NCBI GenBank assembly: GCA_016182905.1
Contig: JACPFR010000059.1
Coordinates: forward strand, 1 to 58,699
DNA from: Elusimicrobiota bacterium
Lineage (GTDB): Bacteria > Elusimicrobiota > Elusimicrobia > UBA1565 > UBA9628
DNA length: 58,699 nucleotides
Direction of reading: 5' to 3'
Shown: in pieces, positions 1-58,699 of the stretch
How positions within the stretch are numbered: the first letter of the stretch is position 1
Layout of the letters: each line of letters begins with the position of its first letter
The notes under the pieces: model-generated
The model's database searches: none
Told to the model about the DNA's origin: nothing
What the model saw: only the letters and a program-made list of their open reading frames with translations
Translations under genes and position numbers: made by a program

Positions 1-1257
1 GCCGCGCACCTCGGCCTGCCCGCCGAGGCGCCCCTCGGTTCCTACCTCCCGCGCTACCCGAGTCACCTCGGAAGCGAAGGAGGAAAGCTGGTCCACCATC
101 GTGTTGATGGTGTTCTTCAGCTCCAGGATCTCGCCCTTCACGTCCACCGTGATCTTCTTCGAGAGGTCGCCCGCCGCCACCGCCTTCGTCACGTCGGCGA
201 TGTTCCTCACCTGCGCGGTAAGGTTGCCGGCCATCGAGTTCACCGAGTCGGTGAGGTCGCGCCAGGTGCCCGCCACGCCCTGCACGTCGGCCTGGCCGCC
301 GAGCTTGCCTTCGGTGCCGACCTCGCGGGCGACGCGGGTCACCTCGGAGGCGAAGGAGCCGAGCTGGTCGACCATGGTGTTGATCGTGTTCTTGAGCTCG
401 AGGATCTCGCCCTTCACGTCGACGGTGATCTTCTTCGACAGGTCACCCTTGGCGACGGCGGTCGTGACGTCGGCGATGTTGCGGACCTGGCTCGTGAGGT
501 TGGCGGCCATCGAGTTGACGTTGTCCGTCAGATTCTTCCAGGTGCCGGCGACGCCTTTGACGTGCGCCTGTCCGCCGAGCTTGCCTTCGGTGCCGACCTC
601 GCGGGCGACGCGGGTGACCTCGGAGGCGAAGGAGCCGAGCTGGTCGACCATCGTGTTGACGACCTTCGCGATGCGCAGGAACTCGCCCTTGACGGGGCGG
701 CCGTCGACCTCGAGGGCCATAGTCTGCGACAGGTCGCCGCGCGCGACGGCGCCGATGACGCGCGCGACCTCGTTCGTGGGCTGCACGAGGTCGCCGATCA
801 GGGAGTTGATCGACGCCACCTTGGTCTTCCAGGACCCGCTGACCTCGCCGATGGAGGCGCGCTGGGTGATCTTCCCTTCTTTTCCGACGACGATGGAGAT
901 GCGGCGGAACTCTCCGGCCATGCGCTCGTTGAGGTCGGCGATCTCGTTGAGGTCGGCGGCGACCCTGCGGGCGGAGCCCGAGCGGTCGGCGGGCATGCGG
1001 GCCGAGAAGTCGCCCTTCTTGATCGCGGTCAGGACCTCGCCCAGCCGCCGCATGTCCTCGTCGAGCTGCGCGTGGGAGTCGAGGAGCTCGTTGAACGCGT
1101 CCGCGACCCGGCCCGCGACGCCGAATTTATTGAGCGTCATCCGCGCGTCTCGCTTGCCTTTCTTGAAGCCTTGGAGAAGGGTGAGTATCTCGATGAGCGC
1201 GGCGTCGCCGGAGGCGATCGAGTCTTGGCCGTTGAGGGGGATCGTGGAATGGTTCAT
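1..1257 (-). CDS. Multi-HAMP sensor protein, probable hybrid histidine kinase (3' part cut off)
   Basis: This is the first 419 residues of a cytoplasmic signalling protein that runs off the left edge, so any kinase or receiver domains are outside the window. It is made almost entirely of HAMP-type modules. In the last ~215 visible residues they become near-identical 92-residue units: the same codons recur at 62, 338 and 614, a spacing of 276 bp. The recurring motifs are [18 protein letters not shown] and AKGDLSKKI. Chains like this are typical of Nik1/group III hybrid histidine kinases, which respond to osmotic or envelope stress; that the missing part is a kinase is inferred. There is no signal peptide or membrane segment. 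The ATG at 1257 follows a GGGAG ribosome site, and a TATAAT lies at 1290-1295 on the same strand. Confidence 0.85.
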
Positions 1258-1289
1258 GGTCGGTGTCTCCCGGGTGAGCGAGGCCACGT

Positions 1290-1295
1290 ATTATA
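1290..1295 (-). promoter_or_regulatory. -10 element of the multi-HAMP gene
   Basis: A perfect TATAAT on the minus strand would place the transcript start near 1283, about 26 nt before the ATG at 1257. No good -35 is visible 17-18 bp upstream. Confidence 0.45.
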
Positions 1296-1364
1296 TTTGA
1301 CGCCCCCGTGACGGCCGATGGCCGAACTGTTGCACCTTTGTGAACTTTTCTTGACGCGTGGGCC

Positions 1365-1393
1365 TTGACGCTCGACGGGGGCGGGGCTACACT
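1365..1393 (+). promoter_or_regulatory. Sigma70-type promoter for the 1420 gene
   Basis: TTGACG (1365-1370), a 17-bp spacer and TACACT (1388-1393) make a near-consensus promoter. The predicted start is about 1400, leaving a 20-nt leader with no clear ribosome site before the ATG at 1420. Confidence 0.65.
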
Positions 1394-1419
1394 GGAAAAC
1401 GACGTCCTCGCCCATACCG

Positions 1420-1953
1420 ATGATCAAGACGAGCCGTTCCCGCTTCGAGATCCGGCAGGACCCAGACACGACCGCGGCCGTGGCCGGACTGGCGCTGGCC
1501 TGCTTCGGCGCGGTGGAGATGATCGTCACGCTCGGCTCGACGCTCGCCGCGTACGCTTTCCGCAATCCCGTCCCGCTCCTCGTGCCCTGCGTGCGCTTCA
1601 CGTTGGGCGCCGCCTTCATGGCGTCCGGCTGGCTGTTCCTGCGCGGGCGCTCGCGGGTCGTCATCGACCGGGAGCACCGGATGGTCGCGCGCTACCTCGG
1701 CGTCGGCGGGCACTCCTCCGGCGGCAACGCGACGTGGGATCTCGAGGAGTTCCGCGCCGTCATCCTGATCAGCCGCGAGCGCCGGCGCCTGCTGCTGGGC
1801 GCGGTCACCCGCTCCTACGTGGTGTGCCTGCGCCGTCACGACGGGGGGGACCTGGACCTGTACTGGGCCCGCGACGTGGAGGACGGAGCGCGCGCGGGCG
1901 CCAACGCCGCGGAATTCGCCGGGCTTCCTTACTACGGGCGCGAGCCGGCCTGA
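1420..1953 (+). CDS. Hypothetical two-helix membrane protein
   Basis: A 177-residue protein that I do not recognise. Two hydrophobic segments (about residues 20-47 and 53-75) form a hairpin anchor. They are followed by a ~100-residue soluble tail with alternating charged and hydrophobic residues (VVIDREHRMVARYLGVGG, then WDLEEFRAVILIS). The layout resembles bacterial small membrane proteins with a PH-like cytoplasmic domain, but that is a structural guess. The gene is monocistronic and has its own strong promoter at 1365-1393. The next gene starts 26 nt after its stop. Confidence 0.75.
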   Translation: MIKTSRSRFEIRQDPDTTAAVAGLALACFGAVEMIVTLGSTLAAYAFRNPVPLLVPCVRFTLGAAFMASGWLFLRGRSRVVIDREHRMVARYLGVGGHSSGGNATWDLEEFRAVILISRERRRLLLGAVTRSYVVCLRRHDGGDLDLYWARDVEDGARAGANAAEFAGLPYYGREPA

Positions 1954-1979
1954 ACGAACGATGTGATAAGATGGGCGCC

Positions 1980-3038
1980 ATGACCGCGCTCTGTCTTCTC
2001 GCCCTGCTCGCCGCCGTTCCCGCCCCGGCCTCGCCTTCGCCCCGGACCGCCGGCCTGGCCGGCCTCGCCCTGAAATGCGCCGGCGCCGAGTTCCCGAACA
2101 AGGCGGATCACGTCGCGGCCGGAATGCACGACCTCGCCCGTCCGCGCGACGCCCACCCGTCCTTCTACGGGTGCTTCGACTGGCACTCGAGCGTCCACGG
2201 CCACTGGCTCATGGTCCGCGCCCTGAGGACCGAGGCCGCGCTTCCCGACGCGGCGAGGCTCCGCGCCGCGCTCGACGCGCATCTCTCCTCGGCCGCGGTC
2301 CGGGGGGAGCTCGCCTATCTCGCCCAGCCCGGCCGCAAGACGTTCGAGCGCACCTACGGCTGGGCCTGGCTGCTCAAGCTGGCGGAGGAGTTGCGCTCGT
2401 GGGACGACCCGGACGCGAAGCGCTGGTCCTCGAACCTCGAGCCTCTCGCCGCCGCCTTCGTCGCGCGGTACGAGGATTTCCTGCCCAAGCTCACCTACCC
2501 GATCCGCGTCGGGACGCATCCGAACACGGCGTTCGGGCTGGCCTTCGCGCTCGACTACGCCCGCGCCGCGGGCGACAAGGAGCTCGAGGCCCTGCTCGTC
2601 GGGCGCGCGAAGGCCTACTTCGCCGCCGACAAGGACTATCCCGCGGCGTGGGAGCCGGGCGGCGAGGACTTCTTCTCGCCGGCGCTGCTCGAGGCGGACC
2701 TCATGCGCCGGGTCCTTTCCCGGGAGGAGTTCTCCCGCTGGCTGACCGCCTTCCTTCCCGAGCTCGGCCGCGGCGGCCCCCGGTCGCTGATGACGCCGGC
2801 GATCGTGACGGACCGCGCCGACCCCAAGATCGTCCATCTCGACGGCCTGAACCTGAGCCGCGCCTGGTGCCTCAAGGGCGTCGCGGCCGCCCTGCCGCCC
2901 GCGGATCCGCGCCGGACCGTCATCCTCGCGGCGGCGGGGCGGCACCTGGACGCCTCCCTGCCGCACGTCGCCAGCGGCGACTACGCGGGCGAGCATTGGC
3001 TGGCGAGCTTCGCGCTGTACGCCTTGTCCGTGGACTAG
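1980..3038 (+). CDS. DUF2891 family secreted protein
   Basis: A 352-residue protein that begins with a short signal peptide (MTALCLLALLAAVPAPASP). The mature part carries the DUF2891 hallmark near residue 53, HPSFYGCFDWHSSVHGHW, and keeps the family's helical-repeat look throughout, with later motifs YGWAWLLKLAEEL, HPNTAFGLAFALDYA and GGEDFFSPALLEADLMRR. The family resembles alpha/alpha-toroid carbohydrate-active enzymes, but no activity is established to my knowledge. An in-frame ATG at 1971 is an alternative start. A -10-like TAAGAT at 1967-1972 would put the transcript start at the ATG of 1980. The TAG stop shares the palindrome CTAG (3035-3038) with the TAG of the convergent gene. Confidence 0.85.
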   Translation: MTALCLLALLAAVPAPASPSPRTAGLAGLALKCAGAEFPNKADHVAAGMHDLARPRDAHPSFYGCFDWHSSVHGHWLMVRALRTEAALPDAARLRAALDAHLSSAAVRGELAYLAQPGRKTFERTYGWAWLLKLAEELRSWDDPDAKRWSSNLEPLAAAFVARYEDFLPKLTYPIRVGTHPNTAFGLAFALDYARAAGDKELEALLVGRAKAYFAADKDYPAAWEPGGEDFFSPALLEADLMRRVLSREEFSRWLTAFLPELGRGGPRSLMTPAIVTDRADPKIVHLDGLNLSRAWCLKGVAAALPPADPRRTVILAAAGRHLDASLPHVASGDYAGEHWLASFALYALSVD

Positions 3039-4171
3039 CGCGGGCGCAGAGGGGACGGCTTGCCGTCCTTCATCGCGAAGTGGCCGCGCAGCGCGCGCGC
3101 GGTCGGCGGGGCGGCGGGCTTATTGACCGCCACCTTGAGCTCCGCGCCGATGCGGCACACGCCGTCGAAGCGCGCGTCGTGCATGATGCGGAACAGCTCG
3201 CAGCCCGCGTCGAGCGCCTTGTTGCCCAGCTCGCTGACCAGGTCGAGGACCATGTCGGTCGCGCAGAAGCACCACGGGCAGGAGCGGTTGGCGACGGACA
3301 GGTGCCCGCACTTGGGGCAGGCCCGGCCGATCTTCGCGTAGCCGTCGCGCACGAGCACCCGCGCCGCGGCGCCCTCCTGGATCGCCGTCGTCACGGCCTC
3401 GAGGCCGATCACGGCGCCTCCGACGCGCGCGGCGTCGAGCAGGCGGTGCACCAGCACGCTCTCGCGCACCGATCGGGCTTGGCGCTCGTTGTGGAGGACG
3501 CGCTCGAGCACGGCCTCGACGGGCCGCTCCGGCCCCAGCACCGGCTCGAGGATGACGTCCTTCTGCAGGGAGGCGTCGAGAAGGGGGAGGAACGACGACG
3601 CGAGCGCGTCCGGGGCGCCCAGGATGAGCCGGTCGAACCGGCGCTCGCGGGCGAGGGTGGCGGCGTGCTGCGACACGGCCCCGAGACCGTCCAGCGTCTC
3701 GAAATCGCCGCTCATCGCCTCGAGCTCGAACGCCAGGCCCATGTGCAGCTCGACGAAGCGCGCCTTGGCCGGACCGAGGAGCAAAGTCATGAAGCGGTTG
3801 TACTGGCCCGCGAGCGCGTTGAGCGGGCGGAGATCGAGGGTCTCCGCGGCGCTCAAGGTGCTCTTGAACGGCTGAGGCAGGGCGAAGGTCTCGAACAATC
3901 CCCGCTTGGCGCAGGAGTACACCGCGGCCAGGCGGTGCGGCCCCGGGACGAACTCCGATTTGACGAACGTCTCGATGCGGTCGATGTCGCGGCCGAGCAG
4001 CTTCATGCGCGGGTCGCGGCGGGCGTCGGCGGCGAGCTGGTGGAAGGTCGACGGATACAGGCCGCCGCCGTCCACGGCGAGGTGCAGGGTGACGGCGTCG
4101 GGCTCCAGGGAACGGAAAGCCGCGAGGGCTTCGATCCTCGCGGCGCTCAGGAAAAGGGGCGTGGGTGACAT
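3035..4171 (-). CDS. Bacterial eRF1-like (baeRF/Vms1 superfamily) protein with zinc ribbon
   Basis: A 378-residue cytoplasmic protein of the bacterial archaeo-eukaryotic release-factor-like family. The N-terminal part has an RNase-H-like/eRF1 domain 2 pattern (LAGQYNRFMTLLLGPAKARFVELH). The C-terminal third has the eRF1 domain 3-like fold with a zinc ribbon, CPKCG followed 11 residues later by CPWC. Members of this superfamily (Vms1, baeRF) are implicated in ribosome rescue or peptidyl-tRNA cleavage; the role here is inferred. No GGQ tripeptide is visible in the region where release factors carry it. The start ATG at 4171 sits 12 nt after a promoter-derived 5' end, with TTGACG and TATCCT at 4213-4218 and 4190-4195. 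Confidence 0.75.
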   Translation of the reverse strand: MSPTPLFLSAARIEALAAFRSLEPDAVTLHLAVDGGGLYPSTFHQLAADARRDPRMKLLGRDIDRIETFVKSEFVPGPHRLAAVYSCAKRGLFETFALPQPFKSTLSAAETLDLRPLNALAGQYNRFMTLLLGPAKARFVELHMGLAFELEAMSGDFETLDGLGAVSQHAATLARERRFDRLILGAPDALASSFLPLLDASLQKDVILEPVLGPERPVEAVLERVLHNERQARSVRESVLVHRLLDAARVGGAVIGLEAVTTAIQEGAAARVLVRDGYAKIGRACPKCGHLSVANRSCPWCFCATDMVLDLVSELGNKALDAGCELFRIMHDARFDGVCRIGAELKVAVNKPAAPPTARALRGHFAMKDGKPSPLRPR

Positions 4172-4189
4172 GGTCGATCCGTTGCCCTA

Positions 4190-4218
4190 AGGATAACCCG
4201 CGGACCGCGATCCGTCAA
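4190..4218 (-). promoter_or_regulatory. Promoter of the eRF1-like gene
   Basis: On the minus strand, TTGACG (4218-4213), a 17-bp spacer and TATCCT (4195-4190) predict a transcript start at about 4183, giving a leader of 11-12 nt before the ATG at 4171. Confidence 0.65.
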
Positions 4219-4321
4219 GGAAACACGGGGTTAAGACGGCGGGTCATGCGCGCTTCATAAACTCTTTGCCCTCCCTCCATTGGAGTCCGCGGGCGGGCGT
4301 GTTATCCTGAGTTCGTCGGAC

Positions 4322-4355
4322 GGCGAGCGGCTCTCTGAGGGGGGAACCGCTCGCC
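4322..4355. terminator. Stem-loop at the end of the ABC transporter operon
   Basis: The arms GGCGAGCGG (4322-4330) and CCGCTCGCC (4347-4355) form a 9-bp GC-rich stem with a 16-nt loop, 18 nt past the permease stop. There is no U-run, so it may be a Rho-dependent end or an mRNA stabiliser rather than an intrinsic terminator. The rest of 4219-4372 shows nothing further that I can support. Confidence 0.4.
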
Positions 4356-4372
4356 TCGTTTCAGGGGACGGT

Positions 4373-6244
4373 TCAGCGCGGATTCTCCACGCGGCGCAGG
4401 TTCCCCTCCCAATCCGAGAAGTAAGCGGAGCGCCCGGTCGCGATCAGGAAGCCGTCCTTGAGAGGGACCGCCTCCTCGATGTCTTCGCGCAAGGGACGCG
4501 ACAGGACCGTGCGCCCGGCGGCGTCGAGGACCGTGAGCTTCCCGCCCCAGACGAGCCAGGCCTTGCCCTCCGCGCGGCGCATCAGCGCGGGGCGGGAGGA
4601 GCGGGGCATGGAGAGCTCCCGCGCGAGGCGCGCGTAGGCGAGCGGCCGCGCGGGCTCGCCTCCGGAGTCGACGGCCCACAGCGTGGAGCCCGGTCCGAAG
4701 GAGAACAGAGTCCCGTCGGGCAGGCCTTGGTAGGTCGAGCCGTGCAGGGGCCAGGCGATCGCGGCCGTTCCGTCCGCGCGGCACAGCGCGACCTGCTCGC
4801 CCTCGGCGGTCCGCACCGGGACCAGGTACGCCCGGCGGCCGGCGGCCTCGTCGGGATACACGGGGTCCGGGTCCAGCGCGACGCCCGGCAAAGTCCACCG
4901 TTTCCCGCCCGCCTCGAGGCATTTGCCCGCGCAAGCGACGCGTCCGACCGAGGCTTCGCCCCGGCGATGGGACAGGAAGCCCGTGTAGCCTTCGAACCAG
5001 GCCGCCTTGTCGCCGCGGACGAAATAGTCGGCGGCCGGGGCCAAGAGCACGCGCTTGGCGTCGGGGTAGCGGTGCTTCAGCGGAACGCCGCCGATCATCG
5101 AGAGCGAGCCGTGGTCCGTCATCCGACGGCTCTCGGCCTTGCCGCCTTCGACGCGCCACAGCTCGGTGTTGGGGCTGACGTAGCGCTCGATCCACAGGAC
5201 GCCTTTCTCGTCGCGCCAGGCGCCGTGGAGCCAGACCTTGTACGGCTCGAGGAGCAGCTCGGACAGGCCGGAGTTCTGCTCGGGGACGAGGGCGCGGACG
5301 CCCGAGGCGTCCGCGATCAACAGCCCGCCGCGCACGGTCTTGAGCACGGCGCCCTCTCCGGCCGCGGCGAGTGCCCGGCTCCCGCGAGGATAGCGGCCGT
5401 CGAACGACTGGTAGCGATAGACCGCGGCGGCTTCGAGGGGGAGGACGCGGGCGTCGAGCATCCTGAGCTCCATGCCCGCCCGTCCCCAGATCGCGAGCCC
5501 GGGCAGGAGCAGCAGGACCAGGGCGGAGGCCAGGACGCGCGGGCCGGCGCGGCGTTCGGCCCAGCTCGCCGCGAGGGCGCCGGCCCCGAGCTTGGCGAGC
5601 GCCCCCCCGGCGGCGAGCGCCAGAGCCGTCCTCAGGCAGGAGGCGCCCCAGGCGTGATGCTCGATCTGGAGCCCGAAGCAGACGGCGACGGCCGCGCCCG
5701 TCAACGTCGTCGCGGCGAGGGCGAGCAGGCCGCCGGCCGTCCCGTGGCCGAGCAGGCGCGACAGCGTCCAGGCTCCCGCGAGGACGTCGAGCGCGGCGAT
5801 CGCCAGCAGCGGCGCGATCTCGAGCCCGTACCAGAAGGCCGCGCCCCAGGCCTTCCGCCCGGGGGACAGGACGCGGCCCGGCGGCATGCCCAGGACGGCG
5901 CCCGTCGCCAGGACGAAGCCGGCGAAGGCCGCGGCGAGCAGGACGGAGGCGGCGAGGGAGGAGAACGCGCGCCGGCCGGGTGACAGGGGCAGGATCGCCT
6001 CGCAATCATTCGCCTCGCGCGAGGCCGCCGAAGCGCCGGAGGCCGCGCCGATGAGGGCGGCGGCCAGTGGCACGCCGAGGAGGACCCAGGCGGTCAGCGC
6101 CGCGTCGAGGCTGAGCTTCAGCTCCAGGCCCGTCGTCGCCGAGACGAGGCGGCACACCGGCAAGGTGACGAGGAAGGCCGCCGCGGCGCTCGCGGCGGCG
6201 AGGCGGTTCTTGCGCAGCTCGAGCCGGATCATGGGGAAGCTCAT
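4373..6244 (-). CDS. ABC-2 type transporter permease with C-terminal propeller-like region
   Basis: A 623-residue inner-membrane protein. About the first 290 residues hold six or more hydrophobic helices, starting MSFPMIRLELRKNRLAAASA. The remaining ~330 residues are soluble and rich in short repeated strands with aromatic and glycine residues (WLHGAWRDEKGVLWIERY, WLVWGGKLTVLD), which suggests a beta-propeller-like domain. The start ATG at 6244 overlaps the ATPase stop as ATGA, so the two are translationally coupled. GntR, ATPase and ABC-2 permease in this order resemble the YtrABC-type systems of Gram-positive bacteria, which respond to cell-wall antibiotics. The substrate is unknown. Confidence 0.8.
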   Translation of the reverse strand: MSFPMIRLELRKNRLAAASAAAAFLVTLPVCRLVSATTGLELKLSLDAALTAWVLLGVPLAAALIGAASGASAASREANDCEAILPLSPGRRAFSSLAASVLLAAAFAGFVLATGAVLGMPPGRVLSPGRKAWGAAFWYGLEIAPLLAIAALDVLAGAWTLSRLLGHGTAGGLLALAATTLTGAAVAVCFGLQIEHHAWGASCLRTALALAAGGALAKLGAGALAASWAERRAGPRVLASALVLLLLPGLAIWGRAGMELRMLDARVLPLEAAAVYRYQSFDGRYPRGSRALAAAGEGAVLKTVRGGLLIADASGVRALVPEQNSGLSELLLEPYKVWLHGAWRDEKGVLWIERYVSPNTELWRVEGGKAESRRMTDHGSLSMIGGVPLKHRYPDAKRVLLAPAADYFVRGDKAAWFEGYTGFLSHRRGEASVGRVACAGKCLEAGGKRWTLPGVALDPDPVYPDEAAGRRAYLVPVRTAEGEQVALCRADGTAAIAWPLHGSTYQGLPDGTLFSFGPGSTLWAVDSGGEPARPLAYARLARELSMPRSSRPALMRRAEGKAWLVWGGKLTVLDAAGRTVLSRPLREDIEEAVPLKDGFLIATGRSAYFSDWEGNLRRVENPR

Positions 6245-7125
6245 CGGGGTCCGCCTCCTTTCAAGGCCAACAGATGCGAGAACGCCCGGTCGAGCGGCAT
6301 GGGCTCGACCGTGGGCGAAAGCAAGGCGCCGCAGCCGAGGAGGCGCTCGCGCGAGGCGCGGTCGAGGACGGCCCAGGAGCGCACCAGGCCCTCGCCGCCG
6401 AGCGGGATCGCCCCGGGCACGGCGGGGGGCGCGTCCGCGGAGCGAAGCCTTCCCCCGATCACGCAGGCGTCGGCGCGCAGGGCGTCGAGCGCGTGGACCG
6501 CGACGATCCTCCCGCCGGCCATCACCCAGACCTCGTCGAGCAGTCCGGCGAGCTCGTCCATGCGGTGGCTGGTCACGAGCACGGTCTTGCCCGCCTCGCC
6601 CAGCTCGGCGACGAGTCCGGACAGCACCTCCTCGCGCACGAGCGCGTCGAGGCCCGAGGTCGGCTCGTCGAGCAGGAACAGGCTCGGGTCGTGCGCGGCG
6701 GCGCACACCCAGGCGAGCTTGCCGAGCGTTCCCTTGCTGGCGCCCTCGAGCCGGGTCGCGGCGTCGAGGCCGAGCCGCTTGCACAGGCTCACGGCTCGCG
6801 CCGGGTCCCATCGATGGAACAGGCTCGCGCGCAGGTCGAGGACCTCGGCGACGCTCATGAAGGGATGGAACGAAGGCCGCCCCGGGATGTAGCCCGCCGC
6901 CTGGCGTATCCTCCCCGAGCCGTCGGGGCGAAGCCCCAGCACCTCGACCTCGCCCGAGTCCGCGGCGAGCAGGTCGAGCAGGACCTTGAACAGCGTCGTC
7001 TTGCCCTCGCCGTTGCGCCCGAGCAGGCCGATCACCTTGCCCTGCTCCGCGGCGCCGGACGCGCCGTCGAGGACGCGGCGGCCGCCGAGGGTCCGCGTGA
7101 CGTCATGGAAGCTCAGGGCGTTCAT
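6241..7125 (-). CDS. ABC transporter ATP-binding protein
   Basis: A 294-residue ATPase. It shows Walker A GRNGEGKTTL (about residues 36-45), Walker B LFLLDEPTSGLD and a downstream switch histidine (VLVTSHRMDE). The signature region reads SKGTLGKL instead of LSGGQ, which is the usual variation in ABC-2 exporter ATPases. It would power the permease encoded immediately downstream. Its ATG at 7125 overlaps the GntR stop (ATGA) and its own stop overlaps the permease start, so the three genes form one tightly coupled operon. Confidence 0.92.
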   Translation of the reverse strand: MNALSFHDVTRTLGGRRVLDGASGAAEQGKVIGLLGRNGEGKTTLFKVLLDLLAADSGEVEVLGLRPDGSGRIRQAAGYIPGRPSFHPFMSVAEVLDLRASLFHRWDPARAVSLCKRLGLDAATRLEGASKGTLGKLAWVCAAAHDPSLFLLDEPTSGLDALVREEVLSGLVAELGEAGKTVLVTSHRMDELAGLLDEVWVMAGGRIVAVHALDALRADACVIGGRLRSADAPPAVPGAIPLGGEGLVRSWAVLDRASRERLLGCGALLSPTVEPMPLDRAFSHLLALKGGGPR

Positions 7126-7493
7126 ATGTCCTCCTTCTCCGCGCGCCGCACCAGCAAAGTGATGTCGTCCCAGTCGAGCCCGCCGCGCCGGGCCTGGCGC
7201 AGGGCCTCGCGCAGGCCGTCGCGGATCCCGGAGAGGCCGTCCGACGCCTTGCGGGGGGCGCCGGCGGCGACCACGGTGCCCTCGCCGCGCTTGGTCTCGA
7301 GCACGCCCTCGAGCACGAGTTCACGGATGGCGCGGGCGACCGTGTTCGGGTTGACCTTCAGCGACTCGGCGAGCGGGCGGATGGTGGGCGCGGGCTCGCC
7401 CGGCTTGAGCGCCCCGCGCGCGATGAGGCCGCGCAGGCCGGATTTGATCTGCTCGTTGAGAGGCGTCGGCGACAGGGGGTCGATGCGGATCAT
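7122..7493 (-). CDS. GntR family regulator, YtrA subfamily
   Basis: A 123-residue regulator with an N-terminal winged helix (PLNEQIKSGLRGLIARGAL, then LKVNPNTVARAIRELVLEGVLETKRGEGT) and only a short C-terminal tail, the hallmark of the YtrA subfamily. It is the first gene of the ABC operon and very likely autoregulates it: a perfect 9+2+9 palindrome at 7501-7520 overlaps the -10 (TACACT, 7504-7499) just before the start codon. The -10 spacing predicts an essentially leaderless mRNA, since the predicted 5' end falls within one base of the ATG. Confidence 0.92.
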   Translation of the reverse strand: MIRIDPLSPTPLNEQIKSGLRGLIARGALKPGEPAPTIRPLAESLKVNPNTVARAIRELVLEGVLETKRGEGTVVAAGAPRKASDGLSGIRDGLREALRQARRGGLDWDDITLLVRRAEKEDI

Positions 7494-7500
7494 ATTTAAG

Positions 7501-7520
7501 TGTACTAGTGAACTAGTACA
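7501..7520. promoter_or_regulatory. GntR/YtrA-type operator
   Basis: TGTACTAGT-GA-ACTAGTACA is a perfect inverted repeat with 9-bp arms. It covers the promoter of the GntR-ABC operon and fits the two-fold operators bound by YtrA-type repressors. Binding by the product of 7122-7493 is inferred. Confidence 0.7.
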
Positions 7521-7568
7521 GTAGTATTCTAGCCCCGCGCCGCGTTCTTGTCAAGGGGCGCGCCCAAT

Positions 7569-7585
7569 ACTGTTTCCGGAAACAG
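7569..7585. repeat. Copy 1 of the CTGTTTCCGGAAACAG palindromic repeat
   Basis: A 16-bp perfect palindrome (7570-7585) in the gap between the GntR operon and the 7634 gene. The same 16-mer occurs at 19981-19996 and 48035-48050, and with one mismatch at 15594-15609. This copy lacks the flanking palindromes of the others. Confidence 0.75.
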
Positions 7586-7598
7586 ACGTTGAGGGCCC

Positions 7599-7627
7599 TT
7601 GACGGAGGGGGCTCCCGGTTTTACGCT
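7599..7627 (+). promoter_or_regulatory. Leaderless promoter of the 7634 gene
   Basis: TTGACG (7599-7604), a 17-bp spacer and TACGCT (7622-7627). The position 7 nt after the -10, where transcription normally starts, is exactly the A of the ATG at 7634. Confidence 0.7.
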
Positions 7628-7633
7628 GAAAGC

Positions 7634-7873
7634 ATGGAAGGCTTCATCGTCCCTCTCGCGGCGGCCGTTTTTCTCTTCCCGATCCTGTTCATGATCGTGC
7701 CGCCCGCGGTGTCCGCGTGGCGCCGGCGCAAAGAGGTCCGCCGCGGCTTCAAGCCCAGCTGGCGCCCGGCCGAGCCTCTCCGCATCCCGGAGGCCGGAGA
7801 GACCGCGGCGACCGTCGAGCGCTTCCACGAGGCGCTGCGCCGCTCCGACCTGGCCGACTATCTCGGGTCTTGA
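7634..7873 (+). CDS. Small single-helix membrane protein
   Basis: A 79-residue protein with one hydrophobic helix at residues 5-28 (VPLAAAVFLFPILFMIVPPA), then a basic stretch (WRRRKEVRRGFK) and a short acidic, helical tail ending in LADYLGS. The positive-inside rule puts the tail in the cytoplasm. The ATG at 7634 is chosen because the promoter at 7599-7627 places the transcript start on it; an upstream in-frame start would lie before the -35. I do not recognise a family. The TGA stop lies inside the TTGACG -35 box of the next small gene. Confidence 0.65.
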   Translation: MEGFIVPLAAAVFLFPILFMIVPPAVSAWRRRKEVRRGFKPSWRPAEPLRIPEAGETAATVERFHEALRRSDLADYLGS

Positions 7874-7900
7874 CGGAACCGGCTCCCGGGGCTATCCTCC
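7872..7900 (+). promoter_or_regulatory. Promoter of the 45-residue gene at 7931
   Basis: TTGACG (7872-7877), a 17-bp spacer and TATCCT (7895-7900). The predicted start near 7907 gives a 24-nt leader that contains a GGAGA ribosome site. Confidence 0.65.
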
Positions 7901-7930
7901 GTCGACGCTTCGCTCTCCCGGAGAATCCCG

Positions 7931-8068
7931 ATGACCTTCACCCTTCTGGCCGCCGTGCCCGCCGCGATCCTGACCGCGATGTACCTTTACGAGAAGCGGC
8001 GCCCGGCTCCGCTCCGTGCGGTCGCGGCGCGCTCGACCTTGAACAACGCGCTGCGCGGCCGCCGCTAG
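7931..8068 (+). CDS. 45-residue membrane microprotein
   Basis: A short gene with its own promoter (7872-7900) and a GGAGA ribosome site 8 nt before the ATG. The product has one N-terminal hydrophobic helix (TFTLLAAVPAAILTAMYLY) followed by a very basic tail rich in Arg (EKRRPAPLR to the C-terminal LRGRR). It stops 18 bp before the convergent mutM stop. The family is unknown. Support comes from the promoter, ribosome site and plausible topology rather than from homology. Confidence 0.5.
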   Translation: MTFTLLAAVPAAILTAMYLYEKRRPAPLRAVAARSTLNNALRGRR

Positions 8069-8085
8069 ATTCTCGGCCTGACCGC

Positions 8086-8868
8086 CTAGCGTTGGCAGGA
8101 CGGGCAGTAAGCGCTGGCGCGCCCGCCGATGCTCTTGCGCGTGCCGACGACGGCCCCGCCGCAGGTCCCGCAGGTCTTGCGCCCGTAGACCATCACGCCC
8201 ATCTGCATGCGTCCCGGGCGGCCGAGCGGGTCGAGGAACGCCTCGTCGTCGAGCGTCGCGCCGCCCGCCGACACTCCCTGAACGAGGATGTCGCGGCACG
8301 CGGCGGCGAGCTTGTCCGACTCCGCCCGGCTCAACGACTTGCCCGCGCGGCCGGGGCGGATCCTCGCCGCGTGCAGGGCTTCGGTCGCGTAGATGTTTCC
8401 GAGCCCGGCGATCAGCTTCTGGTCCATGATCAGCGCCTTGACCGGCGCCGTGCGCTTGCGCAGGATCTTCCAGAGATAATCCGGGGTGAACTCCACATCA
8501 AGCGGCTCGGGTCCAAGGGCCGGAAGAAGACAGCCGACGCGGCCGAAGCGGCGCGAGTCGTGGAAGCGCACGGCCTCCGTGCCGATCCACATCTGGAAGC
8601 GCACGTGCGGGCTCTCTCCGCCGACGGTGATGCGCCCGGACATGCCGAGGTGGAAGATCACCTCGCCGCGATCCTTGATGACGGCGATCAAGTATTTCCC
8701 GCGGCGCTTGAACGACGAGATCGAACCGCCGGTGAGGATCTTGATCGCCGCCAACGGCGGCGCGCGATAGAACGTCGGCTTTCCGAGCGCGACGGCCGTG
8801 ATGATCTTTCCGGCGTATCTCTCCTGCAGGACGCGGCGGACGGTCTCGACCTCGGGAAGCTCGGGCAT
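8086..8868 (-). CDS. mutM: Formamidopyrimidine-DNA glycosylase
   Basis: A 260-residue base-excision repair enzyme that removes 8-oxoguanine and formamidopyrimidines and cuts the abasic site. The catalytic N-terminus PELPEVETV is intact (Pro2, Glu3). KRRGKYL carries the conserved lysine, GNIYATEAL is in the helix-two-turn-helix, and the C-terminal zinc finger is complete (CGTC and CPSC). The start ATG at 8868 overlaps the rhodanese gene stop by one base (TGATG). It is the last gene of the sulfur operon that starts at 12223, which may link oxidative DNA repair with sulfur metabolism. Confidence 0.96.
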   Translation of the reverse strand: MPELPEVETVRRVLQERYAGKIITAVALGKPTFYRAPPLAAIKILTGGSISSFKRRGKYLIAVIKDRGEVIFHLGMSGRITVGGESPHVRFQMWIGTEAVRFHDSRRFGRVGCLLPALGPEPLDVEFTPDYLWKILRKRTAPVKALIMDQKLIAGLGNIYATEALHAARIRPGRAGKSLSRAESDKLAAACRDILVQGVSAGGATLDDEAFLDPLGRPGRMQMGVMVYGRKTCGTCGGAVVGTRKSIGGRASAYCPSCQR

Positions 8869-9428
8869 CAGCGTCCGCAGGAGTCGCCGGAGTCGCCGGA
8901 GCCCTTGTTCCACGGCATCTTGGCGAGTATGAGCGCCATCGTGCAGATGTCGGTCACGCCGGCGAACATCAGGCCCAGGCCGACGAAGCCCGAGAGATAG
9001 AACCAGCGGGGGCCGGCCGTGAAGCCCAGGACCGCGCCGCCGAACGCCAGGAGGCCGGCGACGAAGCGCATCTGCCGCTCCAGGCTCCAGACTTTGCGTT
9101 CGCCGCGCACGACCGGCTTGCCCGAGGACATCCAGGCGTTGAGGCCGCCGGCGACGACGAAGACGTCGCGGCGGCCGAGCGACTTGAGCTGGGACGCGGC
9201 CGAGGCGGCACGCGAGCCGGAGCGGCACAGGAGGTAGACGGGGACCTTCGGGTCGAGGCGGCCGGCCAGCTCCTTGAGGCGGGAGAGCGGGAGGTTCAGC
9301 GCGCCCTCGACGCGGAGCGTGTCGACCTCGCCGGGCTCGCGCACGTCCACGAGGGCGCCGGGGGCCCCGGACTCGAGTATGCGGTGCGCGGACTCGGGGT
9401 CGATGGTGGAGAAGAGCTCTCCGCTCAT
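8868..9428 (-). CDS. Rhodanese domain protein with C-terminal DUF2892 membrane domain
   Basis: A 186-residue protein. Residues 1-105 form a rhodanese domain with the persulfide-carrying cysteine in the loop LLCRSGSRAAS. Residues 115-175 form a DUF2892-type two-helix membrane segment (MRFVAGLLAFGGAVLGF, then GFVGLGLMFAGVTDICTMALILAKMPWN). This architecture usually shuttles sulfane sulfur at the inner membrane. It lies directly downstream of the CysO-MoeZ fusion, whose own rhodanese domain also handles persulfide, so it may feed sulfur into that pathway (inference). Confidence 0.9.
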   Translation of the reverse strand: MSGELFSTIDPESAHRILESGAPGALVDVREPGEVDTLRVEGALNLPLSRLKELAGRLDPKVPVYLLCRSGSRAASAASQLKSLGRRDVFVVAGGLNAWMSSGKPVVRGERKVWSLERQMRFVAGLLAFGGAVLGFTAGPRWFYLSGFVGLGLMFAGVTDICTMALILAKMPWNKGSGDSGDSCGR

Positions 9429-9429
9429 C

Positions 9430-10848
9430 TCAATACTGCGGGACGGAGGGGTCGATGGACTCCGACCAGGCGTTGATGCCGCCCGCGACGTTGGTCGCGT
9501 CGTAGCCCTTCTCGCGCAGGAACCGCACGGCGTTCGCCGAGCGGCCGCCCATCTTGCAGTGCACGATCAGCTTCGCGCCCTTGTCGAGCTCGCCGAAGCG
9601 CTCGGGCAGCTTGCCCAGCGGGATGAGGGTGGAGCCGGGGATCTTGGCGATCTCGTACTCATGGGGCTCGCGCACGTCGAGGAGCACGAACTTGTCCTTT
9701 TTATCGAGCATCGCCTTGAGGTCCTGGACAGAGATCTCGGGAATGGTCACGGTCGGTTTCTCCTTGAGGCCGCAGAAGGCCTCGTAATCGATCGGCGCCT
9801 TGATGGTCGGATTTTCCGAGCACATGGGGCAAGCGGGATTTTTCTTCACCTTGAGCGTGCGCCAGCTCTGCTCGAGGGCGTCGTAGAGCATCAGGCGGCC
9901 GGAGAGCGGGCGCCCGATGCCGAGTATGAGCTTCAGGGCCTCCACGGCCTGCATGGTGCCGATGACGCCCGGGAGCACGCCGAGCACGCCCGCGTCCGCG
10001 CAGCTGGGCACGAGGCCGGGGGGCGGGGGCTCGGGGTACAGGCAGCGGTAGCAGGGGCCGTCCTTCAGGCCGAACACGGACAGCTGGCCCTCGAAGCGGA
10101 AGATGGAGCCGTAGGCGTTGGGACGACCGGTCAAAACACAGGCGTCATTGACCAGATAGCGCGTCGCGAAGTTGTCGGTGCCGTCGGCGATCACGTCGTA
10201 GCGCTTGAAAAGCTCCACGGCGTTCGCCGAGCTCAGCTTGGTCTCGTGCAGCTCGACGTTGACGAAGGGGTTCAGTCCCTTAAGACGTTTCTCGGCGGAT
10301 TCAAGCTTCGAGGTCCCCACCGAGGACGTGTCATGGAGGATCTGCCGCTGCAGGTTCGACTCGTCCACCGTGTCGAAATCGACGATGCCGATGCGGCCCA
10401 CGCCGGCCGCGGCCAGGTACAGCGCCAGCGGCGAGCCCAGACCGCCCGCGCCGACGCACAGCACCGACGAGTTCTTCAGCTTCTTCTGGCCCTCGGCGCC
10501 GACCTCGGGCATGATCAGGTGGCGGTGGTACCGGGCGAGCTCGGCCTTCGTCAGCTCGAGCTCCGCGACCGTCGAGCCGCCGGCGATGGCGGGCACGATC
10601 AGGATCGTGTCCCCGTCCTTGACGGCGGTGGCGAGGCCCTGCTTGTCGCGGGCGTCGTCGTCGTTCACATAGACATTGACGAAAGAACGCAGTTTTCCGT
10701 CCGGCGACATCAGCTGCTGGCGCAGTCGTTCGTGCCTCGTAAAGAGCTTTTCCAAAGCGTCCCCGACGCTGTCGGCGTCGACGCTTATCTTTTCCTGCTT
10801 GTCCGCGAACGCCCGCAGGGCCGTGGGAAGTCTTATCTCAATGCTCAT
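9430..10848 (-). CDS. CysO-type sulfur carrier fused to MoeZ (E1-like adenylyltransferase plus rhodanese)
   Basis: A 472-residue three-part fusion. Residues 1-91 are a ubiquitin-like sulfur carrier very like mycobacterial CysO, with FVNVYVNDDDAR and the terminal motif VPAIAGG (Gly90-Gly91). A ~12-residue linker leads to an E1/MoeB domain (ARYHRHLIMPEVG, GAGGLGSPLALYLAAAGVG, zinc pairs CYRC and CPMC, loop cysteine in PSCADAGVLG). A C-terminal rhodanese domain follows, with VHCKMGGRSA. MoeZ adenylates and thiocarboxylates CysO in mycobacteria. Here the Gly-Gly is internal, so the carrier would have to be cut free, plausibly by the JAB protease encoded just upstream. The ATG at 10848 follows GAAGGA; an ATG at 10854, overlapping the upstream stop, is the alternative. 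Confidence 0.9.
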   Translation of the reverse strand: MSIEIRLPTALRAFADKQEKISVDADSVGDALEKLFTRHERLRQQLMSPDGKLRSFVNVYVNDDDARDKQGLATAVKDGDTILIVPAIAGGSTVAELELTKAELARYHRHLIMPEVGAEGQKKLKNSSVLCVGAGGLGSPLALYLAAAGVGRIGIVDFDTVDESNLQRQILHDTSSVGTSKLESAEKRLKGLNPFVNVELHETKLSSANAVELFKRYDVIADGTDNFATRYLVNDACVLTGRPNAYGSIFRFEGQLSVFGLKDGPCYRCLYPEPPPPGLVPSCADAGVLGVLPGVIGTMQAVEALKLILGIGRPLSGRLMLYDALEQSWRTLKVKKNPACPMCSENPTIKAPIDYEAFCGLKEKPTVTIPEISVQDLKAMLDKKDKFVLLDVREPHEYEIAKIPGSTLIPLGKLPERFGELDKGAKLIVHCKMGGRSANAVRFLREKGYDATNVAGGINAWSESIDPSVPQY

Positions 10849-10850
10849 GA

Positions 10851-11297
10851 TCATCCTTCGATTACGATCTCTTCTTCTATGAACGAGCGCCCGTCCTCCG
10901 TCCTTTGCCAAGACCGCGAGTCCACGGCCTTGCCGTCGCGTACCTGCAATATCCAATAGCTGCAGCACGGCATCGCCATGGTCAGGTCGAACGGCGACGG
11001 CCAGGCCGGCACGGACGGATGCGAGTGGAAGAATCCCACGACGCCTCGTCCGGTCCCCGACAGCTCGGCCTCGACGCGGGCCATGACCTTCGGGTCGATC
11101 AGATAGCGGTTGGTTTTCGCCGAGGCGTCCCAGCCGTTGGGCAGGGGCCGGGCCTCGTCGACGACGAGCGTCCGGCCGGGCTTGTCGAAGTCACCGGGGA
11201 CCGGCCCGATGAGCAGGCCGCAGCCCTCCTCGGGGAAGGCCTTCTCGCAGGTCGCCGCGACGATGGCCTCGACGGCGCGGTTGAGCTTCAGGCTCAT
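10851..11297 (-). CDS. JAB/MPN (M67) metalloprotease, Mec+-like
   Basis: A 148-residue zinc protease of the JAMM family. The motif is intact: Glu in FPEEGCGLL, then HSHPSVPAWPSPFD giving His-x-His-Pro and the Ser-x-x-Asp. The mycobacterial relative Mec+ cleaves the cysteine residue from the CysO-cysteine adduct made by CysM. The gene sits between cysM (4-nt ATGA overlap at 11294-11297) and the CysO-MoeZ fusion, exactly the partners expected. An extra role, liberating CysO from the fusion after Gly-Gly, is my inference. Confidence 0.92.
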   Translation of the reverse strand: MSLKLNRAVEAIVAATCEKAFPEEGCGLLIGPVPGDFDKPGRTLVVDEARPLPNGWDASAKTNRYLIDPKVMARVEAELSGTGRGVVGFFHSHPSVPAWPSPFDLTMAMPCCSYWILQVRDGKAVDSRSWQRTEDGRSFIEEEIVIEG

Positions 11298-12223
11298 GGC
11301 TGCCAGAACCTCTCTCCCAGGTAGCGCTCGCCGGAGTCGGCGAAGACGGTGGCGATGACCGCCTCGCGTCCTTGGGCCGCGAGGTCCTTCCCGAGCCGCA
11401 GCGCGGCCGCGAGGTTCGCGCCGCCGGAAGGGCCCAGCAGGATGCCGCCCTTGCGCCCGAGCGCGCGCGCCGCTTCCTGCGCTTCCTCGGTGGCGATCTG
11501 GATGCGGCTGTCGGCGACGGAATCGTCGTAGATCTTCGGGATGATCGAGGTCTCCATGTGCTTGAGGCCCTCGAGGCCGTGCATCGGACCGTCCGGCTCC
11601 ATCGACACGAGCCGCACGGAGGGCTTGAGCTCGCGCAGGCGCCGTCCCGCGCCGACGAAGGTCCCGCTCGTGCCGAGCCCGGCGACGAAATGGGTGACAT
11701 GGCCCTGCGTCTGCTCGAAGATCTCGGCGGCGGTCGTCTCGTAGTGCGCGCGCCAGGTCATCGGGTTCGAGTACTGGTCGGCGTACCAATAGCGGCCGGG
11801 CTCGGCCTTGAGCATGAGCCGGACCTCGCGGATGGCGCCGTCGGAGCCCTCGAGCGGGTCGGTGAAGAACAATTCGACGCCGTAGGCCTCCAGGATCGCG
11901 CGCCGCTGCCGGGCGATCGAGCCGGGCACCGCCAGGGCCACCTTGACCCCCAGGCGCGCGCCCAGCCACGCGTAGGCGATGCCAGTGTTGCCCGACGAGG
12001 AGTCGAGCAGGACCTTGCCGCCGTCGAGCTTGCCCGTTTCCAGCGCGTCCCTGACGATGAAGAACGCGGCGCGATCCTTGACGGATCCCCCGGGGTTGGC
12101 CCATTCCGCCTTGGCGACGACGCGGACCTTGTCGCCGAGCTCGGGAAAGGCGAACGACACGTCGAGCAAGGGGGTGTTCCCGACGCGGATCCCGTCGATG
12201 GAGCGCGCGGCAGTCGCAGGCAT
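11294..12223 (-). CDS. cysM: PLP-dependent cysteine synthase, CysM type
   Basis: A 309-residue beta-replacement enzyme that makes cysteine from an activated serine. Visible motifs are NPGGSVKDRAA with the PLP lysine, the substrate loop SSSGNTGIAYA, and the PLP-phosphate loop GLGTSGT. Placement with a JAB protease and CysO-MoeZ points to the thiocarboxylate route, where CysO-COSH rather than sulfide is the sulfur donor and O-phosphoserine is the usual acceptor. It is the first gene of the operon. TTGACT-N17-TACACT ends 7 nt before the ATG, so the mRNA should be leaderless. An IscR-type-1-like site covers this promoter. Confidence 0.92.
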   Translation of the reverse strand: MPATAARSIDGIRVGNTPLLDVSFAFPELGDKVRVVAKAEWANPGGSVKDRAAFFIVRDALETGKLDGGKVLLDSSSGNTGIAYAWLGARLGVKVALAVPGSIARQRRAILEAYGVELFFTDPLEGSDGAIREVRLMLKAEPGRYWYADQYSNPMTWRAHYETTAAEIFEQTQGHVTHFVAGLGTSGTFVGAGRRLRELKPSVRLVSMEPDGPMHGLEGLKHMETSIIPKIYDDSVADSRIQIATEEAQEAARALGRKGGILLGPSGGANLAAALRLGKDLAAQGREAVIATVFADSGERYLGERFWQP

Positions 12224-12229
12224 AATGAT

Positions 12230-12262
12230 AGTGTAATAAACCTGACTAAATCAGTCAAGTAT
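12230..12262 (-). promoter_or_regulatory. Leaderless cysM promoter overlapped by an IscR/Rrf2 type-1-like operator
   Basis: On the minus strand TTGACT (12258-12253), a 17-bp spacer and TACACT (12235-12230) place the transcript start exactly on the ATG at 12223. The dyad TGACT-N5-AGTCA sits across the -35 and spacer. Compared by eye with the E. coli IscR type-1 consensus, the 25 bases at 12238-12262 agree at 24 positions. Control by an Rrf2/IscR-type [2Fe-2S] regulator is therefore likely but not shown. Confidence 0.65.
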
Positions 12263-12268
12263 CGGGAC

Positions 12269-13399
12269 TCAGGGAATGATGTTCGGAGAGAAGACGACCA
12301 CGTTCTCCGAGGCGCCGTCGATGACGACGACCAGCTCGTCGCGGCCGTCTCCGTCGAGGTCGGCCGCGGACAGGGAGCCCACGGGCGACAGGAACTTGCG
12401 CGAGGCGACGGCCTTGCCAGAGGAATCCAGCAGGAACACCCAGCCGTTGCTCGTCCCCACGACCAGGCGCCGCTCGGCGCCCGGGACGAACCGGGCGAGC
12501 GTGTAGCCGGTGATCGTGATGGGTCCCAGGTCGGCGGACGCCACGCTTTCCCAGCGGCGTCCTTCCTTGCCCTTGCGTCCGAGCTGGATGAGGAGCGTCT
12601 CGCGGCTCGAGCCCGCCTTGGAATCCAGCGTGTACAGGCGCGGCTCCCGGACGTCGTCGAGCAGCATGCGGTCGGCGTTGCCGCCGAGGGAGAGGCGTTC
12701 CCGGACCTTCCCGGAGGCGTCCAGGAAGGTCAGGCGGGAGGTGGAGTGCCAGGCGGCGAGGACCGGGCGGCCGTCGAGCCGCGCGGTCGAGAGCTCGCGC
12801 ACGTCGGCGGGGTCCGCCGTGCTCCAGGCGCGCTTGCCGTTCGGCCGGAAGGCCTCCAGGCCGTTCTCGCCGTAGGCGTGGCCGACGACGATCAGGGGGC
12901 CTCCGTCCTTGGAGCCGATCAGCGCGGCGCCGCTGACGCCGTCCTTGACGGGGATGTCCACGACGCCGCCCTTCTCGTTCCAGACGCGCAGCCGCGAGTA
13001 GTCCCACGTCACGGGCAGCGGCGCGGCCCGGCCGCGCTCGAGCCACCCGACCTCCTTGTGCACCGCGTCGAGCGGTCCGGCGTCCGGGAAGCGCTCCTGG
13101 GAGACCGTCTTCGCGTCGGCGTCGAGCACCTGCGTGAAGAAGAACTTCTTCCCCGTGTTGTCGTCGTAGTCGGAGCAGACGAGGCGGATCTCGCCGCGCG
13201 AGGGCAGGACGGCGGCGTCGACGAAGGCCCCGTTCTCGCACCAGCCCATGCCGCGATCCTTGAACGACGACGCGGGCTCCCAGGCGTAGCCGCCCAGCGG
13301 GCGGATCTTCATGCCGCGCGCGAACCTCGGCGCGACGACCTGCGCCGCCGCGGAAGCGGACAGGACCGTCGCGGCGGCCAGCAGGGCGAGCCGGGTCAT
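12269..13399 (-). CDS. Secreted FG-GAP/VCBS repeat protein
   Basis: A 376-residue exported protein. The signal peptide is MTRLALLAAATVLSASAAAQ. The mature protein consists of propeller-like blades, with a calcium-binding FG-GAP motif near the C-terminus (AADLDGDGRDELVVVIDG). Other blades carry degenerate versions such as GSKDGGPLIVVGHAYGENGL. Such proteins are usually periplasmic or surface scaffolds; the partner is unknown. Its ATG at 13399 overlaps the stop of the SPFH gene by one base, so the pair is co-translated and may act together at the envelope. Confidence 0.82.
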   Translation of the reverse strand: MTRLALLAAATVLSASAAAQVVAPRFARGMKIRPLGGYAWEPASSFKDRGMGWCENGAFVDAAVLPSRGEIRLVCSDYDDNTGKKFFFTQVLDADAKTVSQERFPDAGPLDAVHKEVGWLERGRAAPLPVTWDYSRLRVWNEKGGVVDIPVKDGVSGAALIGSKDGGPLIVVGHAYGENGLEAFRPNGKRAWSTADPADVRELSTARLDGRPVLAAWHSTSRLTFLDASGKVRERLSLGGNADRMLLDDVREPRLYTLDSKAGSSRETLLIQLGRKGKEGRRWESVASADLGPITITGYTLARFVPGAERRLVVGTSNGWVFLLDSSGKAVASRKFLSPVGSLSAADLDGDGRDELVVVIDGASENVVVFSPNIIP

Positions 13400-15486
13400 C
13401 ACGCCTTCTTCGGCGGCGTGCCGGAGTCCTGCGGCACGAGCTTCATGCCCGAGCCCATCAGGCTCGCCATGAACGCCGCCAGCATGTTGGACGAGGCGCC
13501 GTCGTTCCCGCCGCCTCCGGCCACCATGATGTCGGGCGTGATCTTGATCTTGCCGTCGGAGACGCGCTTCATGACCTCGATCATCGCCAACGGCCCCTGG
13601 CCGACCGCGGCCGCCTGGCGCACGTACGCCTCGGCGGTGGCGTTGCCGACCGCCAGGATCTTCTCGCCTTCGGCCTTGCCGACGGCCGCGATGCCGGCCG
13701 CGATGCCTTCCTGCTCGAGCCGCGTCGCCTGGCTGCGTCCCTCGGCGCTCGTGATCATGGACTGCTTCGCCTGGGTCGCGATCTGCACGTCGATCTCGGC
13801 CTTCACCAGGCTCGGCTGGAGGTCGGCCTGCGCCTTGGTCTTCTCCATCTCGCGGCGGCGGGCCTCGGCCTCCTGCTGGGAGTCGAACATCGACATCTGC
13901 TGGGCGGCGACGACCTTGTTGGTGAGCGTCTGCATCAGGCGCTCGGGGAGCACGATCTGGCAGATCAGCACGGACACGCACTCCACGTGGTAGCGCCGCA
14001 GCTCGGCGACGATGTGCTCGCCGGCCTTGCGCTGCTCCTCGTGGCGGTCCTGCATGAACTTCATGGCCTCCGACGACGAGGACTGGTTGCGGAAGGACGA
14101 GTCGATGAGCGGATGCACGACGTGCTCGATGAGGTTGTCGATCGTGCCGATGCGCGCGACCATGTGCGGCGCCTGCTCGGGCAGGACGCGCAGGATGACC
14201 TTCACCTCGACGGTCATCTGGAAGCCGTCCTTGGAGACGATCGACAGCGGGTTGAACGCCCGCTCGCCGCGCGTCGGGGACTTCTCCTCGGCCCAGTCGA
14301 TGGTGATGTTGGTCGTGGGGATGATGTGCGGCGTGAAGGCGAGCTTGTTGAGGTAGTAGGTGCCGGGGCCGAGGACCTCGCGCTGGATGCCGCGGTAGCC
14401 GGAGTCCACGACGTAGCGTTCTATCCCGTCCTTGAGCCTATCCTCCGGTTTGGCGTGGGCCTGCCCGGCGGCCGCGCCGATCCCGGCCGGGTCCTTGCCG
14501 ATGTTGGAGACGATGACGGAGACCTCGCCGCGCGCGACCTGGAGGACCTCGTCGAACGACGCGTCGAACATCAGCGGGTTGACGTAGTAGGTCCCGGGCT
14601 TCAGGAAATCGAGCTGCGGGCCGCGCTGGCCGCCGGCCTGCAGGAAAGCCGCGCCGTCCTGAAAATCCTTGTGGCCCTGCACGGACTTGGCCACGTACTC
14701 GGAGGGGGGCAGCGGATCGCCGTCCTTGGCCGTGACCATCCCGACCTTCTGCGCCGGGATCACGATGGCCTCGCGCAGCTCGACGGAGAACATCGCCGTG
14801 TTGATGCGGTAGGAGCCGGGCAGGAGGATGTCGATCTGCGGTCCTTTCTGCCCTCCCTGCTCGAGGAAGGCCTGGCCGTTCTGGAAGTTCTCGTGGCCCT
14901 TCACGCTGCGTCCGAGCAGGCGTCCCGGCGTCATCGGCTGGCCGTCGGTGGCGACGACGACGCCGATCTTGTTGTTCGTGATGCGCAGGGCCGGACGCTT
15001 GACGATCTTGAACAGGTAGGGGTTGACGCGGTAGGTCCCGGGGGGCAGGATCTGCACCTGAGGTCCCTTCTCGCCGCCGCCGCTGAGGAACGCCTCTCCG
15101 TCCTGGAACAGGTTGTGGTTGCCCAGCGCCTTGCCGAAGATCCGTCCGGGAGGCACCGGCGCGCCGTCGATGGATTCGACCAGCCCGACCTCGTTTTCCG
15201 CCACCACCATCATCGGCGCCTTCTCCGTTCTATACAGGAAGGGGATCAGGAAGTGCAGGCCGGGGCCGAGGATGCGGGCCTGGATGCCGACCTCGTTGGC
15301 CATCGCGACGACGCGGCCCTCGGGCATCGAGGTCCCGAGCCAGCGGCGCTCGAGGACGGCGATCTGCACGCCGCCGACGATCACGATCGAGTTGTAGACG
15401 AAGATGAACAGCGCGAAGAGCGCGAGAGTGAAGATCGCGAAGCCGAGATCGCCGGTGAGGCCGAGCGTCGAGAGAATCAGGTCCAT
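13399..15486 (-). CDS. SPFH/flotillin-like membrane protein with three internal ~72-residue repeats
   Basis: A 695-residue protein. One N-terminal membrane helix (FAIFTLALFALFIFVYNSIV) is followed by three tandem repeats (about residues 95-330). Each repeat runs from a VG(L/V/M)V strand through G(K/R/H)-N-FQ(D/N)G-AFL, GGxKGPQ and LxPG(T/S)YxxN. Then come an SPFH/band-7 domain (TVEVKVILRVLPEQAPHMV), a long Ala/Glu/Gln-rich coiled coil (QQEAEARRREMEKTKAQAD) and a Gly-rich tail. Flotillin-type proteins form large membrane-bound cages. The N-terminal repeats resemble the shoulder/repeat logic of vault-type assemblies, but that comparison is mine. The first 245 bp upstream hold palindromic repeats and the nrdB terminator. 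Confidence 0.85.
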   Translation of the reverse strand: MDLILSTLGLTGDLGFAIFTLALFALFIFVYNSIVIVGGVQIAVLERRWLGTSMPEGRVVAMANEVGIQARILGPGLHFLIPFLYRTEKAPMMVVAENEVGLVESIDGAPVPPGRIFGKALGNHNLFQDGEAFLSGGGEKGPQVQILPPGTYRVNPYLFKIVKRPALRITNNKIGVVVATDGQPMTPGRLLGRSVKGHENFQNGQAFLEQGGQKGPQIDILLPGSYRINTAMFSVELREAIVIPAQKVGMVTAKDGDPLPPSEYVAKSVQGHKDFQDGAAFLQAGGQRGPQLDFLKPGTYYVNPLMFDASFDEVLQVARGEVSVIVSNIGKDPAGIGAAAGQAHAKPEDRLKDGIERYVVDSGYRGIQREVLGPGTYYLNKLAFTPHIIPTTNITIDWAEEKSPTRGERAFNPLSIVSKDGFQMTVEVKVILRVLPEQAPHMVARIGTIDNLIEHVVHPLIDSSFRNQSSSSEAMKFMQDRHEEQRKAGEHIVAELRRYHVECVSVLICQIVLPERLMQTLTNKVVAAQQMSMFDSQQEAEARRREMEKTKAQADLQPSLVKAEIDVQIATQAKQSMITSAEGRSQATRLEQEGIAAGIAAVGKAEGEKILAVGNATAEAYVRQAAAVGQGPLAMIEVMKRVSDGKIKITPDIMVAGGGGNDGASSNMLAAFMASLMGSGMKLVPQDSGTPPKKA

Positions 15487-15570
15487 GGGGAACGCCTCCG
15501 AAGAACGCCTAGGTCACAGGGATTCTAAGGAATCGTCACGGAGGTGACAAGGCCCAGGGGGACCTGACGT

Positions 15571-15676
15571 TCGCGCCGGCGCGAGCCCTTCGACTGTTTC
15601 CGGAAGCAGTTACTACTGATAATCACTATTCCCGGGAAGAGTCGAAGACCATCCGTTCGTGATTATCAGCAGTAAA
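15571..15676. repeat. Copy 2 of the palindromic repeat cluster
   Basis: Three consecutive dyads. TCGCGCCGGCGCGA at 15571-15584 is a perfect 14-mer. CTGTTTCCGGAAGCAG at 15594-15609 has one mismatch. An inverted pair starting TACTACTGATAATCAC near 15610 is answered by GTGATTATCAGCAGTA ending near 15675. The inner sequence of the left arm (ACTATTCCCGGGAA) matches the large palindrome at 48068-48111, so the two loci carry the same element, interrupted here. Confidence 0.75.
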
Positions 15677-15683
15677 AGCGAAA

Positions 15684-15717
15684 GGCCCGCCGGGAGCGTC
15701 CCCCAGCGGGCCTTTTT
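15684..15717. terminator. Rho-independent terminator of nrdB, possibly bidirectional
   Basis: The arms GGCCCGC (15684-15690) and GCGGGCC (15706-15712) flank a 15-nt loop. On the plus strand it ends in TTTTT; on the minus strand, the direction of nrdAB transcription, it is followed by TTTCGCTTTT. Confidence 0.75.
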
Positions 15718-15731
15718 ACGCCCGTTCTTCG

Positions 15732-16730
15732 TTAAAATTCTTCGCTGAACGCGACGGCGCCCGTCACGCCCGTCTGGTACGCGGACACGCGGCGCTCGAA
15801 GAAGTTGGCGAGCTCCTGCACGTCCTGGAGTTCCATGAAATTAAACGGATTCTTCGACCCATAGACCGGCTTGATCCCCAAATTCGCAAGCCGTTGATCG
15901 GCCACGCACTGGAGATATTGCCGCATGCCGTTGACCGAGAAGCCGGCGATGCCGCCGCCCAGGAGATCCTCGGCGAAGGCCATCTCGCAGTCGATGGCTT
16001 CCTGCATCATGACGATGACATCCTGTTCCATTTTAGGAGTAAACAGAGTGGGGTCTTCCGCACGGGCCGTTTTGATGATCTCCATGGCGGCGGCGATGTG
16101 CATGCTTTCGTCCCTGAAGACCCAGTTGGTACCGCCCGCCAATCCGTTCAACAGGCCCTTTGATCTCAAGAAGTAAACATAGGCGAAGGCGGCGAAGAAG
16201 AACAGGCCTTCGACGCACGAAGCGAAGCAGATCAGGTTCATCATGAACTGGCGCTTCTGTTCCTGCGTCTCCGTCCGGTCGAGCTTGTTGATCGAGGAGA
16301 TCCACTTGAGCATGAAGTCGCCCTTCCGCTTGATCGAGGGGATGTTGTCGATGGCGGCGAAGGCCTTCTCGCGCTCGGCGGGATCGGGGATGTAGGTGTC
16401 GAGCAAGGTCAGGTAGAACTCGACGTGCACGGCCTCCTCGAAGAGCTGGCGGGACAGGTACACGCGCGCCTCGGGGGAGTTCACGTGCTTGTAGAGGTTG
16501 AGCACGAGGTTGTTGCTGACGATCGAGTCGCCGGTCGCGAAGAACGCGACGAGGCGGTGGATCAGGTGGCGCTCGGCGGGGGAAAGCTTGCTCTTGAGGT
16601 CGGTGACGTCGTGGGAAAAGTCCACCTCCTCGACGGTCCAGGTGTTCTTGATGGCCGCCTTGTACATCTCGAAGAACACGGGGTACTTCATCGGGCGGAG
16701 GGTGAGCGTGAAGCCGGGGTCGAGGATCAT
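15732..16730 (-). CDS. nrdB: Class I ribonucleotide reductase beta subunit
   Basis: A 332-residue radical-generating subunit. The metal ligands are present: Asp in FATGDSIVSN, Glu and His in EEAVHVEFY, Glu in SCVEGLFFF, Glu and His in RDESMHIA. The tyrosine four residues after the first His (HVEFY) is conserved, so a tyrosyl radical is expected. The tail VAFSEEF would dock on NrdA. A GGAG site precedes the ATG by 8 nt. It lies 85 bp downstream of nrdA and ends at the terminator 15684-15717. Confidence 0.95.
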   Translation of the reverse strand: MILDPGFTLTLRPMKYPVFFEMYKAAIKNTWTVEEVDFSHDVTDLKSKLSPAERHLIHRLVAFFATGDSIVSNNLVLNLYKHVNSPEARVYLSRQLFEEAVHVEFYLTLLDTYIPDPAEREKAFAAIDNIPSIKRKGDFMLKWISSINKLDRTETQEQKRQFMMNLICFASCVEGLFFFAAFAYVYFLRSKGLLNGLAGGTNWVFRDESMHIAAAMEIIKTARAEDPTLFTPKMEQDVIVMMQEAIDCEMAFAEDLLGGGIAGFSVNGMRQYLQCVADQRLANLGIKPVYGSKNPFNFMELQDVQELANFFERRVSAYQTGVTGAVAFSEEF

Positions 16731-16815
16731 GGGCGGGTCTCCTGAAATTAGGGCTGAAATCGGCGGGGCGGGGAGGATCCTTTCGGATGGCCTCCCCGCC
16801 CCTCCACGGGTTATC

Positions 16816-19227
16816 TTACTGGCAGGCCTCGCAGCTCTCCGGGTTCTCCAGGGAGCAGGCGACGGCCGCCGCGTCCGAGGCGGGCGCGGCGACGGGCGCG
16901 ACCGCGGCCGCCGACACGGCGACCGTCGTCTTGGCGATCTTGGTCGCCGGGCGCGAGCGCAGGTAATACGAGGTCTTGAGCCCCTTCTTCCACGCGTACA
17001 TGTACATGGAGGAGAGCTTCCCGATGTTCGGGCTCTCCATGAAGAGGTTCAGCGACTGGCTCTGGTCGATGTACGCGCCGCGGTCGGCGGCCATGTCGAT
17101 CAGGGAGCGCATCGGGATCTCCCAGACGGTTCGGTAGGTCGCCCGGACGGCCTCGGGGATCTCCGCGATGTCCTGGATCGAGCCCTCGGCCATCATGATG
17201 CGCGCGCGCATCTCCTCGTTCCACAGGCCGAGCTTCTTGAGCTCCAGGCAGAGGTACTTGTTGACCTGAAGGAATTCCCCGGACAGCGTCTCCCGTTTGA
17301 ACAGGTTCGAGATCTGCGGCTCGGTGGCCTCGTACGCGCCGACGATCGAGGCGATCGTCGCGGTCGGCGCGATCGCCAGCAACAGCGAGTTGCGCAGGCC
17401 CTTCTTGGTCATCTCCGCGCGCAGCTTTTCCCAGCGGGTCATGTCGGACGGGGTCACGCCCCACAGCTCGAACTGGAACACGCCTTTCGCGGCCTTCGTC
17501 TCGGGGAAGGCCTGGTGGGGGCCCTTCGCCGCCGCGAGCTCGACGGACGCCGAGAGCGCGTGGAAGTAGATCTCCTCGGAGACCTTCTTGGAGAGCTCCC
17601 GGGCCTCGGCGGAGTCGAACGGATAGCCGAGCTGGAAGAACGCGTCCTGCACGCCCATGACGCCGAGTCCGACCGGGCGCCACTTGGCGTTGCTGGCCTT
17701 GGCCGCCGCCGTCGGGTAATAGTTGATGTCGATGACGCGGTCGAGGTACTTGACCGCGGTGCGCACGTTCGCCGCGAGCTTGACGAAGTCGAAGCGGCCG
17801 TCCTCGACGTACTTGCTCAGGTTGATCGAGCCGAGGTTGCAGACCGCGGTCTCGCCCTGGCTCGTGACCTCGATGATCTCGGTGCAGAGGTTCGAGGAGT
17901 GGACCACGTTGGCGGGCGAGCCGGTCTGGTTCGCCTTGAGGTTGCTGGCGTCCTTCCAGTTCATCCAGCCGTTGCCGGTCTCGGCGAGGGCCTTCATCAT
18001 GCGGGCGTAGAGCTCGCGGGCCTTCACCTGACGAACGAAAAGTTTTTTCTCTTCTCCTTCGAGATAAGCCTCCTCGAACGCCTTGCCGTAGAGGTCCGTC
18101 AACTGGGGCATGGTCTTGGGATCGAAAAGAGACCAAACTCCGTCCTCCTCCGCGCGCTTCATGAACAGGTCGGGGATCCAGTGCGCGAGGTGCAGGTTGT
18201 GCGCGCGCCGGGCCGGGTCGCCGGTGTTGTCGCGCAGCTCCAGGAACTCCTCGATGTCGGCGTGCCAGGTCTCCAGGTACACGGCGCAGGCGCCCTTGCG
18301 CTTGCCGCCCTGGTTGACGGCGACGACGGAGCTGTCGAGCGTCTTGAGCCACGGGATGATGCCGTTGGACTGCCCGTTCGTCGAGCGGATCAAGGAGCCC
18401 CGCGCGCGGACGCGCGAGTACGACACGCCGATGCCGCCCGAGAACTTGGAGAGCAGCGCGATGTCGGTGTAGCGGTTGTAGATCGCCTCGAGGTCGTCGA
18501 CCGGCGAGTCGAGCAGGTAGCACGAGCTCATCTGCGGGTGCTTCGTGCCCGAGTTGAACAAAGTCGGCGAGCTCGGCATGTGCTCGAAGCGCGAGATCAG
18601 GTTGTAGAACTCGACGGCCTCCTGCACGGTCTCGGCGAGGCCGCAGGCGACGCGCATGAAGAAGTACTGCGGGGCCTCGAGGACCTCGCGGGTCTCGGGG
18701 TTCTTAAGGAGGTAGCGGTCGTAGACCGTGCGCAGGCCGAAGTACTCGAACAGCTCGTTGCGCTGCATCTCGATGGCGTCGTTGAGCTTGCGGGAGTTGG
18801 CCGAGACGAACTGGCCGACCTTCTCGGCGATCAGGCCGTGGCGCACGCCGGCGGAGATGGACTGGGAGAACGAGTGGATGTCCTGGTTCTCGACTTCTTT
18901 CATGATGTAAGTCGAGAGCAGGCGAGCGGCCAAACGGGAATACTCGGGCTCTTCGGCGATCAACAGCGCCGAGGTCTGGATGGAAAGATTGTCCAGCTCC
19001 TTCGTCGTGGCGCCGTCGTACAGGCCGCCGATGGTCTTGGTGGCGATCTTCAGCACGTCGATGTTCTCGAGGCCCTGGCCCGAGCGGGCCACGGCGCGGA
19101 CGATCTTGTTGACGTCGACCGGCTCGAGGGAGCCGTCGCGCTTGCGGACCTGCATCGTGGTCGCATTCGCGTCCTCGTTCGTGTCGGTTCCGGCGGGGGT
19201 GACAGGCGTCTTGGCGGCCGTGTTCAT
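16816..19227 (-). CDS. nrdA: Class I ribonucleotide reductase alpha subunit
   Basis: An 803-residue catalytic subunit that reduces ribonucleotides to deoxyribonucleotides. An ATP-cone starts near residue 25 (MQVRKRDGSLEPVDVNKIVRAV). The catalytic core has SSCYLLD, NLCTEI with the radical cysteine, the loop GLGVMGVQD and the tyrosine pair in TSYYLRSRP. The C-terminal redox cysteines appear in the flexible tail ending SCEACQ. The ATG at 19227 is chosen because it follows GGAGAAAAGG; the frame stays open to 19356 but without a ribosome site. A TTGAGG-N17-TACAAA promoter lies about 100 bp upstream, overlapping an A/T-rich segment that weakly resembles an NrdR box. Confidence 0.95.
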   Translation of the reverse strand: MNTAAKTPVTPAGTDTNEDANATTMQVRKRDGSLEPVDVNKIVRAVARSGQGLENIDVLKIATKTIGGLYDGATTKELDNLSIQTSALLIAEEPEYSRLAARLLSTYIMKEVENQDIHSFSQSISAGVRHGLIAEKVGQFVSANSRKLNDAIEMQRNELFEYFGLRTVYDRYLLKNPETREVLEAPQYFFMRVACGLAETVQEAVEFYNLISRFEHMPSSPTLFNSGTKHPQMSSCYLLDSPVDDLEAIYNRYTDIALLSKFSGGIGVSYSRVRARGSLIRSTNGQSNGIIPWLKTLDSSVVAVNQGGKRKGACAVYLETWHADIEEFLELRDNTGDPARRAHNLHLAHWIPDLFMKRAEEDGVWSLFDPKTMPQLTDLYGKAFEEAYLEGEEKKLFVRQVKARELYARMMKALAETGNGWMNWKDASNLKANQTGSPANVVHSSNLCTEIIEVTSQGETAVCNLGSINLSKYVEDGRFDFVKLAANVRTAVKYLDRVIDINYYPTAAAKASNAKWRPVGLGVMGVQDAFFQLGYPFDSAEARELSKKVSEEIYFHALSASVELAAAKGPHQAFPETKAAKGVFQFELWGVTPSDMTRWEKLRAEMTKKGLRNSLLLAIAPTATIASIVGAYEATEPQISNLFKRETLSGEFLQVNKYLCLELKKLGLWNEEMRARIMMAEGSIQDIAEIPEAVRATYRTVWEIPMRSLIDMAADRGAYIDQSQSLNLFMESPNIGKLSSMYMYAWKKGLKTSYYLRSRPATKIAKTTVAVSAAAVAPVAAPASDAAAVACSLENPESCEACQ

Positions 19228-19373
19228 CCTTTTCTCCGTGGGGATTTTGTAGCGTTCTTTTGCTCGGATCCGCCGCGCGGCTCGCGGGCGTTTTCGAGGA
19301 GGCAGTAGAATAACCGATGGATATATTTTTGTAAAGACCCAGATGGACACCCTCAATCGTTAAGGAGTTTCTA

Positions 19374-19934
19374 GTGTTGATACGTAGCGTCTTCTACATC
19401 GTCATTTTGCTCATCTCCGCCTGCTCTCCCGCGCCGAAGCCGGTGAAAGAGCTTCCGGACTTCGCGCTGACCGCCGTCACCGTGGACGGCACCTCGCCTT
19501 TCGACCTGCGCGCGATGCGCGGCCGCGCGTGGATCGCCGATTTCATCTTCACGCGCTGCGGCGGCCCGTGCCCGATGCTCACCGCGAACATGGCCGGTCT
19601 GCAGCAGAAGCTGCCCAAGGAGATCGGCCTTCTCTCCTTCACCGTCGACCCCGATCACGACTCGCCCGAGGTCCTCACGCTGTACGCGCGCAAGTTCGCC
19701 GCGGACCCGCAGCGCTGGTTCTTCCTGACCGGCGAGAAGACGGAGCTGATCCGCCTCGTGCGCGACGGGTTCCTGCTGCCGATCGTGGAGAACGCCGCCG
19801 CCTCGCCGGGCGAGCGCGTCACGCACTCGACGAAGATGGTCCTCATCGACGCGCAGGGCCGCCTGCTGGGCTGGTACGACGGAGACGAGCAAGCCTCGCT
19901 GGACAAGCTCGCCGAGGACGCGAAGAAGCTCTAG
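19374..19934 (+). CDS. SCO1/SenC family lipoprotein
   Basis: A 186-residue envelope lipoprotein with a lipobox near residue 17 (LLISAC). The thioredoxin fold carries the copper-binding CGGPC (CxxxC) and the distal histidine in VTHSTKMVLID. SCO proteins deliver copper to the CuA site of cytochrome oxidase or act as thiol reductases; no oxidase genes are in view. Translation starts at GTG 19374, seven bases after AAGGAG. A TTG at 19377 is the alternative. Confidence 0.92.
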   Translation: MLIRSVFYIVILLISACSPAPKPVKELPDFALTAVTVDGTSPFDLRAMRGRAWIADFIFTRCGGPCPMLTANMAGLQQKLPKEIGLLSFTVDPDHDSPEVLTLYARKFAADPQRWFFLTGEKTELIRLVRDGFLLPIVENAAASPGERVTHSTKMVLIDAQGRLLGWYDGDEQASLDKLAEDAKKL

Positions 19935-19946
19935 GTCGTCCTCGCC

Positions 19947-20031
19947 GGCCTCGCACCGGTGCGAGGCCTCGGCTCCGCGACTGTTTCCGGAAACAGTCGT
20001 CCCCGACTATCCTTGAGGATAGCCGGGGACG
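19947..20031. repeat. Copy 3 of the palindromic repeat cluster (three adjacent palindromes)
   Basis: Between convergent genes lie a perfect 22-bp palindrome (19947-19968), a perfect 20-bp palindrome containing CTGTTTCCGGAAACAG (19979-19998), and a hairpin with 15-bp arms, one mismatch and a TTGA loop (19998-20012 and 20017-20031). The last could act as a shared terminator, although no T-run follows. Confidence 0.8.
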
Positions 20032-20066
20032 AAACGCGGGATCGCATCGAAGGACCGATCGCGAGT

Positions 20067-20522
20067 CTACGCGTTGAAGCGGCCGATCTCGCCGGGCTTG
20101 CGCAGCATCTTGTTGACCTCGTCGAGGTGCAGCTCCTCGTTGACGATCAGCTCGCGCGCGTACTCCTCGAGCAGGACGGACTTGCCCTCGGACACCTTCA
20201 GCAGGTCGTTGTAGGCCTTCAGCGCGGCGCTCTCGTGATCGAGGCTCTCGCGCAGTATGTCGCCGATGTCGTGCTTCTCGGTCTCGAGCAGGGGGCCGAT
20301 CTTGAGCGACGGATGGCCGCCGAACAAGGTCACGAGCTCTCCGGCCTTGTGCGCGTGGGCGAGGCTCTCGTCGGCGTTGCCCTTGAGCCAGGAGACGATG
20401 GGCAGGCGGTTGTAGCCGTACACCATCAGCGAGTAGTGCGTGTAGCGCACGACGCCGGCCAGCTCGAGCTCCATGATCCGGTTGAGGATGACGACGGCCT
20501 TCTTCTTGTCCTGATCGTTCAT
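20067..20522 (-). CDS. Bacterioferritin-like ferritin, paralogue 1
   Basis: A 151-residue four-helix ferritin-like protein for iron storage or detoxification. Hand alignment with bacterioferritin shows the ligands Glu20 (IMELELAG), the helix B His (LAHAHKAGE), a helix C Glu (LDHESAALKAY) and the helix D Glu-x-x-His (NEELHLDEV). The helix B ligand Glu (Glu51 of E. coli Bfr) reads Ser, with Glu one residue earlier, and the haem-binding Met52 reads Leu, so the ferroxidase site may be altered and haem absent. An AAGGAG site lies 8 nt before the ATG at 20522. A paralogue at 29191-29646 brackets the siderophore operon on the other side. Confidence 0.85.
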   Translation of the reverse strand: MNDQDKKKAVVILNRIMELELAGVVRYTHYSLMVYGYNRLPIVSWLKGNADESLAHAHKAGELVTLFGGHPSLKIGPLLETEKHDIGDILRESLDHESAALKAYNDLLKVSEGKSVLLEEYARELIVNEELHLDEVNKMLRKPGEIGRFNA

Positions 20523-20627
20523 TGGGAATCTCCTTGTTTCCGCCCTGTCCGGCCGCATCGACTGTAGAACTTCTCGAGCCGCGGCGTCGAGTCATGATTA
20601 TGCGAACGGGCTCCCGATTCTGCGCCC

Positions 20628-20679
20628 TTGACCTCGTCCGGCTTATTGAGATACAATCTCAATTGAGACTTAGTCTCAA
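20628..20679 (+). promoter_or_regulatory. Siderophore operon promoter with tandem Fur-like boxes
   Basis: TTGACC (20628-20633), an 18-bp spacer and TACAAT (20652-20657). Two 17-bp palindromes of the form TTGA-N9-TCAA follow directly head to tail: 20646-20662 covers the -10 and 20663-20679 covers the predicted start. Occupancy would block transcription, as expected for Fur repression in iron-replete cells. Confidence 0.75.
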
Positions 20680-20694
20680 TAAGAAGGGGGAGCG

Positions 20695-20919
20695 ATGAGC
20701 CGAATGCTGGCGGAGCGACGCGACGGCGGGCCGGGCATGGTGTCTCTCTGCGACGGCTGCGAGGACGTCCATATCCGGTGGGGCGAGCTGACCTTGTCCC
20801 TGGGCCGGAGCCGGTTCCTCGAGCTGGTCCGGATGCTGAACGAGGCGGCGCGCCTTATAGGCGTCGAGCCGCGCCGGGCGGACGCGGGCGCGGAGCGGGG
20901 GGCGGCATGGACGCACTGA
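20695..20919 (+). CDS. Small Cys-x2-Cys protein leading the siderophore operon
   Basis: A 74-residue cytoplasmic protein that I cannot assign. The N-terminal half contains SLCDGCEDVHIRWGELTLSL, a CxxC motif followed by a His, then a helix LELVRMLNEAARLI. The cysteines could bind a metal. It is preceded by a strong GGGGGAG ribosome site and the Fur-boxed promoter, and its end overlaps the NIS synthetase start by 13 nt. It is therefore co-expressed with siderophore genes and may be an accessory or iron-sensing protein. Confidence 0.7.
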   Translation: MSRMLAERRDGGPGMVSLCDGCEDVHIRWGELTLSLGRSRFLELVRMLNEAARLIGVEPRRADAGAERGAAWTH

Positions 20920-22676
20920 GCCCCGCCGACCGGGAGGTCGTCGACCGGCTCTTCAACGCGGCCTGGCGCGAGGGCTACGCTCAGGACCGCGGCCTGCGCC
21001 CGAACATGAGCGGCGAGGGGAGCTGGGCGACGGTGCGGCTGGCCGACGGCCGGGCGCTCGTGGCCGGCGTGGCGTCGATCGGCGCTTTGGACTGGGTCCG
21101 GACGCAGCCTCCTTATTATGTGCGCCCGGACGCGGGAGCGGCGCCCGAGCCCGTGACGTCGGTGTCGCAGGTGGTCGACCTGTGGGACGACGGCTCCTCC
21201 GGCTTCGGACGCTTTCGCGACGAGGTCATGCAGAGCGCGGCCAATCTCGGGATGATCCTCGAGGCGTCGGACGCGCGCGCCCTCTCCTTCGCCGGCGGCG
21301 CCGAGGGCCTCATCGCTCTGGCCCACGATGGCCGGGCCGCGCTCGAGGGCGTCCCTCCGGAGGCGTGGCTCGAGGGCTGGATCCTCCGGGGACATCCGTT
21401 CCACCCCGGCTGCAAGACGCGCTCGGGCTTCGACGCGGCCGACATGGCCCGCTACTCGCCCGAGCTGGGCCTGGAGCTCGACGCCCGCTTCGTCGCGGTG
21501 CGCCGCTCGCATCTGGTCGAGCGCCGGGCGCCCGGAGCCAAGGAGGATTGGCCCGCGAGCTGGCGCGAGGGGGTCGCTCGGGAGCTCGGCTCCCGCGGGC
21601 TGGCCGCGGGCGGCTTCGGCGTGCTTCCGGCTCATCCCTGGCAGTTCGAGAACTCCTTGCCGCGGATCTTCGCGCGGGAGATCGAGGCCGGCGTCGTCGT
21701 GCCGCTCGAGTTCCGCGCTCCGGTCCGGCCTCTCGTCTCCTTGAGGACCTTGGTCCCGGTGGGGGAGCCCGGCGCCTGTCACCTCAAGGTGCCCCTCGCC
21801 ATCCAGGCGACGAGCGCCCAGCGCACGGTCTCGGCGCCGTCGGCGGAGAACGGCCCGGCTTTCTCCACCTGGATCGAGGCCGCGCGCGCGGACCTTCTTT
21901 GGTCCGGCCTATGGGAGCTGCAGTCGGAGGAGCGCGGCCTTCATTACTGGGATCCGGGAGCGGACCCGCGCGACGCCGCGGCCCTGGAGAAAGCGCGGCA
22001 CCTGTCGTTCCTGTGCCGCCGCCCGCCGTCTCCGGCCGGCGGCCGGCTCGTTCCCGCGGCCCTGCTGCCCGAGCGTTCGCCCGTCGACGGCAAGCCCGTG
22101 GTCCGGGAGCTGCTCGAGCTCTACGGGGCGGGCATCGGCTGGTTCTTCTACGACTACGCCGCGCTGACCTTGCGCGCGATCCTGCCGCTGGCGCTGCGCG
22201 AGGGGATCGCCCTCGAGGCGCACGCCCAGAACTGCCTCGTGCGTTTTCAAGCGGGCGCGCCGGTCTCGCTGGTGCTCCGGGACCTGGGCGGCCTCCGCGT
22301 CCTGCCCGAGTGGGCGGGCGCGGCCGGGCGCGGCCTCGCCCTGCATCCCGGGACCTTGATCAAGGCGGAGTCGCCGCGCGACCTCGTCTCCAAGATCCAC
22401 CATACCTGGCTCCACAATCATCTCGCCCCGCTCGCCCGCGCGCTCGCCGACTGCGGGAACGTCCCGGAACAGGTGCTTTGGGCGGGGGCCCGCGCCGCGG
22501 CGCGCTGCGTGTTCGACGAGGCGGCCCGGTCCGCGCCCCCGGGCCGCGCCGAGGCCCTGCGCGAGGCGTTCTTCGCCCCGCTCGCGCGCGTGAAGGCCCT
22601 GACGCGCATGCGCCTCGCCGGAAAATACTTCCAGTACGACTTCGCCGAGGTGTCCAATCCCCTCCATGAGGCGTAG
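20907..22676 (+). CDS. IucA/IucC family NRPS-independent siderophore synthetase
   Basis: A 589-residue NIS synthetase, which joins a carboxylic acid such as citrate or a derivative to an amine or alcohol using ATP. Hallmarks are GHPFHPGCKTRSGF in the ATP-binding lobe, HPWQFENSLP, HLKVPLAIQATSAQR, EAHAQNCLV and the C-terminal acceptor lobe motif RDLGGLRV. The C-terminal ~60 residues are FhuF-like in general appearance. The start at 20907 overlaps the preceding gene and gives the family's usual length of ~590. It is the core biosynthetic enzyme of the operon; whether it is type A, B or C cannot be read by eye. Confidence 0.93.
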   Translation: MDALSPADREVVDRLFNAAWREGYAQDRGLRPNMSGEGSWATVRLADGRALVAGVASIGALDWVRTQPPYYVRPDAGAAPEPVTSVSQVVDLWDDGSSGFGRFRDEVMQSAANLGMILEASDARALSFAGGAEGLIALAHDGRAALEGVPPEAWLEGWILRGHPFHPGCKTRSGFDAADMARYSPELGLELDARFVAVRRSHLVERRAPGAKEDWPASWREGVARELGSRGLAAGGFGVLPAHPWQFENSLPRIFAREIEAGVVVPLEFRAPVRPLVSLRTLVPVGEPGACHLKVPLAIQATSAQRTVSAPSAENGPAFSTWIEAARADLLWSGLWELQSEERGLHYWDPGADPRDAAALEKARHLSFLCRRPPSPAGGRLVPAALLPERSPVDGKPVVRELLELYGAGIGWFFYDYAALTLRAILPLALREGIALEAHAQNCLVRFQAGAPVSLVLRDLGGLRVLPEWAGAAGRGLALHPGTLIKAESPRDLVSKIHHTWLHNHLAPLARALADCGNVPEQVLWAGARAAARCVFDEAARSAPPGRAEALREAFFAPLARVKALTRMRLAGKYFQYDFAEVSNPLHEA

Positions 22677-23814
22677 GGACTTCGCGCTGGTCTGCGCCGG
22701 ACAGATGCTGGGGCTCGCGGCCCTGGAGGCGGGCCTGTGCGCCACGCCGGCGGTGCTGGCGTCCCTCGGCGCGGAGTCGGACGCGAGCCTGGTGTTTTGG
22801 ACGGGCCTCTCGCAGTGCGCGGCCGCCGGGTTCGCCATCGTCGCGATCCCCGTCTGGGGCCGCGTCGGCGACCGCGTCGGGCGGGGGCGGATGCTGGTTC
22901 GCGCCCAGGCGGGCCTGGCCGCCGCGCTGGCGCTGATGGCCTTGGCGCGGTCGCCTTGGCAGGTGGTCTTGTCGCGCGCGCTGCAGGGCGCCTTCGCGGG
23001 GACCACGCCCGCGGCGCTCGCTTTGGTCGCGGGCGGCGCCGACGGCGCCCGGCTCATGGGCTGGGTCCGGTCGTACGGCCTGGCCGGGGCGGTGGCCGGG
23101 CCCTTGCTCGGAGGACTGCTCCTGCCTTTCACCGGCGCGACCGCGCTGTTCGTCGGCGGCGCCGTCGTCTGCGCGGTCTTGGCGGCCGCGTCCTGGGGCG
23201 TGCGCGAGGAGCCCGCCGCGTCCGCGCCCCGCGTCGCCGCCGCCGGCCCCGGCCGTCTTTACGCGGCGTCCGCCGGGCTGGCCTTCTTCCGCGGCTTGGA
23301 GGATCCGCTGCTGCCCGTGGTCGCGAGGACTCTCGCGCCCGGGTCGTGGGTCGCGCTGTCCGGCGCGGGCTTGTCCGTCAGCCGCGGGGTCCAGGCGCTG
23401 GTCTCGCCTTGGTGGGGCCGCGAGTGCGAGCGGCGGGGCCTTCGATCCGTCCTCGCCTTCTGCGCGCTCGGGGCGGGAACGTTCACCGCCGCGCAAGCGC
23501 TGGCGGGAACGCCCGGAACGCTTCTCGCCGCGCGCGCGGCGCTCGGCTTCTTCGCGGCGGGCGCCGTCGCGGCGCTGTACGCCGCCGCGGGCGAAGCCGG
23601 CGAGCGGCGGGGCGAGGCCGTGGCCTGGACCGCGAGCGGCCTGCGTCTGGGCGGCGCGGTCGCCGCGGGCGCGGCCGGCCCTCTCGCGGCTTTGGTCGGC
23701 ATCCCCGCGACCTTGATCGCGGCCGGCGCCGGCGTCGCCGCCGTTCCGCGCCTCGTTTTCCGCCGTGAAGATAAGGAGGAAGCATGCGCCGTTTCTTGTT
23801 CGACTGGCACCTGA
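22666..23814 (+). CDS. MFS transporter, probable siderophore exporter
   Basis: A 382-residue major facilitator with about 12 hydrophobic helices. The canonical loop 2-3 motif reads GRVGDRVGRGRM, and a proline- and glycine-rich helix 5 (RSYGLAGAVAGPLLGGLLLP) is typical of drug:proton antiporters. The gene overlaps the NIS synthetase by 11 nt, the usual arrangement for exporters of the freshly made siderophore. The next gene begins inside its last 31 nt. Confidence 0.88.
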   Translation: MRRRDFALVCAGQMLGLAALEAGLCATPAVLASLGAESDASLVFWTGLSQCAAAGFAIVAIPVWGRVGDRVGRGRMLVRAQAGLAAALALMALARSPWQVVLSRALQGAFAGTTPAALALVAGGADGARLMGWVRSYGLAGAVAGPLLGGLLLPFTGATALFVGGAVVCAVLAAASWGVREEPAASAPRVAAAGPGRLYAASAGLAFFRGLEDPLLPVVARTLAPGSWVALSGAGLSVSRGVQALVSPWWGRECERRGLRSVLAFCALGAGTFTAAQALAGTPGTLLAARAALGFFAAGAVAALYAAAGEAGERRGEAVAWTASGLRLGGAVAAGAAGPLAALVGIPATLIAAGAGVAAVPRLVFRREDKEEACAVSCSTGT

Positions 23815-26800
23815 CGCTCGGTAAATCCGCCGGCGCCCTCATCCTGATCTGGAGCGCGAGCGGCGCGCTGATGATCCTCGATCCCATCGCGCGGCGCGCG
23901 TTCGACGCGGAGATCCCGAAGATCGAGGCCGTTCCCGTCGACGGCGCTCGCTTCACCTTTCCCGTCTCCCGTCTTCCGGTCGACGGGGCCTCGGCCGTCG
24001 CGCTGCGCTCGTTCGACGGCCGCTCCTGGTACGAGGCGCGCTGGCCCGACGGCCGCGTCGCGGGCTTCGACGCCGCGACCGGCGCTCCGGTCCCGGCCGA
24101 GATCGGGCCGGACGAGGCGCGCGTCCGCATCGCGAAGGCGCTGTCTCCGGGATGGACCGCGCTCGGGGTCGACCGGCTGACGGCCAACGACGATCACTAC
24201 CGCCCGACGGACTTCCCGGCGTACCGTCTTACGCTCGCCGGTCCCGGCGCGCCGGTGCTGTACCTGTCGTCGCGCGACGGCTCGGTGCTCAAGACCACGA
24301 CGCGCCTGTCCCGCGCCGCGCGCTGGCTCGGCATGGGCGTGCACGCCTGGAATCCCGAGGCGCTCAAGCGCTCGTTCGACACGCCGCGCCGCTGGGCGCT
24401 GGCCTTGCTCGTGGCCCTGCCTTTGTTCCTGCTGGCCGCGGTCTCGTACGCCTTGCTCTGCCTCCGGAACGAGGGCTCGCCCGTCCAAGCCGATAAGCCG
24501 AAGCGCGTCGTCGCCGCGCTCGTCGCCGCGGCGCTGATCGCGGGCATGCCGGGTGCGGCCTCGGCTCAGGCCCTGGCCCGGGTCGCGCTGCCGCGAGCCG
24601 GCGCGCCCCTGACGCCGTCGCTGGCCGTTCCGGGGCCCGGCGCGCCGATGCTCCCGGCGTCCTTGCCCGGAGTCCCGGCCCTCTCCGTTCCGCCGCCCGC
24701 GCTCGCGGCTCCGGCGCTCGTCGCGCCCGTGCCCGTCGCGCTCGCCGCCGCGGCCGTCGTTCCGGCGGCGGCCCGCCCCGCGGCGCCGCGCGCGAAGCTT
24801 GCCGCCGCGCTCGCGCCCGCTTTCGCCGTCGACGCGCGCGTCCCGCTGGAATACCAGGTCTCCGGCGGCCGCGCCGCGTTCGACGGCGTCGTCTCGAGAG
24901 AGGAAGGCTCGCCCGTCCCGGCGGAGGCCTTCGTCTCCCGGGCGAGCGGCTTGTCCGCGGCGTCCGTCCCCGAGCGTCCCCTTCCGCCCGCGGCGGCGAA
25001 GCCCGCCGCGCCGCGCGGCCCCGACCGCAAGGCGCTGTGGGGCATCTACGTCACCCACGCCGCGCACCTGTTCACGATGTCGGCCGCGTGGCGCGTGGCC
25101 TGGCCGCTGCTCGTCATCGACCTCGCCGGCAAGGCGAGCCTCGCCGCCATCGGCTCGGGCGTCGCCCTCGTCGAGATGGGCACCGGCCTCGTCGCCGGCA
25201 TGATCGTCGACCGTCTCCTGCCCCGCAAGTCCATGGCCGGCGCGGCGGTCGCGCGCGCGGCCATCGCGGTCGGGCTGTACGCCGCCGCCTCCGCGGGCGG
25301 CATAGGCTTCCCGCTGCTGTTCGGCGCGTTCCTGGCGCACAGCTTCGCCCTGACCACGATCCACATCGGACAGTCCTCGGCGGCGCCGGCCGCCGCCGGC
25401 GACGCGCCCGGGGCGCTGCGCCGCGTCAACTCGACGCTGAAGATCGTGACGGCGGCCGTCTCGATCCCGGGCTCGTTGCTCGGCGGCTGGGCGGTCGCGT
25501 CGCTGGGCGTGCCCGGCGCCTTGCTCGCCTACGCCGCGGCGAACCTCCTCGTGCTGGCGCCGCTCTACTCCTGGCTCATGCCCGGGACGACGGCGGCCGC
25601 TCCCGCGCCCTCGGCCGTCGTCGAGCCGCCGGCCGGGCCGAAGCGCGCGCCGGGCCTCTGGGAGGCGGCGAAGCTGATCTTCACGAACAAGATCCTGGCC
25701 GCCGCGCTGATCGCGATGGCCGCCGGCGTCGTCTTGGTCGAGCCTCTGCGCAGCACGACCTTGCCGATACTCGCCAGCGACCTGTCTCCCGCCTCGGCGG
25801 CGATGCTCCTCGGGAGCTTCCAAGCCGCGTTCTACGCCGGACAGTTCGCGGGCAACTTCGGCCTGCTCAAGTGGGGCGAGAGGCTGTCGAACCGCTCCTG
25901 GATACTGCTGGGAGGGGCGGGCCTGCTGTCCTTCGGCTTATTCGCGCTCGCGCCGGTCCACGTCGCGTTCGCCTTCGCCGCCGCGGCGCTCATCGGCCTG
26001 CTGACCCAGCCCCTGTCGGTCGTGGCCAAGACCGTTTTTCAAGAGGAAGTCCGCCGCCTGCGGCCGGATCTGCTCGGCCGCGCGATGGGCGTCAACAATC
26101 TCTTCTATCGTCTCGCCGTGAGCGCGGGCACGGCGCTCGTGGGCTGGACGGCGGTGGCGGGAGCGGCCTTGGCCCTCGGCGCGACCGGGACCTTGGCGGC
26201 CGTGTACGGCGGCGTCGCCGTCGCGCTCGCCGCGGCCGTGTTCCGGCTCATGCGCCGTCCGGCGCCGGCGGCGTTGGCGGCGGGCGTTCTTCCGGCCCCG
26301 GCCGCGCCCGACTTCCGCGGCTCGCGCGAGATCGCGCGGGACGAGGCCGCCGAGAAGCTCGAGGCCGCCGGCCTGCCCGCGATGCTGGCCGGACAAGGAT
26401 TGACGATGTGGCACGTCCTGCGTCATCGCGGACGCGGCGGCGAGCAGGTGCACCTGACCTTCGGCCTTCCTCCGGACGGCCGTCCGTTCGAGCGCGGCGG
26501 CGGCGACCCCGCCCGGCGCGAGGAGCTCGAGCGCCGCCTCGAGTCGTCCGCGGCGCGCATCACGGCTCTCGTCGCCGAGACGCTCGGCGTCGATCCGGCG
26601 AGCGTCGTCCTGCACGAGCGCCTCGTCGAGGGCTGCTGCGGCGCCGGCTGCCAGTCGTGCCTCCTCGGCGACGGCGAGTCGAAGCACGCGAAGACCTGGA
26701 CCGGGCTCGATCGCGGTCCGGCCGCCGCGGCCGCCGTCGCGTTCCTTCCGCTCGCCGCGGCGCTGCCCGCGGGCGCGTTCGAGTGGCACATGTTCGCCGG

Positions 26801-28217
26801 GACGGCTTTCGGCGTCGTCGCGCTGATCTACGCGGTCACGGGCACGATCAGCCTGCTGACGCAGCCCATCAAGTCCCTGTTCGACCCCGGCCTGCCAGCC
26901 GCGCCCGAGGTCGTCGTGGATCCCCGCCGGTTCCCGCTGTCCCCGGCGCAGGCGGCCGAGGCGCTCACCGCCGAGGAACGCGTCGCGCTCAAGCCCGGGA
27001 TGCCGCTGCTGCGCGCGGCGGCCGGCTCGCCGCAGCGGCGTTGGTACGAGTTCCAGACGGCCGACGGCCGGACGATCGAGGTGCACGCGCGCACGGGGCG
27101 CCGGCTGGTCTCCCCGCGCGGCGCGGCCTTCGCGCGCGGACAGGTGAACCGCTGGCTCGCCGGCACCCCTTGGAAGGCGGCGGGACCGGCGAAGCTCGTC
27201 ACGGTCCAGGGCGAGTACTACCGCAAGGGGGAACTGCCCCATTATCAGGCGGACCTGGAGGGACCGGGAGGCTGGCAGGTCTTCGTGTCCGCCAAGGACG
27301 GCCGGATCCTCGAGGTCCACTCGCGCCTCTCGCGGACGCTCAAGTGGGTCGGCAAGGGCCCGCACGCCTGGGGCATCAAGGCGCTCGACAAAGTGGACAC
27401 GCTCAAGCGCCTGCTCGCGCCCCTGCTGCTGGGCGTGCCGGTCCTGGCGCTCGCGGTCACGGCCTTCTGGCTCAAGGCCAGCCGCGGCTTCCCGCTCGAG
27501 TTGCCCGCCCTATCGGACGGCGCCTGGGCGTGGCATAAGTTCTTCGGCTCGTGGTCCTTGCTCGTCCTTCTCTACATGGGCGTGACCGGGCCCTTGACCC
27601 TGTTCATGCCGATCGCGACGAAGAAGCTGACGCCGAAGCTGCCGAAGGGCGGGAGCCTCGCGCCCGAGGCCTTCGTCCTCTCGCCGTCGGAGGCCGCGTC
27701 GCGCCTGCCGGCGGGAGCGGCGCCCGCGCGGGTCCAGGCGCGCTCCTCCCGCCGCCGCGCCTGGTACGAGTTCGAGCTGGCGGACGGCTCGCGCCGCGCG
27801 GTCTCGGCCGCCGACGGAAGCGAAGTCCCGGTGTTCATGACCGCGGCCGAGGTCGAGGCTGAAGCGCGCGAGTGGCTCGCCGGCTCGCCGTGGACGCCGA
27901 AGCCGGGCGCCGTCTTCCTCGAGTCCCACGACTCCCATTACAAGGATTTCCGCGAAGCGGAGATCCCCGTCTACAAGCTCGAGCTCGAGGGGCCCGGCGG
28001 CCTGCGCGTGTACCTGTCGGCGCGCGACGGCCGCCTCACGAACTCCGGGATGTCCGTGCGTTCGCGCCTGTCCCGCTTCCTGGGGACCTTCGTGAAGTCC
28101 GTCCACGCGCTGGAGTGGGGGCCGTTCGCGCGGCATCCGAACCTGCGCCGCGTGGTCATGATCCTCTTCCTGACCTTGCCGGTCGCGCTCACGGTCGTTC
28201 TGGGGCTGCTGGCGTGA
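23784..28217 (+). CDS. Giant PepSY-TM / MFS / Cys4 / PepSY-TM / PepSY-TM fusion protein
   Basis: A single 1477-codon frame. Residues 1-230 are a PepSY-TM module (FDWHLTLGKSAGALILIW, ending with VHAWNPEAL). A second export-signal-like helix and an Ala/Pro-rich linker (240-410) follow. Residues 417-825 form an MFS domain with about 12 helices and loop motif DRLLPRKS. A soluble segment then carries Cys951, Cys952, Cys956 and Cys959. PepSY-TM modules 2 (about 995-1235; EWHMFAG, PHAWGIKAL) and 3 (1245-1477; WHKFFGS, VHALEWG) complete it. The module pairs of histidines are typical haem ligands. PepSY-TM proteins such as FoxB are haem-dependent ferric-siderophore reductases, so transport and reduction appear joined in one polypeptide. 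The ATG follows AAGGAGGAAGC and overlaps the MFS exporter by 31 nt. The architecture is unfamiliar to me. Confidence 0.9.
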   Translation: MRRFLFDWHLTLGKSAGALILIWSASGALMILDPIARRAFDAEIPKIEAVPVDGARFTFPVSRLPVDGASAVALRSFDGRSWYEARWPDGRVAGFDAATGAPVPAEIGPDEARVRIAKALSPGWTALGVDRLTANDDHYRPTDFPAYRLTLAGPGAPVLYLSSRDGSVLKTTTRLSRAARWLGMGVHAWNPEALKRSFDTPRRWALALLVALPLFLLAAVSYALLCLRNEGSPVQADKPKRVVAALVAAALIAGMPGAASAQALARVALPRAGAPLTPSLAVPGPGAPMLPASLPGVPALSVPPPALAAPALVAPVPVALAAAAVVPAAARPAAPRAKLAAALAPAFAVDARVPLEYQVSGGRAAFDGVVSREEGSPVPAEAFVSRASGLSAASVPERPLPPAAAKPAAPRGPDRKALWGIYVTHAAHLFTMSAAWRVAWPLLVIDLAGKASLAAIGSGVALVEMGTGLVAGMIVDRLLPRKSMAGAAVARAAIAVGLYAAASAGGIGFPLLFGAFLAHSFALTTIHIGQSSAAPAAAGDAPGALRRVNSTLKIVTAAVSIPGSLLGGWAVASLGVPGALLAYAAANLLVLAPLYSWLMPGTTAAAPAPSAVVEPPAGPKRAPGLWEAAKLIFTNKILAAALIAMAAGVVLVEPLRSTTLPILASDLSPASAAMLLGSFQAAFYAGQFAGNFGLLKWGERLSNRSWILLGGAGLLSFGLFALAPVHVAFAFAAAALIGLLTQPLSVVAKTVFQEEVRRLRPDLLGRAMGVNNLFYRLAVSAGTALVGWTAVAGAALALGATGTLAAVYGGVAVALAAAVFRLMRRPAPAALAAGVLPAPAAPDFRGSREIARDEAAEKLEAAGLPAMLAGQGLTMWHVLRHRGRGGEQVHLTFGLPPDGRPFERGGGDPARREELERRLESSAARITALVAETLGVDPASVVLHERLVEGCCGAGCQSCLLGDGESKHAKTWTGLDRGPAAAAAVAFLPLAAALPAGAFEWHMFAGTAFGVVALIYAVTGTISLLTQPIKSLFDPGLPAAPEVVVDPRRFPLSPAQAAEALTAEERVALKPGMPLLRAAAGSPQRRWYEFQTADGRTIEVHARTGRRLVSPRGAAFARGQVNRWLAGTPWKAAGPAKLVTVQGEYYRKGELPHYQADLEGPGGWQVFVSAKDGRILEVHSRLSRTLKWVGKGPHAWGIKALDKVDTLKRLLAPLLLGVPVLALAVTAFWLKASRGFPLELPALSDGAWAWHKFFGSWSLLVLLYMGVTGPLTLFMPIATKKLTPKLPKGGSLAPEAFVLSPSEAASRLPAGAAPARVQARSSRRRAWYEFELADGSRRAVSAADGSEVPVFMTAAEVEAEAREWLAGSPWTPKPGAVFLESHDSHYKDFREAEIPVYKLELEGPGGLRVYLSARDGRLTNSGMSVRSRLSRFLGTFVKSVHALEWGPFARHPNLRRVVMILFLTLPVALTVVLGLLA

Positions 28218-29194
28218 ACTTCACGCTGGAGGCGATCAAGCGCGCGGCGGAGGGGCGCGGCGTCTCGTGGTCCTATCCCGCCGGCCGGGAGAACGACGAG
28301 TTCCTGACCTTGCATTTCGGGGGCCGGGCCGTGACCGTTCAAAAGACGCGGACGCCGTTCATGTCCGCTCTCGCGCTCAAGCTCAGCACCGATAAATTCC
28401 TGAGCGGCGCGCTGCTGGCCGAGGCCGGCCTGCCCGTCCTGCCCAAGCGGCTCTGCGTCTCCGCCGGGCGCGAGGAGCTCCGCTTCCTGGAGGAGCACCG
28501 CGCTCTTGTCGTCAAGCCCAACGCCTGCGACCGCGGCGTCGGCGTCACCGTCGGCGTGCGCGACCCCGAAAGGCTGGCGAGCGCGGTCGCCGGCGCACTC
28601 ATCAGGGGGCCCGCGCTGCTCGAGCCCCAGTTCGACGGCCGGGAGCTGCGCGTGCTGGTCATCGGCGGGCGCTTCGCGGCCTGCTATGAACGCGTCGCCG
28701 CGGGCGTGACCGGCGACGGGGAAAAGTCGGTCGGCCGTCTCCTCGACGATGCGAACTCCGACCCGCGGCGAGGTTCGCTCGTCAAGGGAAGCGCCCTCGC
28801 TTCGATCGGGATCGACGCGGAACTCGACGAGGCCCTCGCCGGGCAGGGCCTTAGGCTCGATTCCGTCCCGGCGGCCGGGCGGAGGGTCCGCCTTCGCGGT
28901 CCCGCGAACATCTCCCTCGGCGGCGAGGCGCTGGACCGCACCGACGACCTGCATCCCGACTACGCCGCGGCCGCCGAATGCGCGGCCATGGCCCTGGGAG
29001 TCGACGTCGCGGGAGTCGACTTCATCTGCGGCGATCCGGCCGCGCCCCTTCGCGGGCCCGGGGACGGCGTCATCCTCGAGGTGAACAGCATGCCGGGAGT
29101 GCGGGGGTTCCTCTTTCCCAGCCGCGGACGGCCACGTCCGGTCATCGAGGCGTACCTCGACTACCTCCAGGCCCGGCTCGACTCCGCCGTTTAG
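28214..29194 (+). CDS. ATP-grasp ligase related to cyanophycin synthetase
   Basis: A 326-residue ATP-grasp enzyme. ATP-binding and metal-binding motifs are clear: LVVKPNACDRGVGVTVGV, GDGEKSVGRLLDDAN, ANISLGGEALDRTDDLHPD, AGVDFIC and ILEVNSMPGV. The order and wording match the ATP-grasp half of cyanophycin synthetase and GshAB, which form amide bonds through acyl phosphates. No Mur-ligase half or arginine-adding part is present. The GTG at 28214 overlaps the stop of the giant fusion (GTGA), so it belongs to the siderophore operon. A role in adding an amino acid or amine to the siderophore is inferred. Its stop shares TTAG with the convergent bacterioferritin gene. Confidence 0.88.
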   Translation: MNFTLEAIKRAAEGRGVSWSYPAGRENDEFLTLHFGGRAVTVQKTRTPFMSALALKLSTDKFLSGALLAEAGLPVLPKRLCVSAGREELRFLEEHRALVVKPNACDRGVGVTVGVRDPERLASAVAGALIRGPALLEPQFDGRELRVLVIGGRFAACYERVAAGVTGDGEKSVGRLLDDANSDPRRGSLVKGSALASIGIDAELDEALAGQGLRLDSVPAAGRRVRLRGPANISLGGEALDRTDDLHPDYAAAAECAAMALGVDVAGVDFICGDPAAPLRGPGDGVILEVNSMPGVRGFLFPSRGRPRPVIEAYLDYLQARLDSAV

Positions 29195-29646
29195 GGGCGG
29201 TAGGGCCCGATGTCGCCGGGCAGCCGCAGCATCTTGTTGACCTCGTCGAGGTGAAGCTCCTCGCTGACGACCATGTCGCGCGCGTACTCCTCGAGCAGGA
29301 CGGACTTGCCCTCGGCGAGGCTCAGCAGCTCGTTGTAGGCCGCGAGCGCGGCCCTCTCGTGGTCGAGGCTCTCGCGCAGGATGTCGCCGATGTCATGCTT
29401 CTCGGTCTCGAGGAGAGGGCCGATCTTGAGCGAAGGATGGCCGCCGAGCAAGGTCACGAGCTCTCCGGCCTTGTGCGCGTGCGCGAGGCCCTCGTTCGCG
29501 GCGCCCTTGAGCCAGGAGACGATGGGCAGGCGGTTGTAGCCGTAGACCATCAGCGAGTAGTGCGTGTAGCGCACGACGCCGGCCAGTTCGAGCTCCATGA
29601 TGCGGTTGAGGGTGATCACCGCCTTCTTCTTGTCCTGCGTGTTCAT
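29191..29646 (-). CDS. Bacterioferritin-like ferritin, paralogue 2
   Basis: A 151-residue close paralogue of the product of 20067-20522. The same ligand pattern is visible, and the helix B position equivalent to Glu51 of Bfr reads Gly here, again with a neighbouring Glu (NEGLAHAH). The sequence around the start (an ATTCCC spacer after AAGGAG) is also conserved between the two, consistent with a recent duplication. Its promoter (TTGCAT-N17-TATTAT, 29740-29712) is sandwiched by two Fur-like boxes. That suggests repression by iron, the opposite of what a simple iron store would need. Confidence 0.87.
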   Translation of the reverse strand: MNTQDKKKAVITLNRIMELELAGVVRYTHYSLMVYGYNRLPIVSWLKGAANEGLAHAHKAGELVTLLGGHPSLKIGPLLETEKHDIGDILRESLDHERAALAAYNELLSLAEGKSVLLEEYARDMVVSEELHLDEVNKMLRLPGDIGPYRP

Positions 29647-29695
29647 TGGGAATCTCCTTGCTCCCGTCGAGGATTCCCCGGGCCGGGCCGCGTTG

Positions 29696-29746
29696 TTGAA
29701 ATCGCATCTCAATAATAGCACAGGTCTTATTGAAATGCAATCTCAA
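29696..29746. promoter_or_regulatory. Divergent control region with two Fur-like boxes
   Basis: The boxes TTGA-N9-TCAA lie at 29696-29712 and 29730-29746. On the minus strand TTGCAT (29740-29735), a 17-bp spacer and TATTAT (29717-29712) drive the bacterioferritin-like gene, with a start near 29705. The porin/P19 operon starts at 29824 on the plus strand; its own -35/-10 is not obvious, but the boxes are well placed to control it too. Confidence 0.7.
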
Positions 29747-29823
29747 TAACGGTTGGACTGTTGCAGGAGTGCGTGCGTGGCCGGAAGATATCCGGCGCTT
29801 GACGGACATGCAAGGAGCCGAAC

Positions 29824-31488
29824 ATGCTTAGACTCGCCGTCTCGATTCTTCTGTCGACGTTGATCCCCGCCAAGGGCGCCTTCGCGGCGGCGACGAGCCC
29901 CGGAGGGGCTCGGGTCGTGCCGCAGGACGCCGCCGAGCGCAAGAACCCGAACTCGCCGGCGGCCGGCGAGGGCGAGGTCCCGGAGCGGATCACGAAGGAG
30001 CACTGGGCCTACGCGGGGGTCGCCGAACTCCAGGAACGATACGGGGCGGGCAAGCCTCTGCCGCCGGAGGGATGCTCCAAGATCGAACTGCTCGATTCCT
30101 TCATCGACGCGCTGGCCAAGGTCGCCGAGGAGTTCAAGCGGCGCGGCGCCGCGAACATCCGACGCGACGACATGGACGGCATCCGGTCCCTGATCGTCGC
30201 CCTGGAGGACGAGCTGTTCGGGCGCGAGGCGTACCTGACGCTCCGCGTGAGCATCGAACGCCTCCTGGCGCTCGTCGAGCCACCGGTCCCGATCTTCAAG
30301 TACAAGATCGGCGTGGACGGCTACGCGCGCGCCGAGGGCGCCCACGGCTTCCGGATGCGGGACCTCAGCTACGTCCCGAACCGCGACGAGGGGGGAGGCA
30401 CCTACCGGGTCAAGCCTTACGCCTATTGGCACCCGAACGACCGGTGGGACATCCACGCCGAGGGCCAGGCCTACGGCTTCGCGCGAGGCGGCGATGATCA
30501 CGCGAACAAGGCTTCCCTCTATCAGGGGTTCGCCGAGGTGCGCATCCCCAATGAAGGCCTGCCCGGCGTCAATTGGGCCGCCCTGAAGGTCGGCCGCCAG
30601 GAATTCGTCTACGGGAGCGGCTTCATGCTCGGCTCGGACACGTTCTTCGACGGCTTGTCGTTCGACGCGGCGAGGCTTCGGGTGCAGCCGCGCTCCAACA
30701 TCACGCTCGATGCGTTCGCCGGCAATTACGCGACGCCTTTCTCCGGGGGGGTGAAGGGAGGCCTGTCGGGCGCTTATCTGACCTACCACCCCTCCGATGA
30801 CAGCTCCCTCGAGGGCTACGCCATCCGCGACCTCGGCGCCGAGCAGCGGCGCCCGGAGGAGCGCCTGGACAGCCTCGGGCTGCGCAGCGTCGGCGGGGTC
30901 GGCATCTTCGAGGTCGAGTCCGAGGCGGTGCTGCAGAGCGGCAACGCGTTCGACGAGGAGACGGGGCGCATCGAGCGGATCAAGGCGGCCGGAGGCCACG
31001 TCGACCTGACCGGCCAGTTCCGTCTGTTCGGACGAGACAATGCGGTCTTCATCGGCGCCGCGGCCGGCACCGGAGACGTCAACGACTCCAAGAAGGAATT
31101 CAGGAACCCGAACAACGACTCCGCGCTCATGGGCGACATGCACGTGGTCGGAGACCTGTCGGGCGCCGACCTCGGAGACCATCACGCGAGCGGCATGCAG
31201 ATCTACACGGTCGGCTGGGGCATCGACCTCACCCGGAAGCTCAACCTGACGGCCACCGGCCGCAAGTTCGCCGCGACGAGCGTGGAGGACGGCTTCAGCC
31301 GCGACATCGGCCTCGAGACCGACGTCAACCTGACCTACTCGCCGAACAAGGACTGCACGCTCATCGTCGGCTACGACCATTTCTTCCCGGGGCGGTTCTA
31401 CCGCGACGCGTCGGGCAGCGGCAAGGGAGCCGATTACGCGTTCGCGATGCTCGTCTTCAATTACGACTGGACCCGGAGGAAGAGATGA
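29824..31488 (+). CDS. Outer-membrane porin with SLH-like N-terminal region
   Basis: A 554-residue exported protein. The signal peptide ends near AKGAFAAA. An SLH-like helical region follows (TKEHWAYAGVAELQERYG), then from about residue 160 a beta-barrel built from alternating amphipathic strands (FKYKIGVDGYARAEGAHGF, WDIHAEGQAYGFARGG, GVNWAALKVGRQEFVYGSG), ending with a penultimate aromatic strand FNYDWTRRKR. The barrel resembles the alginate-export porin group. AAGGAG sits 7 nt before the ATG. It is the first gene of the P19/Fet-like iron operon, so ferrous iron or a chelate is a likely solute. Confidence 0.82.
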   Translation: MLRLAVSILLSTLIPAKGAFAAATSPGGARVVPQDAAERKNPNSPAAGEGEVPERITKEHWAYAGVAELQERYGAGKPLPPEGCSKIELLDSFIDALAKVAEEFKRRGAANIRRDDMDGIRSLIVALEDELFGREAYLTLRVSIERLLALVEPPVPIFKYKIGVDGYARAEGAHGFRMRDLSYVPNRDEGGGTYRVKPYAYWHPNDRWDIHAEGQAYGFARGGDDHANKASLYQGFAEVRIPNEGLPGVNWAALKVGRQEFVYGSGFMLGSDTFFDGLSFDAARLRVQPRSNITLDAFAGNYATPFSGGVKGGLSGAYLTYHPSDDSSLEGYAIRDLGAEQRRPEERLDSLGLRSVGGVGIFEVESEAVLQSGNAFDEETGRIERIKAAGGHVDLTGQFRLFGRDNAVFIGAAAGTGDVNDSKKEFRNPNNDSALMGDMHVVGDLSGADLGDHHASGMQIYTVGWGIDLTRKLNLTATGRKFAATSVEDGFSRDIGLETDVNLTYSPNKDCTLIVGYDHFFPGRFYRDASGSGKGADYAFAMLVFNYDWTRRKR

Positions 31489-32384
31489 CGCGGGGAAGAG
31501 CCGGGCTCGCCGCGGCGGCGGCGGTCCTCCTCGCGTCGGCGGCCGGACTCGGCGCGCGCGCCGAGGCGCCCTCGAAGTACGCGGCCATGACGGAGGAGAT
31601 CGGCGTCCTGCTCGACGAGGCGCTCGGCCGGTACAAGAAGGGAGACGTGGAAGGCGCGAAGCGGAAGACCGAGACGGCGTATTTCGAGGTGTTCGAGAAC
31701 CTCGAGGGGCCGATCCGGATCAACGTCTCGGCGCAGGCCAACTACGAGCTCGAGGAGGAGTTCACGGTGATCCGGGCGATGTTCGCGCGCAAGGAGCCCG
31801 TCCCGGCGGTCGCGGCGAGGATCGCGGCCTTCATGCCGCGCCTCAGGCGCGTCGTTCCGCGGCTGGAGGGCGGCGTCGAGCTGACGGCCGCCGGCGTCGA
31901 CGACGAGGCGCCCTCCCCGGCGGCGGGGGCGGACGGCATCGCGCCGGCGTGGCTCGAGGTCCGCAAGAACATCGAGGCCGGGCTCGCCGGCGCCCTCGAG
32001 GCGTATGAGCGGGGGGACAAGGCGAAGGCCGCGGACCTCGTGAGCCGGACGCTCCACGAGCATTACAACAACGGCGTCCTCGAGGTCGCGATCCGCAGCC
32101 ACGTCTCACAGGCCCGGAACTTCGACCACGCGTCCAGGTTCTCCGACGTCGAGGGGCTGATCAGGTCCGGCGCGGACGCGGCGAGCGTGTCGGCGAGCAT
32201 GAGCGCTCTCCTCGACGAGCTGCGCAAGGACCTCCGCGGCCTGCCCCTCGTCGCGGGAGCCGTCCCGGCGAAGACGGCGGCCGCGGCGGCGGAGCGGGAT
32301 TGGAGGAGGACCGCGGCCGGCCTCTTCCGGAAAGCGAAAGAGGCGGCGCGGCGCGCGATCGGCATGGGAGGCGGCAACAGATGA
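31485..32384 (+). CDS. Stand-alone FTR1-like periplasmic domain
   Basis: A 299-residue secreted protein (signal peptide to ARAEA). Two repeated helical units follow: LGRYKKGDVEGAKRKTETAYFEVFENLEG near residue 45, then LEAYERGDKAKAADLVSRTLHEHYNNGVLEV near residue 170. This two-unit layout is that of the extracytoplasmic N-terminal domain of FTR1/FetM-type iron permeases, as in Campylobacter Cj1658 and E. coli FetM. The membrane permease part with its REGxE motifs is absent: the protein ends with a charged helix. It overlaps the porin and p19 genes by 4 nt on each side. Confidence 0.75.
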   Translation: MTRGRAGLAAAAAVLLASAAGLGARAEAPSKYAAMTEEIGVLLDEALGRYKKGDVEGAKRKTETAYFEVFENLEGPIRINVSAQANYELEEEFTVIRAMFARKEPVPAVAARIAAFMPRLRRVVPRLEGGVELTAAGVDDEAPSPAAGADGIAPAWLEVRKNIEAGLAGALEAYERGDKAKAADLVSRTLHEHYNNGVLEVAIRSHVSQARNFDHASRFSDVEGLIRSGADAASVSASMSALLDELRKDLRGLPLVAGAVPAKTAAAAAERDWRRTAAGLFRKAKEAARRAIGMGGGNR

Positions 32385-32911
32385 AGAAGAGTGTCTCGGT
32401 CTTATTGCTGCTCGGGGCGTTCGCCTCGGGCTCGGCGTTCGCGTACGAGGAACGGATCAAGGAGTACCCGATCGGGACGGCCAAGGAGATCAACCGCATG
32501 CGGGTCGCCGCCGTCTACCTGCTGCCGATCGACATGGAGCCCAGGGGGATGGATCTGCCTCAGTCGCAGGCGGACGTCCATCTCGAGGCGGACATCCACG
32601 CATCGAGGGGGAACCTGAACGGCTTCGGCGCCGGCGAGTGGATCCCTTTCCTCAAGGTCTCGTACACGCTGGTGAACGTCGATACCGGAGAGACGAAGTC
32701 CGGCACGTTCATGCCGATGGTCGCCAAGGACGGGCCGCACTACGGCAGCAACGTGAAGATGATGGGCGCCGGGAACTACACGCTCACCTTCGTGATCGAT
32801 CCCCCGTCCAAGCAGGGATTCGGGCGGCATACCGACGTCGCCACGGGCGTCGGAAAATGGTTCCAGCAGTTCGCGGTGAACTATTCCTTCAAGTGGGTCC
32901 CGATCAAATAG
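32381..32911 (+). CDS. P19/FetP-type periplasmic iron-uptake protein
   Basis: A 176-residue periplasmic protein of the P19/Tp34 family, which binds copper and iron and supports ferrous uptake in Campylobacter (P19) and uropathogenic E. coli (FetP). The signal peptide ends at GSAFAYEE. The candidate metal ligands are visible: His and Glu in ADVHLEADIH, Met and His in FMPMVAKDGPHYGSN, and His in GFGRHTDV. The C-terminal aromatic strand (AVNYSFKWV) is also typical. The ATG at 32381 overlaps the preceding stop (ATGA). Confidence 0.92.
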   Translation: MKKSVSVLLLLGAFASGSAFAYEERIKEYPIGTAKEINRMRVAAVYLLPIDMEPRGMDLPQSQADVHLEADIHASRGNLNGFGAGEWIPFLKVSYTLVNVDTGETKSGTFMPMVAKDGPHYGSNVKMMGAGNYTLTFVIDPPSKQGFGRHTDVATGVGKWFQQFAVNYSFKWVPIK

Positions 32912-32920
32912 GACGATGAG

Positions 32921-34333
32921 ATGATCTCATCGCTCGCGGACGTCGTCGGCGCGTTCACTCCTCTCGCGTTCATCGCCGGGTTGATCCTGGCTTCGCGGCC
33001 GCTGCGCGACGGGCGCAGGACCTCGCGCTCCGCGCTGGCCGCCGTCGGCGCCGGTTTGACGGCGGCCGTGCCGGTCTGCGCGTTGGCGGCCCGCGGCGGG
33101 AACCTCCTCGCGGCGCGCGTGCTCCTCGATGCGGCGGCCATCGTCGCGGCGTTCGCTCACGCGGCCGCGTTCCTTCTGCCGGAGAACCGCCGCATCCGCG
33201 CGGGAGCCGAGGTCTTCTTCCTGGCCGCGCTGGCGGCGGCGTCCATGGTCTCCTTCCTCAGTTTGATGGACGAACGCGGCATCTCCTCGTTCGCGGTCAT
33301 CAATACCGAGCTGCTGTTGAACGCGGGCGCCGTCTTCTTCGGAGCGTGCCTGATCGCCTGTTTGACTCCAGTGACGGCGAACGCCGCTCCGAAAAGCGGG
33401 AACCGGGTCATCGTCCGCTGCCTGCTCGCCGCGTCGGCGCTCGTCGTCGTCCCCCGGCTCGCGGACGTCCTGCTGGGCCTCATGCGCCTCAAGGCGATCG
33501 AGGTGACGGGGGGGCTCCTGTCCTTCGCGGCCAAGACGAACATGTTCGCCGCCGCCGTCCCGTACCTGCAGCTCGCCATGGCGGCCGGGTTGGCGGCGGC
33601 CTACGCGCGGCGGCGGAGCGTCTTCCCGGCGGGGGAGCTGTCGATGTCGAGCGCGCAAAGACGGCAGGCGCTCGCCGTCGAGCGGAGCGAGGCGCGATGG
33701 GTCCGCGGCTCGGCGGCGCTCGTGTGCGCGGCGCTGGCGGCGCTGCTCGCGCACGACCTTTACGCCGGCAGGCCCGAGAAGATCACCCGCCCCGTGAGGC
33801 TCGAGGCGGACGCACGGGGCTTCATCCGGGTCAAGACCGCCTCCGTCGCCGACGGCGACCTCCATCGCTTCTCCTACGTGACCGACGACGGCCATGTCGT
33901 CCGCTTTCTCCTCATCAAGCTGGAAGGCCTCGTGAAGAAGAGCCGCATCGGGGTGGTGTACGACGCGTGCGTGATGTGCGGGGACAAGGGCTATATCCAG
34001 CGCAAGCGGGAGGTGATCTGCCTCGCCTGCAACGTCCGGATCTTCAACCCGTCGATCGGCAAGGAGGGCGGGTGCAACCCCATCCCGCTGAAGCACGCGG
34101 TCGAGGGGGAGCACGTCGTGATCGCCGCGGAGGAGCTGACGCGGGGCGCCAAACACTTCTCGCAGGTCGTGTCGATAACGGTCAAGGACCCGGTGACGGG
34201 CAAGGAGCTGGACTCGCTGAAGGCGCCCGCCCGCCACGAATACCGGGGGGCGAATTATTTCTTCGAATCCGAGGCGTCGCAGGCCCGCTTCATGGCTTCG
34301 CCGGAGAAATACGCCCGGAAGCCGCTCCCCTAG
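32921..34333 (+). CDS. DUF2318 Fe-S-type membrane protein with C-terminal YHS domain
   Basis: A 470-residue inner-membrane protein. About eight hydrophobic helices cover residues 8-285. An extracytoplasmic DUF2318 domain follows with the Cys set YDACVMCGDKGYIQRK, then ICLACNVRIFNPS and GGCNPIPLKH. Members in fet/Cj1660 loci are thought to bind a metal or Fe-S centre. The last ~50 residues are a YHS domain (VKDPVTGKELDS, then YFFESEASQARFMASPEKYA), a small metal-binding fold normally found in copper or metal-transport proteins. The fusion of DUF2318 with YHS is uncommon to my knowledge. It lies between p19 and the ABC permeases, as in the known loci. Confidence 0.87.
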   Translation: MISSLADVVGAFTPLAFIAGLILASRPLRDGRRTSRSALAAVGAGLTAAVPVCALAARGGNLLAARVLLDAAAIVAAFAHAAAFLLPENRRIRAGAEVFFLAALAAASMVSFLSLMDERGISSFAVINTELLLNAGAVFFGACLIACLTPVTANAAPKSGNRVIVRCLLAASALVVVPRLADVLLGLMRLKAIEVTGGLLSFAAKTNMFAAAVPYLQLAMAAGLAAAYARRRSVFPAGELSMSSAQRRQALAVERSEARWVRGSAALVCAALAALLAHDLYAGRPEKITRPVRLEADARGFIRVKTASVADGDLHRFSYVTDDGHVVRFLLIKLEGLVKKSRIGVVYDACVMCGDKGYIQRKREVICLACNVRIFNPSIGKEGGCNPIPLKHAVEGEHVVIAAEELTRGAKHFSQVVSITVKDPVTGKELDSLKAPARHEYRGANYFFESEASQARFMASPEKYARKPLP

Positions 34334-34335
34334 AT

Positions 34336-35622
34336 ATGTTCCTCGCCATGGTCAGGCAGTCGTTCCTGAGGGGCCGCCGGCGGAAGGCCCTGGCCGTCGC
34401 GACGATCATACTCGCCGCGAGCCTCATCACCGCGCTCATGAACCTGTCCATCGGCGTCGGCGACAAGATGGCCAAGGAGATGAAGTCCTACGGCGCGAAC
34501 ATCACGGTCGCGCCGAACAGCGAGAGCATCTCGCTCGACATCGACGGCGTCGATTTCAATCCGTTGAAGGGCCAGGTGTTCCTCGAGGAGCGCGACCTGC
34601 CGAAGATCAAGGATATCTTCTGGCACAACAACATCATCGGGTTCGCTCCCTTCCTGAAGGTCGCAGCCGAGGTCGCCGGAGCGGACGGTCCGGTGCCCCT
34701 CCTCGGGACGCGGTTCGATGTGCCGCTGCTCCTCTCCGAGGACGAGGAATTCCGGGTCGGGGTGAGGGCCATCAACCCCTATTGGCAGGTCCGCGGCCGC
34801 TGGCCCGAGGACGAGGACCGCGCCGGCGTGCTCGCCGGCGCGGAGCTCGCGCGCCGGCTCCGCCTCGACGTCGGCTCCCGGATCGCCGTCAGGATGCCCG
34901 GGGCGGAAAGGCTCGTGACCGTGAACGGCATCCTCCATACGGGCGGGCCGGAGGAGTCCTTCCTCGTCGCGCCGCTGCCGCTGGTGCAGGAGCTCGCCTC
35001 GCTGCCCGGCAAAATCCAGAACGTCAGCGTGAGCGCCTTGACCGTGCCGGAGGACCGCCTGTCCCGCAGGACCCGCAACGGCTCCGACGCCCTGGACGCG
35101 CTGGAGTACGACCTCTGGTACTGCACCGCCTACGTGAGCTCGATCGCCCATCAGATCGAGGAGGCCATCCCGAACTCGACCGTGCGTCCGATCTGGCAGG
35201 TCGCGGCCAGCGAGGGGACGGTCATCAAGAAGCTGCAGCTCCTGATGCTCGTCGTGACGGTCGCGGTGTTCATCGCCAGCGGGCTCGGCATCTCGTCGCT
35301 GATGATCACGACCATCATGGAGCGGTCGCGCGAGATCGGGCTCATGAAGGCGCTCGGCGCCTCCGAGGCGGAGGTGCATCTCCTGTTCCTCGCCGAGTCC
35401 GTGGTCGTCGGCGGCGTCGGCGGCCTGCTGGGATGCGCGGGAGGGGCGGCCCTCTCGCAGGTCATCGGGCTGTCGATCTTCGGCTCGACCGTCGCCTTCA
35501 ACCCCGTCGCCGTCCCGGTCGGCGTCGCGGTCTCGGTGCTGATCGCGCTCGCCGGGTCGCTCATGCCGGCGAGGCTGATCTCCCGGCTCCATCCAGCGGA
35601 GGTGCTCCATGGGCGGAGATAA
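34336..35622 (+). CDS. FtsX/MacB-like ABC permease of the P19 locus (1)
   Basis: A 428-residue permease with one N-terminal helix (KALAVATIILAASLITALM), a ~220-residue extracytoplasmic MacB-like domain (KMAKEMKSYGANITVAPNSE onward) and three C-terminal helices. The intracellular FtsX motif is MERSREIGLMKALGA. It corresponds to Cj1661/FetB of the known P19 loci. An ATG at 34348 (MVRQSFLRG) is a plausible alternative start. It overlaps the second permease by 14 nt. Confidence 0.9.
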   Translation: MFLAMVRQSFLRGRRRKALAVATIILAASLITALMNLSIGVGDKMAKEMKSYGANITVAPNSESISLDIDGVDFNPLKGQVFLEERDLPKIKDIFWHNNIIGFAPFLKVAAEVAGADGPVPLLGTRFDVPLLLSEDEEFRVGVRAINPYWQVRGRWPEDEDRAGVLAGAELARRLRLDVGSRIAVRMPGAERLVTVNGILHTGGPEESFLVAPLPLVQELASLPGKIQNVSVSALTVPEDRLSRRTRNGSDALDALEYDLWYCTAYVSSIAHQIEEAIPNSTVRPIWQVAASEGTVIKKLQLLMLVVTVAVFIASGLGISSLMITTIMERSREIGLMKALGASEAEVHLLFLAESVVVGGVGGLLGCAGGAALSQVIGLSIFGSTVAFNPVAVPVGVAVSVLIALAGSLMPARLISRLHPAEVLHGRR

Positions 35623-36775
35623 GACCGGCGTCATGACGAACCGGCGGATGTTCGTCCGGATCCTCGCCGCGTCGCTCAAGGAGCGCCGCAGCCGCGTCTC
35701 GATCGCGTTCTTCTCGATCATGATCGGCGCCTCGGTCATCACCGCGCTTTCCTGCGTCCATTTCGACGTATCGGCGAAGATGAGCCGCGAATTGAGGGCG
35801 TACGGGGCGAACGTCTTCATCGGCCCGAAGGACCCCTCCGTCGCGCGCGTCCTGGACGCGCGCGTCGTCGCCGAGGCGCTCTCCCTGCTGCCGGCGAAGA
35901 ACATGGTCGGCGCGTCGCCCTACCTTTACGGCGTCGTCAGGCTGGACCTGGGAAGCGCCGTCCTCGCCGGGGTCGATTTCTCCGGCCTGCGGCGCCTGTC
36001 GCCTTACTGGCAGGTCGACGGCCGGTGGATCGTCGTCGATTTCGACGACCGCTCGTGCATGATCGGCAGAGCCCTCGCCAAGAGGATGGAATTGAAGGCC
36101 GGAGACAGCGTCACGGTGACGAAGAACGAGACCGGATTCCACCGCAAGCTGAGGATCAAGGGCGTCGTGGAGACGGGGCAGGCCGAGGACGAGCGGATCT
36201 TCGTGAACCTCGCCCTCGCCGGCCGGATCCTGGGCCAGCCCGGAAAGGTCAACCACGCCATGGCGAGCGTCGTGTCGGAAGGCGCCGACATCGGCGCGGC
36301 GGCGGCGGGGATCGGCGCCCGTTTCCCCGGCCTCGAGGCGAGGCCGATACGGAGGATATCGTACTCCGAAGGGAAGATCCTCGATAAGATCAAGGGGCTG
36401 ATGGTGCTGATCGCGCTCATCGTGCTCATGGTCACGACGCTCTGCGTCATGACGACCTTGATCGCGATCGTCGCGGAGCGCACGCGGGAGATCGGGCTCA
36501 TGAAGGCGATCGGCGCGGATGACCGCGGCGTCGCGGTCCAGTTCCTGTCCGAGGCGCTGGTGATCGCCCTCGCGGGGATCGCCGCGGGCCTGGCCGCGGG
36601 ATTCGGCCTCGCGCAGGTCCTAGGGCAGGCCGTCTTCGGCTCGCGGATAGCGTTCCGGGCGGAGGTGCTGCCCGTGACCATCGTCCTGTCGCTGTTCGCC
36701 GCCCTGATCGCCGTCGCCTTGCCGCTGAAGATGGCCGTCCGCGTCGTGCCCGCGCAGGTCCTCAAAGAGGAGTAG
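35609..36775 (+). CDS. FtsX/MacB-like ABC permease of the P19 locus (2)
   Basis: A 388-residue permease with the same layout as its neighbour: an N-terminal helix (VSIAFFSIMIGASVITALS), a shorter periplasmic domain (MSRELRAYGANVFIGP) and three C-terminal helices with ERTREIGLMKAIGAD. It corresponds to Cj1662/FetC. The two permeases would form a heterodimer that transmits ATP-driven motion to the periplasm, as in MacB or LolCDE, rather than acting as a classical importer. The start ATG at 35609 overlaps the preceding gene; an in-frame ATG at 35633 is the alternative. Confidence 0.9.
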   Translation: MGGDKTGVMTNRRMFVRILAASLKERRSRVSIAFFSIMIGASVITALSCVHFDVSAKMSRELRAYGANVFIGPKDPSVARVLDARVVAEALSLLPAKNMVGASPYLYGVVRLDLGSAVLAGVDFSGLRRLSPYWQVDGRWIVVDFDDRSCMIGRALAKRMELKAGDSVTVTKNETGFHRKLRIKGVVETGQAEDERIFVNLALAGRILGQPGKVNHAMASVVSEGADIGAAAAGIGARFPGLEARPIRRISYSEGKILDKIKGLMVLIALIVLMVTTLCVMTTLIAIVAERTREIGLMKAIGADDRGVAVQFLSEALVIALAGIAAGLAAGFGLAQVLGQAVFGSRIAFRAEVLPVTIVLSLFAALIAVALPLKMAVRVVPAQVLKEE

Positions 36776-36783
36776 GAGAGAAT

Positions 36784-37437
36784 ATGCCGCAGCTGATGCT
36801 CGAAACGAAGGATCTCACGAAGCGGTTCGGGAAGGTGACGCCTCTCGACCGGGTGAACATGCAGGTCGAAAGCGGGGAGTGGGCGTCCATCATGGGCCCG
36901 TCGGGCTCCGGGAAGACGACGATGCTCAACATCCTGTCCTGCCTCGATTCCTCGACGGAGGGACGCTACATCCTCGACGGGACCGACACCTCCCGCCTGA
37001 CCGAAAGGCAGCGCGTGGCCGTCCGGCGGGAGAAGATCGGCCTCATCTTCCAGCAGTTCCATCTGATCCCGTACCTGTCCGCGCTCGAGAACGTCATGCT
37101 GGCCCAGTATTACCACAGCACCATCGACAAGCGCGAGGCGAAGGAGGGGCTCGCGCGCGTCGGCCTGGGCCACCGGATCCATCACCTTCCTTCCCAGCTG
37201 TCGGGAGGCGAGCAGCAGCGGGTCTGCATCGCGCGGGCGCTGATCAACGAGCCCTCGATCGTCCTCGCCGACGAGCCCACGGGCAACCTGGACGAGGCGA
37301 ACGAAAGGATCGTGCTCGATCTGTTCAAGGACCTTCGCGCCCAGGGAAGGACGATCGTGCTCGTCACGCATAATCCCGAGATCGCGCGGTTCTCCGACAA
37401 GGTCGTCCGGCTCCATCACGGGAAGATCGAAGCGTAG
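36784..37437 (+). CDS. MacB/LolD-type ABC ATPase of the P19 locus
   Basis: A 217-residue ATPase with Walker [11 protein letters not shown] (about residues 39-48), signature LSGGEQQR, Walker [14 protein letters not shown] and the switch VLVTHNPE. The X-loop and length match MacB/LolD ATPases (Cj1663/FetD). It powers the two upstream permeases and is the last gene on this strand. The thioredoxin genes (fetE/F) that end the known loci are missing; two thioredoxin-fold genes lie 3.4-4.6 kb further on, on the opposite strand. Confidence 0.95.
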
Positions 37438-37533
37438 GGCGGGGGTCGTCGTTCGTTTATCTTGAGATAAAACTGACTCCCGTCCTACGGCCAAAACCCC
37501 GTGAACTTGGAGCTCTTCGTCTCTTGGCGCCGT

Positions 37534-38031
37534 CTAGTCGCGGCGGGCGCGGGCGCGTCCGGCCTTGTACAGGAACGCCGCCAGGACCGCGATGAGCGCG
37601 GCGAGGACGGCCTGCAAGGTCAGGAAGCAGGCGACCTTGAGGACGGCGAAGGCGGGGGAGACGAAGCGCACCAGCCAGCCCGAGGCTTCCCCGAGCAGCG
37701 CGGAGCCGAAGCCGAGGCCGATGATCCAGCGCTTCGTGCGGTCCTCCCACGGGGCGAAGATCGCCAGATGGGTGAGCAGCAGGATCATGATCCCCATCGT
37801 GGCGAGATGGGCGTGGCTGACCTCGAGCATCGAGGCGGCGCTGCGCGGCTGGGAGAACTCCGCGGCGTCGCCCAGGTAGTAGGCCTGCACGGAGGCCGGC
37901 GTCAGGTCCATGCGCTTGAGATACATCGCGGCGTTGGTGACCCAGAGGCCGGCCGCGAAGAGCAAGGTCCAGGCCAAGGTCATCCGCATCAGCGGATGGT
38001 TCTGGAAGCCGCCGTTCTGCATGTATTTCAC
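37534..38031 (-). CDS. Four-helix membrane protein with conserved histidines
   Basis: A 165-residue inner-membrane protein that I cannot name. Four hydrophobic helices span about residues 16-36, 72-92, 100-120 and 130-157. Helix 2 contains SHAHLATMGIMILLLTHL, whose histidines are placed as in b-haem proteins. It is the last gene of the apbE/porin/FMN-binding operon, so it is a good candidate for the membrane electron donor to the flavoprotein. A GTG at 38031 or the ATG at 38022 could be the start; neither has a clear ribosome site, and it lies 13 nt after the upstream gene. Confidence 0.72.
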   Translation of the reverse strand: MKYMQNGGFQNHPLMRMTLAWTLLFAAGLWVTNAAMYLKRMDLTPASVQAYYLGDAAEFSQPRSAASMLEVSHAHLATMGIMILLLTHLAIFAPWEDRTKRWIIGLGFGSALLGEASGWLVRFVSPAFAVLKVACFLTLQAVLAALIAVLAAFLYKAGRARARRD

Positions 38032-38044
38032 GGGCGAGAGTCTA

Positions 38045-38593
38045 TCACTTCGCGCGTTCGGCGTTAAGGACCTGATGGACGGCGAGCGCGCGCCTGACGG
38101 CGCGCGTCACGGCGTCCGCCGTCAGCGACGCCCCGGCGATGTTGCGCAGGCCGCGCCGCACGGCAAGGTCGTCGTCGAGCCGGCGTCCGGGGAGCTGGCC
38201 GAGCCAGCGCTTCGAGGCCAGGTAGTCGTCGGGCTCGGCGAAGGAAAGGATCTCGACGAAGCGCACCTCTCCGCCGGCGCCGACGACGACCATCACGGTC
38301 TCGTTCATCGTGCGCACGAGGTGGGACTCGAAGTAGGCGGTCGTGGAGCCGGCGACGTAGTAGGTCCAGACCTTCGACGGCAGCCGGGAGCGGGCCGCCG
38401 TCTCGACCGCCTTGGCCTGCGCGTCGGTCAGGAAGGCCGTGCGGCGCTCGGGCGCCGCGCCGGGGAAGGCGATCGCCAGCGCGTCCTTCTGGGACATCAG
38501 GACGCGCGCCCGGGCCGGGGCCGCCCCGAGAGTGAGGGCGGCCCCGGCGAGAAAGGCTGCGGCTAGAAGATGTACGCGAGACCCATGTTCCAC
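38045..38593 (-). CDS. Secreted FMN-binding domain protein (ApbE substrate candidate)
   Basis: A 182-residue exported protein. The GTG at 38593 gives a full signal peptide (HLLAAAFLAGAALTLGAAPARA) and overlaps the porin gene by 31 nt. The C-terminal half is an FMN-binding domain, with EVRFVEILSFAEPDDYL and the flavinylation loop NIAGASLTADAV. ApbE normally attaches FMN to the last residue of an SGA(T/S) motif; here the loop reads AGAS, so serine would be the acceptor. It follows apbE in the same operon, supporting covalent FMN loading in the periplasm. Confidence 0.85.
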   Translation of the reverse strand: MEHGSRVHLLAAAFLAGAALTLGAAPARARVLMSQKDALAIAFPGAAPERRTAFLTDAQAKAVETAARSRLPSKVWTYYVAGSTTAYFESHLVRTMNETVMVVVGAGGEVRFVEILSFAEPDDYLASKRWLGQLPGRRLDDDLAVRRGLRNIAGASLTADAVTRAVRRALAVHQVLNAERAK

Positions 38594-39864
38594 TGGTTGA
38601 CCCCGGTGCGCGCCTGGTTGCGCATCCACTGGAAGTCGGCCTTCACCGCCACCTGCGGGATCGGCTTGTAGGTGAGGCCGGCGGTGTACTCGACGCGGCT
38701 GCTCGCCGGGTTCTTCGCGAACGCCGACGGGGTGTCCGCCTGCGTGTCGTAGCGCTCGTAGCGGAAGAACGGGGCGAGGTACTGGCCCTTGTTGTTCTTG
38801 ACGAGCGAGAGCACGTCGTAGGCGCCCTCCACGTAGCCGCCGAACAGCTTGCTGCCGACGGAGGTCTTCGCCGCGTTCGTGTAGCCGTTGGCGATGTTGA
38901 CCAGGTCCGCGTTGCCGACGCGGCCCTCGGCGTACAGCGCGCGCAGCTCGGCGCCGCGGTACTCGGCCTTCAGATGGCCCTCCCACATCGACACCGGCAC
39001 CGAGTTGACGACGAGGCTCTGGTCGGCCTGGCCGACGTAGAACGAGCCGCCGACCATCACGCCCGCGACGGGCTTGTAGTCGACGCGCGTGACGGAGGCG
39101 AAGTCCTCCGCGTAGCTCTTCGCGCCCGACGAGCGCCCGCTGCGCAGGCCGGTCGAGGAGGTGAAGCCGGAGACGCCCGTGTTCGTCGTCGACTGCAGGC
39201 CGGTGACGAGGTAGGAGCGGTAGGTCACGGACCCGACGTCGCCGAATATTCCGGCGCCGTTCTCGCGCCAGGTGGACGGGATCACGTTCTGCTCGACGCT
39301 GGTGCGCTTGACGCCGTGGAACGTCGTCGGCTCGTGGATCTCGTTCTGCAGGCCCATGGGGACGAGGACCGTGCCGGCGCGGACGCCGATCTCGTCGCGG
39401 AAGCGGAAGTCGACGTAGGCCTGCTCGACCGACACCTCGCCGCGGGTGTTGCCCGTCGTGCCGTGCTCGAACTCGAGCTCGGAGTTGAAGGTGATCCAAT
39501 CGTTGAACTTGTAGCCGACGTACAGGATGGCCCGGAGGAAGTCGACGGTGTCGCGCGTGCCGGCCGCGGCGCCGTCCTGCTTCTGCTTGGAGACGTTCGT
39601 GTACACCATCTCGCCGTAGCCGCCGAGGGAGACCTTGTTTGGGCGGGCGCGGTAGACCTTGGACGCGGCGGGCGCGACGTCCGGGGACGCCGACTCGGCG
39701 ACGGGATCGGCGGCCTCCCCGAGCTTGATGCTCTCGATCTCCTTCGTCAGGAGGTCGACCTTGCGCTCGAGCTCGCCGAGCTTGGCGGCGTCCTGAGCGA
39801 AGGCTGGCACGGCGGACGACAGGGCGAGGACGACGGCGAGCGACGAGCGGATGAGGGGCTTCAT
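38563..39864 (-). CDS. Outer-membrane porin (phosphate-selective porin O/P-like)
   Basis: A 433-residue exported barrel protein with signal peptide ending AVPAFAQ. A short coiled coil (KLGELERKVDLLTKEIESIK) near the N-terminus is typical of trimeric porins. A barrel of alternating strands follows (VSLGGYGEMVYTNV, FNDWITFNSELEFEHG, GVRAGTVLVPMGLQNEIHEP), ending in MGLAYIF with the C-terminal Phe recognised by BamA. AAGGAGG lies 6 nt before its ATG, which overlaps the apbE stop as ATGA. Placement in a Fur-boxed operon suggests passage of iron or an electron carrier. Confidence 0.85.
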   Translation of the reverse strand: MKPLIRSSLAVVLALSSAVPAFAQDAAKLGELERKVDLLTKEIESIKLGEAADPVAESASPDVAPAASKVYRARPNKVSLGGYGEMVYTNVSKQKQDGAAAGTRDTVDFLRAILYVGYKFNDWITFNSELEFEHGTTGNTRGEVSVEQAYVDFRFRDEIGVRAGTVLVPMGLQNEIHEPTTFHGVKRTSVEQNVIPSTWRENGAGIFGDVGSVTYRSYLVTGLQSTTNTGVSGFTSSTGLRSGRSSGAKSYAEDFASVTRVDYKPVAGVMVGGSFYVGQADQSLVVNSVPVSMWEGHLKAEYRGAELRALYAEGRVGNADLVNIANGYTNAAKTSVGSKLFGGYVEGAYDVLSLVKNNKGQYLAPFFRYERYDTQADTPSAFAKNPASSRVEYTAGLTYKPIPQVAVKADFQWMRNQARTGVNQWNMGLAYIF

Positions 39865-40676
39865 GAACGACCTCCTTTAGTGATCACGACGGGTGTTCCG
39901 GTATCGAAAAAAGACAGTCCTCGGAAGGACGGGGGGGTCTTTCCGAGGACGAATAAAGCGGTGGACCAGGCGTCGGCCTCGGCCGCGCTGGGCAGGACGG
40001 CGGCGGCGGAGCCGGGGCGCCGTACGGCCTTGCCGTCGAAGGGGTCCTTGATGTGGCCGGGGCGCTCGCTGTCGCCGGACACCGACACGGACGCGTCCTT
40101 CACTATCAAGGACTCGGCCCGGCCGGGGAGGGCCACCGGCCATTCGCCGAGGGCGAGAACCTGGCCGCCGAAGTTGAACAGCGCGCGCGAAACGCCGGCT
40201 TCCTTCAGGACCGCCGCGGCTTTGTCGAGCGCCCGGCCCTTGCCGATGCCGCCGAAGTCGAGGCTCATGCCCGCGGGCAGCTCGACCGTGAGGGCCTTCG
40301 GGTCGAGGCGCACCTTGCTCCAGCCGTCTCGGGCGATCGTCGGGTCGAAGGCTCCGCCGGTCTCCCGGGCCAGCCGCAGGGCTTCCTCCGCCGCGGCGTA
40401 CAGGTCGGCGGAGACCCTCGCCGGACCCGTTCCGGCCGTGCGGTTGAGCGCCGAGGCCTCGCTTTCCTTTTTATAGAGGCTCAGGACGCGGTCCCAGCGC
40501 TCGATCTCGGCGAAGGCGGCGCCGACGGCGGCGTCGGACGCGCCGGGGGCGTCGATCTCGCACAAGGTCCCCATGACCCAGCGCACGCGCCGCGCGCGTC
40601 CGATATCCGCGCCGAACGCGTGCGCCGCGAGCGAGAGGAGGAGGGCGGAGGACAGCGCCTTTTTATTGAGAATCAT
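39861..40676 (-). CDS. apbE: FAD:protein FMN transferase
   Basis: A 271-residue exported enzyme that moves FMN from FAD to Thr/Ser of flavoproteins. Motifs are GTLCEID, the DPTI region, LDFGGIGKGRALDKAA, FNFGGQV, and the C-terminal PSAAEADAWSTALFVLG with the metal-site Asp. The N-terminal hydrophobic segment (LSSALLLSLAAHAFG) targets it to the periplasm. The ATG at 40676 lies inside a Fur-like box; TTG codons at 40685 and 40682 are alternative starts. It leads the operon with a porin, an FMN-binding protein and a 4-TM protein. Confidence 0.93.
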   Translation of the reverse strand: MILNKKALSSALLLSLAAHAFGADIGRARRVRWVMGTLCEIDAPGASDAAVGAAFAEIERWDRVLSLYKKESEASALNRTAGTGPARVSADLYAAAEEALRLARETGGAFDPTIARDGWSKVRLDPKALTVELPAGMSLDFGGIGKGRALDKAAAVLKEAGVSRALFNFGGQVLALGEWPVALPGRAESLIVKDASVSVSGDSERPGHIKDPFDGKAVRRPGSAAAVLPSAAEADAWSTALFVLGKTPPSFRGLSFFDTGTPVVITKGGRS

Positions 40677-40725
40677 TTTCAACAAGGATAATGTAGCACA
40701 GGTCCTTATTGAAACGCAACATCAA
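40666..40725 (-). promoter_or_regulatory. apbE operon promoter with two Fur-like boxes
   Basis: The boxes lie at 40709-40725 (over the -35) and 40666-40682 (over the start; TTGAGAATCATTTTCAA, close to the classical Fur box). The promoter is TTGCGT (40719-40714), an 18-bp spacer and TACATT (40695-40690), with a predicted start near 40683. The same order and a shared core (AGCACAGGTC then TTATTGAAA on the plus strand) occur at 29712-29740. Confidence 0.75.
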
Positions 40726-40740
40726 TAAGAAAAGAGGCCG

Positions 40741-40770
40741 AAAAAAAGGAGGCCCGCCGAAAGGCGGGCC
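40741..40770 (-). terminator. Rho-independent terminator after the DsbA-like gene
   Basis: On the minus strand GGCCCGCC, loop TTTC, GGCGGGCC and then CCTTTTTTT. A classic intrinsic terminator that insulates the DsbA/TlpA transcription unit from the apbE operon. Confidence 0.88.
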
Positions 40771-40797
40771 TCCCGTCTTCGCGCCGGGGGGAAAGCT

Positions 40798-41577
40798 CTA
40801 CTTCGAGGCCAGGATCCGGGAGATGACCTTGTCGAACTCCGAGACCGGGTAGGCGCCGCGCAGCGGGACGCCGTTGATCAGGTAGGCCGGCGTGCCCTCG
40901 ATGCCGAACCCCTTGGCCTCCTTGATGTCGGCCTCGATCTTGTTCTTGACCGCGTCGCTCTTGGCGTCCTTGGCCGCCTTCGCGACGTCGAGGCCGAGGT
41001 CCTTGGCGAGGGCCTTGAAGTACTCCTCGCCGAGCTTGCTCTGGTTCTCGAACAGCGTGTCGTGGAACGTCCAGGCCTTCTCCGGGGACTGCAGGTACAG
41101 GGCCTCGAACCACTGGGCGGCGGGCATGGCCATCGGGTGGAAGTTCAGGGGGAAGTTCTTGAACACCACGCGCAGCTTGTCGCCATGGGTCTTGCGCAGC
41201 TGCTCGAGGTTCTTGAAGCCCTGGGTGCAGTAGGGGCACTGGAAGTCGGAGTACTCGACGATGGTGATGGGGGCGTCCGCCTTGCCGCGCGCGCGCGCGG
41301 CCGGGCCGAGGTCCGGCTTCAGCGGGTTCTTGAACGCCTTGTCGCGCTCCTCGGCCTCGAGACGGGCCTCCTCGCGGGCCTTGCTGCGCTGGTAGTCCTG
41401 CTGGGACTCGACGACGAACTCGAAGAACTTCATCTTGTCGGCCTTCTTCAGCGCCGAGAGGACGAGGTCGGGGTTGGCCTCGAGGGCCTTCTTGAGGTCC
41501 TCGCGGGAGATCTCCGCGGCGGCGGGCACGGCGAGCAGCACGGAGAACAGCAAGGTCGCGATGCAGGCGAGGTTCAT
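40798..41577 (-). CDS. DsbA-family thiol:disulfide protein
   Basis: A 259-residue periplasmic thioredoxin-fold protein. Signal peptide to AVPAAAE, then a ~70-residue charged helical region, then DSBA-like thioredoxin with active site DFQCPYCTQG, the helical insert, and the cis-proline loop IEGTPAYLINGV. It belongs to the DsbA/DsbG-like or BdbD-like group of oxidants or reductants. GGAG lies 7 nt before the ATG at 41577. It follows a TlpA-like gene, and both lie beside the Fur-boxed apbE promoter. Confidence 0.92.
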   Translation of the reverse strand: MNLACIATLLFSVLLAVPAAAEISREDLKKALEANPDLVLSALKKADKMKFFEFVVESQQDYQRSKAREEARLEAEERDKAFKNPLKPDLGPAARARGKADAPITIVEYSDFQCPYCTQGFKNLEQLRKTHGDKLRVVFKNFPLNFHPMAMPAAQWFEALYLQSPEKAWTFHDTLFENQSKLGEEYFKALAKDLGLDVAKAAKDAKSDAVKNKIEADIKEAKGFGIEGTPAYLINGVPLRGAYPVSEFDKVISRILASK

Positions 41578-41587
41578 GAAGGGTCTC

Positions 41588-42061
41588 CTATTTTTTGAGC
41601 AGGGCCAGAATATCATTTTCGACCGCGCGGGCGTCCACCGCTCCGATCCAGCGGCGGGCGATGCGCCCCTCGGGGTCGACGAGGTAGGCGGCGGGCAGGC
41701 CGCGCACGGCGTAAGCGGCGGAGACCTTCCGGTCGGAGTACAGGATCGGGAAGGTGATCCCGTTCTCCTTGACGAACGGGGGCACGGCCGCGAGGTTCTC
41801 GTCCATGGACACGCCGAGGATGACCGGACCCTTGCCGTCGAGGCGCTCGTGAAGGGATTGCAGGTCCGGCATCTCCACGCGGCAGGTGTCGCACCAGGTG
41901 GCCCAGAAGTTGATGAGGACCGGCTTGCCCCGGTAGGAGGCGAGGCTCACGGTTTTGCCGGCGACGTCCTGCAGGACGAGGTCGGGCGCCTGGCGCGAGC
42001 CCGAGGGTTCGCCGCAGGCGGCCAGTCCGAGAACGAGGGCGGCGATGATGGTCTTGGTCAT
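41588..42061 (-). CDS. TlpA/ResA-like thioredoxin lipoprotein
   Basis: A 157-residue lipoprotein (lipobox LGLAAC) with a thioredoxin fold, active site FWATWCDTCRVEMP and cis-proline loop RGLPAAYLVDPEG. TlpA/ResA proteins reduce periplasmic disulfides, for example in cytochrome c or copper-protein maturation. P19/Fet loci normally include two thioredoxin-like genes, which are absent from the P19 operon here; this gene and its DsbA-like neighbour might fill that role (inference). A 15-bp hairpin lies 25 nt upstream. Confidence 0.92.
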   Translation of the reverse strand: MTKTIIAALVLGLAACGEPSGSRQAPDLVLQDVAGKTVSLASYRGKPVLINFWATWCDTCRVEMPDLQSLHERLDGKGPVILGVSMDENLAAVPPFVKENGITFPILYSDRKVSAAYAVRGLPAAYLVDPEGRIARRWIGAVDARAVENDILALLKK

Positions 42062-42085
42062 GGGAGGGGATGTTCGCGGGATAAG

Positions 42086-42118
42086 CCGTCCATCGCCCCC
42101 GGAGGGGGCGATGGACGG
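42086..42118. terminator. Strong hairpin between the micro-ORF and tlpA-like gene
   Basis: Perfect 15-bp arms (42086-42100 and 42104-42118) with a GGA loop. There is no U-run in the minus (gene) direction, so it could attenuate or stabilise the message between the TetR unit and the tlpA-like gene rather than end it. Confidence 0.5.
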
Positions 42119-42134
42119 TTGTTCCGTTTTCGGC

Positions 42135-42164
42135 TTAGCAGCCGCAGGGAGTCTTCGGACCCAT
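42135..42164 (-). CDS. Nine-residue Cys-rich micro-ORF
   Basis: ATG at 42164 to TAA at 42135 encodes MGPKTPCGC. A strong AGGAGG ribosome site lies 8 nt before the ATG and only ~10 nt after the TetR stop, so translation is likely if the transcript continues. It could be a leader peptide controlling the downstream hairpin and tlpA/dsbA genes, or a CxC metal-binding micropeptide. The evidence is the ribosome site and position only. Confidence 0.35.
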   Translation of the reverse strand: MGPKTPCGC

Positions 42165-42183
42165 GTGATTTCCCTCCTATTTG

Positions 42184-42780
42184 CTACGACTTATACTGCA
42201 CTAAAATCTGTTTCGCGACTTTGCCGACCCGGCCGAACACCGTCGCGTCCCGGCGCGAGCGGGCGAGCATCATCGCGCCCTCGTACAGCGCCACGACCGC
42301 CTCGGCCGTCGCGCGCGAGTCGAGCTCCGGCCGGAAGTAGCCCTTCTCCTTGCAGCGGTCGAGACAGGCGGTCAGCCCCGCGGCCCATTCGTCGAAGAAC
42401 CCCGCCACCTTCAGCCGGAACGTCTCGTCCAGATCGCTCATCTCCAAAGCGATGTTGCCCACGAAGCAGCCGGCTTTACAGCCGTTCCCATCAAAAACCC
42501 GGCCCGCCGCGGCGAACATCTCGGCGACGGCGTCCTCGGGGACGGCCTGCGCGCACACCGGCTCGACCTTGCGCGACTGGAACTCCTTGATCTTGTAATC
42601 GAGCACCGCCAGAGCCAGCTCCGACTTCGAGCCGTAATGGTGGATCAGGTTACCCTTGGTCATCCCGCACGCCTCGGCGATCTCATCCAGGCAGGCCTGA
42701 TTGTAGCCCTTGAGGTGGATGACGTGCTCCGCCTCCTGGAGGATGCGCTCTCGGACGGCTGGGTCTGCTTTTCGGGCCAT
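42184..42780 (-). CDS. TetR/AcrR family transcriptional regulator
   Basis: A 198-residue repressor. The N-terminal helix-turn-helix reads CLDEIAEACGMTKGNLIHHYGSKSELALAVLDY. The ligand domain contains several cysteines (VCAQAV, NGCKAGCF, TACLDRCKEKG), a pattern seen in electrophile- or thiol-responsive members such as AcuR/NemR. The neighbouring TlpA- and DsbA-like genes fit a thiol-stress role, which I infer. It probably represses itself through the operator at 42790-42803. Confidence 0.92.
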   Translation of the reverse strand: MARKADPAVRERILQEAEHVIHLKGYNQACLDEIAEACGMTKGNLIHHYGSKSELALAVLDYKIKEFQSRKVEPVCAQAVPEDAVAEMFAAAGRVFDGNGCKAGCFVGNIALEMSDLDETFRLKVAGFFDEWAAGLTACLDRCKEKGYFRPELDSRATAEAVVALYEGAMMLARSRRDATVFGRVGKVAKQILVQYKS

Positions 42781-42789
42781 AATTGATTG

Positions 42790-42838
42790 ACTGACCGTTC
42801 AGTTAATTAACTATACCAGGCGCGGCCGGTCCTGTCAA
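42790..42838 (-). promoter_or_regulatory. TetR promoter and operator
   Basis: On the minus strand TTGACA (42838-42833), a 17-bp spacer and TATAGT (42815-42810) are near consensus. An imperfect dyad, ACTGAACGGTCAGT (42803-42790), lies over the predicted start at about 42803 and is typical of TetR/NemR-like operators. Confidence 0.75.
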
Positions 42839-42911
42839 GCGGTTCGCGCGTAACAAAAATCGGACGGCGCCCGTCACCAGAATGTGACGCCGTCCTCCCC
42901 GTGGCCCGCGC

Positions 42912-42917
42912 TATACT
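42912..42917 (+). promoter_or_regulatory. -10 element of the YtxH gene
   Basis: TATACT with a predicted start near 42924, 27 nt before the ATG; GAGGAG serves as the ribosome site. No convincing -35 is seen. Confidence 0.5.
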
Positions 42918-42950
42918 CGGCCTGAGGATTCGATCCGAGGAGAAGAATCG

Positions 42951-43181
42951 ATGAGCCACGAAGAGAAGAAGGGGTCGTCCGCGTTCGCGTACATGGTCGG
43001 AGGCTTCGCGCTGGGCGCCGTCTGCGGCCTGCTGCTCGCGCCGAAGAAGGGCACCGAGCTGATCTCAGACATCGGCGATTGGAGCCGGGACACGAGGAAG
43101 AAGAGCCAGGACCTGCTCGCGCGGGCCAAGGAGTACCTGCCGCACCGCGAGAAGAGAGAGGCCGTCGAGTCCGAGTCCTGA
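42951..43181 (+). CDS. YtxH-like small membrane protein
   Basis: A 76-residue protein with one glycine-rich helix (FAYMVGGFALGAVCGLLLAPKKGTEL), the YtxH/gas-vesicle GvpP-like signature, followed by a charged amphipathic helix (RDTRKKSQDLLARAKEYL). Such proteins are general-stress or desiccation-associated membrane proteins of unknown mechanism. It is a single gene with its own promoter and a good ribosome site (GAGGAG). Confidence 0.85.
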   Translation: MSHEEKKGSSAFAYMVGGFALGAVCGLLLAPKKGTELISDIGDWSRDTRKKSQDLLARAKEYLPHREKREAVESES

Positions 43182-43190
43182 GGCCTCGGG

Positions 43191-43222
43191 GCGGGGCGGC
43201 CCGCGTCAGCGGGCCGCCCCGC
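43191..43222. terminator. 14-bp perfect stem between convergent genes
   Basis: The arms GCGGGGCGGCCCGC (43191-43204) and its complement (43209-43222) have a GTCA loop. The loop holds the first base pairs of the TGA stop of the epimerase gene (43208-43206). There is no T-run; it is probably a shared transcript 3' end. Confidence 0.6.
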
Positions 43223-44312
43223 TCGAGCCGGCGAGCGGGACGACGCCGACGCCGGCCTCGACGCCGGAGAGGTCGTAAAGCCCGCCGGGGCCGAAGCCGA
43301 TCCCGCGCGTGGGGCTCTTGGAAAGCCAGAGCGGCGTATCCAGATCGACGAACTTCACCCCGCCCAGCCCGGCGGCCAGATGCGCGGCCGCGCCCATCGC
43401 GAGCGGCGTCTCCACCATCCCGCCGACCATGACGCCGAGCCCCGAGGCGCGCGCGATCAGCCCGCAGTCCCAGGCCTCGAGCACGCCCATCTTCATGAGC
43501 TTGAGGTTGAGCACCTGCGCCGCGCCCGTTCGCGCGAGCTTCAGCGCGTCGGCCCGGCCGCGCAGCGATTCGTCGGCCGCGACCGGGATGCCGCTCCTTT
43601 TATGGAACGAGACGAGCCCCTTGAGATCGTCGGCCTCGGCGGGCTGCTCGAACAGCACCGGGCGGATGCCGCGCGCGCGCAGCAGGCCCACGAGCGCGAG
43701 CGAGTGCGAAGGGCCGTAGCCCTGGTTGGCGTCGAGCGTGAGCGCGGCGCGGGGATGGGCCTTCGCGACGGCCGCGACGCGGGCGGCGTCCTCCTTGGCG
43801 GCGTAGCCGACCTTGATCTTGACCACGCGCACGCCGAGGGCGCGGATGCGCTTGGCGGCGGCGAAGGCCTCGTCCGCGCTTCCCAGAGTGACGGTCACGT
43901 CGGAGACGACGCGGTCCGCGGCGCCCCCGAACAAGGTCCGCAGCGGCAGGCCCGCGCGCCGCGTCCACGCGTCAAGCAGCGCCACGCCGAGCGCGGCGCG
44001 GGCGGCGCCCCCGTGTCTCGGCAGGGACTCCTCGAGCTCCTCGAGGCGCGTCCGCCAGGAGGACGCGTCCCGGCCGAGCCAGCGCTTCCCCGCGCTCCGG
44101 ATCTGACCCTCCGACTTCGCGGCGGTCTCGCCGTTGAAGGCCGGGAACGGGGACGCCTCGCCGTAGCCGGTCGTCCCGTCGGCCAGGCGCAGGCGGGTGA
44201 ACACGGTCTCGAGCTCGGACGAGGAGCCGCCGGCGATGGCGAAGGGCGCGCTCATCGCGACGCGCACGCGGCGGGAGTCGATCGCGACGATCTCGGAGCC
44301 GCCGCGCCTCAT
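43206..44312 (-). CDS. Enolase-superfamily epimerase (dipeptide epimerase/muconate-cycloisomerase type)
   Basis: A 368-residue enzyme with an N-terminal capping domain and TIM barrel. The catalytic set is complete: KxK in VKIKVGY, Asp in TLDANQGY, Glu in FEQPAEA, Asp/Glu in AADESLRG and Lys in NLKLMKMG. The pattern fits L-Ala-D/L-Glu and related dipeptide epimerases that recycle murein peptides, but o-succinylbenzoate synthase or another subgroup cannot be excluded. The start overlaps the thioredoxin-like gene by 4 nt (ATGA). Third gene of the operon that begins at 46215. Confidence 0.85.
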   Translation of the reverse strand: MRRGGSEIVAIDSRRVRVAMSAPFAIAGGSSSELETVFTRLRLADGTTGYGEASPFPAFNGETAAKSEGQIRSAGKRWLGRDASSWRTRLEELEESLPRHGGAARAALGVALLDAWTRRAGLPLRTLFGGAADRVVSDVTVTLGSADEAFAAAKRIRALGVRVVKIKVGYAAKEDAARVAAVAKAHPRAALTLDANQGYGPSHSLALVGLLRARGIRPVLFEQPAEADDLKGLVSFHKRSGIPVAADESLRGRADALKLARTGAAQVLNLKLMKMGVLEAWDCGLIARASGLGVMVGGMVETPLAMGAAAHLAAGLGGVKFVDLDTPLWLSKSPTRGIGFGPGGLYDLSGVEAGVGVVPLAGSSGAAR

Positions 44313-45361
44313 GGAAGGGTCGTCACGACGCAGGCGTCGGAGAAGGACAGTCCGTGGACCGTCGCGCCCTGGCGGTCCGGGATCAGGAAGAGCTCGTGCG
44401 GGGTGAAGATCGAATCGCGGGTCAGGTCGTACAGCCTTGGCGAGTCGAGGGCGACGTAGCTGCGCCCGTCGTCGTCGAACTGGATGTCGCGGCCCTTGTT
44501 GCCCTCGTGCAGCCACAGGTCGTCCTGCTTGACGAAGACGCGGGTGCGCCCGGTCTCGGCGGGAGACAGGACGGCCAGCGCCTGCGCGGCGTGGTAGACG
44601 ATCCGGACGAAGGCGGACTGCGTCTTGTTGGCCTGCGCCAGGCGCAGGCCGTCGGGCTCGACGTCCCAGCGCCCGTGGTGCGCGGTCTCGCCGTCGCGCG
44701 CCTCGACGATCAGCGAGCGGCGCATCGAGATGTCCTTGTCCAGGGTCAGCGACGGCTTGACGCCCGGGCGCGCCCCGAGGCTGATCTCGGCGGTGACGGC
44801 TCCGCATTCTCGGCGGGCGGGATCGGCGACGCCGCTCGGCGGGGGAAGGGCCGAGGCGCCGATGAGGTCCGCCAGCGCCAGGCGCAGCTCCTTCTCGAAC
44901 TCCTGATAGCCGCCCTCGCCGAGGCGGTCGAAGACGATGCGCCCCCGCCGGTCGACGAGGTACAGCGCGGGCCAGCCCTCGTTGCCGTACGACTTCCAGA
45001 TCCTCCGGTCGCTGTCGAGGACGACCGGGTAATCGACGCCGTAGCGCTTGAGGAGGTTCTTGGCCCAGACCGGCTCCCGGTGGAAGTTCAGGTCCGGCGT
45101 CAGCACGCCGACCACCATGACCTGGGACAGCGCGTAGGCGTCGAACCAGGCCTTCAGCGCGGGGAGCACGCGCACCGAGTTGATCGAGGTGGGATTGACG
45201 AACGCGACCACGACGACCTTGCGTTCGCGCATGCGCGACAGCGAGAGCTGGGTCGCGTTGAGCCAGGCGCTGACGGGCGGGAACTCGGGGGCGGGGGGAT
45301 TGATCGGCCGCTCGGCGCGGGCCGCGGAGGCCGCGAGCAGCAGCAGGAGGAAAAGCCTCAC
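44309..45361 (-). CDS. Secreted thioredoxin-like protein lacking the active-site cysteines
   Basis: A 350-residue exported protein. The signal peptide is encoded from GTG 45361 (RLFLLLLLAASAARA). Residues ~30-170 have a redoxin fold like the thioredoxin domain of DipZ/NHLRC2 proteins, but the usual CINC active site reads SINS (VNPTSINSVRVLP), so disulfide exchange is not possible. The C-terminal ~130 residues match the DipZ-type C-terminal beta-domain (VRIVYHAAQALAVLSP, then VFVKQDDLWL). A single Cys pair remains elsewhere (ARRECGAV and SDACVV). It overlaps SirB1 by GTGA. Confidence 0.8.
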   Translation of the reverse strand: MRLFLLLLLAASAARAERPINPPAPEFPPVSAWLNATQLSLSRMRERKVVVVAFVNPTSINSVRVLPALKAWFDAYALSQVMVVGVLTPDLNFHREPVWAKNLLKRYGVDYPVVLDSDRRIWKSYGNEGWPALYLVDRRGRIVFDRLGEGGYQEFEKELRLALADLIGASALPPPSGVADPARRECGAVTAEISLGARPGVKPSLTLDKDISMRRSLIVEARDGETAHHGRWDVEPDGLRLAQANKTQSAFVRIVYHAAQALAVLSPAETGRTRVFVKQDDLWLHEGNKGRDIQFDDDGRSYVALDSPRLYDLTRDSIFTPHELFLIPDRQGATVHGLSFSDACVVTTLP

Positions 45362-46215
45362 CCCGGCTCCGTGTCGCGCCCGGTCAGCACGATCTCGACC
45401 AAGGTCGAGAGCCGCTCCGCGCGGTCCTGAGTTCCGTTTTTTTGGTAAATCGATATGAGGTTGCGGAGCATTCTCGCCAGGATCTCGCGCGAGCCGACGG
45501 GCTTGCCGAGCTCCGGACGCCAATCATACCCGTTGCGGACGAGCATGCGCTTGACCTCGGGCAAGGTCATCAGCTGGCCGCCGCGGAAGCAGTCCACGAA
45601 CAGCGCCGAGCCGCCTTCCTTGAACCCGGCGAGGAAATGCCCGGGCGTCCCCACGCCGTACAGCGGCAGGCGCAGCCGCCGGGCGAGCAGGAGCATGAGC
45701 ACGGTCAAGGTGACCGGGATGCCGCGGCGCGTGTCGATGACGCGCGAGAGATAGCTGTTGTCGGCGTCGTAGTAGCGGGTCTCGTTGCCCGCGAAGCCGA
45801 GGCCCTGGAACAGGTGGTTCGAGAGCCGGCGCACCGACTCCCCGATCCCCGCGTCGGCGGGCATGTCGGCCGCGACCGCGGCGGCCACCCGGTCGAGCCA
45901 GGCCCGGTAGACGGCGGCGTCGACGTCGGCGAAGCCGAAGCGCGAGATCAGCATGGCCCCGTCCTCGAGGTCGGGCAGCTTCGCCAGGGAGAGCCGCACG
46001 AAGTCCCGGCGCAGGTCCTGGAAGCGGAGCTCTCCCGCCACCGACTCGAGGCGGAGCGCCATCTCGGGCGTCGCGGCCGGGCGCAGCTCGTCGAGGTAAG
46101 GCATGATGGCCGCGCCGACGCCCAGGATCCGGCTGCGCACCAAGGCGAGGCTGGCGGGGTCCTCTTCCTCTAATAAAGTGACCAGGCTGCGCAAAGCCTT
46201 CTCATCGAGCGGCAT
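45358..46215 (-). CDS. SirB1/transglutaminase-like protein
   Basis: A 285-residue cytoplasmic protein of the SirB1 family (Transglut_core2). An N-terminal helical part is followed by the conserved block NHLFQGLGFAGNETRYYDADNSYLSRVIDTRRGIPVTLTVLML and LYGVGTPGHFLAGF. The usual transglutaminase Cys is replaced in this family, so catalysis is doubtful. It is first in an operon with the thioredoxin-like protein and the epimerase. TTGAAA-N17-TACAAT ends 7 nt before the ATG, so the mRNA is predicted to be leaderless. Confidence 0.85.
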   Translation of the reverse strand: MPLDEKALRSLVTLLEEEDPASLALVRSRILGVGAAIMPYLDELRPAATPEMALRLESVAGELRFQDLRRDFVRLSLAKLPDLEDGAMLISRFGFADVDAAVYRAWLDRVAAAVAADMPADAGIGESVRRLSNHLFQGLGFAGNETRYYDADNSYLSRVIDTRRGIPVTLTVLMLLLARRLRLPLYGVGTPGHFLAGFKEGGSALFVDCFRGGQLMTLPEVKRMLVRNGYDWRPELGKPVGSREILARMLRNLISIYQKNGTQDRAERLSTLVEIVLTGRDTEPG

Positions 46216-46221
46216 TGACGC

Positions 46222-46250
46222 ATTGTAGCGGGGGAATCAGCACTTTTCAA
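46222..46250 (-). promoter_or_regulatory. Leaderless promoter of the sirB1 operon
   Basis: On the minus strand TTGAAA (46250-46245), a 17-bp spacer and TACAAT (46227-46222). Transcription is predicted to start on the A of the ATG at 46215. Confidence 0.75.
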
Positions 46251-46305
46251 GGCTTCCCCTGTTACGGAATATGGTTGAATTCCTCGACGGTACTACGACG
46301 AGAGA

Positions 46306-48027
46306 ATGAACGCGCCCCGCCCCCACGAAGTCCTGGCCGCCCTGCGAGCCCTCGAGGACCTGGCCTCCGGCGACCCCATGAGCGTCCGCGGAGTGCTGGC
46401 GACCCTCGTGTCCATCGACGGCACGCTTGGGGACCGGCCGGGTGCCTCCTGCGTCATCGCCGACGACACCGCCGCCGGCGGCGAAGGCGTCGTGGCCGCC
46501 TCCTCGGTCCCCGAGGCCCTGCGCGGCTCCGTCGCGGGGGTCATCGAGACCCAGACGCCCGCCCTGGTCGAGATCGGCCTGACCGAGGACGACGCGATCT
46601 TCGGCCCCGGCGGCCTGTCCGGACGCGCCGACGTCTGGCTCGAGCCCATCACGGGAGACCTGCGCGAGCGCCTGCGCGAGGTCCGCGAGACCTTGCTGCG
46701 CGGCGAGGGCCTCGTCATCGAGCTCGCCCTGACCGGGGAGGGCGCCGGCCGCCGCCGCCATTTCCCGCCCGACGACCCGAGCGTGAAGGCCTGCTATCAG
46801 GAAGGCGTGCCCGAGCTCGAGGAGGAGGCCGAGCGCGGAGGCGTGCGCCGCCTGCTGCGTTTCCCGCTGATCCCGATGGGCAAAGCCCTGATCCTCGGCT
46901 CCGGAGAGGACTGCCGCCGCCTCGCCGAGCTGCTGGACCGCCTGGGGTTCGTCGTGACCGTCGCCGACCACCGGCCCGGGCGCCTTCACGGCGACGGCTG
47001 GGACCGCGCGCGCTGGCAGTTGGTCGAGGGCGGCTGGGACGCCGCCCGGACGGCCTGCCGTCCCGACCTCGACACCTACGTCGTCGTCGCCACCCGCAGC
47101 TACTCCGCCGACCTGCGCGCGCTGAAGGGCGCCGTGCCGAGCCCCGCGCGCTACGTCGGCCTCGTCGGCGCCGCCGGCCGCGCGGCCAAGCTGCTCGGCG
47201 AGCTGCGGGAGAACGGCGTCGAGCCGCGCGCGGGCGCCTTCTCCGCCCCGGCCGGCCTCGACGTCGGGGCCGAGACCGCGGAGGAGATCGCGCTCGCCGT
47301 CACCGCGGAGATCCTCGCGGTGCGCGCCGAGCGCAAGGGCGGACGCCCCGCGCGGGCCCGCGCCGCCGGGTCGTCGCCGCTGCAGCGCAAAGGCGGCATC
47401 AAGATCCCCGGGCTCGTGCTCGCCGCCGGGCGCGGCAAGCGCTTCGGCCAGGCCTCGAAGCTGCTCGCCGTCGTCGACGGCCGCCCCGTCCTGCGCCACG
47501 TCGTGGAGACCGCGCTCGCCGCGCGCCTCGACCCGGTCGTCGTCGTGCTCGGCGCCGGCGCCGAGCATGGCCTCAAGGCCATCGAGGGCCTCGACGACTC
47601 GCGACTGCGCGTGGTGTTCAACCCGGCGTGGTCCACGGGCAAGGCCTCGTCGTTCGAGGTGGGCCTGCGCGAGGTCCCGCCCGATGCCCCCGGCGTGGTG
47701 ACCTTGCTCGGCGACATGCCGCGCGTGCCCGCCTGGCTCGTCGAGCGCGTCATCGCGGAGTTCGAGCTGAAGGGCGCGCTCACCTTCCCGGTGTATCCCG
47801 GCGCCGAGGGCCCGGTCAAAGGCCATCCGACCGCCTATCCGCGTGAGCTGTTCGGCGAGATCGGCCGCCTCGTCGGCGACGACACGGCGATGTCCGCCGT
47901 GCGCGCGCATTGGAGCGAGGCGGTGAAGGTCCCGCTCGACGACGGCGGCACGCAGGCCGATATCGACACGACGCAGGACCTCGAGCTGCTCAACGTCAAG
48001 CCGGAAGTCCAGGGCCGGCTTCTTTAG
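46306..48027 (+). CDS. XdhC-MobA-like fusion for molybdenum cofactor handling
   Basis: A 573-residue fusion. Residues 1-180 are an XdhC N-terminal domain, residues 190-345 the XdhC Rossmann domain (MGKALILGSGEDCRRLAELLDRLGF, RYVGLVGAAGRAAKLL), and residues 365-560 a MobA/MocA-like nucleotidyltransferase (GLVLAAGRGKRFGQASKLLAVVDGRPVL, LLGDMPRVP). XdhC and MocA together protect and modify the molybdopterin cofactor for xanthine-dehydrogenase-type enzymes. The target molybdoenzyme is not in this window. It lies 90 bp from the divergent sirB1 gene, with a weak TACTAC -10 candidate at 46291. Confidence 0.9.
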   Translation: MNAPRPHEVLAALRALEDLASGDPMSVRGVLATLVSIDGTLGDRPGASCVIADDTAAGGEGVVAASSVPEALRGSVAGVIETQTPALVEIGLTEDDAIFGPGGLSGRADVWLEPITGDLRERLREVRETLLRGEGLVIELALTGEGAGRRRHFPPDDPSVKACYQEGVPELEEEAERGGVRRLLRFPLIPMGKALILGSGEDCRRLAELLDRLGFVVTVADHRPGRLHGDGWDRARWQLVEGGWDAARTACRPDLDTYVVVATRSYSADLRALKGAVPSPARYVGLVGAAGRAAKLLGELRENGVEPRAGAFSAPAGLDVGAETAEEIALAVTAEILAVRAERKGGRPARARAAGSSPLQRKGGIKIPGLVLAAGRGKRFGQASKLLAVVDGRPVLRHVVETALAARLDPVVVVLGAGAEHGLKAIEGLDDSRLRVVFNPAWSTGKASSFEVGLREVPPDAPGVVTLLGDMPRVPAWLVERVIAEFELKGALTFPVYPGAEGPVKGHPTAYPRELFGEIGRLVGDDTAMSAVRAHWSEAVKVPLDDGGTQADIDTTQDLELLNVKPEVQGRLL

Positions 48028-48033
48028 GCTCGA

Positions 48034-48111
48034 ACTGTTTCCGGAAACAGTATCCCGCCCTGAAAAAACTACTGATAATCACTATTCCCGGGAATAGTGA
48101 TTATCAATAGT
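48034..48111. repeat. Copy 4 of the palindromic repeat cluster, with a 44-bp palindrome
   Basis: The 18-bp perfect palindrome ACTGTTTCCGGAAACAGT (48034-48051) is followed by a 44-bp palindrome centred on CCCGGG (48068-48111). It has only one mismatched pair, and the arms contain TGATAATCACTATTCCC. It lies between convergent genes. The 44-mer is much richer in A/T than the surroundings and matches the arms at 15610-15675. Confidence 0.85.
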
Positions 48112-48134
48112 GGAGCCGTGGCGCCCGTTCAAAA

Positions 48135-48635
48135 TCAAAGGGCGTAATCGATCGAGACGACGGTCCACGTCTCCGCGCCGGCGTCTGTGCCCCAGTCGAG
48201 CGTCTGGCCGGCCTTGAGGCCGTACAGGACCTGCGCGAAGGGCGCGGCCCAGCTGAGCGTCTCGCCGCCTTCCGCGGATTCGTCCTCGCCGACGACGCGC
48301 ACGCGTTTCTCGGAGCCGTCAGCGCGCCGCAGGACGACGGACGCGCCGAAGCGTATCTGGTCCTTGGGCTGGTTGGCGGGGTCGACGGGGATCGCGCCTT
48401 CCAGGCGCGCGCGGACGTAGCGCAGGTCGCGTTCGAGCTCCCGCTTTTTCTTCTTGCGCGTCTCGTCCGCCTGCGCGCCTTCGAAGCCCTTCAGATCGGC
48501 GAGGAGCTTCTCCTCCGCGTCCTGGAGCGTCTTGAGGCCGCGCGGCGTCACGTAATTGGGCTGGTCGGAGACCGGCTTCTCGGGCGGATCCTCGTCGGGG
48601 CCCTGGGCGTCCTCCTTGACGAACGCCCGGCTCAT
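48135..48635 (-). CDS. GreA/GreB-like transcription elongation factor
   Basis: A 166-residue protein. The N-terminal coiled coil (RGLKTLQDAEEKLLADLKGF, then KKKKRELERDLRYVRARLEGA) projects into the RNA polymerase secondary channel in this family. The C-terminal FKBP-like domain has IRFGASVVLRRADGSEKRVRVVGEDE and TLSWAAPFAQVLYGLKAGQTLDW. A ~27-residue acidic N-terminal extension (KEDAQGPDEDPPEKP) is unusual. It lies 61 bp downstream of hisS, separated by a small GGGCCG/CGGCCC stem, and is probably co-transcribed. Confidence 0.88.
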   Translation of the reverse strand: MSRAFVKEDAQGPDEDPPEKPVSDQPNYVTPRGLKTLQDAEEKLLADLKGFEGAQADETRKKKKRELERDLRYVRARLEGAIPVDPANQPKDQIRFGASVVLRRADGSEKRVRVVGEDESAEGGETLSWAAPFAQVLYGLKAGQTLDWGTDAGAETWTVVSIDYAL

Positions 48636-48696
48636 GCCCTTAGGCCGGGCCGCGAGCGGCCCGGCACAGATGCGGCGGAGGAAACGTCCATAGCAT

Positions 48697-49974
48697 CTAG
48701 TGCTTGCCGGCGATCAGGGCGCAGGCTTCGTCGAGGGTCAGGGCCTGCTCCTCGCCCGTGGCGAGCGCCTTGACCTGCATCGCGCCGCGGCCGGCCTCGT
48801 CGGGGCCGATGACGATGGCGTAGCCCGCCTTCTTCTGGTCGGCGTACTTGAACTGGGCCTTGAGCTTGCCGGTGCCGGGATACACGTCGATCGCCAGGCC
48901 GCGGGCGCGCAGCGCCGCGCCGACCTCGAGCGAGCGGCCGCGCAGCTCGTCGGAGAACACGGTCACGACCGCGTCGGGCGCGGCGTGGTCGCCGGCCTTG
49001 CCCTTCTCCTCGAGGATCAGCATCAGGCGCTCGAAGCCGATCGAGCCGCCGCAGGCGGGCGTGGTCGGGCCGCCGAACTTGGCCGTGAGCTTGTCGTAGC
49101 GGCCGCCGCCGCCGAGCGAGCCGGACAGGGACGGGTGGCGGAACTCGAACACGGGCCCGGTGTAGTAGCCCATGCCGCGCATCAGGCTCGGGTCCACGAG
49201 GAGGGAGGAGTCGGGGACGAGGGCCGAGACGGCGGCCATGATCTTGTCGAGCGGGTCCGCCGCCGCGCCGTTCTCGGCCAGCAAGGTCTTCACCAGGGCG
49301 TCCGCCGTGGGTCGTCCGACGGAGGCGACGAGTTCCGCGATCACGGCGTCTCGCCCGATCTTGTCGAGCTTGTCCACCGCGACGCAGACTCCGCCGCGCT
49401 TGTCCTCGGGCACGCCGGCGGCGATCAGGGCCTGGTCGACGAGGCGGCGGTCGTTGAGGTGGACCTTCACGCCGTCGAGGCCGAACTCCTTGAAGACGGC
49501 GAGGATGGCGGTGATGACCTCGACCTCGGCGCCCCACGAGTCGGACCCGATGATGTCCACGTCGCACTGCGTGAACTCGCGGTAGCGGCCCTTCTGGGCG
49601 CGCTCGGCGCGCCACACCGGGCCTATCGTGAAGGCCTTGAACGGGTGGGAGAGCTGGGAGCCGTGCTTGGAGTACCAGCGCGCGAGCGGCAAGGTGAGGT
49701 CGAAGCGCAGGCCGAGGTCGGCGAGGTCGGCCTTCTCGGCGGCGGCGCGCTCGAGGGCCTCGCCGCGCTTCATGATCTTGAAGATGAGCTTCTCGTTCTC
49801 GCCGCCGCCCTGGCCGGTCAGGATGGAAAGGTCCTCGACGGCGGGGGTCGCCACCGGCTGGAAGCCGTAGGAGCGGTACACGCGGGCGATCGTCTCGACG
49901 GCCCGGGTGCGCGCCGCCACCTGGTCGGGCAGGAAATCGCGGAAGCCCGACGGCGGCGTGGTGGGGATGGTCAT
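48697..49974 (-). CDS. hisS: Histidyl-tRNA synthetase
   Basis: A 425-residue class II aminoacyl-tRNA synthetase. Motif 1 region SGFRDFLPDQVAAR, motif 2 VWRAERAQKGRYREFTQCDVDIIG, the His-A-like block GMGYYTGPVFEF, GGGGRYDKL and motif 3 GGSIGFERLML are all intact, followed by an anticodon-binding domain. The start ATG at 49974 is predicted to be the second base of the mRNA (TAACCT at 49987-49982). Only 35 bp separate it from the divergent helicase-nuclease gene, and the two -10 elements face each other there. Confidence 0.96.
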   Translation of the reverse strand: MTIPTTPPSGFRDFLPDQVAARTRAVETIARVYRSYGFQPVATPAVEDLSILTGQGGGENEKLIFKIMKRGEALERAAAEKADLADLGLRFDLTLPLARWYSKHGSQLSHPFKAFTIGPVWRAERAQKGRYREFTQCDVDIIGSDSWGAEVEVITAILAVFKEFGLDGVKVHLNDRRLVDQALIAAGVPEDKRGGVCVAVDKLDKIGRDAVIAELVASVGRPTADALVKTLLAENGAAADPLDKIMAAVSALVPDSSLLVDPSLMRGMGYYTGPVFEFRHPSLSGSLGGGGRYDKLTAKFGGPTTPACGGSIGFERLMLILEEKGKAGDHAAPDAVVTVFSDELRGRSLEVGAALRARGLAIDVYPGTGKLKAQFKYADQKKAGYAIVIGPDEAGRGAMQVKALATGEEQALTLDEACALIAGKH

Positions 49975-49981
49975 GGCGGAT

Positions 49982-50003
49982 AGGTTAGCAAAATCGCTAA
50001 ACT
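49982..50003. promoter_or_regulatory. Compact divergent promoter pair for hisS and the AddB-like gene
   Basis: A 35-bp gap holds TAACCT (minus, 49987-49982; start 49975) and TAAACT (plus, 49998-50003; start 50010). The inverted repeat TTAGC-N6-GCTAA (49985-50000) lies between them. Neither side has a convincing -35, which would fall inside the opposite gene. Confidence 0.6.
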
Positions 50004-50009
50004 CGCTTC

Positions 50010-53000
50010 ATGAGCGCCGAGCGAGGCGGTTTGACCGTCGTCCACGGCCCGTTCGAGGCGCTCGAGGACGCGTTCGCCGGGCGCGTGCGCTCCCTGCTCC
50101 CGAAGGCCGGGGGCAAGCCCCTGCTCGTCGTCGCGCCCTCGCGCGTGATGACCGACCGCCTCGAGCGTCTGCTCGCCGTCGAGAAAGGCCTGCCCCTGCT
50201 CGGCGTCCACTTCCACACCTTCCACTCCTTGGCCGCGGCGGTCGTCGAGGAGGGCGGCTTCCCGGACGCGGCGCTGGTGTCGGACCCCGTGTTCCACGAC
50301 GCGGTCGTCGACCGCGTCCTCGACAAGGCGCCCTCCCTGGGCATCGCCAAGGAGCTGAGGCCCAAGGCGCTCGCCTCCGCCGTGCGCTCGAGCCTGCGCG
50401 ATTTGATCGATTCCGGGGTCGATCCCAAGCAGATCGCCGAACATTTCGGCTCGACGCTTCTTAAAGATGAGGAGGAAGCGGGAAGGTTGAATGCCTTGCT
50501 CGCGCTTCTCGCTCTGTACGAAAAGGAGCTCGCCCGTCTAGGCGTGCAGCCGCCCTCCGCGCTCGTCAAGCAGGCGGCGGCGTATGCTCCAGATTCTGAA
50601 TGGTTGTCGGGATTCTCCGAGATCCTTTATTACGGGTTCTACGACCTCACCGGACTCCAGCTCGACTTCTTCGAGTCCGTCACCAACACGAGACCCTCTC
50701 AATTGTATTTTCCGTTCCGGCAAGGTCACCCCGCCTTTCGTTTTTCCGAAGAACTGTTCGAGCAAAAATTCGCCGGTCATGCTAACCTCGCGGTGAATGA
50801 CGCCGGCAACGAGACGGCTCTCGGTCGAGCACTTGATTCGTTGTTTAATCCGTCCAAGCCGCCCGTTGCCGTTGATCATGGCCGAATCGTCGTAGTCTCC
50901 GCCTCCGGCGCCCGCGACGAGTCCTGGGCCGCCGCCAAAGAGGTCCTCCGCCTTCTCGGCGAGGGAATCCCTCCCCACGAGATCGCCGTCATCGCCCGTT
51001 CCCTCGAGCCCTACCGCCCCGCCCTCGCCGAGGTGTTCGCCGCCGAGGGCCTTCCCCTCGACCTCTCCTGCGGCGAGCCCGTCCTGCGTCACCCGGCCGC
51101 GAAAGCCGCCCTCGACCTCCTGACTTTGCGCGCGCGCGACTTCCCGGCGCGCACCGTCTCGGACCTCGCGGGCTCGCCGTACTTCATCGCGGCCGACCCC
51201 GCGCGGGCCTCGCGCTGGCGGCGGCTCGTCGAGGCCCTCGGCATCCGCTCCGGCTGGCTGCAGTGGCGGGGCAAGCTCGAGCCCCGCGTCGGCGCCCCCG
51301 TGGAGCTGCGCCCTCATCGCGTGCGCGAGGGCCTTCCCGGCGAGCAGATCCCCGCCGCCGACGCGAAGGCCCTGTGGGACTTCGTCGCCGGCCTACGCGA
51401 GACGCTCGGCACGCCTCCGGCGTCCTGGTCCGCCCGCGCCGCCGAGGCCCGCGCCCTCCTCTCGGCCCATCTGCGCCTGCCCTCCGACGCGACTCCCGCG
51501 GAGCGCGACGCCTGGGACGCCGTGCAGGGCGCCCTCGAGGAACTGTCCGGCTTCGACCGCCTGCGTGAGGAATGCTCGTGGGAGGGCTTCCTCGACGCGT
51601 TAGAGCGGAAGCTGTCCCGGGCGACGCGCGACGCCGGCGACGGCCGCCTGGGCACGCGCGCGCTCGACGCGATGGACGCGCGCGGACAGCGCTTCCGCGC
51701 CGTGGTCCTCATCGGGCTGAAGGAGAAGCTGTTCCCGCGCCAGGTGCTCGAGGACCCGCTCCTGCGCGACGGGGCGCGCGCGGCCCTGCGCCATCCCGCC
51801 GGCTACTGGATCGGGCGCAAGGCCGCGGGCCACGAGGAGGAGCGCCTGCTGTTCTACCTCGCGGCGGCGTCGGCCAAGGAGCGCCTCGTGCTCGTCTACC
51901 CGCGCTCCGACGAGGCCGGCAAGGCCTCGGTGCCTTCGACCTACCTGCGCGAGCTGTGCCGCGCCGCGGGGCTGCCCGCGCCCGGCGAGGGCGACGCGCG
52001 CCGCGTGCCGCGCCAGCCCGCCGAGCGCCTGCGCTCCGCGCCCGCGGACCTGCTCACGCCCCGCGAGGCGGCGCTGCTCGCCGTGCTCGAGGGGGGCGCG
52101 CCCGACCCGGCGCTCGGCGCCGCCGCCCTGACCGAGAGCCTCGGGCGCGTCGCCGCGCTCAACGACCGCGGCGCCCCCGGGACGCACGACGGCCTGACGC
52201 GCCCGATCGCGGCCGAGCCCGCGAAGCTCAAGGCCTCCGGGCTCTCGCCGACGGCGCTCGACCTGTACGCGACGTGCCCGTTCCGCTTCTTCGCGGCGCG
52301 CGTGCTGGGGCTCGGCGACCGCGAGGAAGGGTCCGACCGGGGAGAACTGACCCCGCAGGCGCGCGGCCTCGTCTATCACGCGGTGCTCGAGCGCTTCTAC
52401 TCGTCTCTGACCGAGGAGGTCTGGGCCGGTAAAAAGGACTGGGGCCCGGCGTTCGACGCGGCGGCCGCGGCGGTGTTCGGCGAGAACGACTGGCGGGCGC
52501 TGGGCATCTACCCTTTGCTCTGGGAGTCCGCGCGGCTGGACATGAGCGCGCGCCTGCGGAGCTTCATCGCGTGGGACCTCGAGCGCCTGCGCGCGACGAA
52601 GATCCGGCCGCGTCTGTTCGAGACGAGCCTCAAGGGCGGCCCGCCGGAGGGCGCGCCGGGCGGCGTGCCGTGGAAGGGCGTGGCCGACCGCATCGACGCC
52701 GGCGAGGACGGGACCTTCCGCGTCGTGGACTACAAGACGCGCTCGAGCGCGCGCTGGAGGAACCTGGCCAAGCAGGCCGCCGCGGGCGACCTGCATCAGC
52801 TCCCTTTTTACGCCGAGCTCGCGGGCGCCGCCGCCGGCGAGGGCCTTTCCTTCGGCGGCGCCGAGCTTCTGTTCCTCGAGGTCGAGGAGGGGGAGGAGCG
52901 CTCCGCCGCGCTCACCGCGGAGGACTGGGGCCTCGCGCGCGGGCCTTTCCTGAAGATCCTCGCCGAGCGCGTGGAGGCGATCGCCTCGGGCCGCTTCCCG

Positions 53001-53120
53001 ATCCGCCCCGAGGACGGGGAGCGGGGCCATTGCTCGTGGTGCGAGTTCCCGACCGTCTGCCGCAAGGCGCACGCCCCTTCCCGCGCGCGCGGCCTGCGCG
53101 CCCCCGTCCCCGGGGCTTGA
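50010..53120 (+). CDS. AddB-like PD-(D/E)XK nuclease/inactive helicase
   Basis: A 1036-residue protein of the AddB type, which processes double-strand DNA ends for recombination. The N-terminal helicase-like part lacks a Walker A motif (GPFEALEDAFAGRV where GxxGxGKT would be). The C-terminal nuclease has GVADRID and the catalytic VDYKTRS near residue 905. The iron-sulfur cysteines that clamp the nuclease are present: Cys756, then Cys1008-x2-Cys1011-x5-Cys1017. A stretch of about 50440-50910 uses noticeably more A/T-ending codons. TAAACT ends 7 nt before the ATG, so the mRNA is predicted to be leaderless. The AddA-like partner starts at 56031. Confidence 0.88.
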   Translation: MSAERGGLTVVHGPFEALEDAFAGRVRSLLPKAGGKPLLVVAPSRVMTDRLERLLAVEKGLPLLGVHFHTFHSLAAAVVEEGGFPDAALVSDPVFHDAVVDRVLDKAPSLGIAKELRPKALASAVRSSLRDLIDSGVDPKQIAEHFGSTLLKDEEEAGRLNALLALLALYEKELARLGVQPPSALVKQAAAYAPDSEWLSGFSEILYYGFYDLTGLQLDFFESVTNTRPSQLYFPFRQGHPAFRFSEELFEQKFAGHANLAVNDAGNETALGRALDSLFNPSKPPVAVDHGRIVVVSASGARDESWAAAKEVLRLLGEGIPPHEIAVIARSLEPYRPALAEVFAAEGLPLDLSCGEPVLRHPAAKAALDLLTLRARDFPARTVSDLAGSPYFIAADPARASRWRRLVEALGIRSGWLQWRGKLEPRVGAPVELRPHRVREGLPGEQIPAADAKALWDFVAGLRETLGTPPASWSARAAEARALLSAHLRLPSDATPAERDAWDAVQGALEELSGFDRLREECSWEGFLDALERKLSRATRDAGDGRLGTRALDAMDARGQRFRAVVLIGLKEKLFPRQVLEDPLLRDGARAALRHPAGYWIGRKAAGHEEERLLFYLAAASAKERLVLVYPRSDEAGKASVPSTYLRELCRAAGLPAPGEGDARRVPRQPAERLRSAPADLLTPREAALLAVLEGGAPDPALGAAALTESLGRVAALNDRGAPGTHDGLTRPIAAEPAKLKASGLSPTALDLYATCPFRFFAARVLGLGDREEGSDRGELTPQARGLVYHAVLERFYSSLTEEVWAGKKDWGPAFDAAAAAVFGENDWRALGIYPLLWESARLDMSARLRSFIAWDLERLRATKIRPRLFETSLKGGPPEGAPGGVPWKGVADRIDAGEDGTFRVVDYKTRSSARWRNLAKQAAAGDLHQLPFYAELAGAAAGEGLSFGGAELLFLEVEEGEERSAALTAEDWGLARGPFLKILAERVEAIASGRFPIRPEDGERGHCSWCEFPTVCRKAHAPSRARGLRAPVPGA

Positions 53121-53146
53121 CGGGCGGGCGCAATGCGCCCTACACT
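53117..53146 (+). promoter_or_regulatory. Leaderless promoter of the zinc-ribbon gene
   Basis: TTGACG (53117-53122), an 18-bp spacer and TACACT (53141-53146). The predicted start is the A of the ATG at 53153. The -35 overlaps the TGA stop of the AddB-like gene. Confidence 0.7.
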
Positions 53147-53152
53147 CCCCTC

Positions 53153-53488
53153 ATGGCCGAGCGCGATTGCCCGAAGTGCCCGTTCTCCCCGATGGAAGAG
53201 GTCGTCGCCGGTGAGATGATCATCGACGAGTGCCCGCGGTGCAAGGGCCGCTGGTACGATTTCGACGAGCTGGCGAAGGTGGTGGCCGACCCGGCCGCCT
53301 TCACCGCGGCCGTCGCCAAGGGCCCGCTGCGGCCCCGCAAGGGCGAGGCGAAATGCCCGGTCTGCCTCGAGGACATGATGAACGGCGGCCTGGGCAACGA
53401 GCTGCTGCGCGTGGATCAGTGCGCCGGGCACGGCTTCTGGCTCGACGCCAGCGAGCTGCGCCTGCTCAATAAGCTGATGGCGTCCTGA
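53153..53488 (+). CDS. TFIIB-type zinc-ribbon protein
   Basis: A 111-residue protein with two zinc-ribbon units: CPKCPFSPM with DECPRCKGRWYDFDEL, then CPVCLEDMM with DQCAGHGFWLDASEL. The second knuckle of the second unit has His in place of one Cys (CAGH). This doubled zf-TFIIB layout is common in small bacterial proteins of unknown function. The ATG at 53153 is chosen because the promoter places the transcript start on it. Its last 23 nt overlap the convergent sensor kinase gene. Confidence 0.85.
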   Translation: MAERDCPKCPFSPMEEVVAGEMIIDECPRCKGRWYDFDELAKVVADPAAFTAAVAKGPLRPRKGEAKCPVCLEDMMNGGLGNELLRVDQCAGHGFWLDASELRLLNKLMAS

Positions 53489-54968
53489 GGTCCGCCGCGC
53501 CGCCGAGCGCGTAGGCCGGCAGGCGGAAGGAGAAGCGGGAGCCTTTGCCCTGCTCCGTCTCGAGCTCGAGGTCCGTGCCGTGCGCCTCGAGGATCATGCG
53601 CGACAGCGCGAGCCCGACGCCGAAGCCCTTCGCCTCGCGCTTGCCCTCCTCCGAGCGGAAGTAGCCCGCGAAGATCTTCTCGCGGTCCTCCGGGGCCACG
53701 CCGATGCCGGTGTCCGACACGGAGAGCTCCACGCGCCCGCCGGGAAGCCCGCGCGCGCCGAGCGTCACCGTCCCGCCCTCGTGCGTGTACTTGACCGCGT
53801 TCGTGAACAGGTTCGCGACGACGAGGGAGAGCGCGTCGGGGTCGCCGGCGCAGGGAAGCTCCGTCTCCGGCGCGTCGAGCCTCACCGAGAGCTTCTTGCG
53901 CGTCGCGAGGATCTCCAGGCGGGCGAGCGCCCCGCGCAGCAGCGCGGCGGCGTCCACGCGCTGGATCTCGAGGTCGAACTTGCCGGCCTCGAGCCGCCCG
54001 AGGTTGAGCAGGTTCGTCGCCATCGTCGAGAGCGCGCGGATGTTCGCGGCGAGCATGTCGTGCCAGGGGGCCGCCGCCGCGGTGGCCGGTTCGTTCTCCT
54101 TGAGCAGGGCGTGCGCGGTGTGGATGACGGCCAGCGCGTTGTTGAACTCGTGGCTGACGCCAGAGACGAGCTGGGATTTCAGCCGCCCCATCCGGCGCTC
54201 CTTCTCGAACTGGGCGTTGAGCTGGTCGGCCATGGACCGCATCGCGGCGAGCAGGTCGCGGACCTCGGGCGGGCCGTCCTTCATCTCGAGGATCCAGGGC
54301 TTGCCCAGCGTCCAGGAGCCGGCCTGCGCCCGCAGGCGGGAGACGGGCTGGAGGATGATCCGCGCGACCGCGGCCGCGACGGCGATGGAGCCGAACAGTC
54401 CGAAGCCGAGGACGGCGGCGAAGGTGAGTAGGGCCGCCTCGCGAGCGGCGCGGCGCTGGATGTCGAGGCGGACGAAGGAGACGCGCCCAAAGTGCGCCAT
54501 CCGCTCATGCAGGCCGTCGACGGTCTCGTTGTCGATGGCCTGGCGGACCGCCTCGGAGCGCGTGAGACCGCCCGCGCGGACGCGGCGGAACAGCTCGGCC
54601 TGGGCGGCGTCGTAGACGAGGAATTCGCGCCCGATCTTCTCCCATTCGAGGCGCTCGTACGGCTCGTGCAGAAGAAGGCCGATGCGCGAGTGCGCGGCGG
54701 CGAAGCCACGGGCGATCTCGGAGCGGCGGGCGAGCCAGACGGGGTCGCGAGTGGTCAGGTAGTTGTCGGCGAAGGCGTCGATGCGGCGCAGGTCGGCTCG
54801 GTGGGTGGGCAGCTCGGAGAGGACCATGATCTGGTCCGCGAACCCGCTGCCGAGGCGGTCCTCGGTCCGGCTGTGCGTCAGGTACGCCACGGTGGAGACC
54901 GCGGCGAACACGCCCAAGGTGGTCGCCAGGACCGCGGTCAGGCGCGCGCGCAGGGACCAGTTCCTCAC
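53466..54968 (-). CDS. Membrane sensor histidine kinase
   Basis: A 500-residue kinase. The helix LTAVLATTLGVFAAVSTVAYL near the N-terminus and a second one (LLTFAAVLGFGLFGSIAVAAAVA) near residue 170 flank a ~140-residue helical periplasmic sensor. A HAMP-like segment follows, then a HisKA domain with the phosphorylated His in SGVSHEFNNALAVIH, and an HATPase domain (NLFTNAVKYTHEGG, SDTGIGVAPEDREKIF, GFGVGLALSRMI). No response regulator is adjacent, so it is an orphan. The GTG at 54968 is chosen because TTGCGC-N17-CATCAT ends 7 nt before it. Confidence 0.9.
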   Translation of the reverse strand: MRNWSLRARLTAVLATTLGVFAAVSTVAYLTHSRTEDRLGSGFADQIMVLSELPTHRADLRRIDAFADNYLTTRDPVWLARRSEIARGFAAAHSRIGLLLHEPYERLEWEKIGREFLVYDAAQAELFRRVRAGGLTRSEAVRQAIDNETVDGLHERMAHFGRVSFVRLDIQRRAAREAALLTFAAVLGFGLFGSIAVAAAVARIILQPVSRLRAQAGSWTLGKPWILEMKDGPPEVRDLLAAMRSMADQLNAQFEKERRMGRLKSQLVSGVSHEFNNALAVIHTAHALLKENEPATAAAAPWHDMLAANIRALSTMATNLLNLGRLEAGKFDLEIQRVDAAALLRGALARLEILATRKKLSVRLDAPETELPCAGDPDALSLVVANLFTNAVKYTHEGGTVTLGARGLPGGRVELSVSDTGIGVAPEDREKIFAGYFRSEEGKREAKGFGVGLALSRMILEAHGTDLELETEQGKGSRFSFRLPAYALGGAADLRTPSAY

Positions 54969-54974
54969 CCCTTC

Positions 54975-55003
54975 ATGATGCGAATTCCGGAGGGAGGGCG
55001 CAA
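54975..55003 (-). promoter_or_regulatory. Probable leaderless promoter of the sensor kinase
   Basis: On the minus strand TTGCGC (55003-54998), a 17-bp spacer and CATCAT (54980-54975). The predicted start is the G of the GTG at 54968. The -10 is weak (4 of 6). Confidence 0.45.
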
Positions 55004-55079
55004 TCCGGTCGGATGCCGTCGGCCGTAGGGCCCAGCCCCGAGGGGACCTTCGCCTCAGGCGGCGGACGACGGAGAAGCT

Positions 55080-55085
55080 TATACT
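55080..55085 (+). promoter_or_regulatory. -10 element of the 55092 gene (leaderless)
   Basis: TATACT ends 7 nt before the GTG at 55092, so the mRNA is predicted to start on the start codon. No clear -35 is seen. The 123-bp gap with the divergent kinase holds nothing else I can support. Confidence 0.6.
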
Positions 55086-55091
55086 GATATC

Positions 55092-56012
55092 GTGAGGTTC
55101 ATACGGCCTTCCCGGCTGCTCCTGGCCCTGGCTCTCGCGGCCGCGTCGGCCCGCGCGGCGGCCCCGGTCTCCTTGGCCGTGCCGCGCCTCTCCTTCGCGC
55201 CCTTGGCCGGGCCGGTCGTCCTCCCGTCGGCCGCCGCCGGCTTCGTGCCCGTTCCGCTCTCGGCCCCCGCGAGTCTGGCTCCCTCCCTCCTTCCCGCTCC
55301 GGCTCAGGTCTCCCCGCTGCGGGTCCAGCCGGCCGCGCAGGCTCTCGCCTCTGTGCCCGCCGCTCCGGACGCGGCCGAGCCGGACGCGCTGAACCGCTAC
55401 GCGGACTTCTTCGACGGCGCCGCGCCGGCGTCGGACGGCGAAGCCGTCTCGCCGCGGCTCGCCGTCGAGCCGGGGCCGACCCTCCGCCAGCCGCTCCAGC
55501 TCGACATCGTGCGCGGCGCCGTCGCGCGCGCCCTTCCCGCCCTGCGCGAGAGCGTTGCTCTCGGGGGCTGGAACGGTCCGCACACGACGCTCGACGAGTC
55601 GTGCTGCGGCGACGCGGCGCCGAAGCTCGCCCTGCTCCTGCGCGCGCAGGGAGTCCCCGCCCGTCTCGTCGAGGCGGAGTTCCACTACTACGTCCTCCTC
55701 GACCTTCCGGACGGCCAGATCATCGTGGATCCGACCGTCCGCCAGTTCTTCGGCAAGAAGCAGGCGCCGAAGACGATCCCTCACGTCTTCGCCGGGACCA
55801 TCGGGGACCTGAACGCGTTCTTCCAGCGCCACGCCGCCTCGAAGACGACGAAGTACGACCCGCGTAGGATCTACTTCCGGGACGCCGCGGTCCGCGAGGA
55901 CGCCCTCCTCGCGTTCGAGGCGAAGTTGCGCGCCGGCGGCGAGGCCGACCACGGGCCCCTGCGCCGCTTCCTCGGCCTGCCGCCCGTCGCGCCCCGTCCG
56001 ATCACGCGCTAA
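55092..56012 (+). CDS. Secreted Ala/Pro-rich protein with transglutaminase-fold catalytic triad
   Basis: A 306-residue exported protein. A signal peptide (LLLALALAAASARA) is followed by ~75 residues of Ala/Pro/Leu/Val-rich low-complexity sequence. From about residue 135 comes a compact domain with a papain/transglutaminase-type triad: Cys in TLDESCCGDAAPKLALLL, His in EAEFHYYVLLDLP and Asp in IIVDPTVRQFFG. It could be a protease, peptidase or protein-modifying enzyme; the substrate is unknown. The Ala/Pro-rich leader resembles the linker after the first module of the giant fusion at 23784. Monocistronic, with the start on GTG. Confidence 0.8.
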   Translation: MRFIRPSRLLLALALAAASARAAAPVSLAVPRLSFAPLAGPVVLPSAAAGFVPVPLSAPASLAPSLLPAPAQVSPLRVQPAAQALASVPAAPDAAEPDALNRYADFFDGAAPASDGEAVSPRLAVEPGPTLRQPLQLDIVRGAVARALPALRESVALGGWNGPHTTLDESCCGDAAPKLALLLRAQGVPARLVEAEFHYYVLLDLPDGQIIVDPTVRQFFGKKQAPKTIPHVFAGTIGDLNAFFQRHAASKTTKYDPRRIYFRDAAVREDALLAFEAKLRAGGEADHGPLRRFLGLPPVAPRPITR

Positions 56013-56016
56013 TTCC

Positions 56017-56022
56017 TATAAT
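56017..56022 (+). promoter_or_regulatory. -10 element of the AddA-like gene
   Basis: A perfect TATAAT predicts a transcript start at 56029, two bases before the ATG at 56031. The GGGGAGC just before the ATG could be a ribosome site only if transcription begins further upstream. Confidence 0.5.
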
Positions 56023-56030
56023 CGGGGAGC

Positions 56031-58699
56031 ATGACCGAGGCTCCCGACAAGACCGACCGCGACCGCGCGCGCCTGAGCCTCGACGCCAGCGTCGTCGTCG
56101 AGGCCGGCGCCGGCACCGGCAAGACCACCCTGCTGACCGACCGCATCCTGTTCCTCGTGCTCGCCGGGGAGAAGCCCTCGCGCGTCGAGGAGGTCGTCGC
56201 GCTGACCTTCACCGAGAAGGCGGCCGGCGAGATCAAGGTCCGGCTGTCGGAGCGGCTCGCGGAGCTGTCCTCCCGCCTCTCCTCGGGGGTCCTCTCTCCC
56301 GAGGCCGCGGAGCGCGCCGACCGGACCCTCGGGGAGCTCGAGACGCGCTTCAAGACCCCCGGCGCGGCCGTCCTGACGCGGGCCCGCGTCGCCCTCGAGG
56401 ACCTCGACAAGGCGCCGATCGGCACCATCCACTCGTTCTGCTCCCAGCTGCTGCGGCTGTACCCGCTCGAGGCCCGCGTCGACCCCGGCTTCCGCGTCGA
56501 CGAGGGCGAGGGGTTCGACGAGCTGTTCGTCTCGGAGTGGGCGCGCTGGCTCGACGACGAGCTGGGCGAGCGCCCGCCCCGCCGGGCGCGCTGGCTGGAG
56601 ATGCTCGCGGCCGTCTCCCTCGAGGACCTGGAAGGCCTGGCCCGCGAGCTGGGCTCGGAGAGGTTCGCGCCGGAGTCCGTGGGCGCGCCCGACCCCGCCG
56701 CCGCGGCGGCCCTGAGGGCGCTCGCCGAGCGCGCCGCCGCGCTCCCGGCCGGACGCCCCAAGCCGCGCGGCGGGGTCCTCGACGCGCTGATCGCGATCGA
56801 GAAGCGCCTGACGGCGGCGGCCGAGGCCGCCGAGGCCGAGGATCCGCCCCTCGGTCTTCCCGAGCCGCCGGAGGTCCCGAACGCGAAATGGCCCAAGGCC
56901 TGGGAGGAGGACGAGGCGGCCGCGGAGGAGTACGAACGGCTGTGCCTCATCGCGAAAGCCGCGTCGCCGCGCGGGGAGGCCGTGACCCGTCGCGCCGCGC
57001 GCCTGCTGGCCCCGTTCGCCGACCGCCTGCGCCGCGAGTACGCGCGCCGCGGCTGGGTGTCCTTCGACGGCCTCCTGCGCCGCGCCCGGGACCTCGTCCG
57101 CGACTGCCCGCGGCCGCGCGAGGAGCTCAAGCGCCGCTTCGCCGCGATCCTCGTCGACGAGTTCCAGGACACCGACCCCCTGCAGGGCGAGCTGCTGCTC
57201 TACCTGTCGGAGGCCCCCGGCCGCGCCGCCCGGTCCTGGCGCGAGGTCGTGCCCGCGCCCGGGCGGCTCTTCGTGGTCGGCGATCCCAAACAGTCCATCT
57301 ATCGCTTCCGCGGCGCCGACATCGCCGCCTACGAGGGCTTCATCGGCCGGCTCCAGGCGGGCGGCGCGCTGGCCTGCGACCTGACCGCGAACTTCCGGTC
57401 GGTCCCCGGCGTCGTGACGCCGGTCAACGCCGTCTTCTCTCTCGTGATGCGCGCCGAGACCGGCGTCCAGCCCGTCTATAAAGGGATCTTGCCGGCGAAG
57501 CCGGAGCTGGAGGGCGCGGGGGTGCGCGTCGTGGCCGTGAGCGACCCGTCGGGCGAGGCGGACGCCGCGTCATGCCAGCGCGCCGAGGCCGCCTGGGTCG
57601 CGGGCCGCATCCTCTCCGAGCCCGGGCGCCCGCTGAAGGATTTCGCCGTCCTGCTGCGCTCCTCCTCCGCGCTGCCCGCCTTCCTCGACGCGTTCAAGCG
57701 CGCGGGCATCCCCTACGCCGTCGAGATCGAGCGCCATTTCTACGGGGCGCCGGAGATCGGGGACCTCCTGAACCTCCTGCGCGCGCTCGACGACCCCGAC
57801 GACCGCGTCGCCGTGACGGGACTGCTGCGCTCGCCTCTGGCCGCGCTCAGCGACGACGGCTTGCTCTCCCTCGCGCGGGCCGGCGCCCTCGACTACCGCA
57901 AGGACCCTCCGGCCCGGACCTTGCCGGAGGACGAGCGGCGCGCGGCGGCCCGCTTGTTCGAGACCCTGCGCGCGCTGCGCGTCCGCGCCGGGCGCGCGCC
58001 CCTGGGCGAGCTCGTGGCCGCGGCGCTGGCCGAGACCCGCCTGCCGGAGCTCGCGGCCCGCGCCTACCACGGCCAGCAGACGGTGTCCAACCTGCTGAAG
58101 CTCCAGCGCCTCGCCGCCGAGGCGTCCGAGTCGCGCGGCGCCACGCTCAAGGATTTCACCGCCGAGGTGCGGGCGTCGGCGCGCGAGTCGCGCCGGGAGG
58201 GGGAAAGCCCGCTCGCCGACGAGCGCCTGGAGGCGGTGCGCATCATGAGCGTGCACAAGTCCAAGGGCCTCGAGTTCCCCGTCGTCTTCGTCGCGAACCT
58301 CTCGGCGCGGCCGGCGACGGGCGACAAGCCCGCGGCGCGCCCCGATTGGACGACCGGCCGCACCGCGCTGCGCGTCGGCGCCGAGGCCTCGGCCGCGTCG
58401 GCGCTGGCGGACGCGCGCGAGAAGCTGATGGAGCGCCGGGAGTCCGTGCGCCTGTTGTACGTCGCGATGACGCGCGCCAAGGAGCAATTGATCCTCCTCG
58501 GCCGCGAGAAAGCGGAGTCCGGCTCCTTGGCCTCCCATCTCGACGCCGCCGGCGCCTGGCCGCGCGGGGGGCTCGAGCGGGCCCTGCCCGTCCTGCTCAT
58601 CGAGGCCGGAAAGGTCCCCGAGCCCGAGGCCGCCCCGGCGTCGCGCGCCGCCTCCGGCGCGGACGCGGCCGCGACCGCCCGGGCCTGGGCCGGGCGCGC
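56031..58699 (+). CDS. AddA/RecB-like UvrD-family helicase (3' end cut off)
   Basis: The first ~889 residues of a superfamily 1 helicase; the frame is open to the right edge of the window. Motifs appear in order: Walker A EAGAGTGKTTLL (Lys31), Ia ALTFTEKAAGEIKVRL, TIHSFCSQLLRLYP, Walker B DEFQDTDPLQ (Asp376), VVGDPKQSIYRFRGADI, ANFRSVPGVV, MSVHKSKGLEFPVVF and LLYVAMTRAKEQLIL. The C-terminal nuclease domain expected for AddA would lie beyond the window. With the AddB-like protein at 50010 it likely forms an end-resection complex. The two genes are separated by three unrelated genes rather than sitting side by side. Confidence 0.92.
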   Translation, partial: MTEAPDKTDRDRARLSLDASVVVEAGAGTGKTTLLTDRILFLVLAGEKPSRVEEVVALTFTEKAAGEIKVRLSERLAELSSRLSSGVLSPEAAERADRTLGELETRFKTPGAAVLTRARVALEDLDKAPIGTIHSFCSQLLRLYPLEARVDPGFRVDEGEGFDELFVSEWARWLDDELGERPPRRARWLEMLAAVSLEDLEGLARELGSERFAPESVGAPDPAAAAALRALAERAAALPAGRPKPRGGVLDALIAIEKRLTAAAEAAEAEDPPLGLPEPPEVPNAKWPKAWEEDEAAAEEYERLCLIAKAASPRGEAVTRRAARLLAPFADRLRREYARRGWVSFDGLLRRARDLVRDCPRPREELKRRFAAILVDEFQDTDPLQGELLLYLSEAPGRAARSWREVVPAPGRLFVVGDPKQSIYRFRGADIAAYEGFIGRLQAGGALACDLTANFRSVPGVVTPVNAVFSLVMRAETGVQPVYKGILPAKPELEGAGVRVVAVSDPSGEADAASCQRAEAAWVAGRILSEPGRPLKDFAVLLRSSSALPAFLDAFKRAGIPYAVEIERHFYGAPEIGDLLNLLRALDDPDDRVAVTGLLRSPLAALSDDGLLSLARAGALDYRKDPPARTLPEDERRAAARLFETLRALRVRAGRAPLGELVAAALAETRLPELAARAYHGQQTVSNLLKLQRLAAEASESRGATLKDFTAEVRASARESRREGESPLADERLEAVRIMSVHKSKGLEFPVVFVANLSARPATGDKPAARPDWTTGRTALRVGAEASAASALADAREKLMERRESVRLLYVAMTRAKEQLILLGREKAESGSLASHLDAAGAWPRGGLERALPVLLIEAGKVPEPEAAPASRAASGADAAATARAWAGR

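Follow-up and report, generated by a model that had tools for sequence, protein, structure and literature searches.

FoxB/PiuB-type reductases (FoxB, FpvG, FhuB of B. cenocepacia and HiuB) consist of two PepSY modules with two TM helices each. In each module one histidine is located where the first helix begins and another before the second helix, the first helix contains an (S/T)G motif, and the genes are situated in siderophore loci. FoxB, FhuB and HiuB are without an assigned partner transporter (PMC10866019, PMC12424826), i.e. it is an open question how iron freed by PepSY-TM proteins and the stripped siderophore are handed over to the inner-membrane transporters. Two further groups of proteins are relevant here. 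Single-module PepSY proteins such as VciB are half units with two helices and one PepSY domain, and the MFS siderophore carriers of the FslB/FslD, FptX, FiuB and LbtB/LbtC types are 12-helix proteins that contain motif A and are found in NIS operons. There is also a precedent for the fusion of PepSY-TM to a functional partner, since a flavinylation survey found 1077 genes in which PepSY-TM is fused to an NAD-binding domain (PMC8238504). The partner in those genes is an electron donor, whereas in the gene described below it is a transporter.

The gene was found in a groundwater Elusimicrobia metagenome assembly (3.98 Mb in 63 contigs, 97% complete), which we call the host genome. The window, i.e. 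the whole stretch of DNA that was analysed, comprises 58,699 nucleotides of contig JACPFR010000059.1. We read the gene as three genes (A, B and C) that were fused within a probably Fur-regulated siderophore operon, working as a FoxB-like reductase and an MFS siderophore carrier, and we give this reading a rough probability of 0.6. The double PepSY-TM part (modules M2 and M3) shares the module layout, the histidine positions, the (S/T)G motif and the siderophore locus with the FoxB/PiuB-type proteins. The fused gene differs from them in its low sequence similarity, in a third half module (M1) and in the fusion to an MFS carrier and a domain with four cysteines (Cys4). A search of 341 genomes of the phylum for the parts of the gene found the double PepSY-TM part in the host and in two other genomes: G014 (JACRDP010000010.1), an 82% identical relative from the same genus, and G045 (JACPXC010000045.1), from another family of the same order, with 42-49% identity. 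The features are collected in Table 1.

Table 1. Features of the operon and of the fused gene in the window. The dN/dS values compare the host with G014 and, with one fused genome, pool selection before and after the fusion.
Feature	Position	Strand	Evidence or remark	dN/dS
Two tandem palindromic operators, TTGAGATACAATCTCAA / TTGAGACTTAGTCTCAA, Fur-like	20646..20679	.	upstream of operon, before NIS gene	
NIS siderophore synthetase, FslA-like; IucA/IucC and FhuF-like C-terminal domain	20907..22676	+	PF04183 E 3.7e-48, PF06276 E 1.6e-24	
MFS exporter, MdtG/FslB-like	22666..23814	+	PF07690 92 bits; overlaps both neighbours	
Fused gene A-B-C, 1477 codons	23784..28217	+	open frame; orthologous parts in relatives	
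M1, half PepSY-TM module, aa 1-235, H9 and H187	23784..24488	+	piecewise Pfam, module alignment	0.24
Linker, Ala/Pro-rich, aa 236-404	24489..24995	+	signal-peptide-like and hydrophobic stretches	0.68
Embedded MFS carrier, aa 405-826; motif A aa 472-482	24996..26261	+	PF07690 36.7 bits	0.15
Junction 1, gene B follows directly on the end of gene A	26262..26291	+	G014 has about 1.1 kb here, including DUF6607 gene	
Cys4 domain, homologous to gene B, with CCGAGCQSC at 26634-26660	26292..26708	+		0.11
Junction 2, B joined to C without C signal peptide and most of C linker	26709..26774	+	about 0.55 kb in G014	
M2, PepSY-TM module, H1002 and H1194	26775..27479	+	PF03929 32.7 bits	0.16
M3, PepSY-TM module, H1251 and H1441	27480..28214	+	module alignment	0.14
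ATP-grasp ligase, single-domain, cyanophycin synthetase-like	28214..29194	+	PRK14016 E 7.5e-67, under cut-off	

Architecture of the fused gene

A preliminary description of this DNA had proposed a single uninterrupted frame, and the frame is indeed open throughout. The GC content by codon position is equal on either side of both junctions, with GC3 at 0.90-0.95 along the entire gene, so there is no sign of a missed frameshift between the modules, a concern that the description itself had raised. A chance open frame in GC-rich DNA was ruled out, since the relatives have homologues of the parts as separate genes and the parts are under purifying selection.

The whole protein scores 34.9 bits with the Pfam model PF03929 (PepSY_TM, cut-off 28.8). 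When the modules are scored singly M2 passes, and M3 (20.5) and M1 (16.8) are under the cut-off. The three modules are mutually alignable with about 32% identity to M1 and share the invariant pattern WH...WYE...DG...GPG...S..DG...R.SR...H, i.e. the three PepSY-TM modules that had been proposed on account of a repeated block are homologous. One histidine lies ahead of each helix in all three modules, and the six histidines listed in Table 1 are present in 3 out of 3 genomes that carry the parts. It had also been stated that each module starts with Trp-His; the histidine is conserved, but the tryptophan is not invariant (M2 of G045 has ELH).

M1 corresponds to one half of a FoxB unit; M2 and M3 together are one full unit. 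The full unit has two PepSY modules in tandem, each with a TM helix on either side, as seen from the sequence, the hydropathy and the alignment, and has four histidines distributed on both membrane faces and conserved in all three genomes. M1 is similar to VciB and to the half modules of other Elusimicrobiota (L059-L061) in being a two-helix, one-PepSY half unit, but in 3 out of 3 genomes it is joined to an MFS carrier via an Ala/Pro-rich linker. A structure model of M2-M3 (pLDDT 64) was aligned with FoxB (7abw) using VIA-align. The alignment covers residues 995-1477 and the whole length of 7abw with Z 7.2, a value below the confidence level of the tool, and the rmsd is 10.5 over 250 residues at 12% identity. 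FoxB was absent from the best 50 Foldseek rows for the model. No FoxB sequence was matched directly, and a PDB sequence search with M2-M3 gave a weak PepSY match only. On the basis of the sequence pattern we infer that M2-M3 would hold haem and reduce ferric siderophore.

Gene A is in one frame in all three genomes (830 aa long in G014 and about 830 aa long in G045, residues 1-826 in the host). The MFS transporter that had been placed between modules 1 and 2 could be confirmed, as the excised region passes PF07690 (cut-off 33.4; the score within the whole chain is 30.7). Its motif A reads GMIVDRLLPRK in the host, and 12 helices are seen in a low-confidence structure model of gene A (pLDDT 38) that was used for the helix count alone. 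In these respects, and in its NIS operon, the embedded transporter is like the known MFS siderophore carriers; unlike them, it matches no NCBIfam MFS model and has a PepSY-TM half module at its N-terminal side. By analogy with these carriers it would carry a siderophore.

The linker of gene A has a signal-peptide-like start, followed by a fast-evolving Ala/Pro-rich stretch. The same combination occurs on genes A, B and C (the loci include L033:11407-12600 and L034:11092-11700), and in other Elusimicrobiota the matches to the MFS part often run on into this linker. The combination is worth a survey as a candidate clade-specific leader or hairpin module.

Of all parts of the fused gene, the Cys4 domain evolves most slowly. 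The CCGxGCxxC protein represents an orphan family that is clear in only four genomes of the phylum (the loci include L035:7399-7920), and no relative of the domain was found in Pfam, NCBIfam or the PDB. An FhuF-type [2Fe-2S] identity was rejected, given the spacing CCx3CxxC as opposed to CCx10CxxC in FhuF and the absence of a match to PF06276 or TIGR03951. Weak structural matches to the KH, MIF and cation-diffusion C-terminal folds were set aside as generic.

Genes B and C start with a signal peptide in the relatives (that of gene B was read by eye), and gene B would be periplasmic there. In the fused chain the C terminus of the MFS part should be cytoplasmic because of motif A and the 12 helices predicted by the low-confidence model. 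The A-C join is topologically sound, since the end of the MFS and the start of the PepSY-TM unit are both expected to be cytoplasmic. The Cys4 domain would change membrane side in the fusion because it is placed after the cytoplasmic end of the MFS. It would thus be cytoplasmic, unless the hydrophobic stretch at residues 978-1000 spans the membrane, in which case M2 would be inverted.

Separate genes in the relatives and probable origin of the fusion

In both relatives A, B and C are separate and adjoin the same two upstream genes. In G014 the NIS synthetase and the MFS exporter are followed by gene A (half PepSY-TM module, linker and MFS), DUF6607, gene B (signal peptide and CCGxGCxxC) and gene C (about 690 aa with a signal peptide, a linker and two PepSY-TM modules); in G045 the same two genes are followed by A, then C and then B. 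A conserved single-chain design is not supported, as the genes are split in the sole other carriers among the 341 genomes, which is largely the outcome that the preliminary description had named as a refutation. The one-chain A-B-C architecture was not found beyond the host in these genomes, in the contigs of GTDB species searched with a degenerate pattern or in plasmids. Ten loci with further PepSY_TM genes from the phylum were read by eye and showed no MFS in the same frame, and literature searches found no fusion of PepSY with MFS, either in the A-B-C order or in that of gene A. The earlier statement that no protein with this order has been described holds for the papers and genomes searched, among which the order itself is confined to the host. 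Gene A, in which a half PepSY-TM module is fused to an MFS, is conserved, and no description of such a protein was found in the papers searched; it is a more secure novelty than the A-B-C chain.

Junction 1 is directly after the last MFS helix (LMRR), and the DNA absent with respect to G014 includes DUF6607 and the leader of B. Junction 2 follows the WTGL-x-x-GP of B, and here the start and the leader of C are absent. Judged by this comparison, the host frame appears to be A, B and C joined by in-frame deletions, a single-genome derivative. All folded parts are under purifying selection by their dN/dS values. In the siderophore operon of G014 the DUF6607 gene itself (L033:10517-11407) has A on one side and B on the other, and the literature search found no paper on the family.

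The fused chain, seen in one metagenome-assembled contig, is probably real. An assembly error, with the genes separate in the organism and gene A alone a true fusion, seems unlikely to us. It would need two chance joins, both in frame, free of stops and located between domains (about 1 in 9 for the frames alone), although the GC-rich, Ala/Pro-coding sequence in which the junctions sit is a point in its favour. The exact repeats common to the G014 breakpoints are 6 bp at most, which is too short for a typical assembly collapse, and the codon-position composition is smooth over both joins. That the contig is a single metagenome-assembled one, that both relatives keep the genes separate and that the fusion would shift domain B across the membrane all speak for an error; on the other hand, DUF6607 was not found elsewhere in the host genome by the same search that found it in G014.

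It is still less probable that the fusion is real but the locus is decaying, i.e. that DUF6607 and the leaders of B and C were deleted and the chain as a whole has ceased to work. The loss of both signal peptides would fit such a course. The absence of DUF6607 would fit it too, but this gene is dispensable, because G045 is also without it. Likewise B would sit on the opposite membrane face, but the A-C join is sound. The low dN/dS in all domains and the intact frame argue against decay, although neither would reveal a recent event. The fused chain, seen in one genome, is probably functional.

Operon, operators and neighbouring iron genes

The siderophore operon setting that had been suggested is supported: the NIS synthetase and the MFS exporter are in the same operon, the genes of which overlap at each boundary, and Fur-like operators lie ahead. 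The start of the NIS synthetase was set by comparison with G014. The synthetase matches the FslA model with E 7e-34, and the exporter matches the MdtG and FslB models with E 4e-18 and 2e-12, respectively, all under the model cut-offs. The overlap between the fused gene and the ATP-grasp ligase is GTGA. This ligase is absent from the matching place in G014; it may amidate or extend the siderophore.

The tandem palindromes TTGAGATACAATCTCAA and TTGAGACTTAGTCTCAA are the sole exact matches to TTGAGAN5TCTCAA in the 4-Mb genome, and 0.03 matches are expected by chance in the window. TTGAGACTTAGTCTCAA is found exactly upstream of the operon in G045, and G014 has copies with one mismatch. One-mismatch copies of TTGAGA-N5-TCTCAA are also present at 29696-29712 and 29730-29746, before the second ferritin gene, and at 40666-40682. 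The related site at 40666, TTGAGAATCATTTTCAA, fits the 7-1-7 Fur pattern. Judging from these sites, the operon is probably Fur-regulated.

The operon is flanked by two ferritin-like genes on the reverse strand (20067-20558 and 29191-29643), which are direct repeats with 90.4% identity over 460 bp. At the corresponding place G014 carries a single copy. If the two genes recombine with each other, the operon could be deleted or amplified. Downstream, at 32372-37437, there are genes for a P19-like iron transport protein, an FtrD-like/YHS protein, two FtsX/MacB permeases and an ABC ATPase, which resemble a ferrous-iron uptake locus. There are 13 TonB receptor matches in the host genome.

It is quite improbable that the PepSY-TM parts reduce another substrate (e.g. 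copper) or serve another redox chain and that the MFS is unrelated to siderophores, as the NIS synthetase and exporter overlap in the operon of the fused gene, Fur-type operators lie ahead, ferritin genes flank it and G014 and G045 show the same linkage, even if the PepSY_TM protein CrpH is linked to copper and haem-copper oxidases (PMC13038864) and an SCO1/SenC gene lies 1 kb upstream.

Proposed function

If the gene works as a FoxB-like reductase and MFS siderophore carrier, the ferric siderophore would enter the periplasm via one of the TonB receptors of the genome. The M2-M3 unit would contain two bis-His haems spanning the inner membrane and would pass electrons from the cytoplasmic side to Fe(III) held in the PepSY cavity. 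Uptake of the released Fe(II) would follow, for which the P19/FtrD-type system with its genes 3-9 kb downstream is a plausible candidate, and the MFS part of A would carry the siderophore through the inner membrane in either its loaded or its stripped form. M1 may tie the MFS to the reductase, either as half of a homodimeric unit or docked to M2-M3. On the present sequence evidence the most likely arrangement would be reduction at the periplasmic face and movement of the siderophore across the inner membrane.

The preliminary description had further suggested that transport is coupled to reduction in one chain. This is plausible for gene A, because the half-PepSY-TM–MFS fusion is present in 3 out of 3 genomes, but the full 1477-residue chain is known from one metagenome-assembled contig. 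We infer that the fused chain is made; physical coupling may aid iron release or siderophore recycling. It is doubtful that the FoxB-like di-haem reductase, the PepSY-TM half unit, Cys4 and the MFS make up, in a single polypeptide, one machine with a common cycle for the reduction of the ferric siderophore and the movement of the siderophore; in such a machine Cys4 would possibly be the electron entry point on the cytoplasmic side.

The conserved PepSY-TM–MFS fusion, together with a genome that has the reductase in the same chain, would be a natural 'Rosetta stone' in which an MFS carrier is named as the partner, and this would offer a direct test of the coupling between reduction and transport. 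Although the two closest relatives have separate proteins, the three-into-one gene suggests a possible physical link between iron release and siderophore transport.
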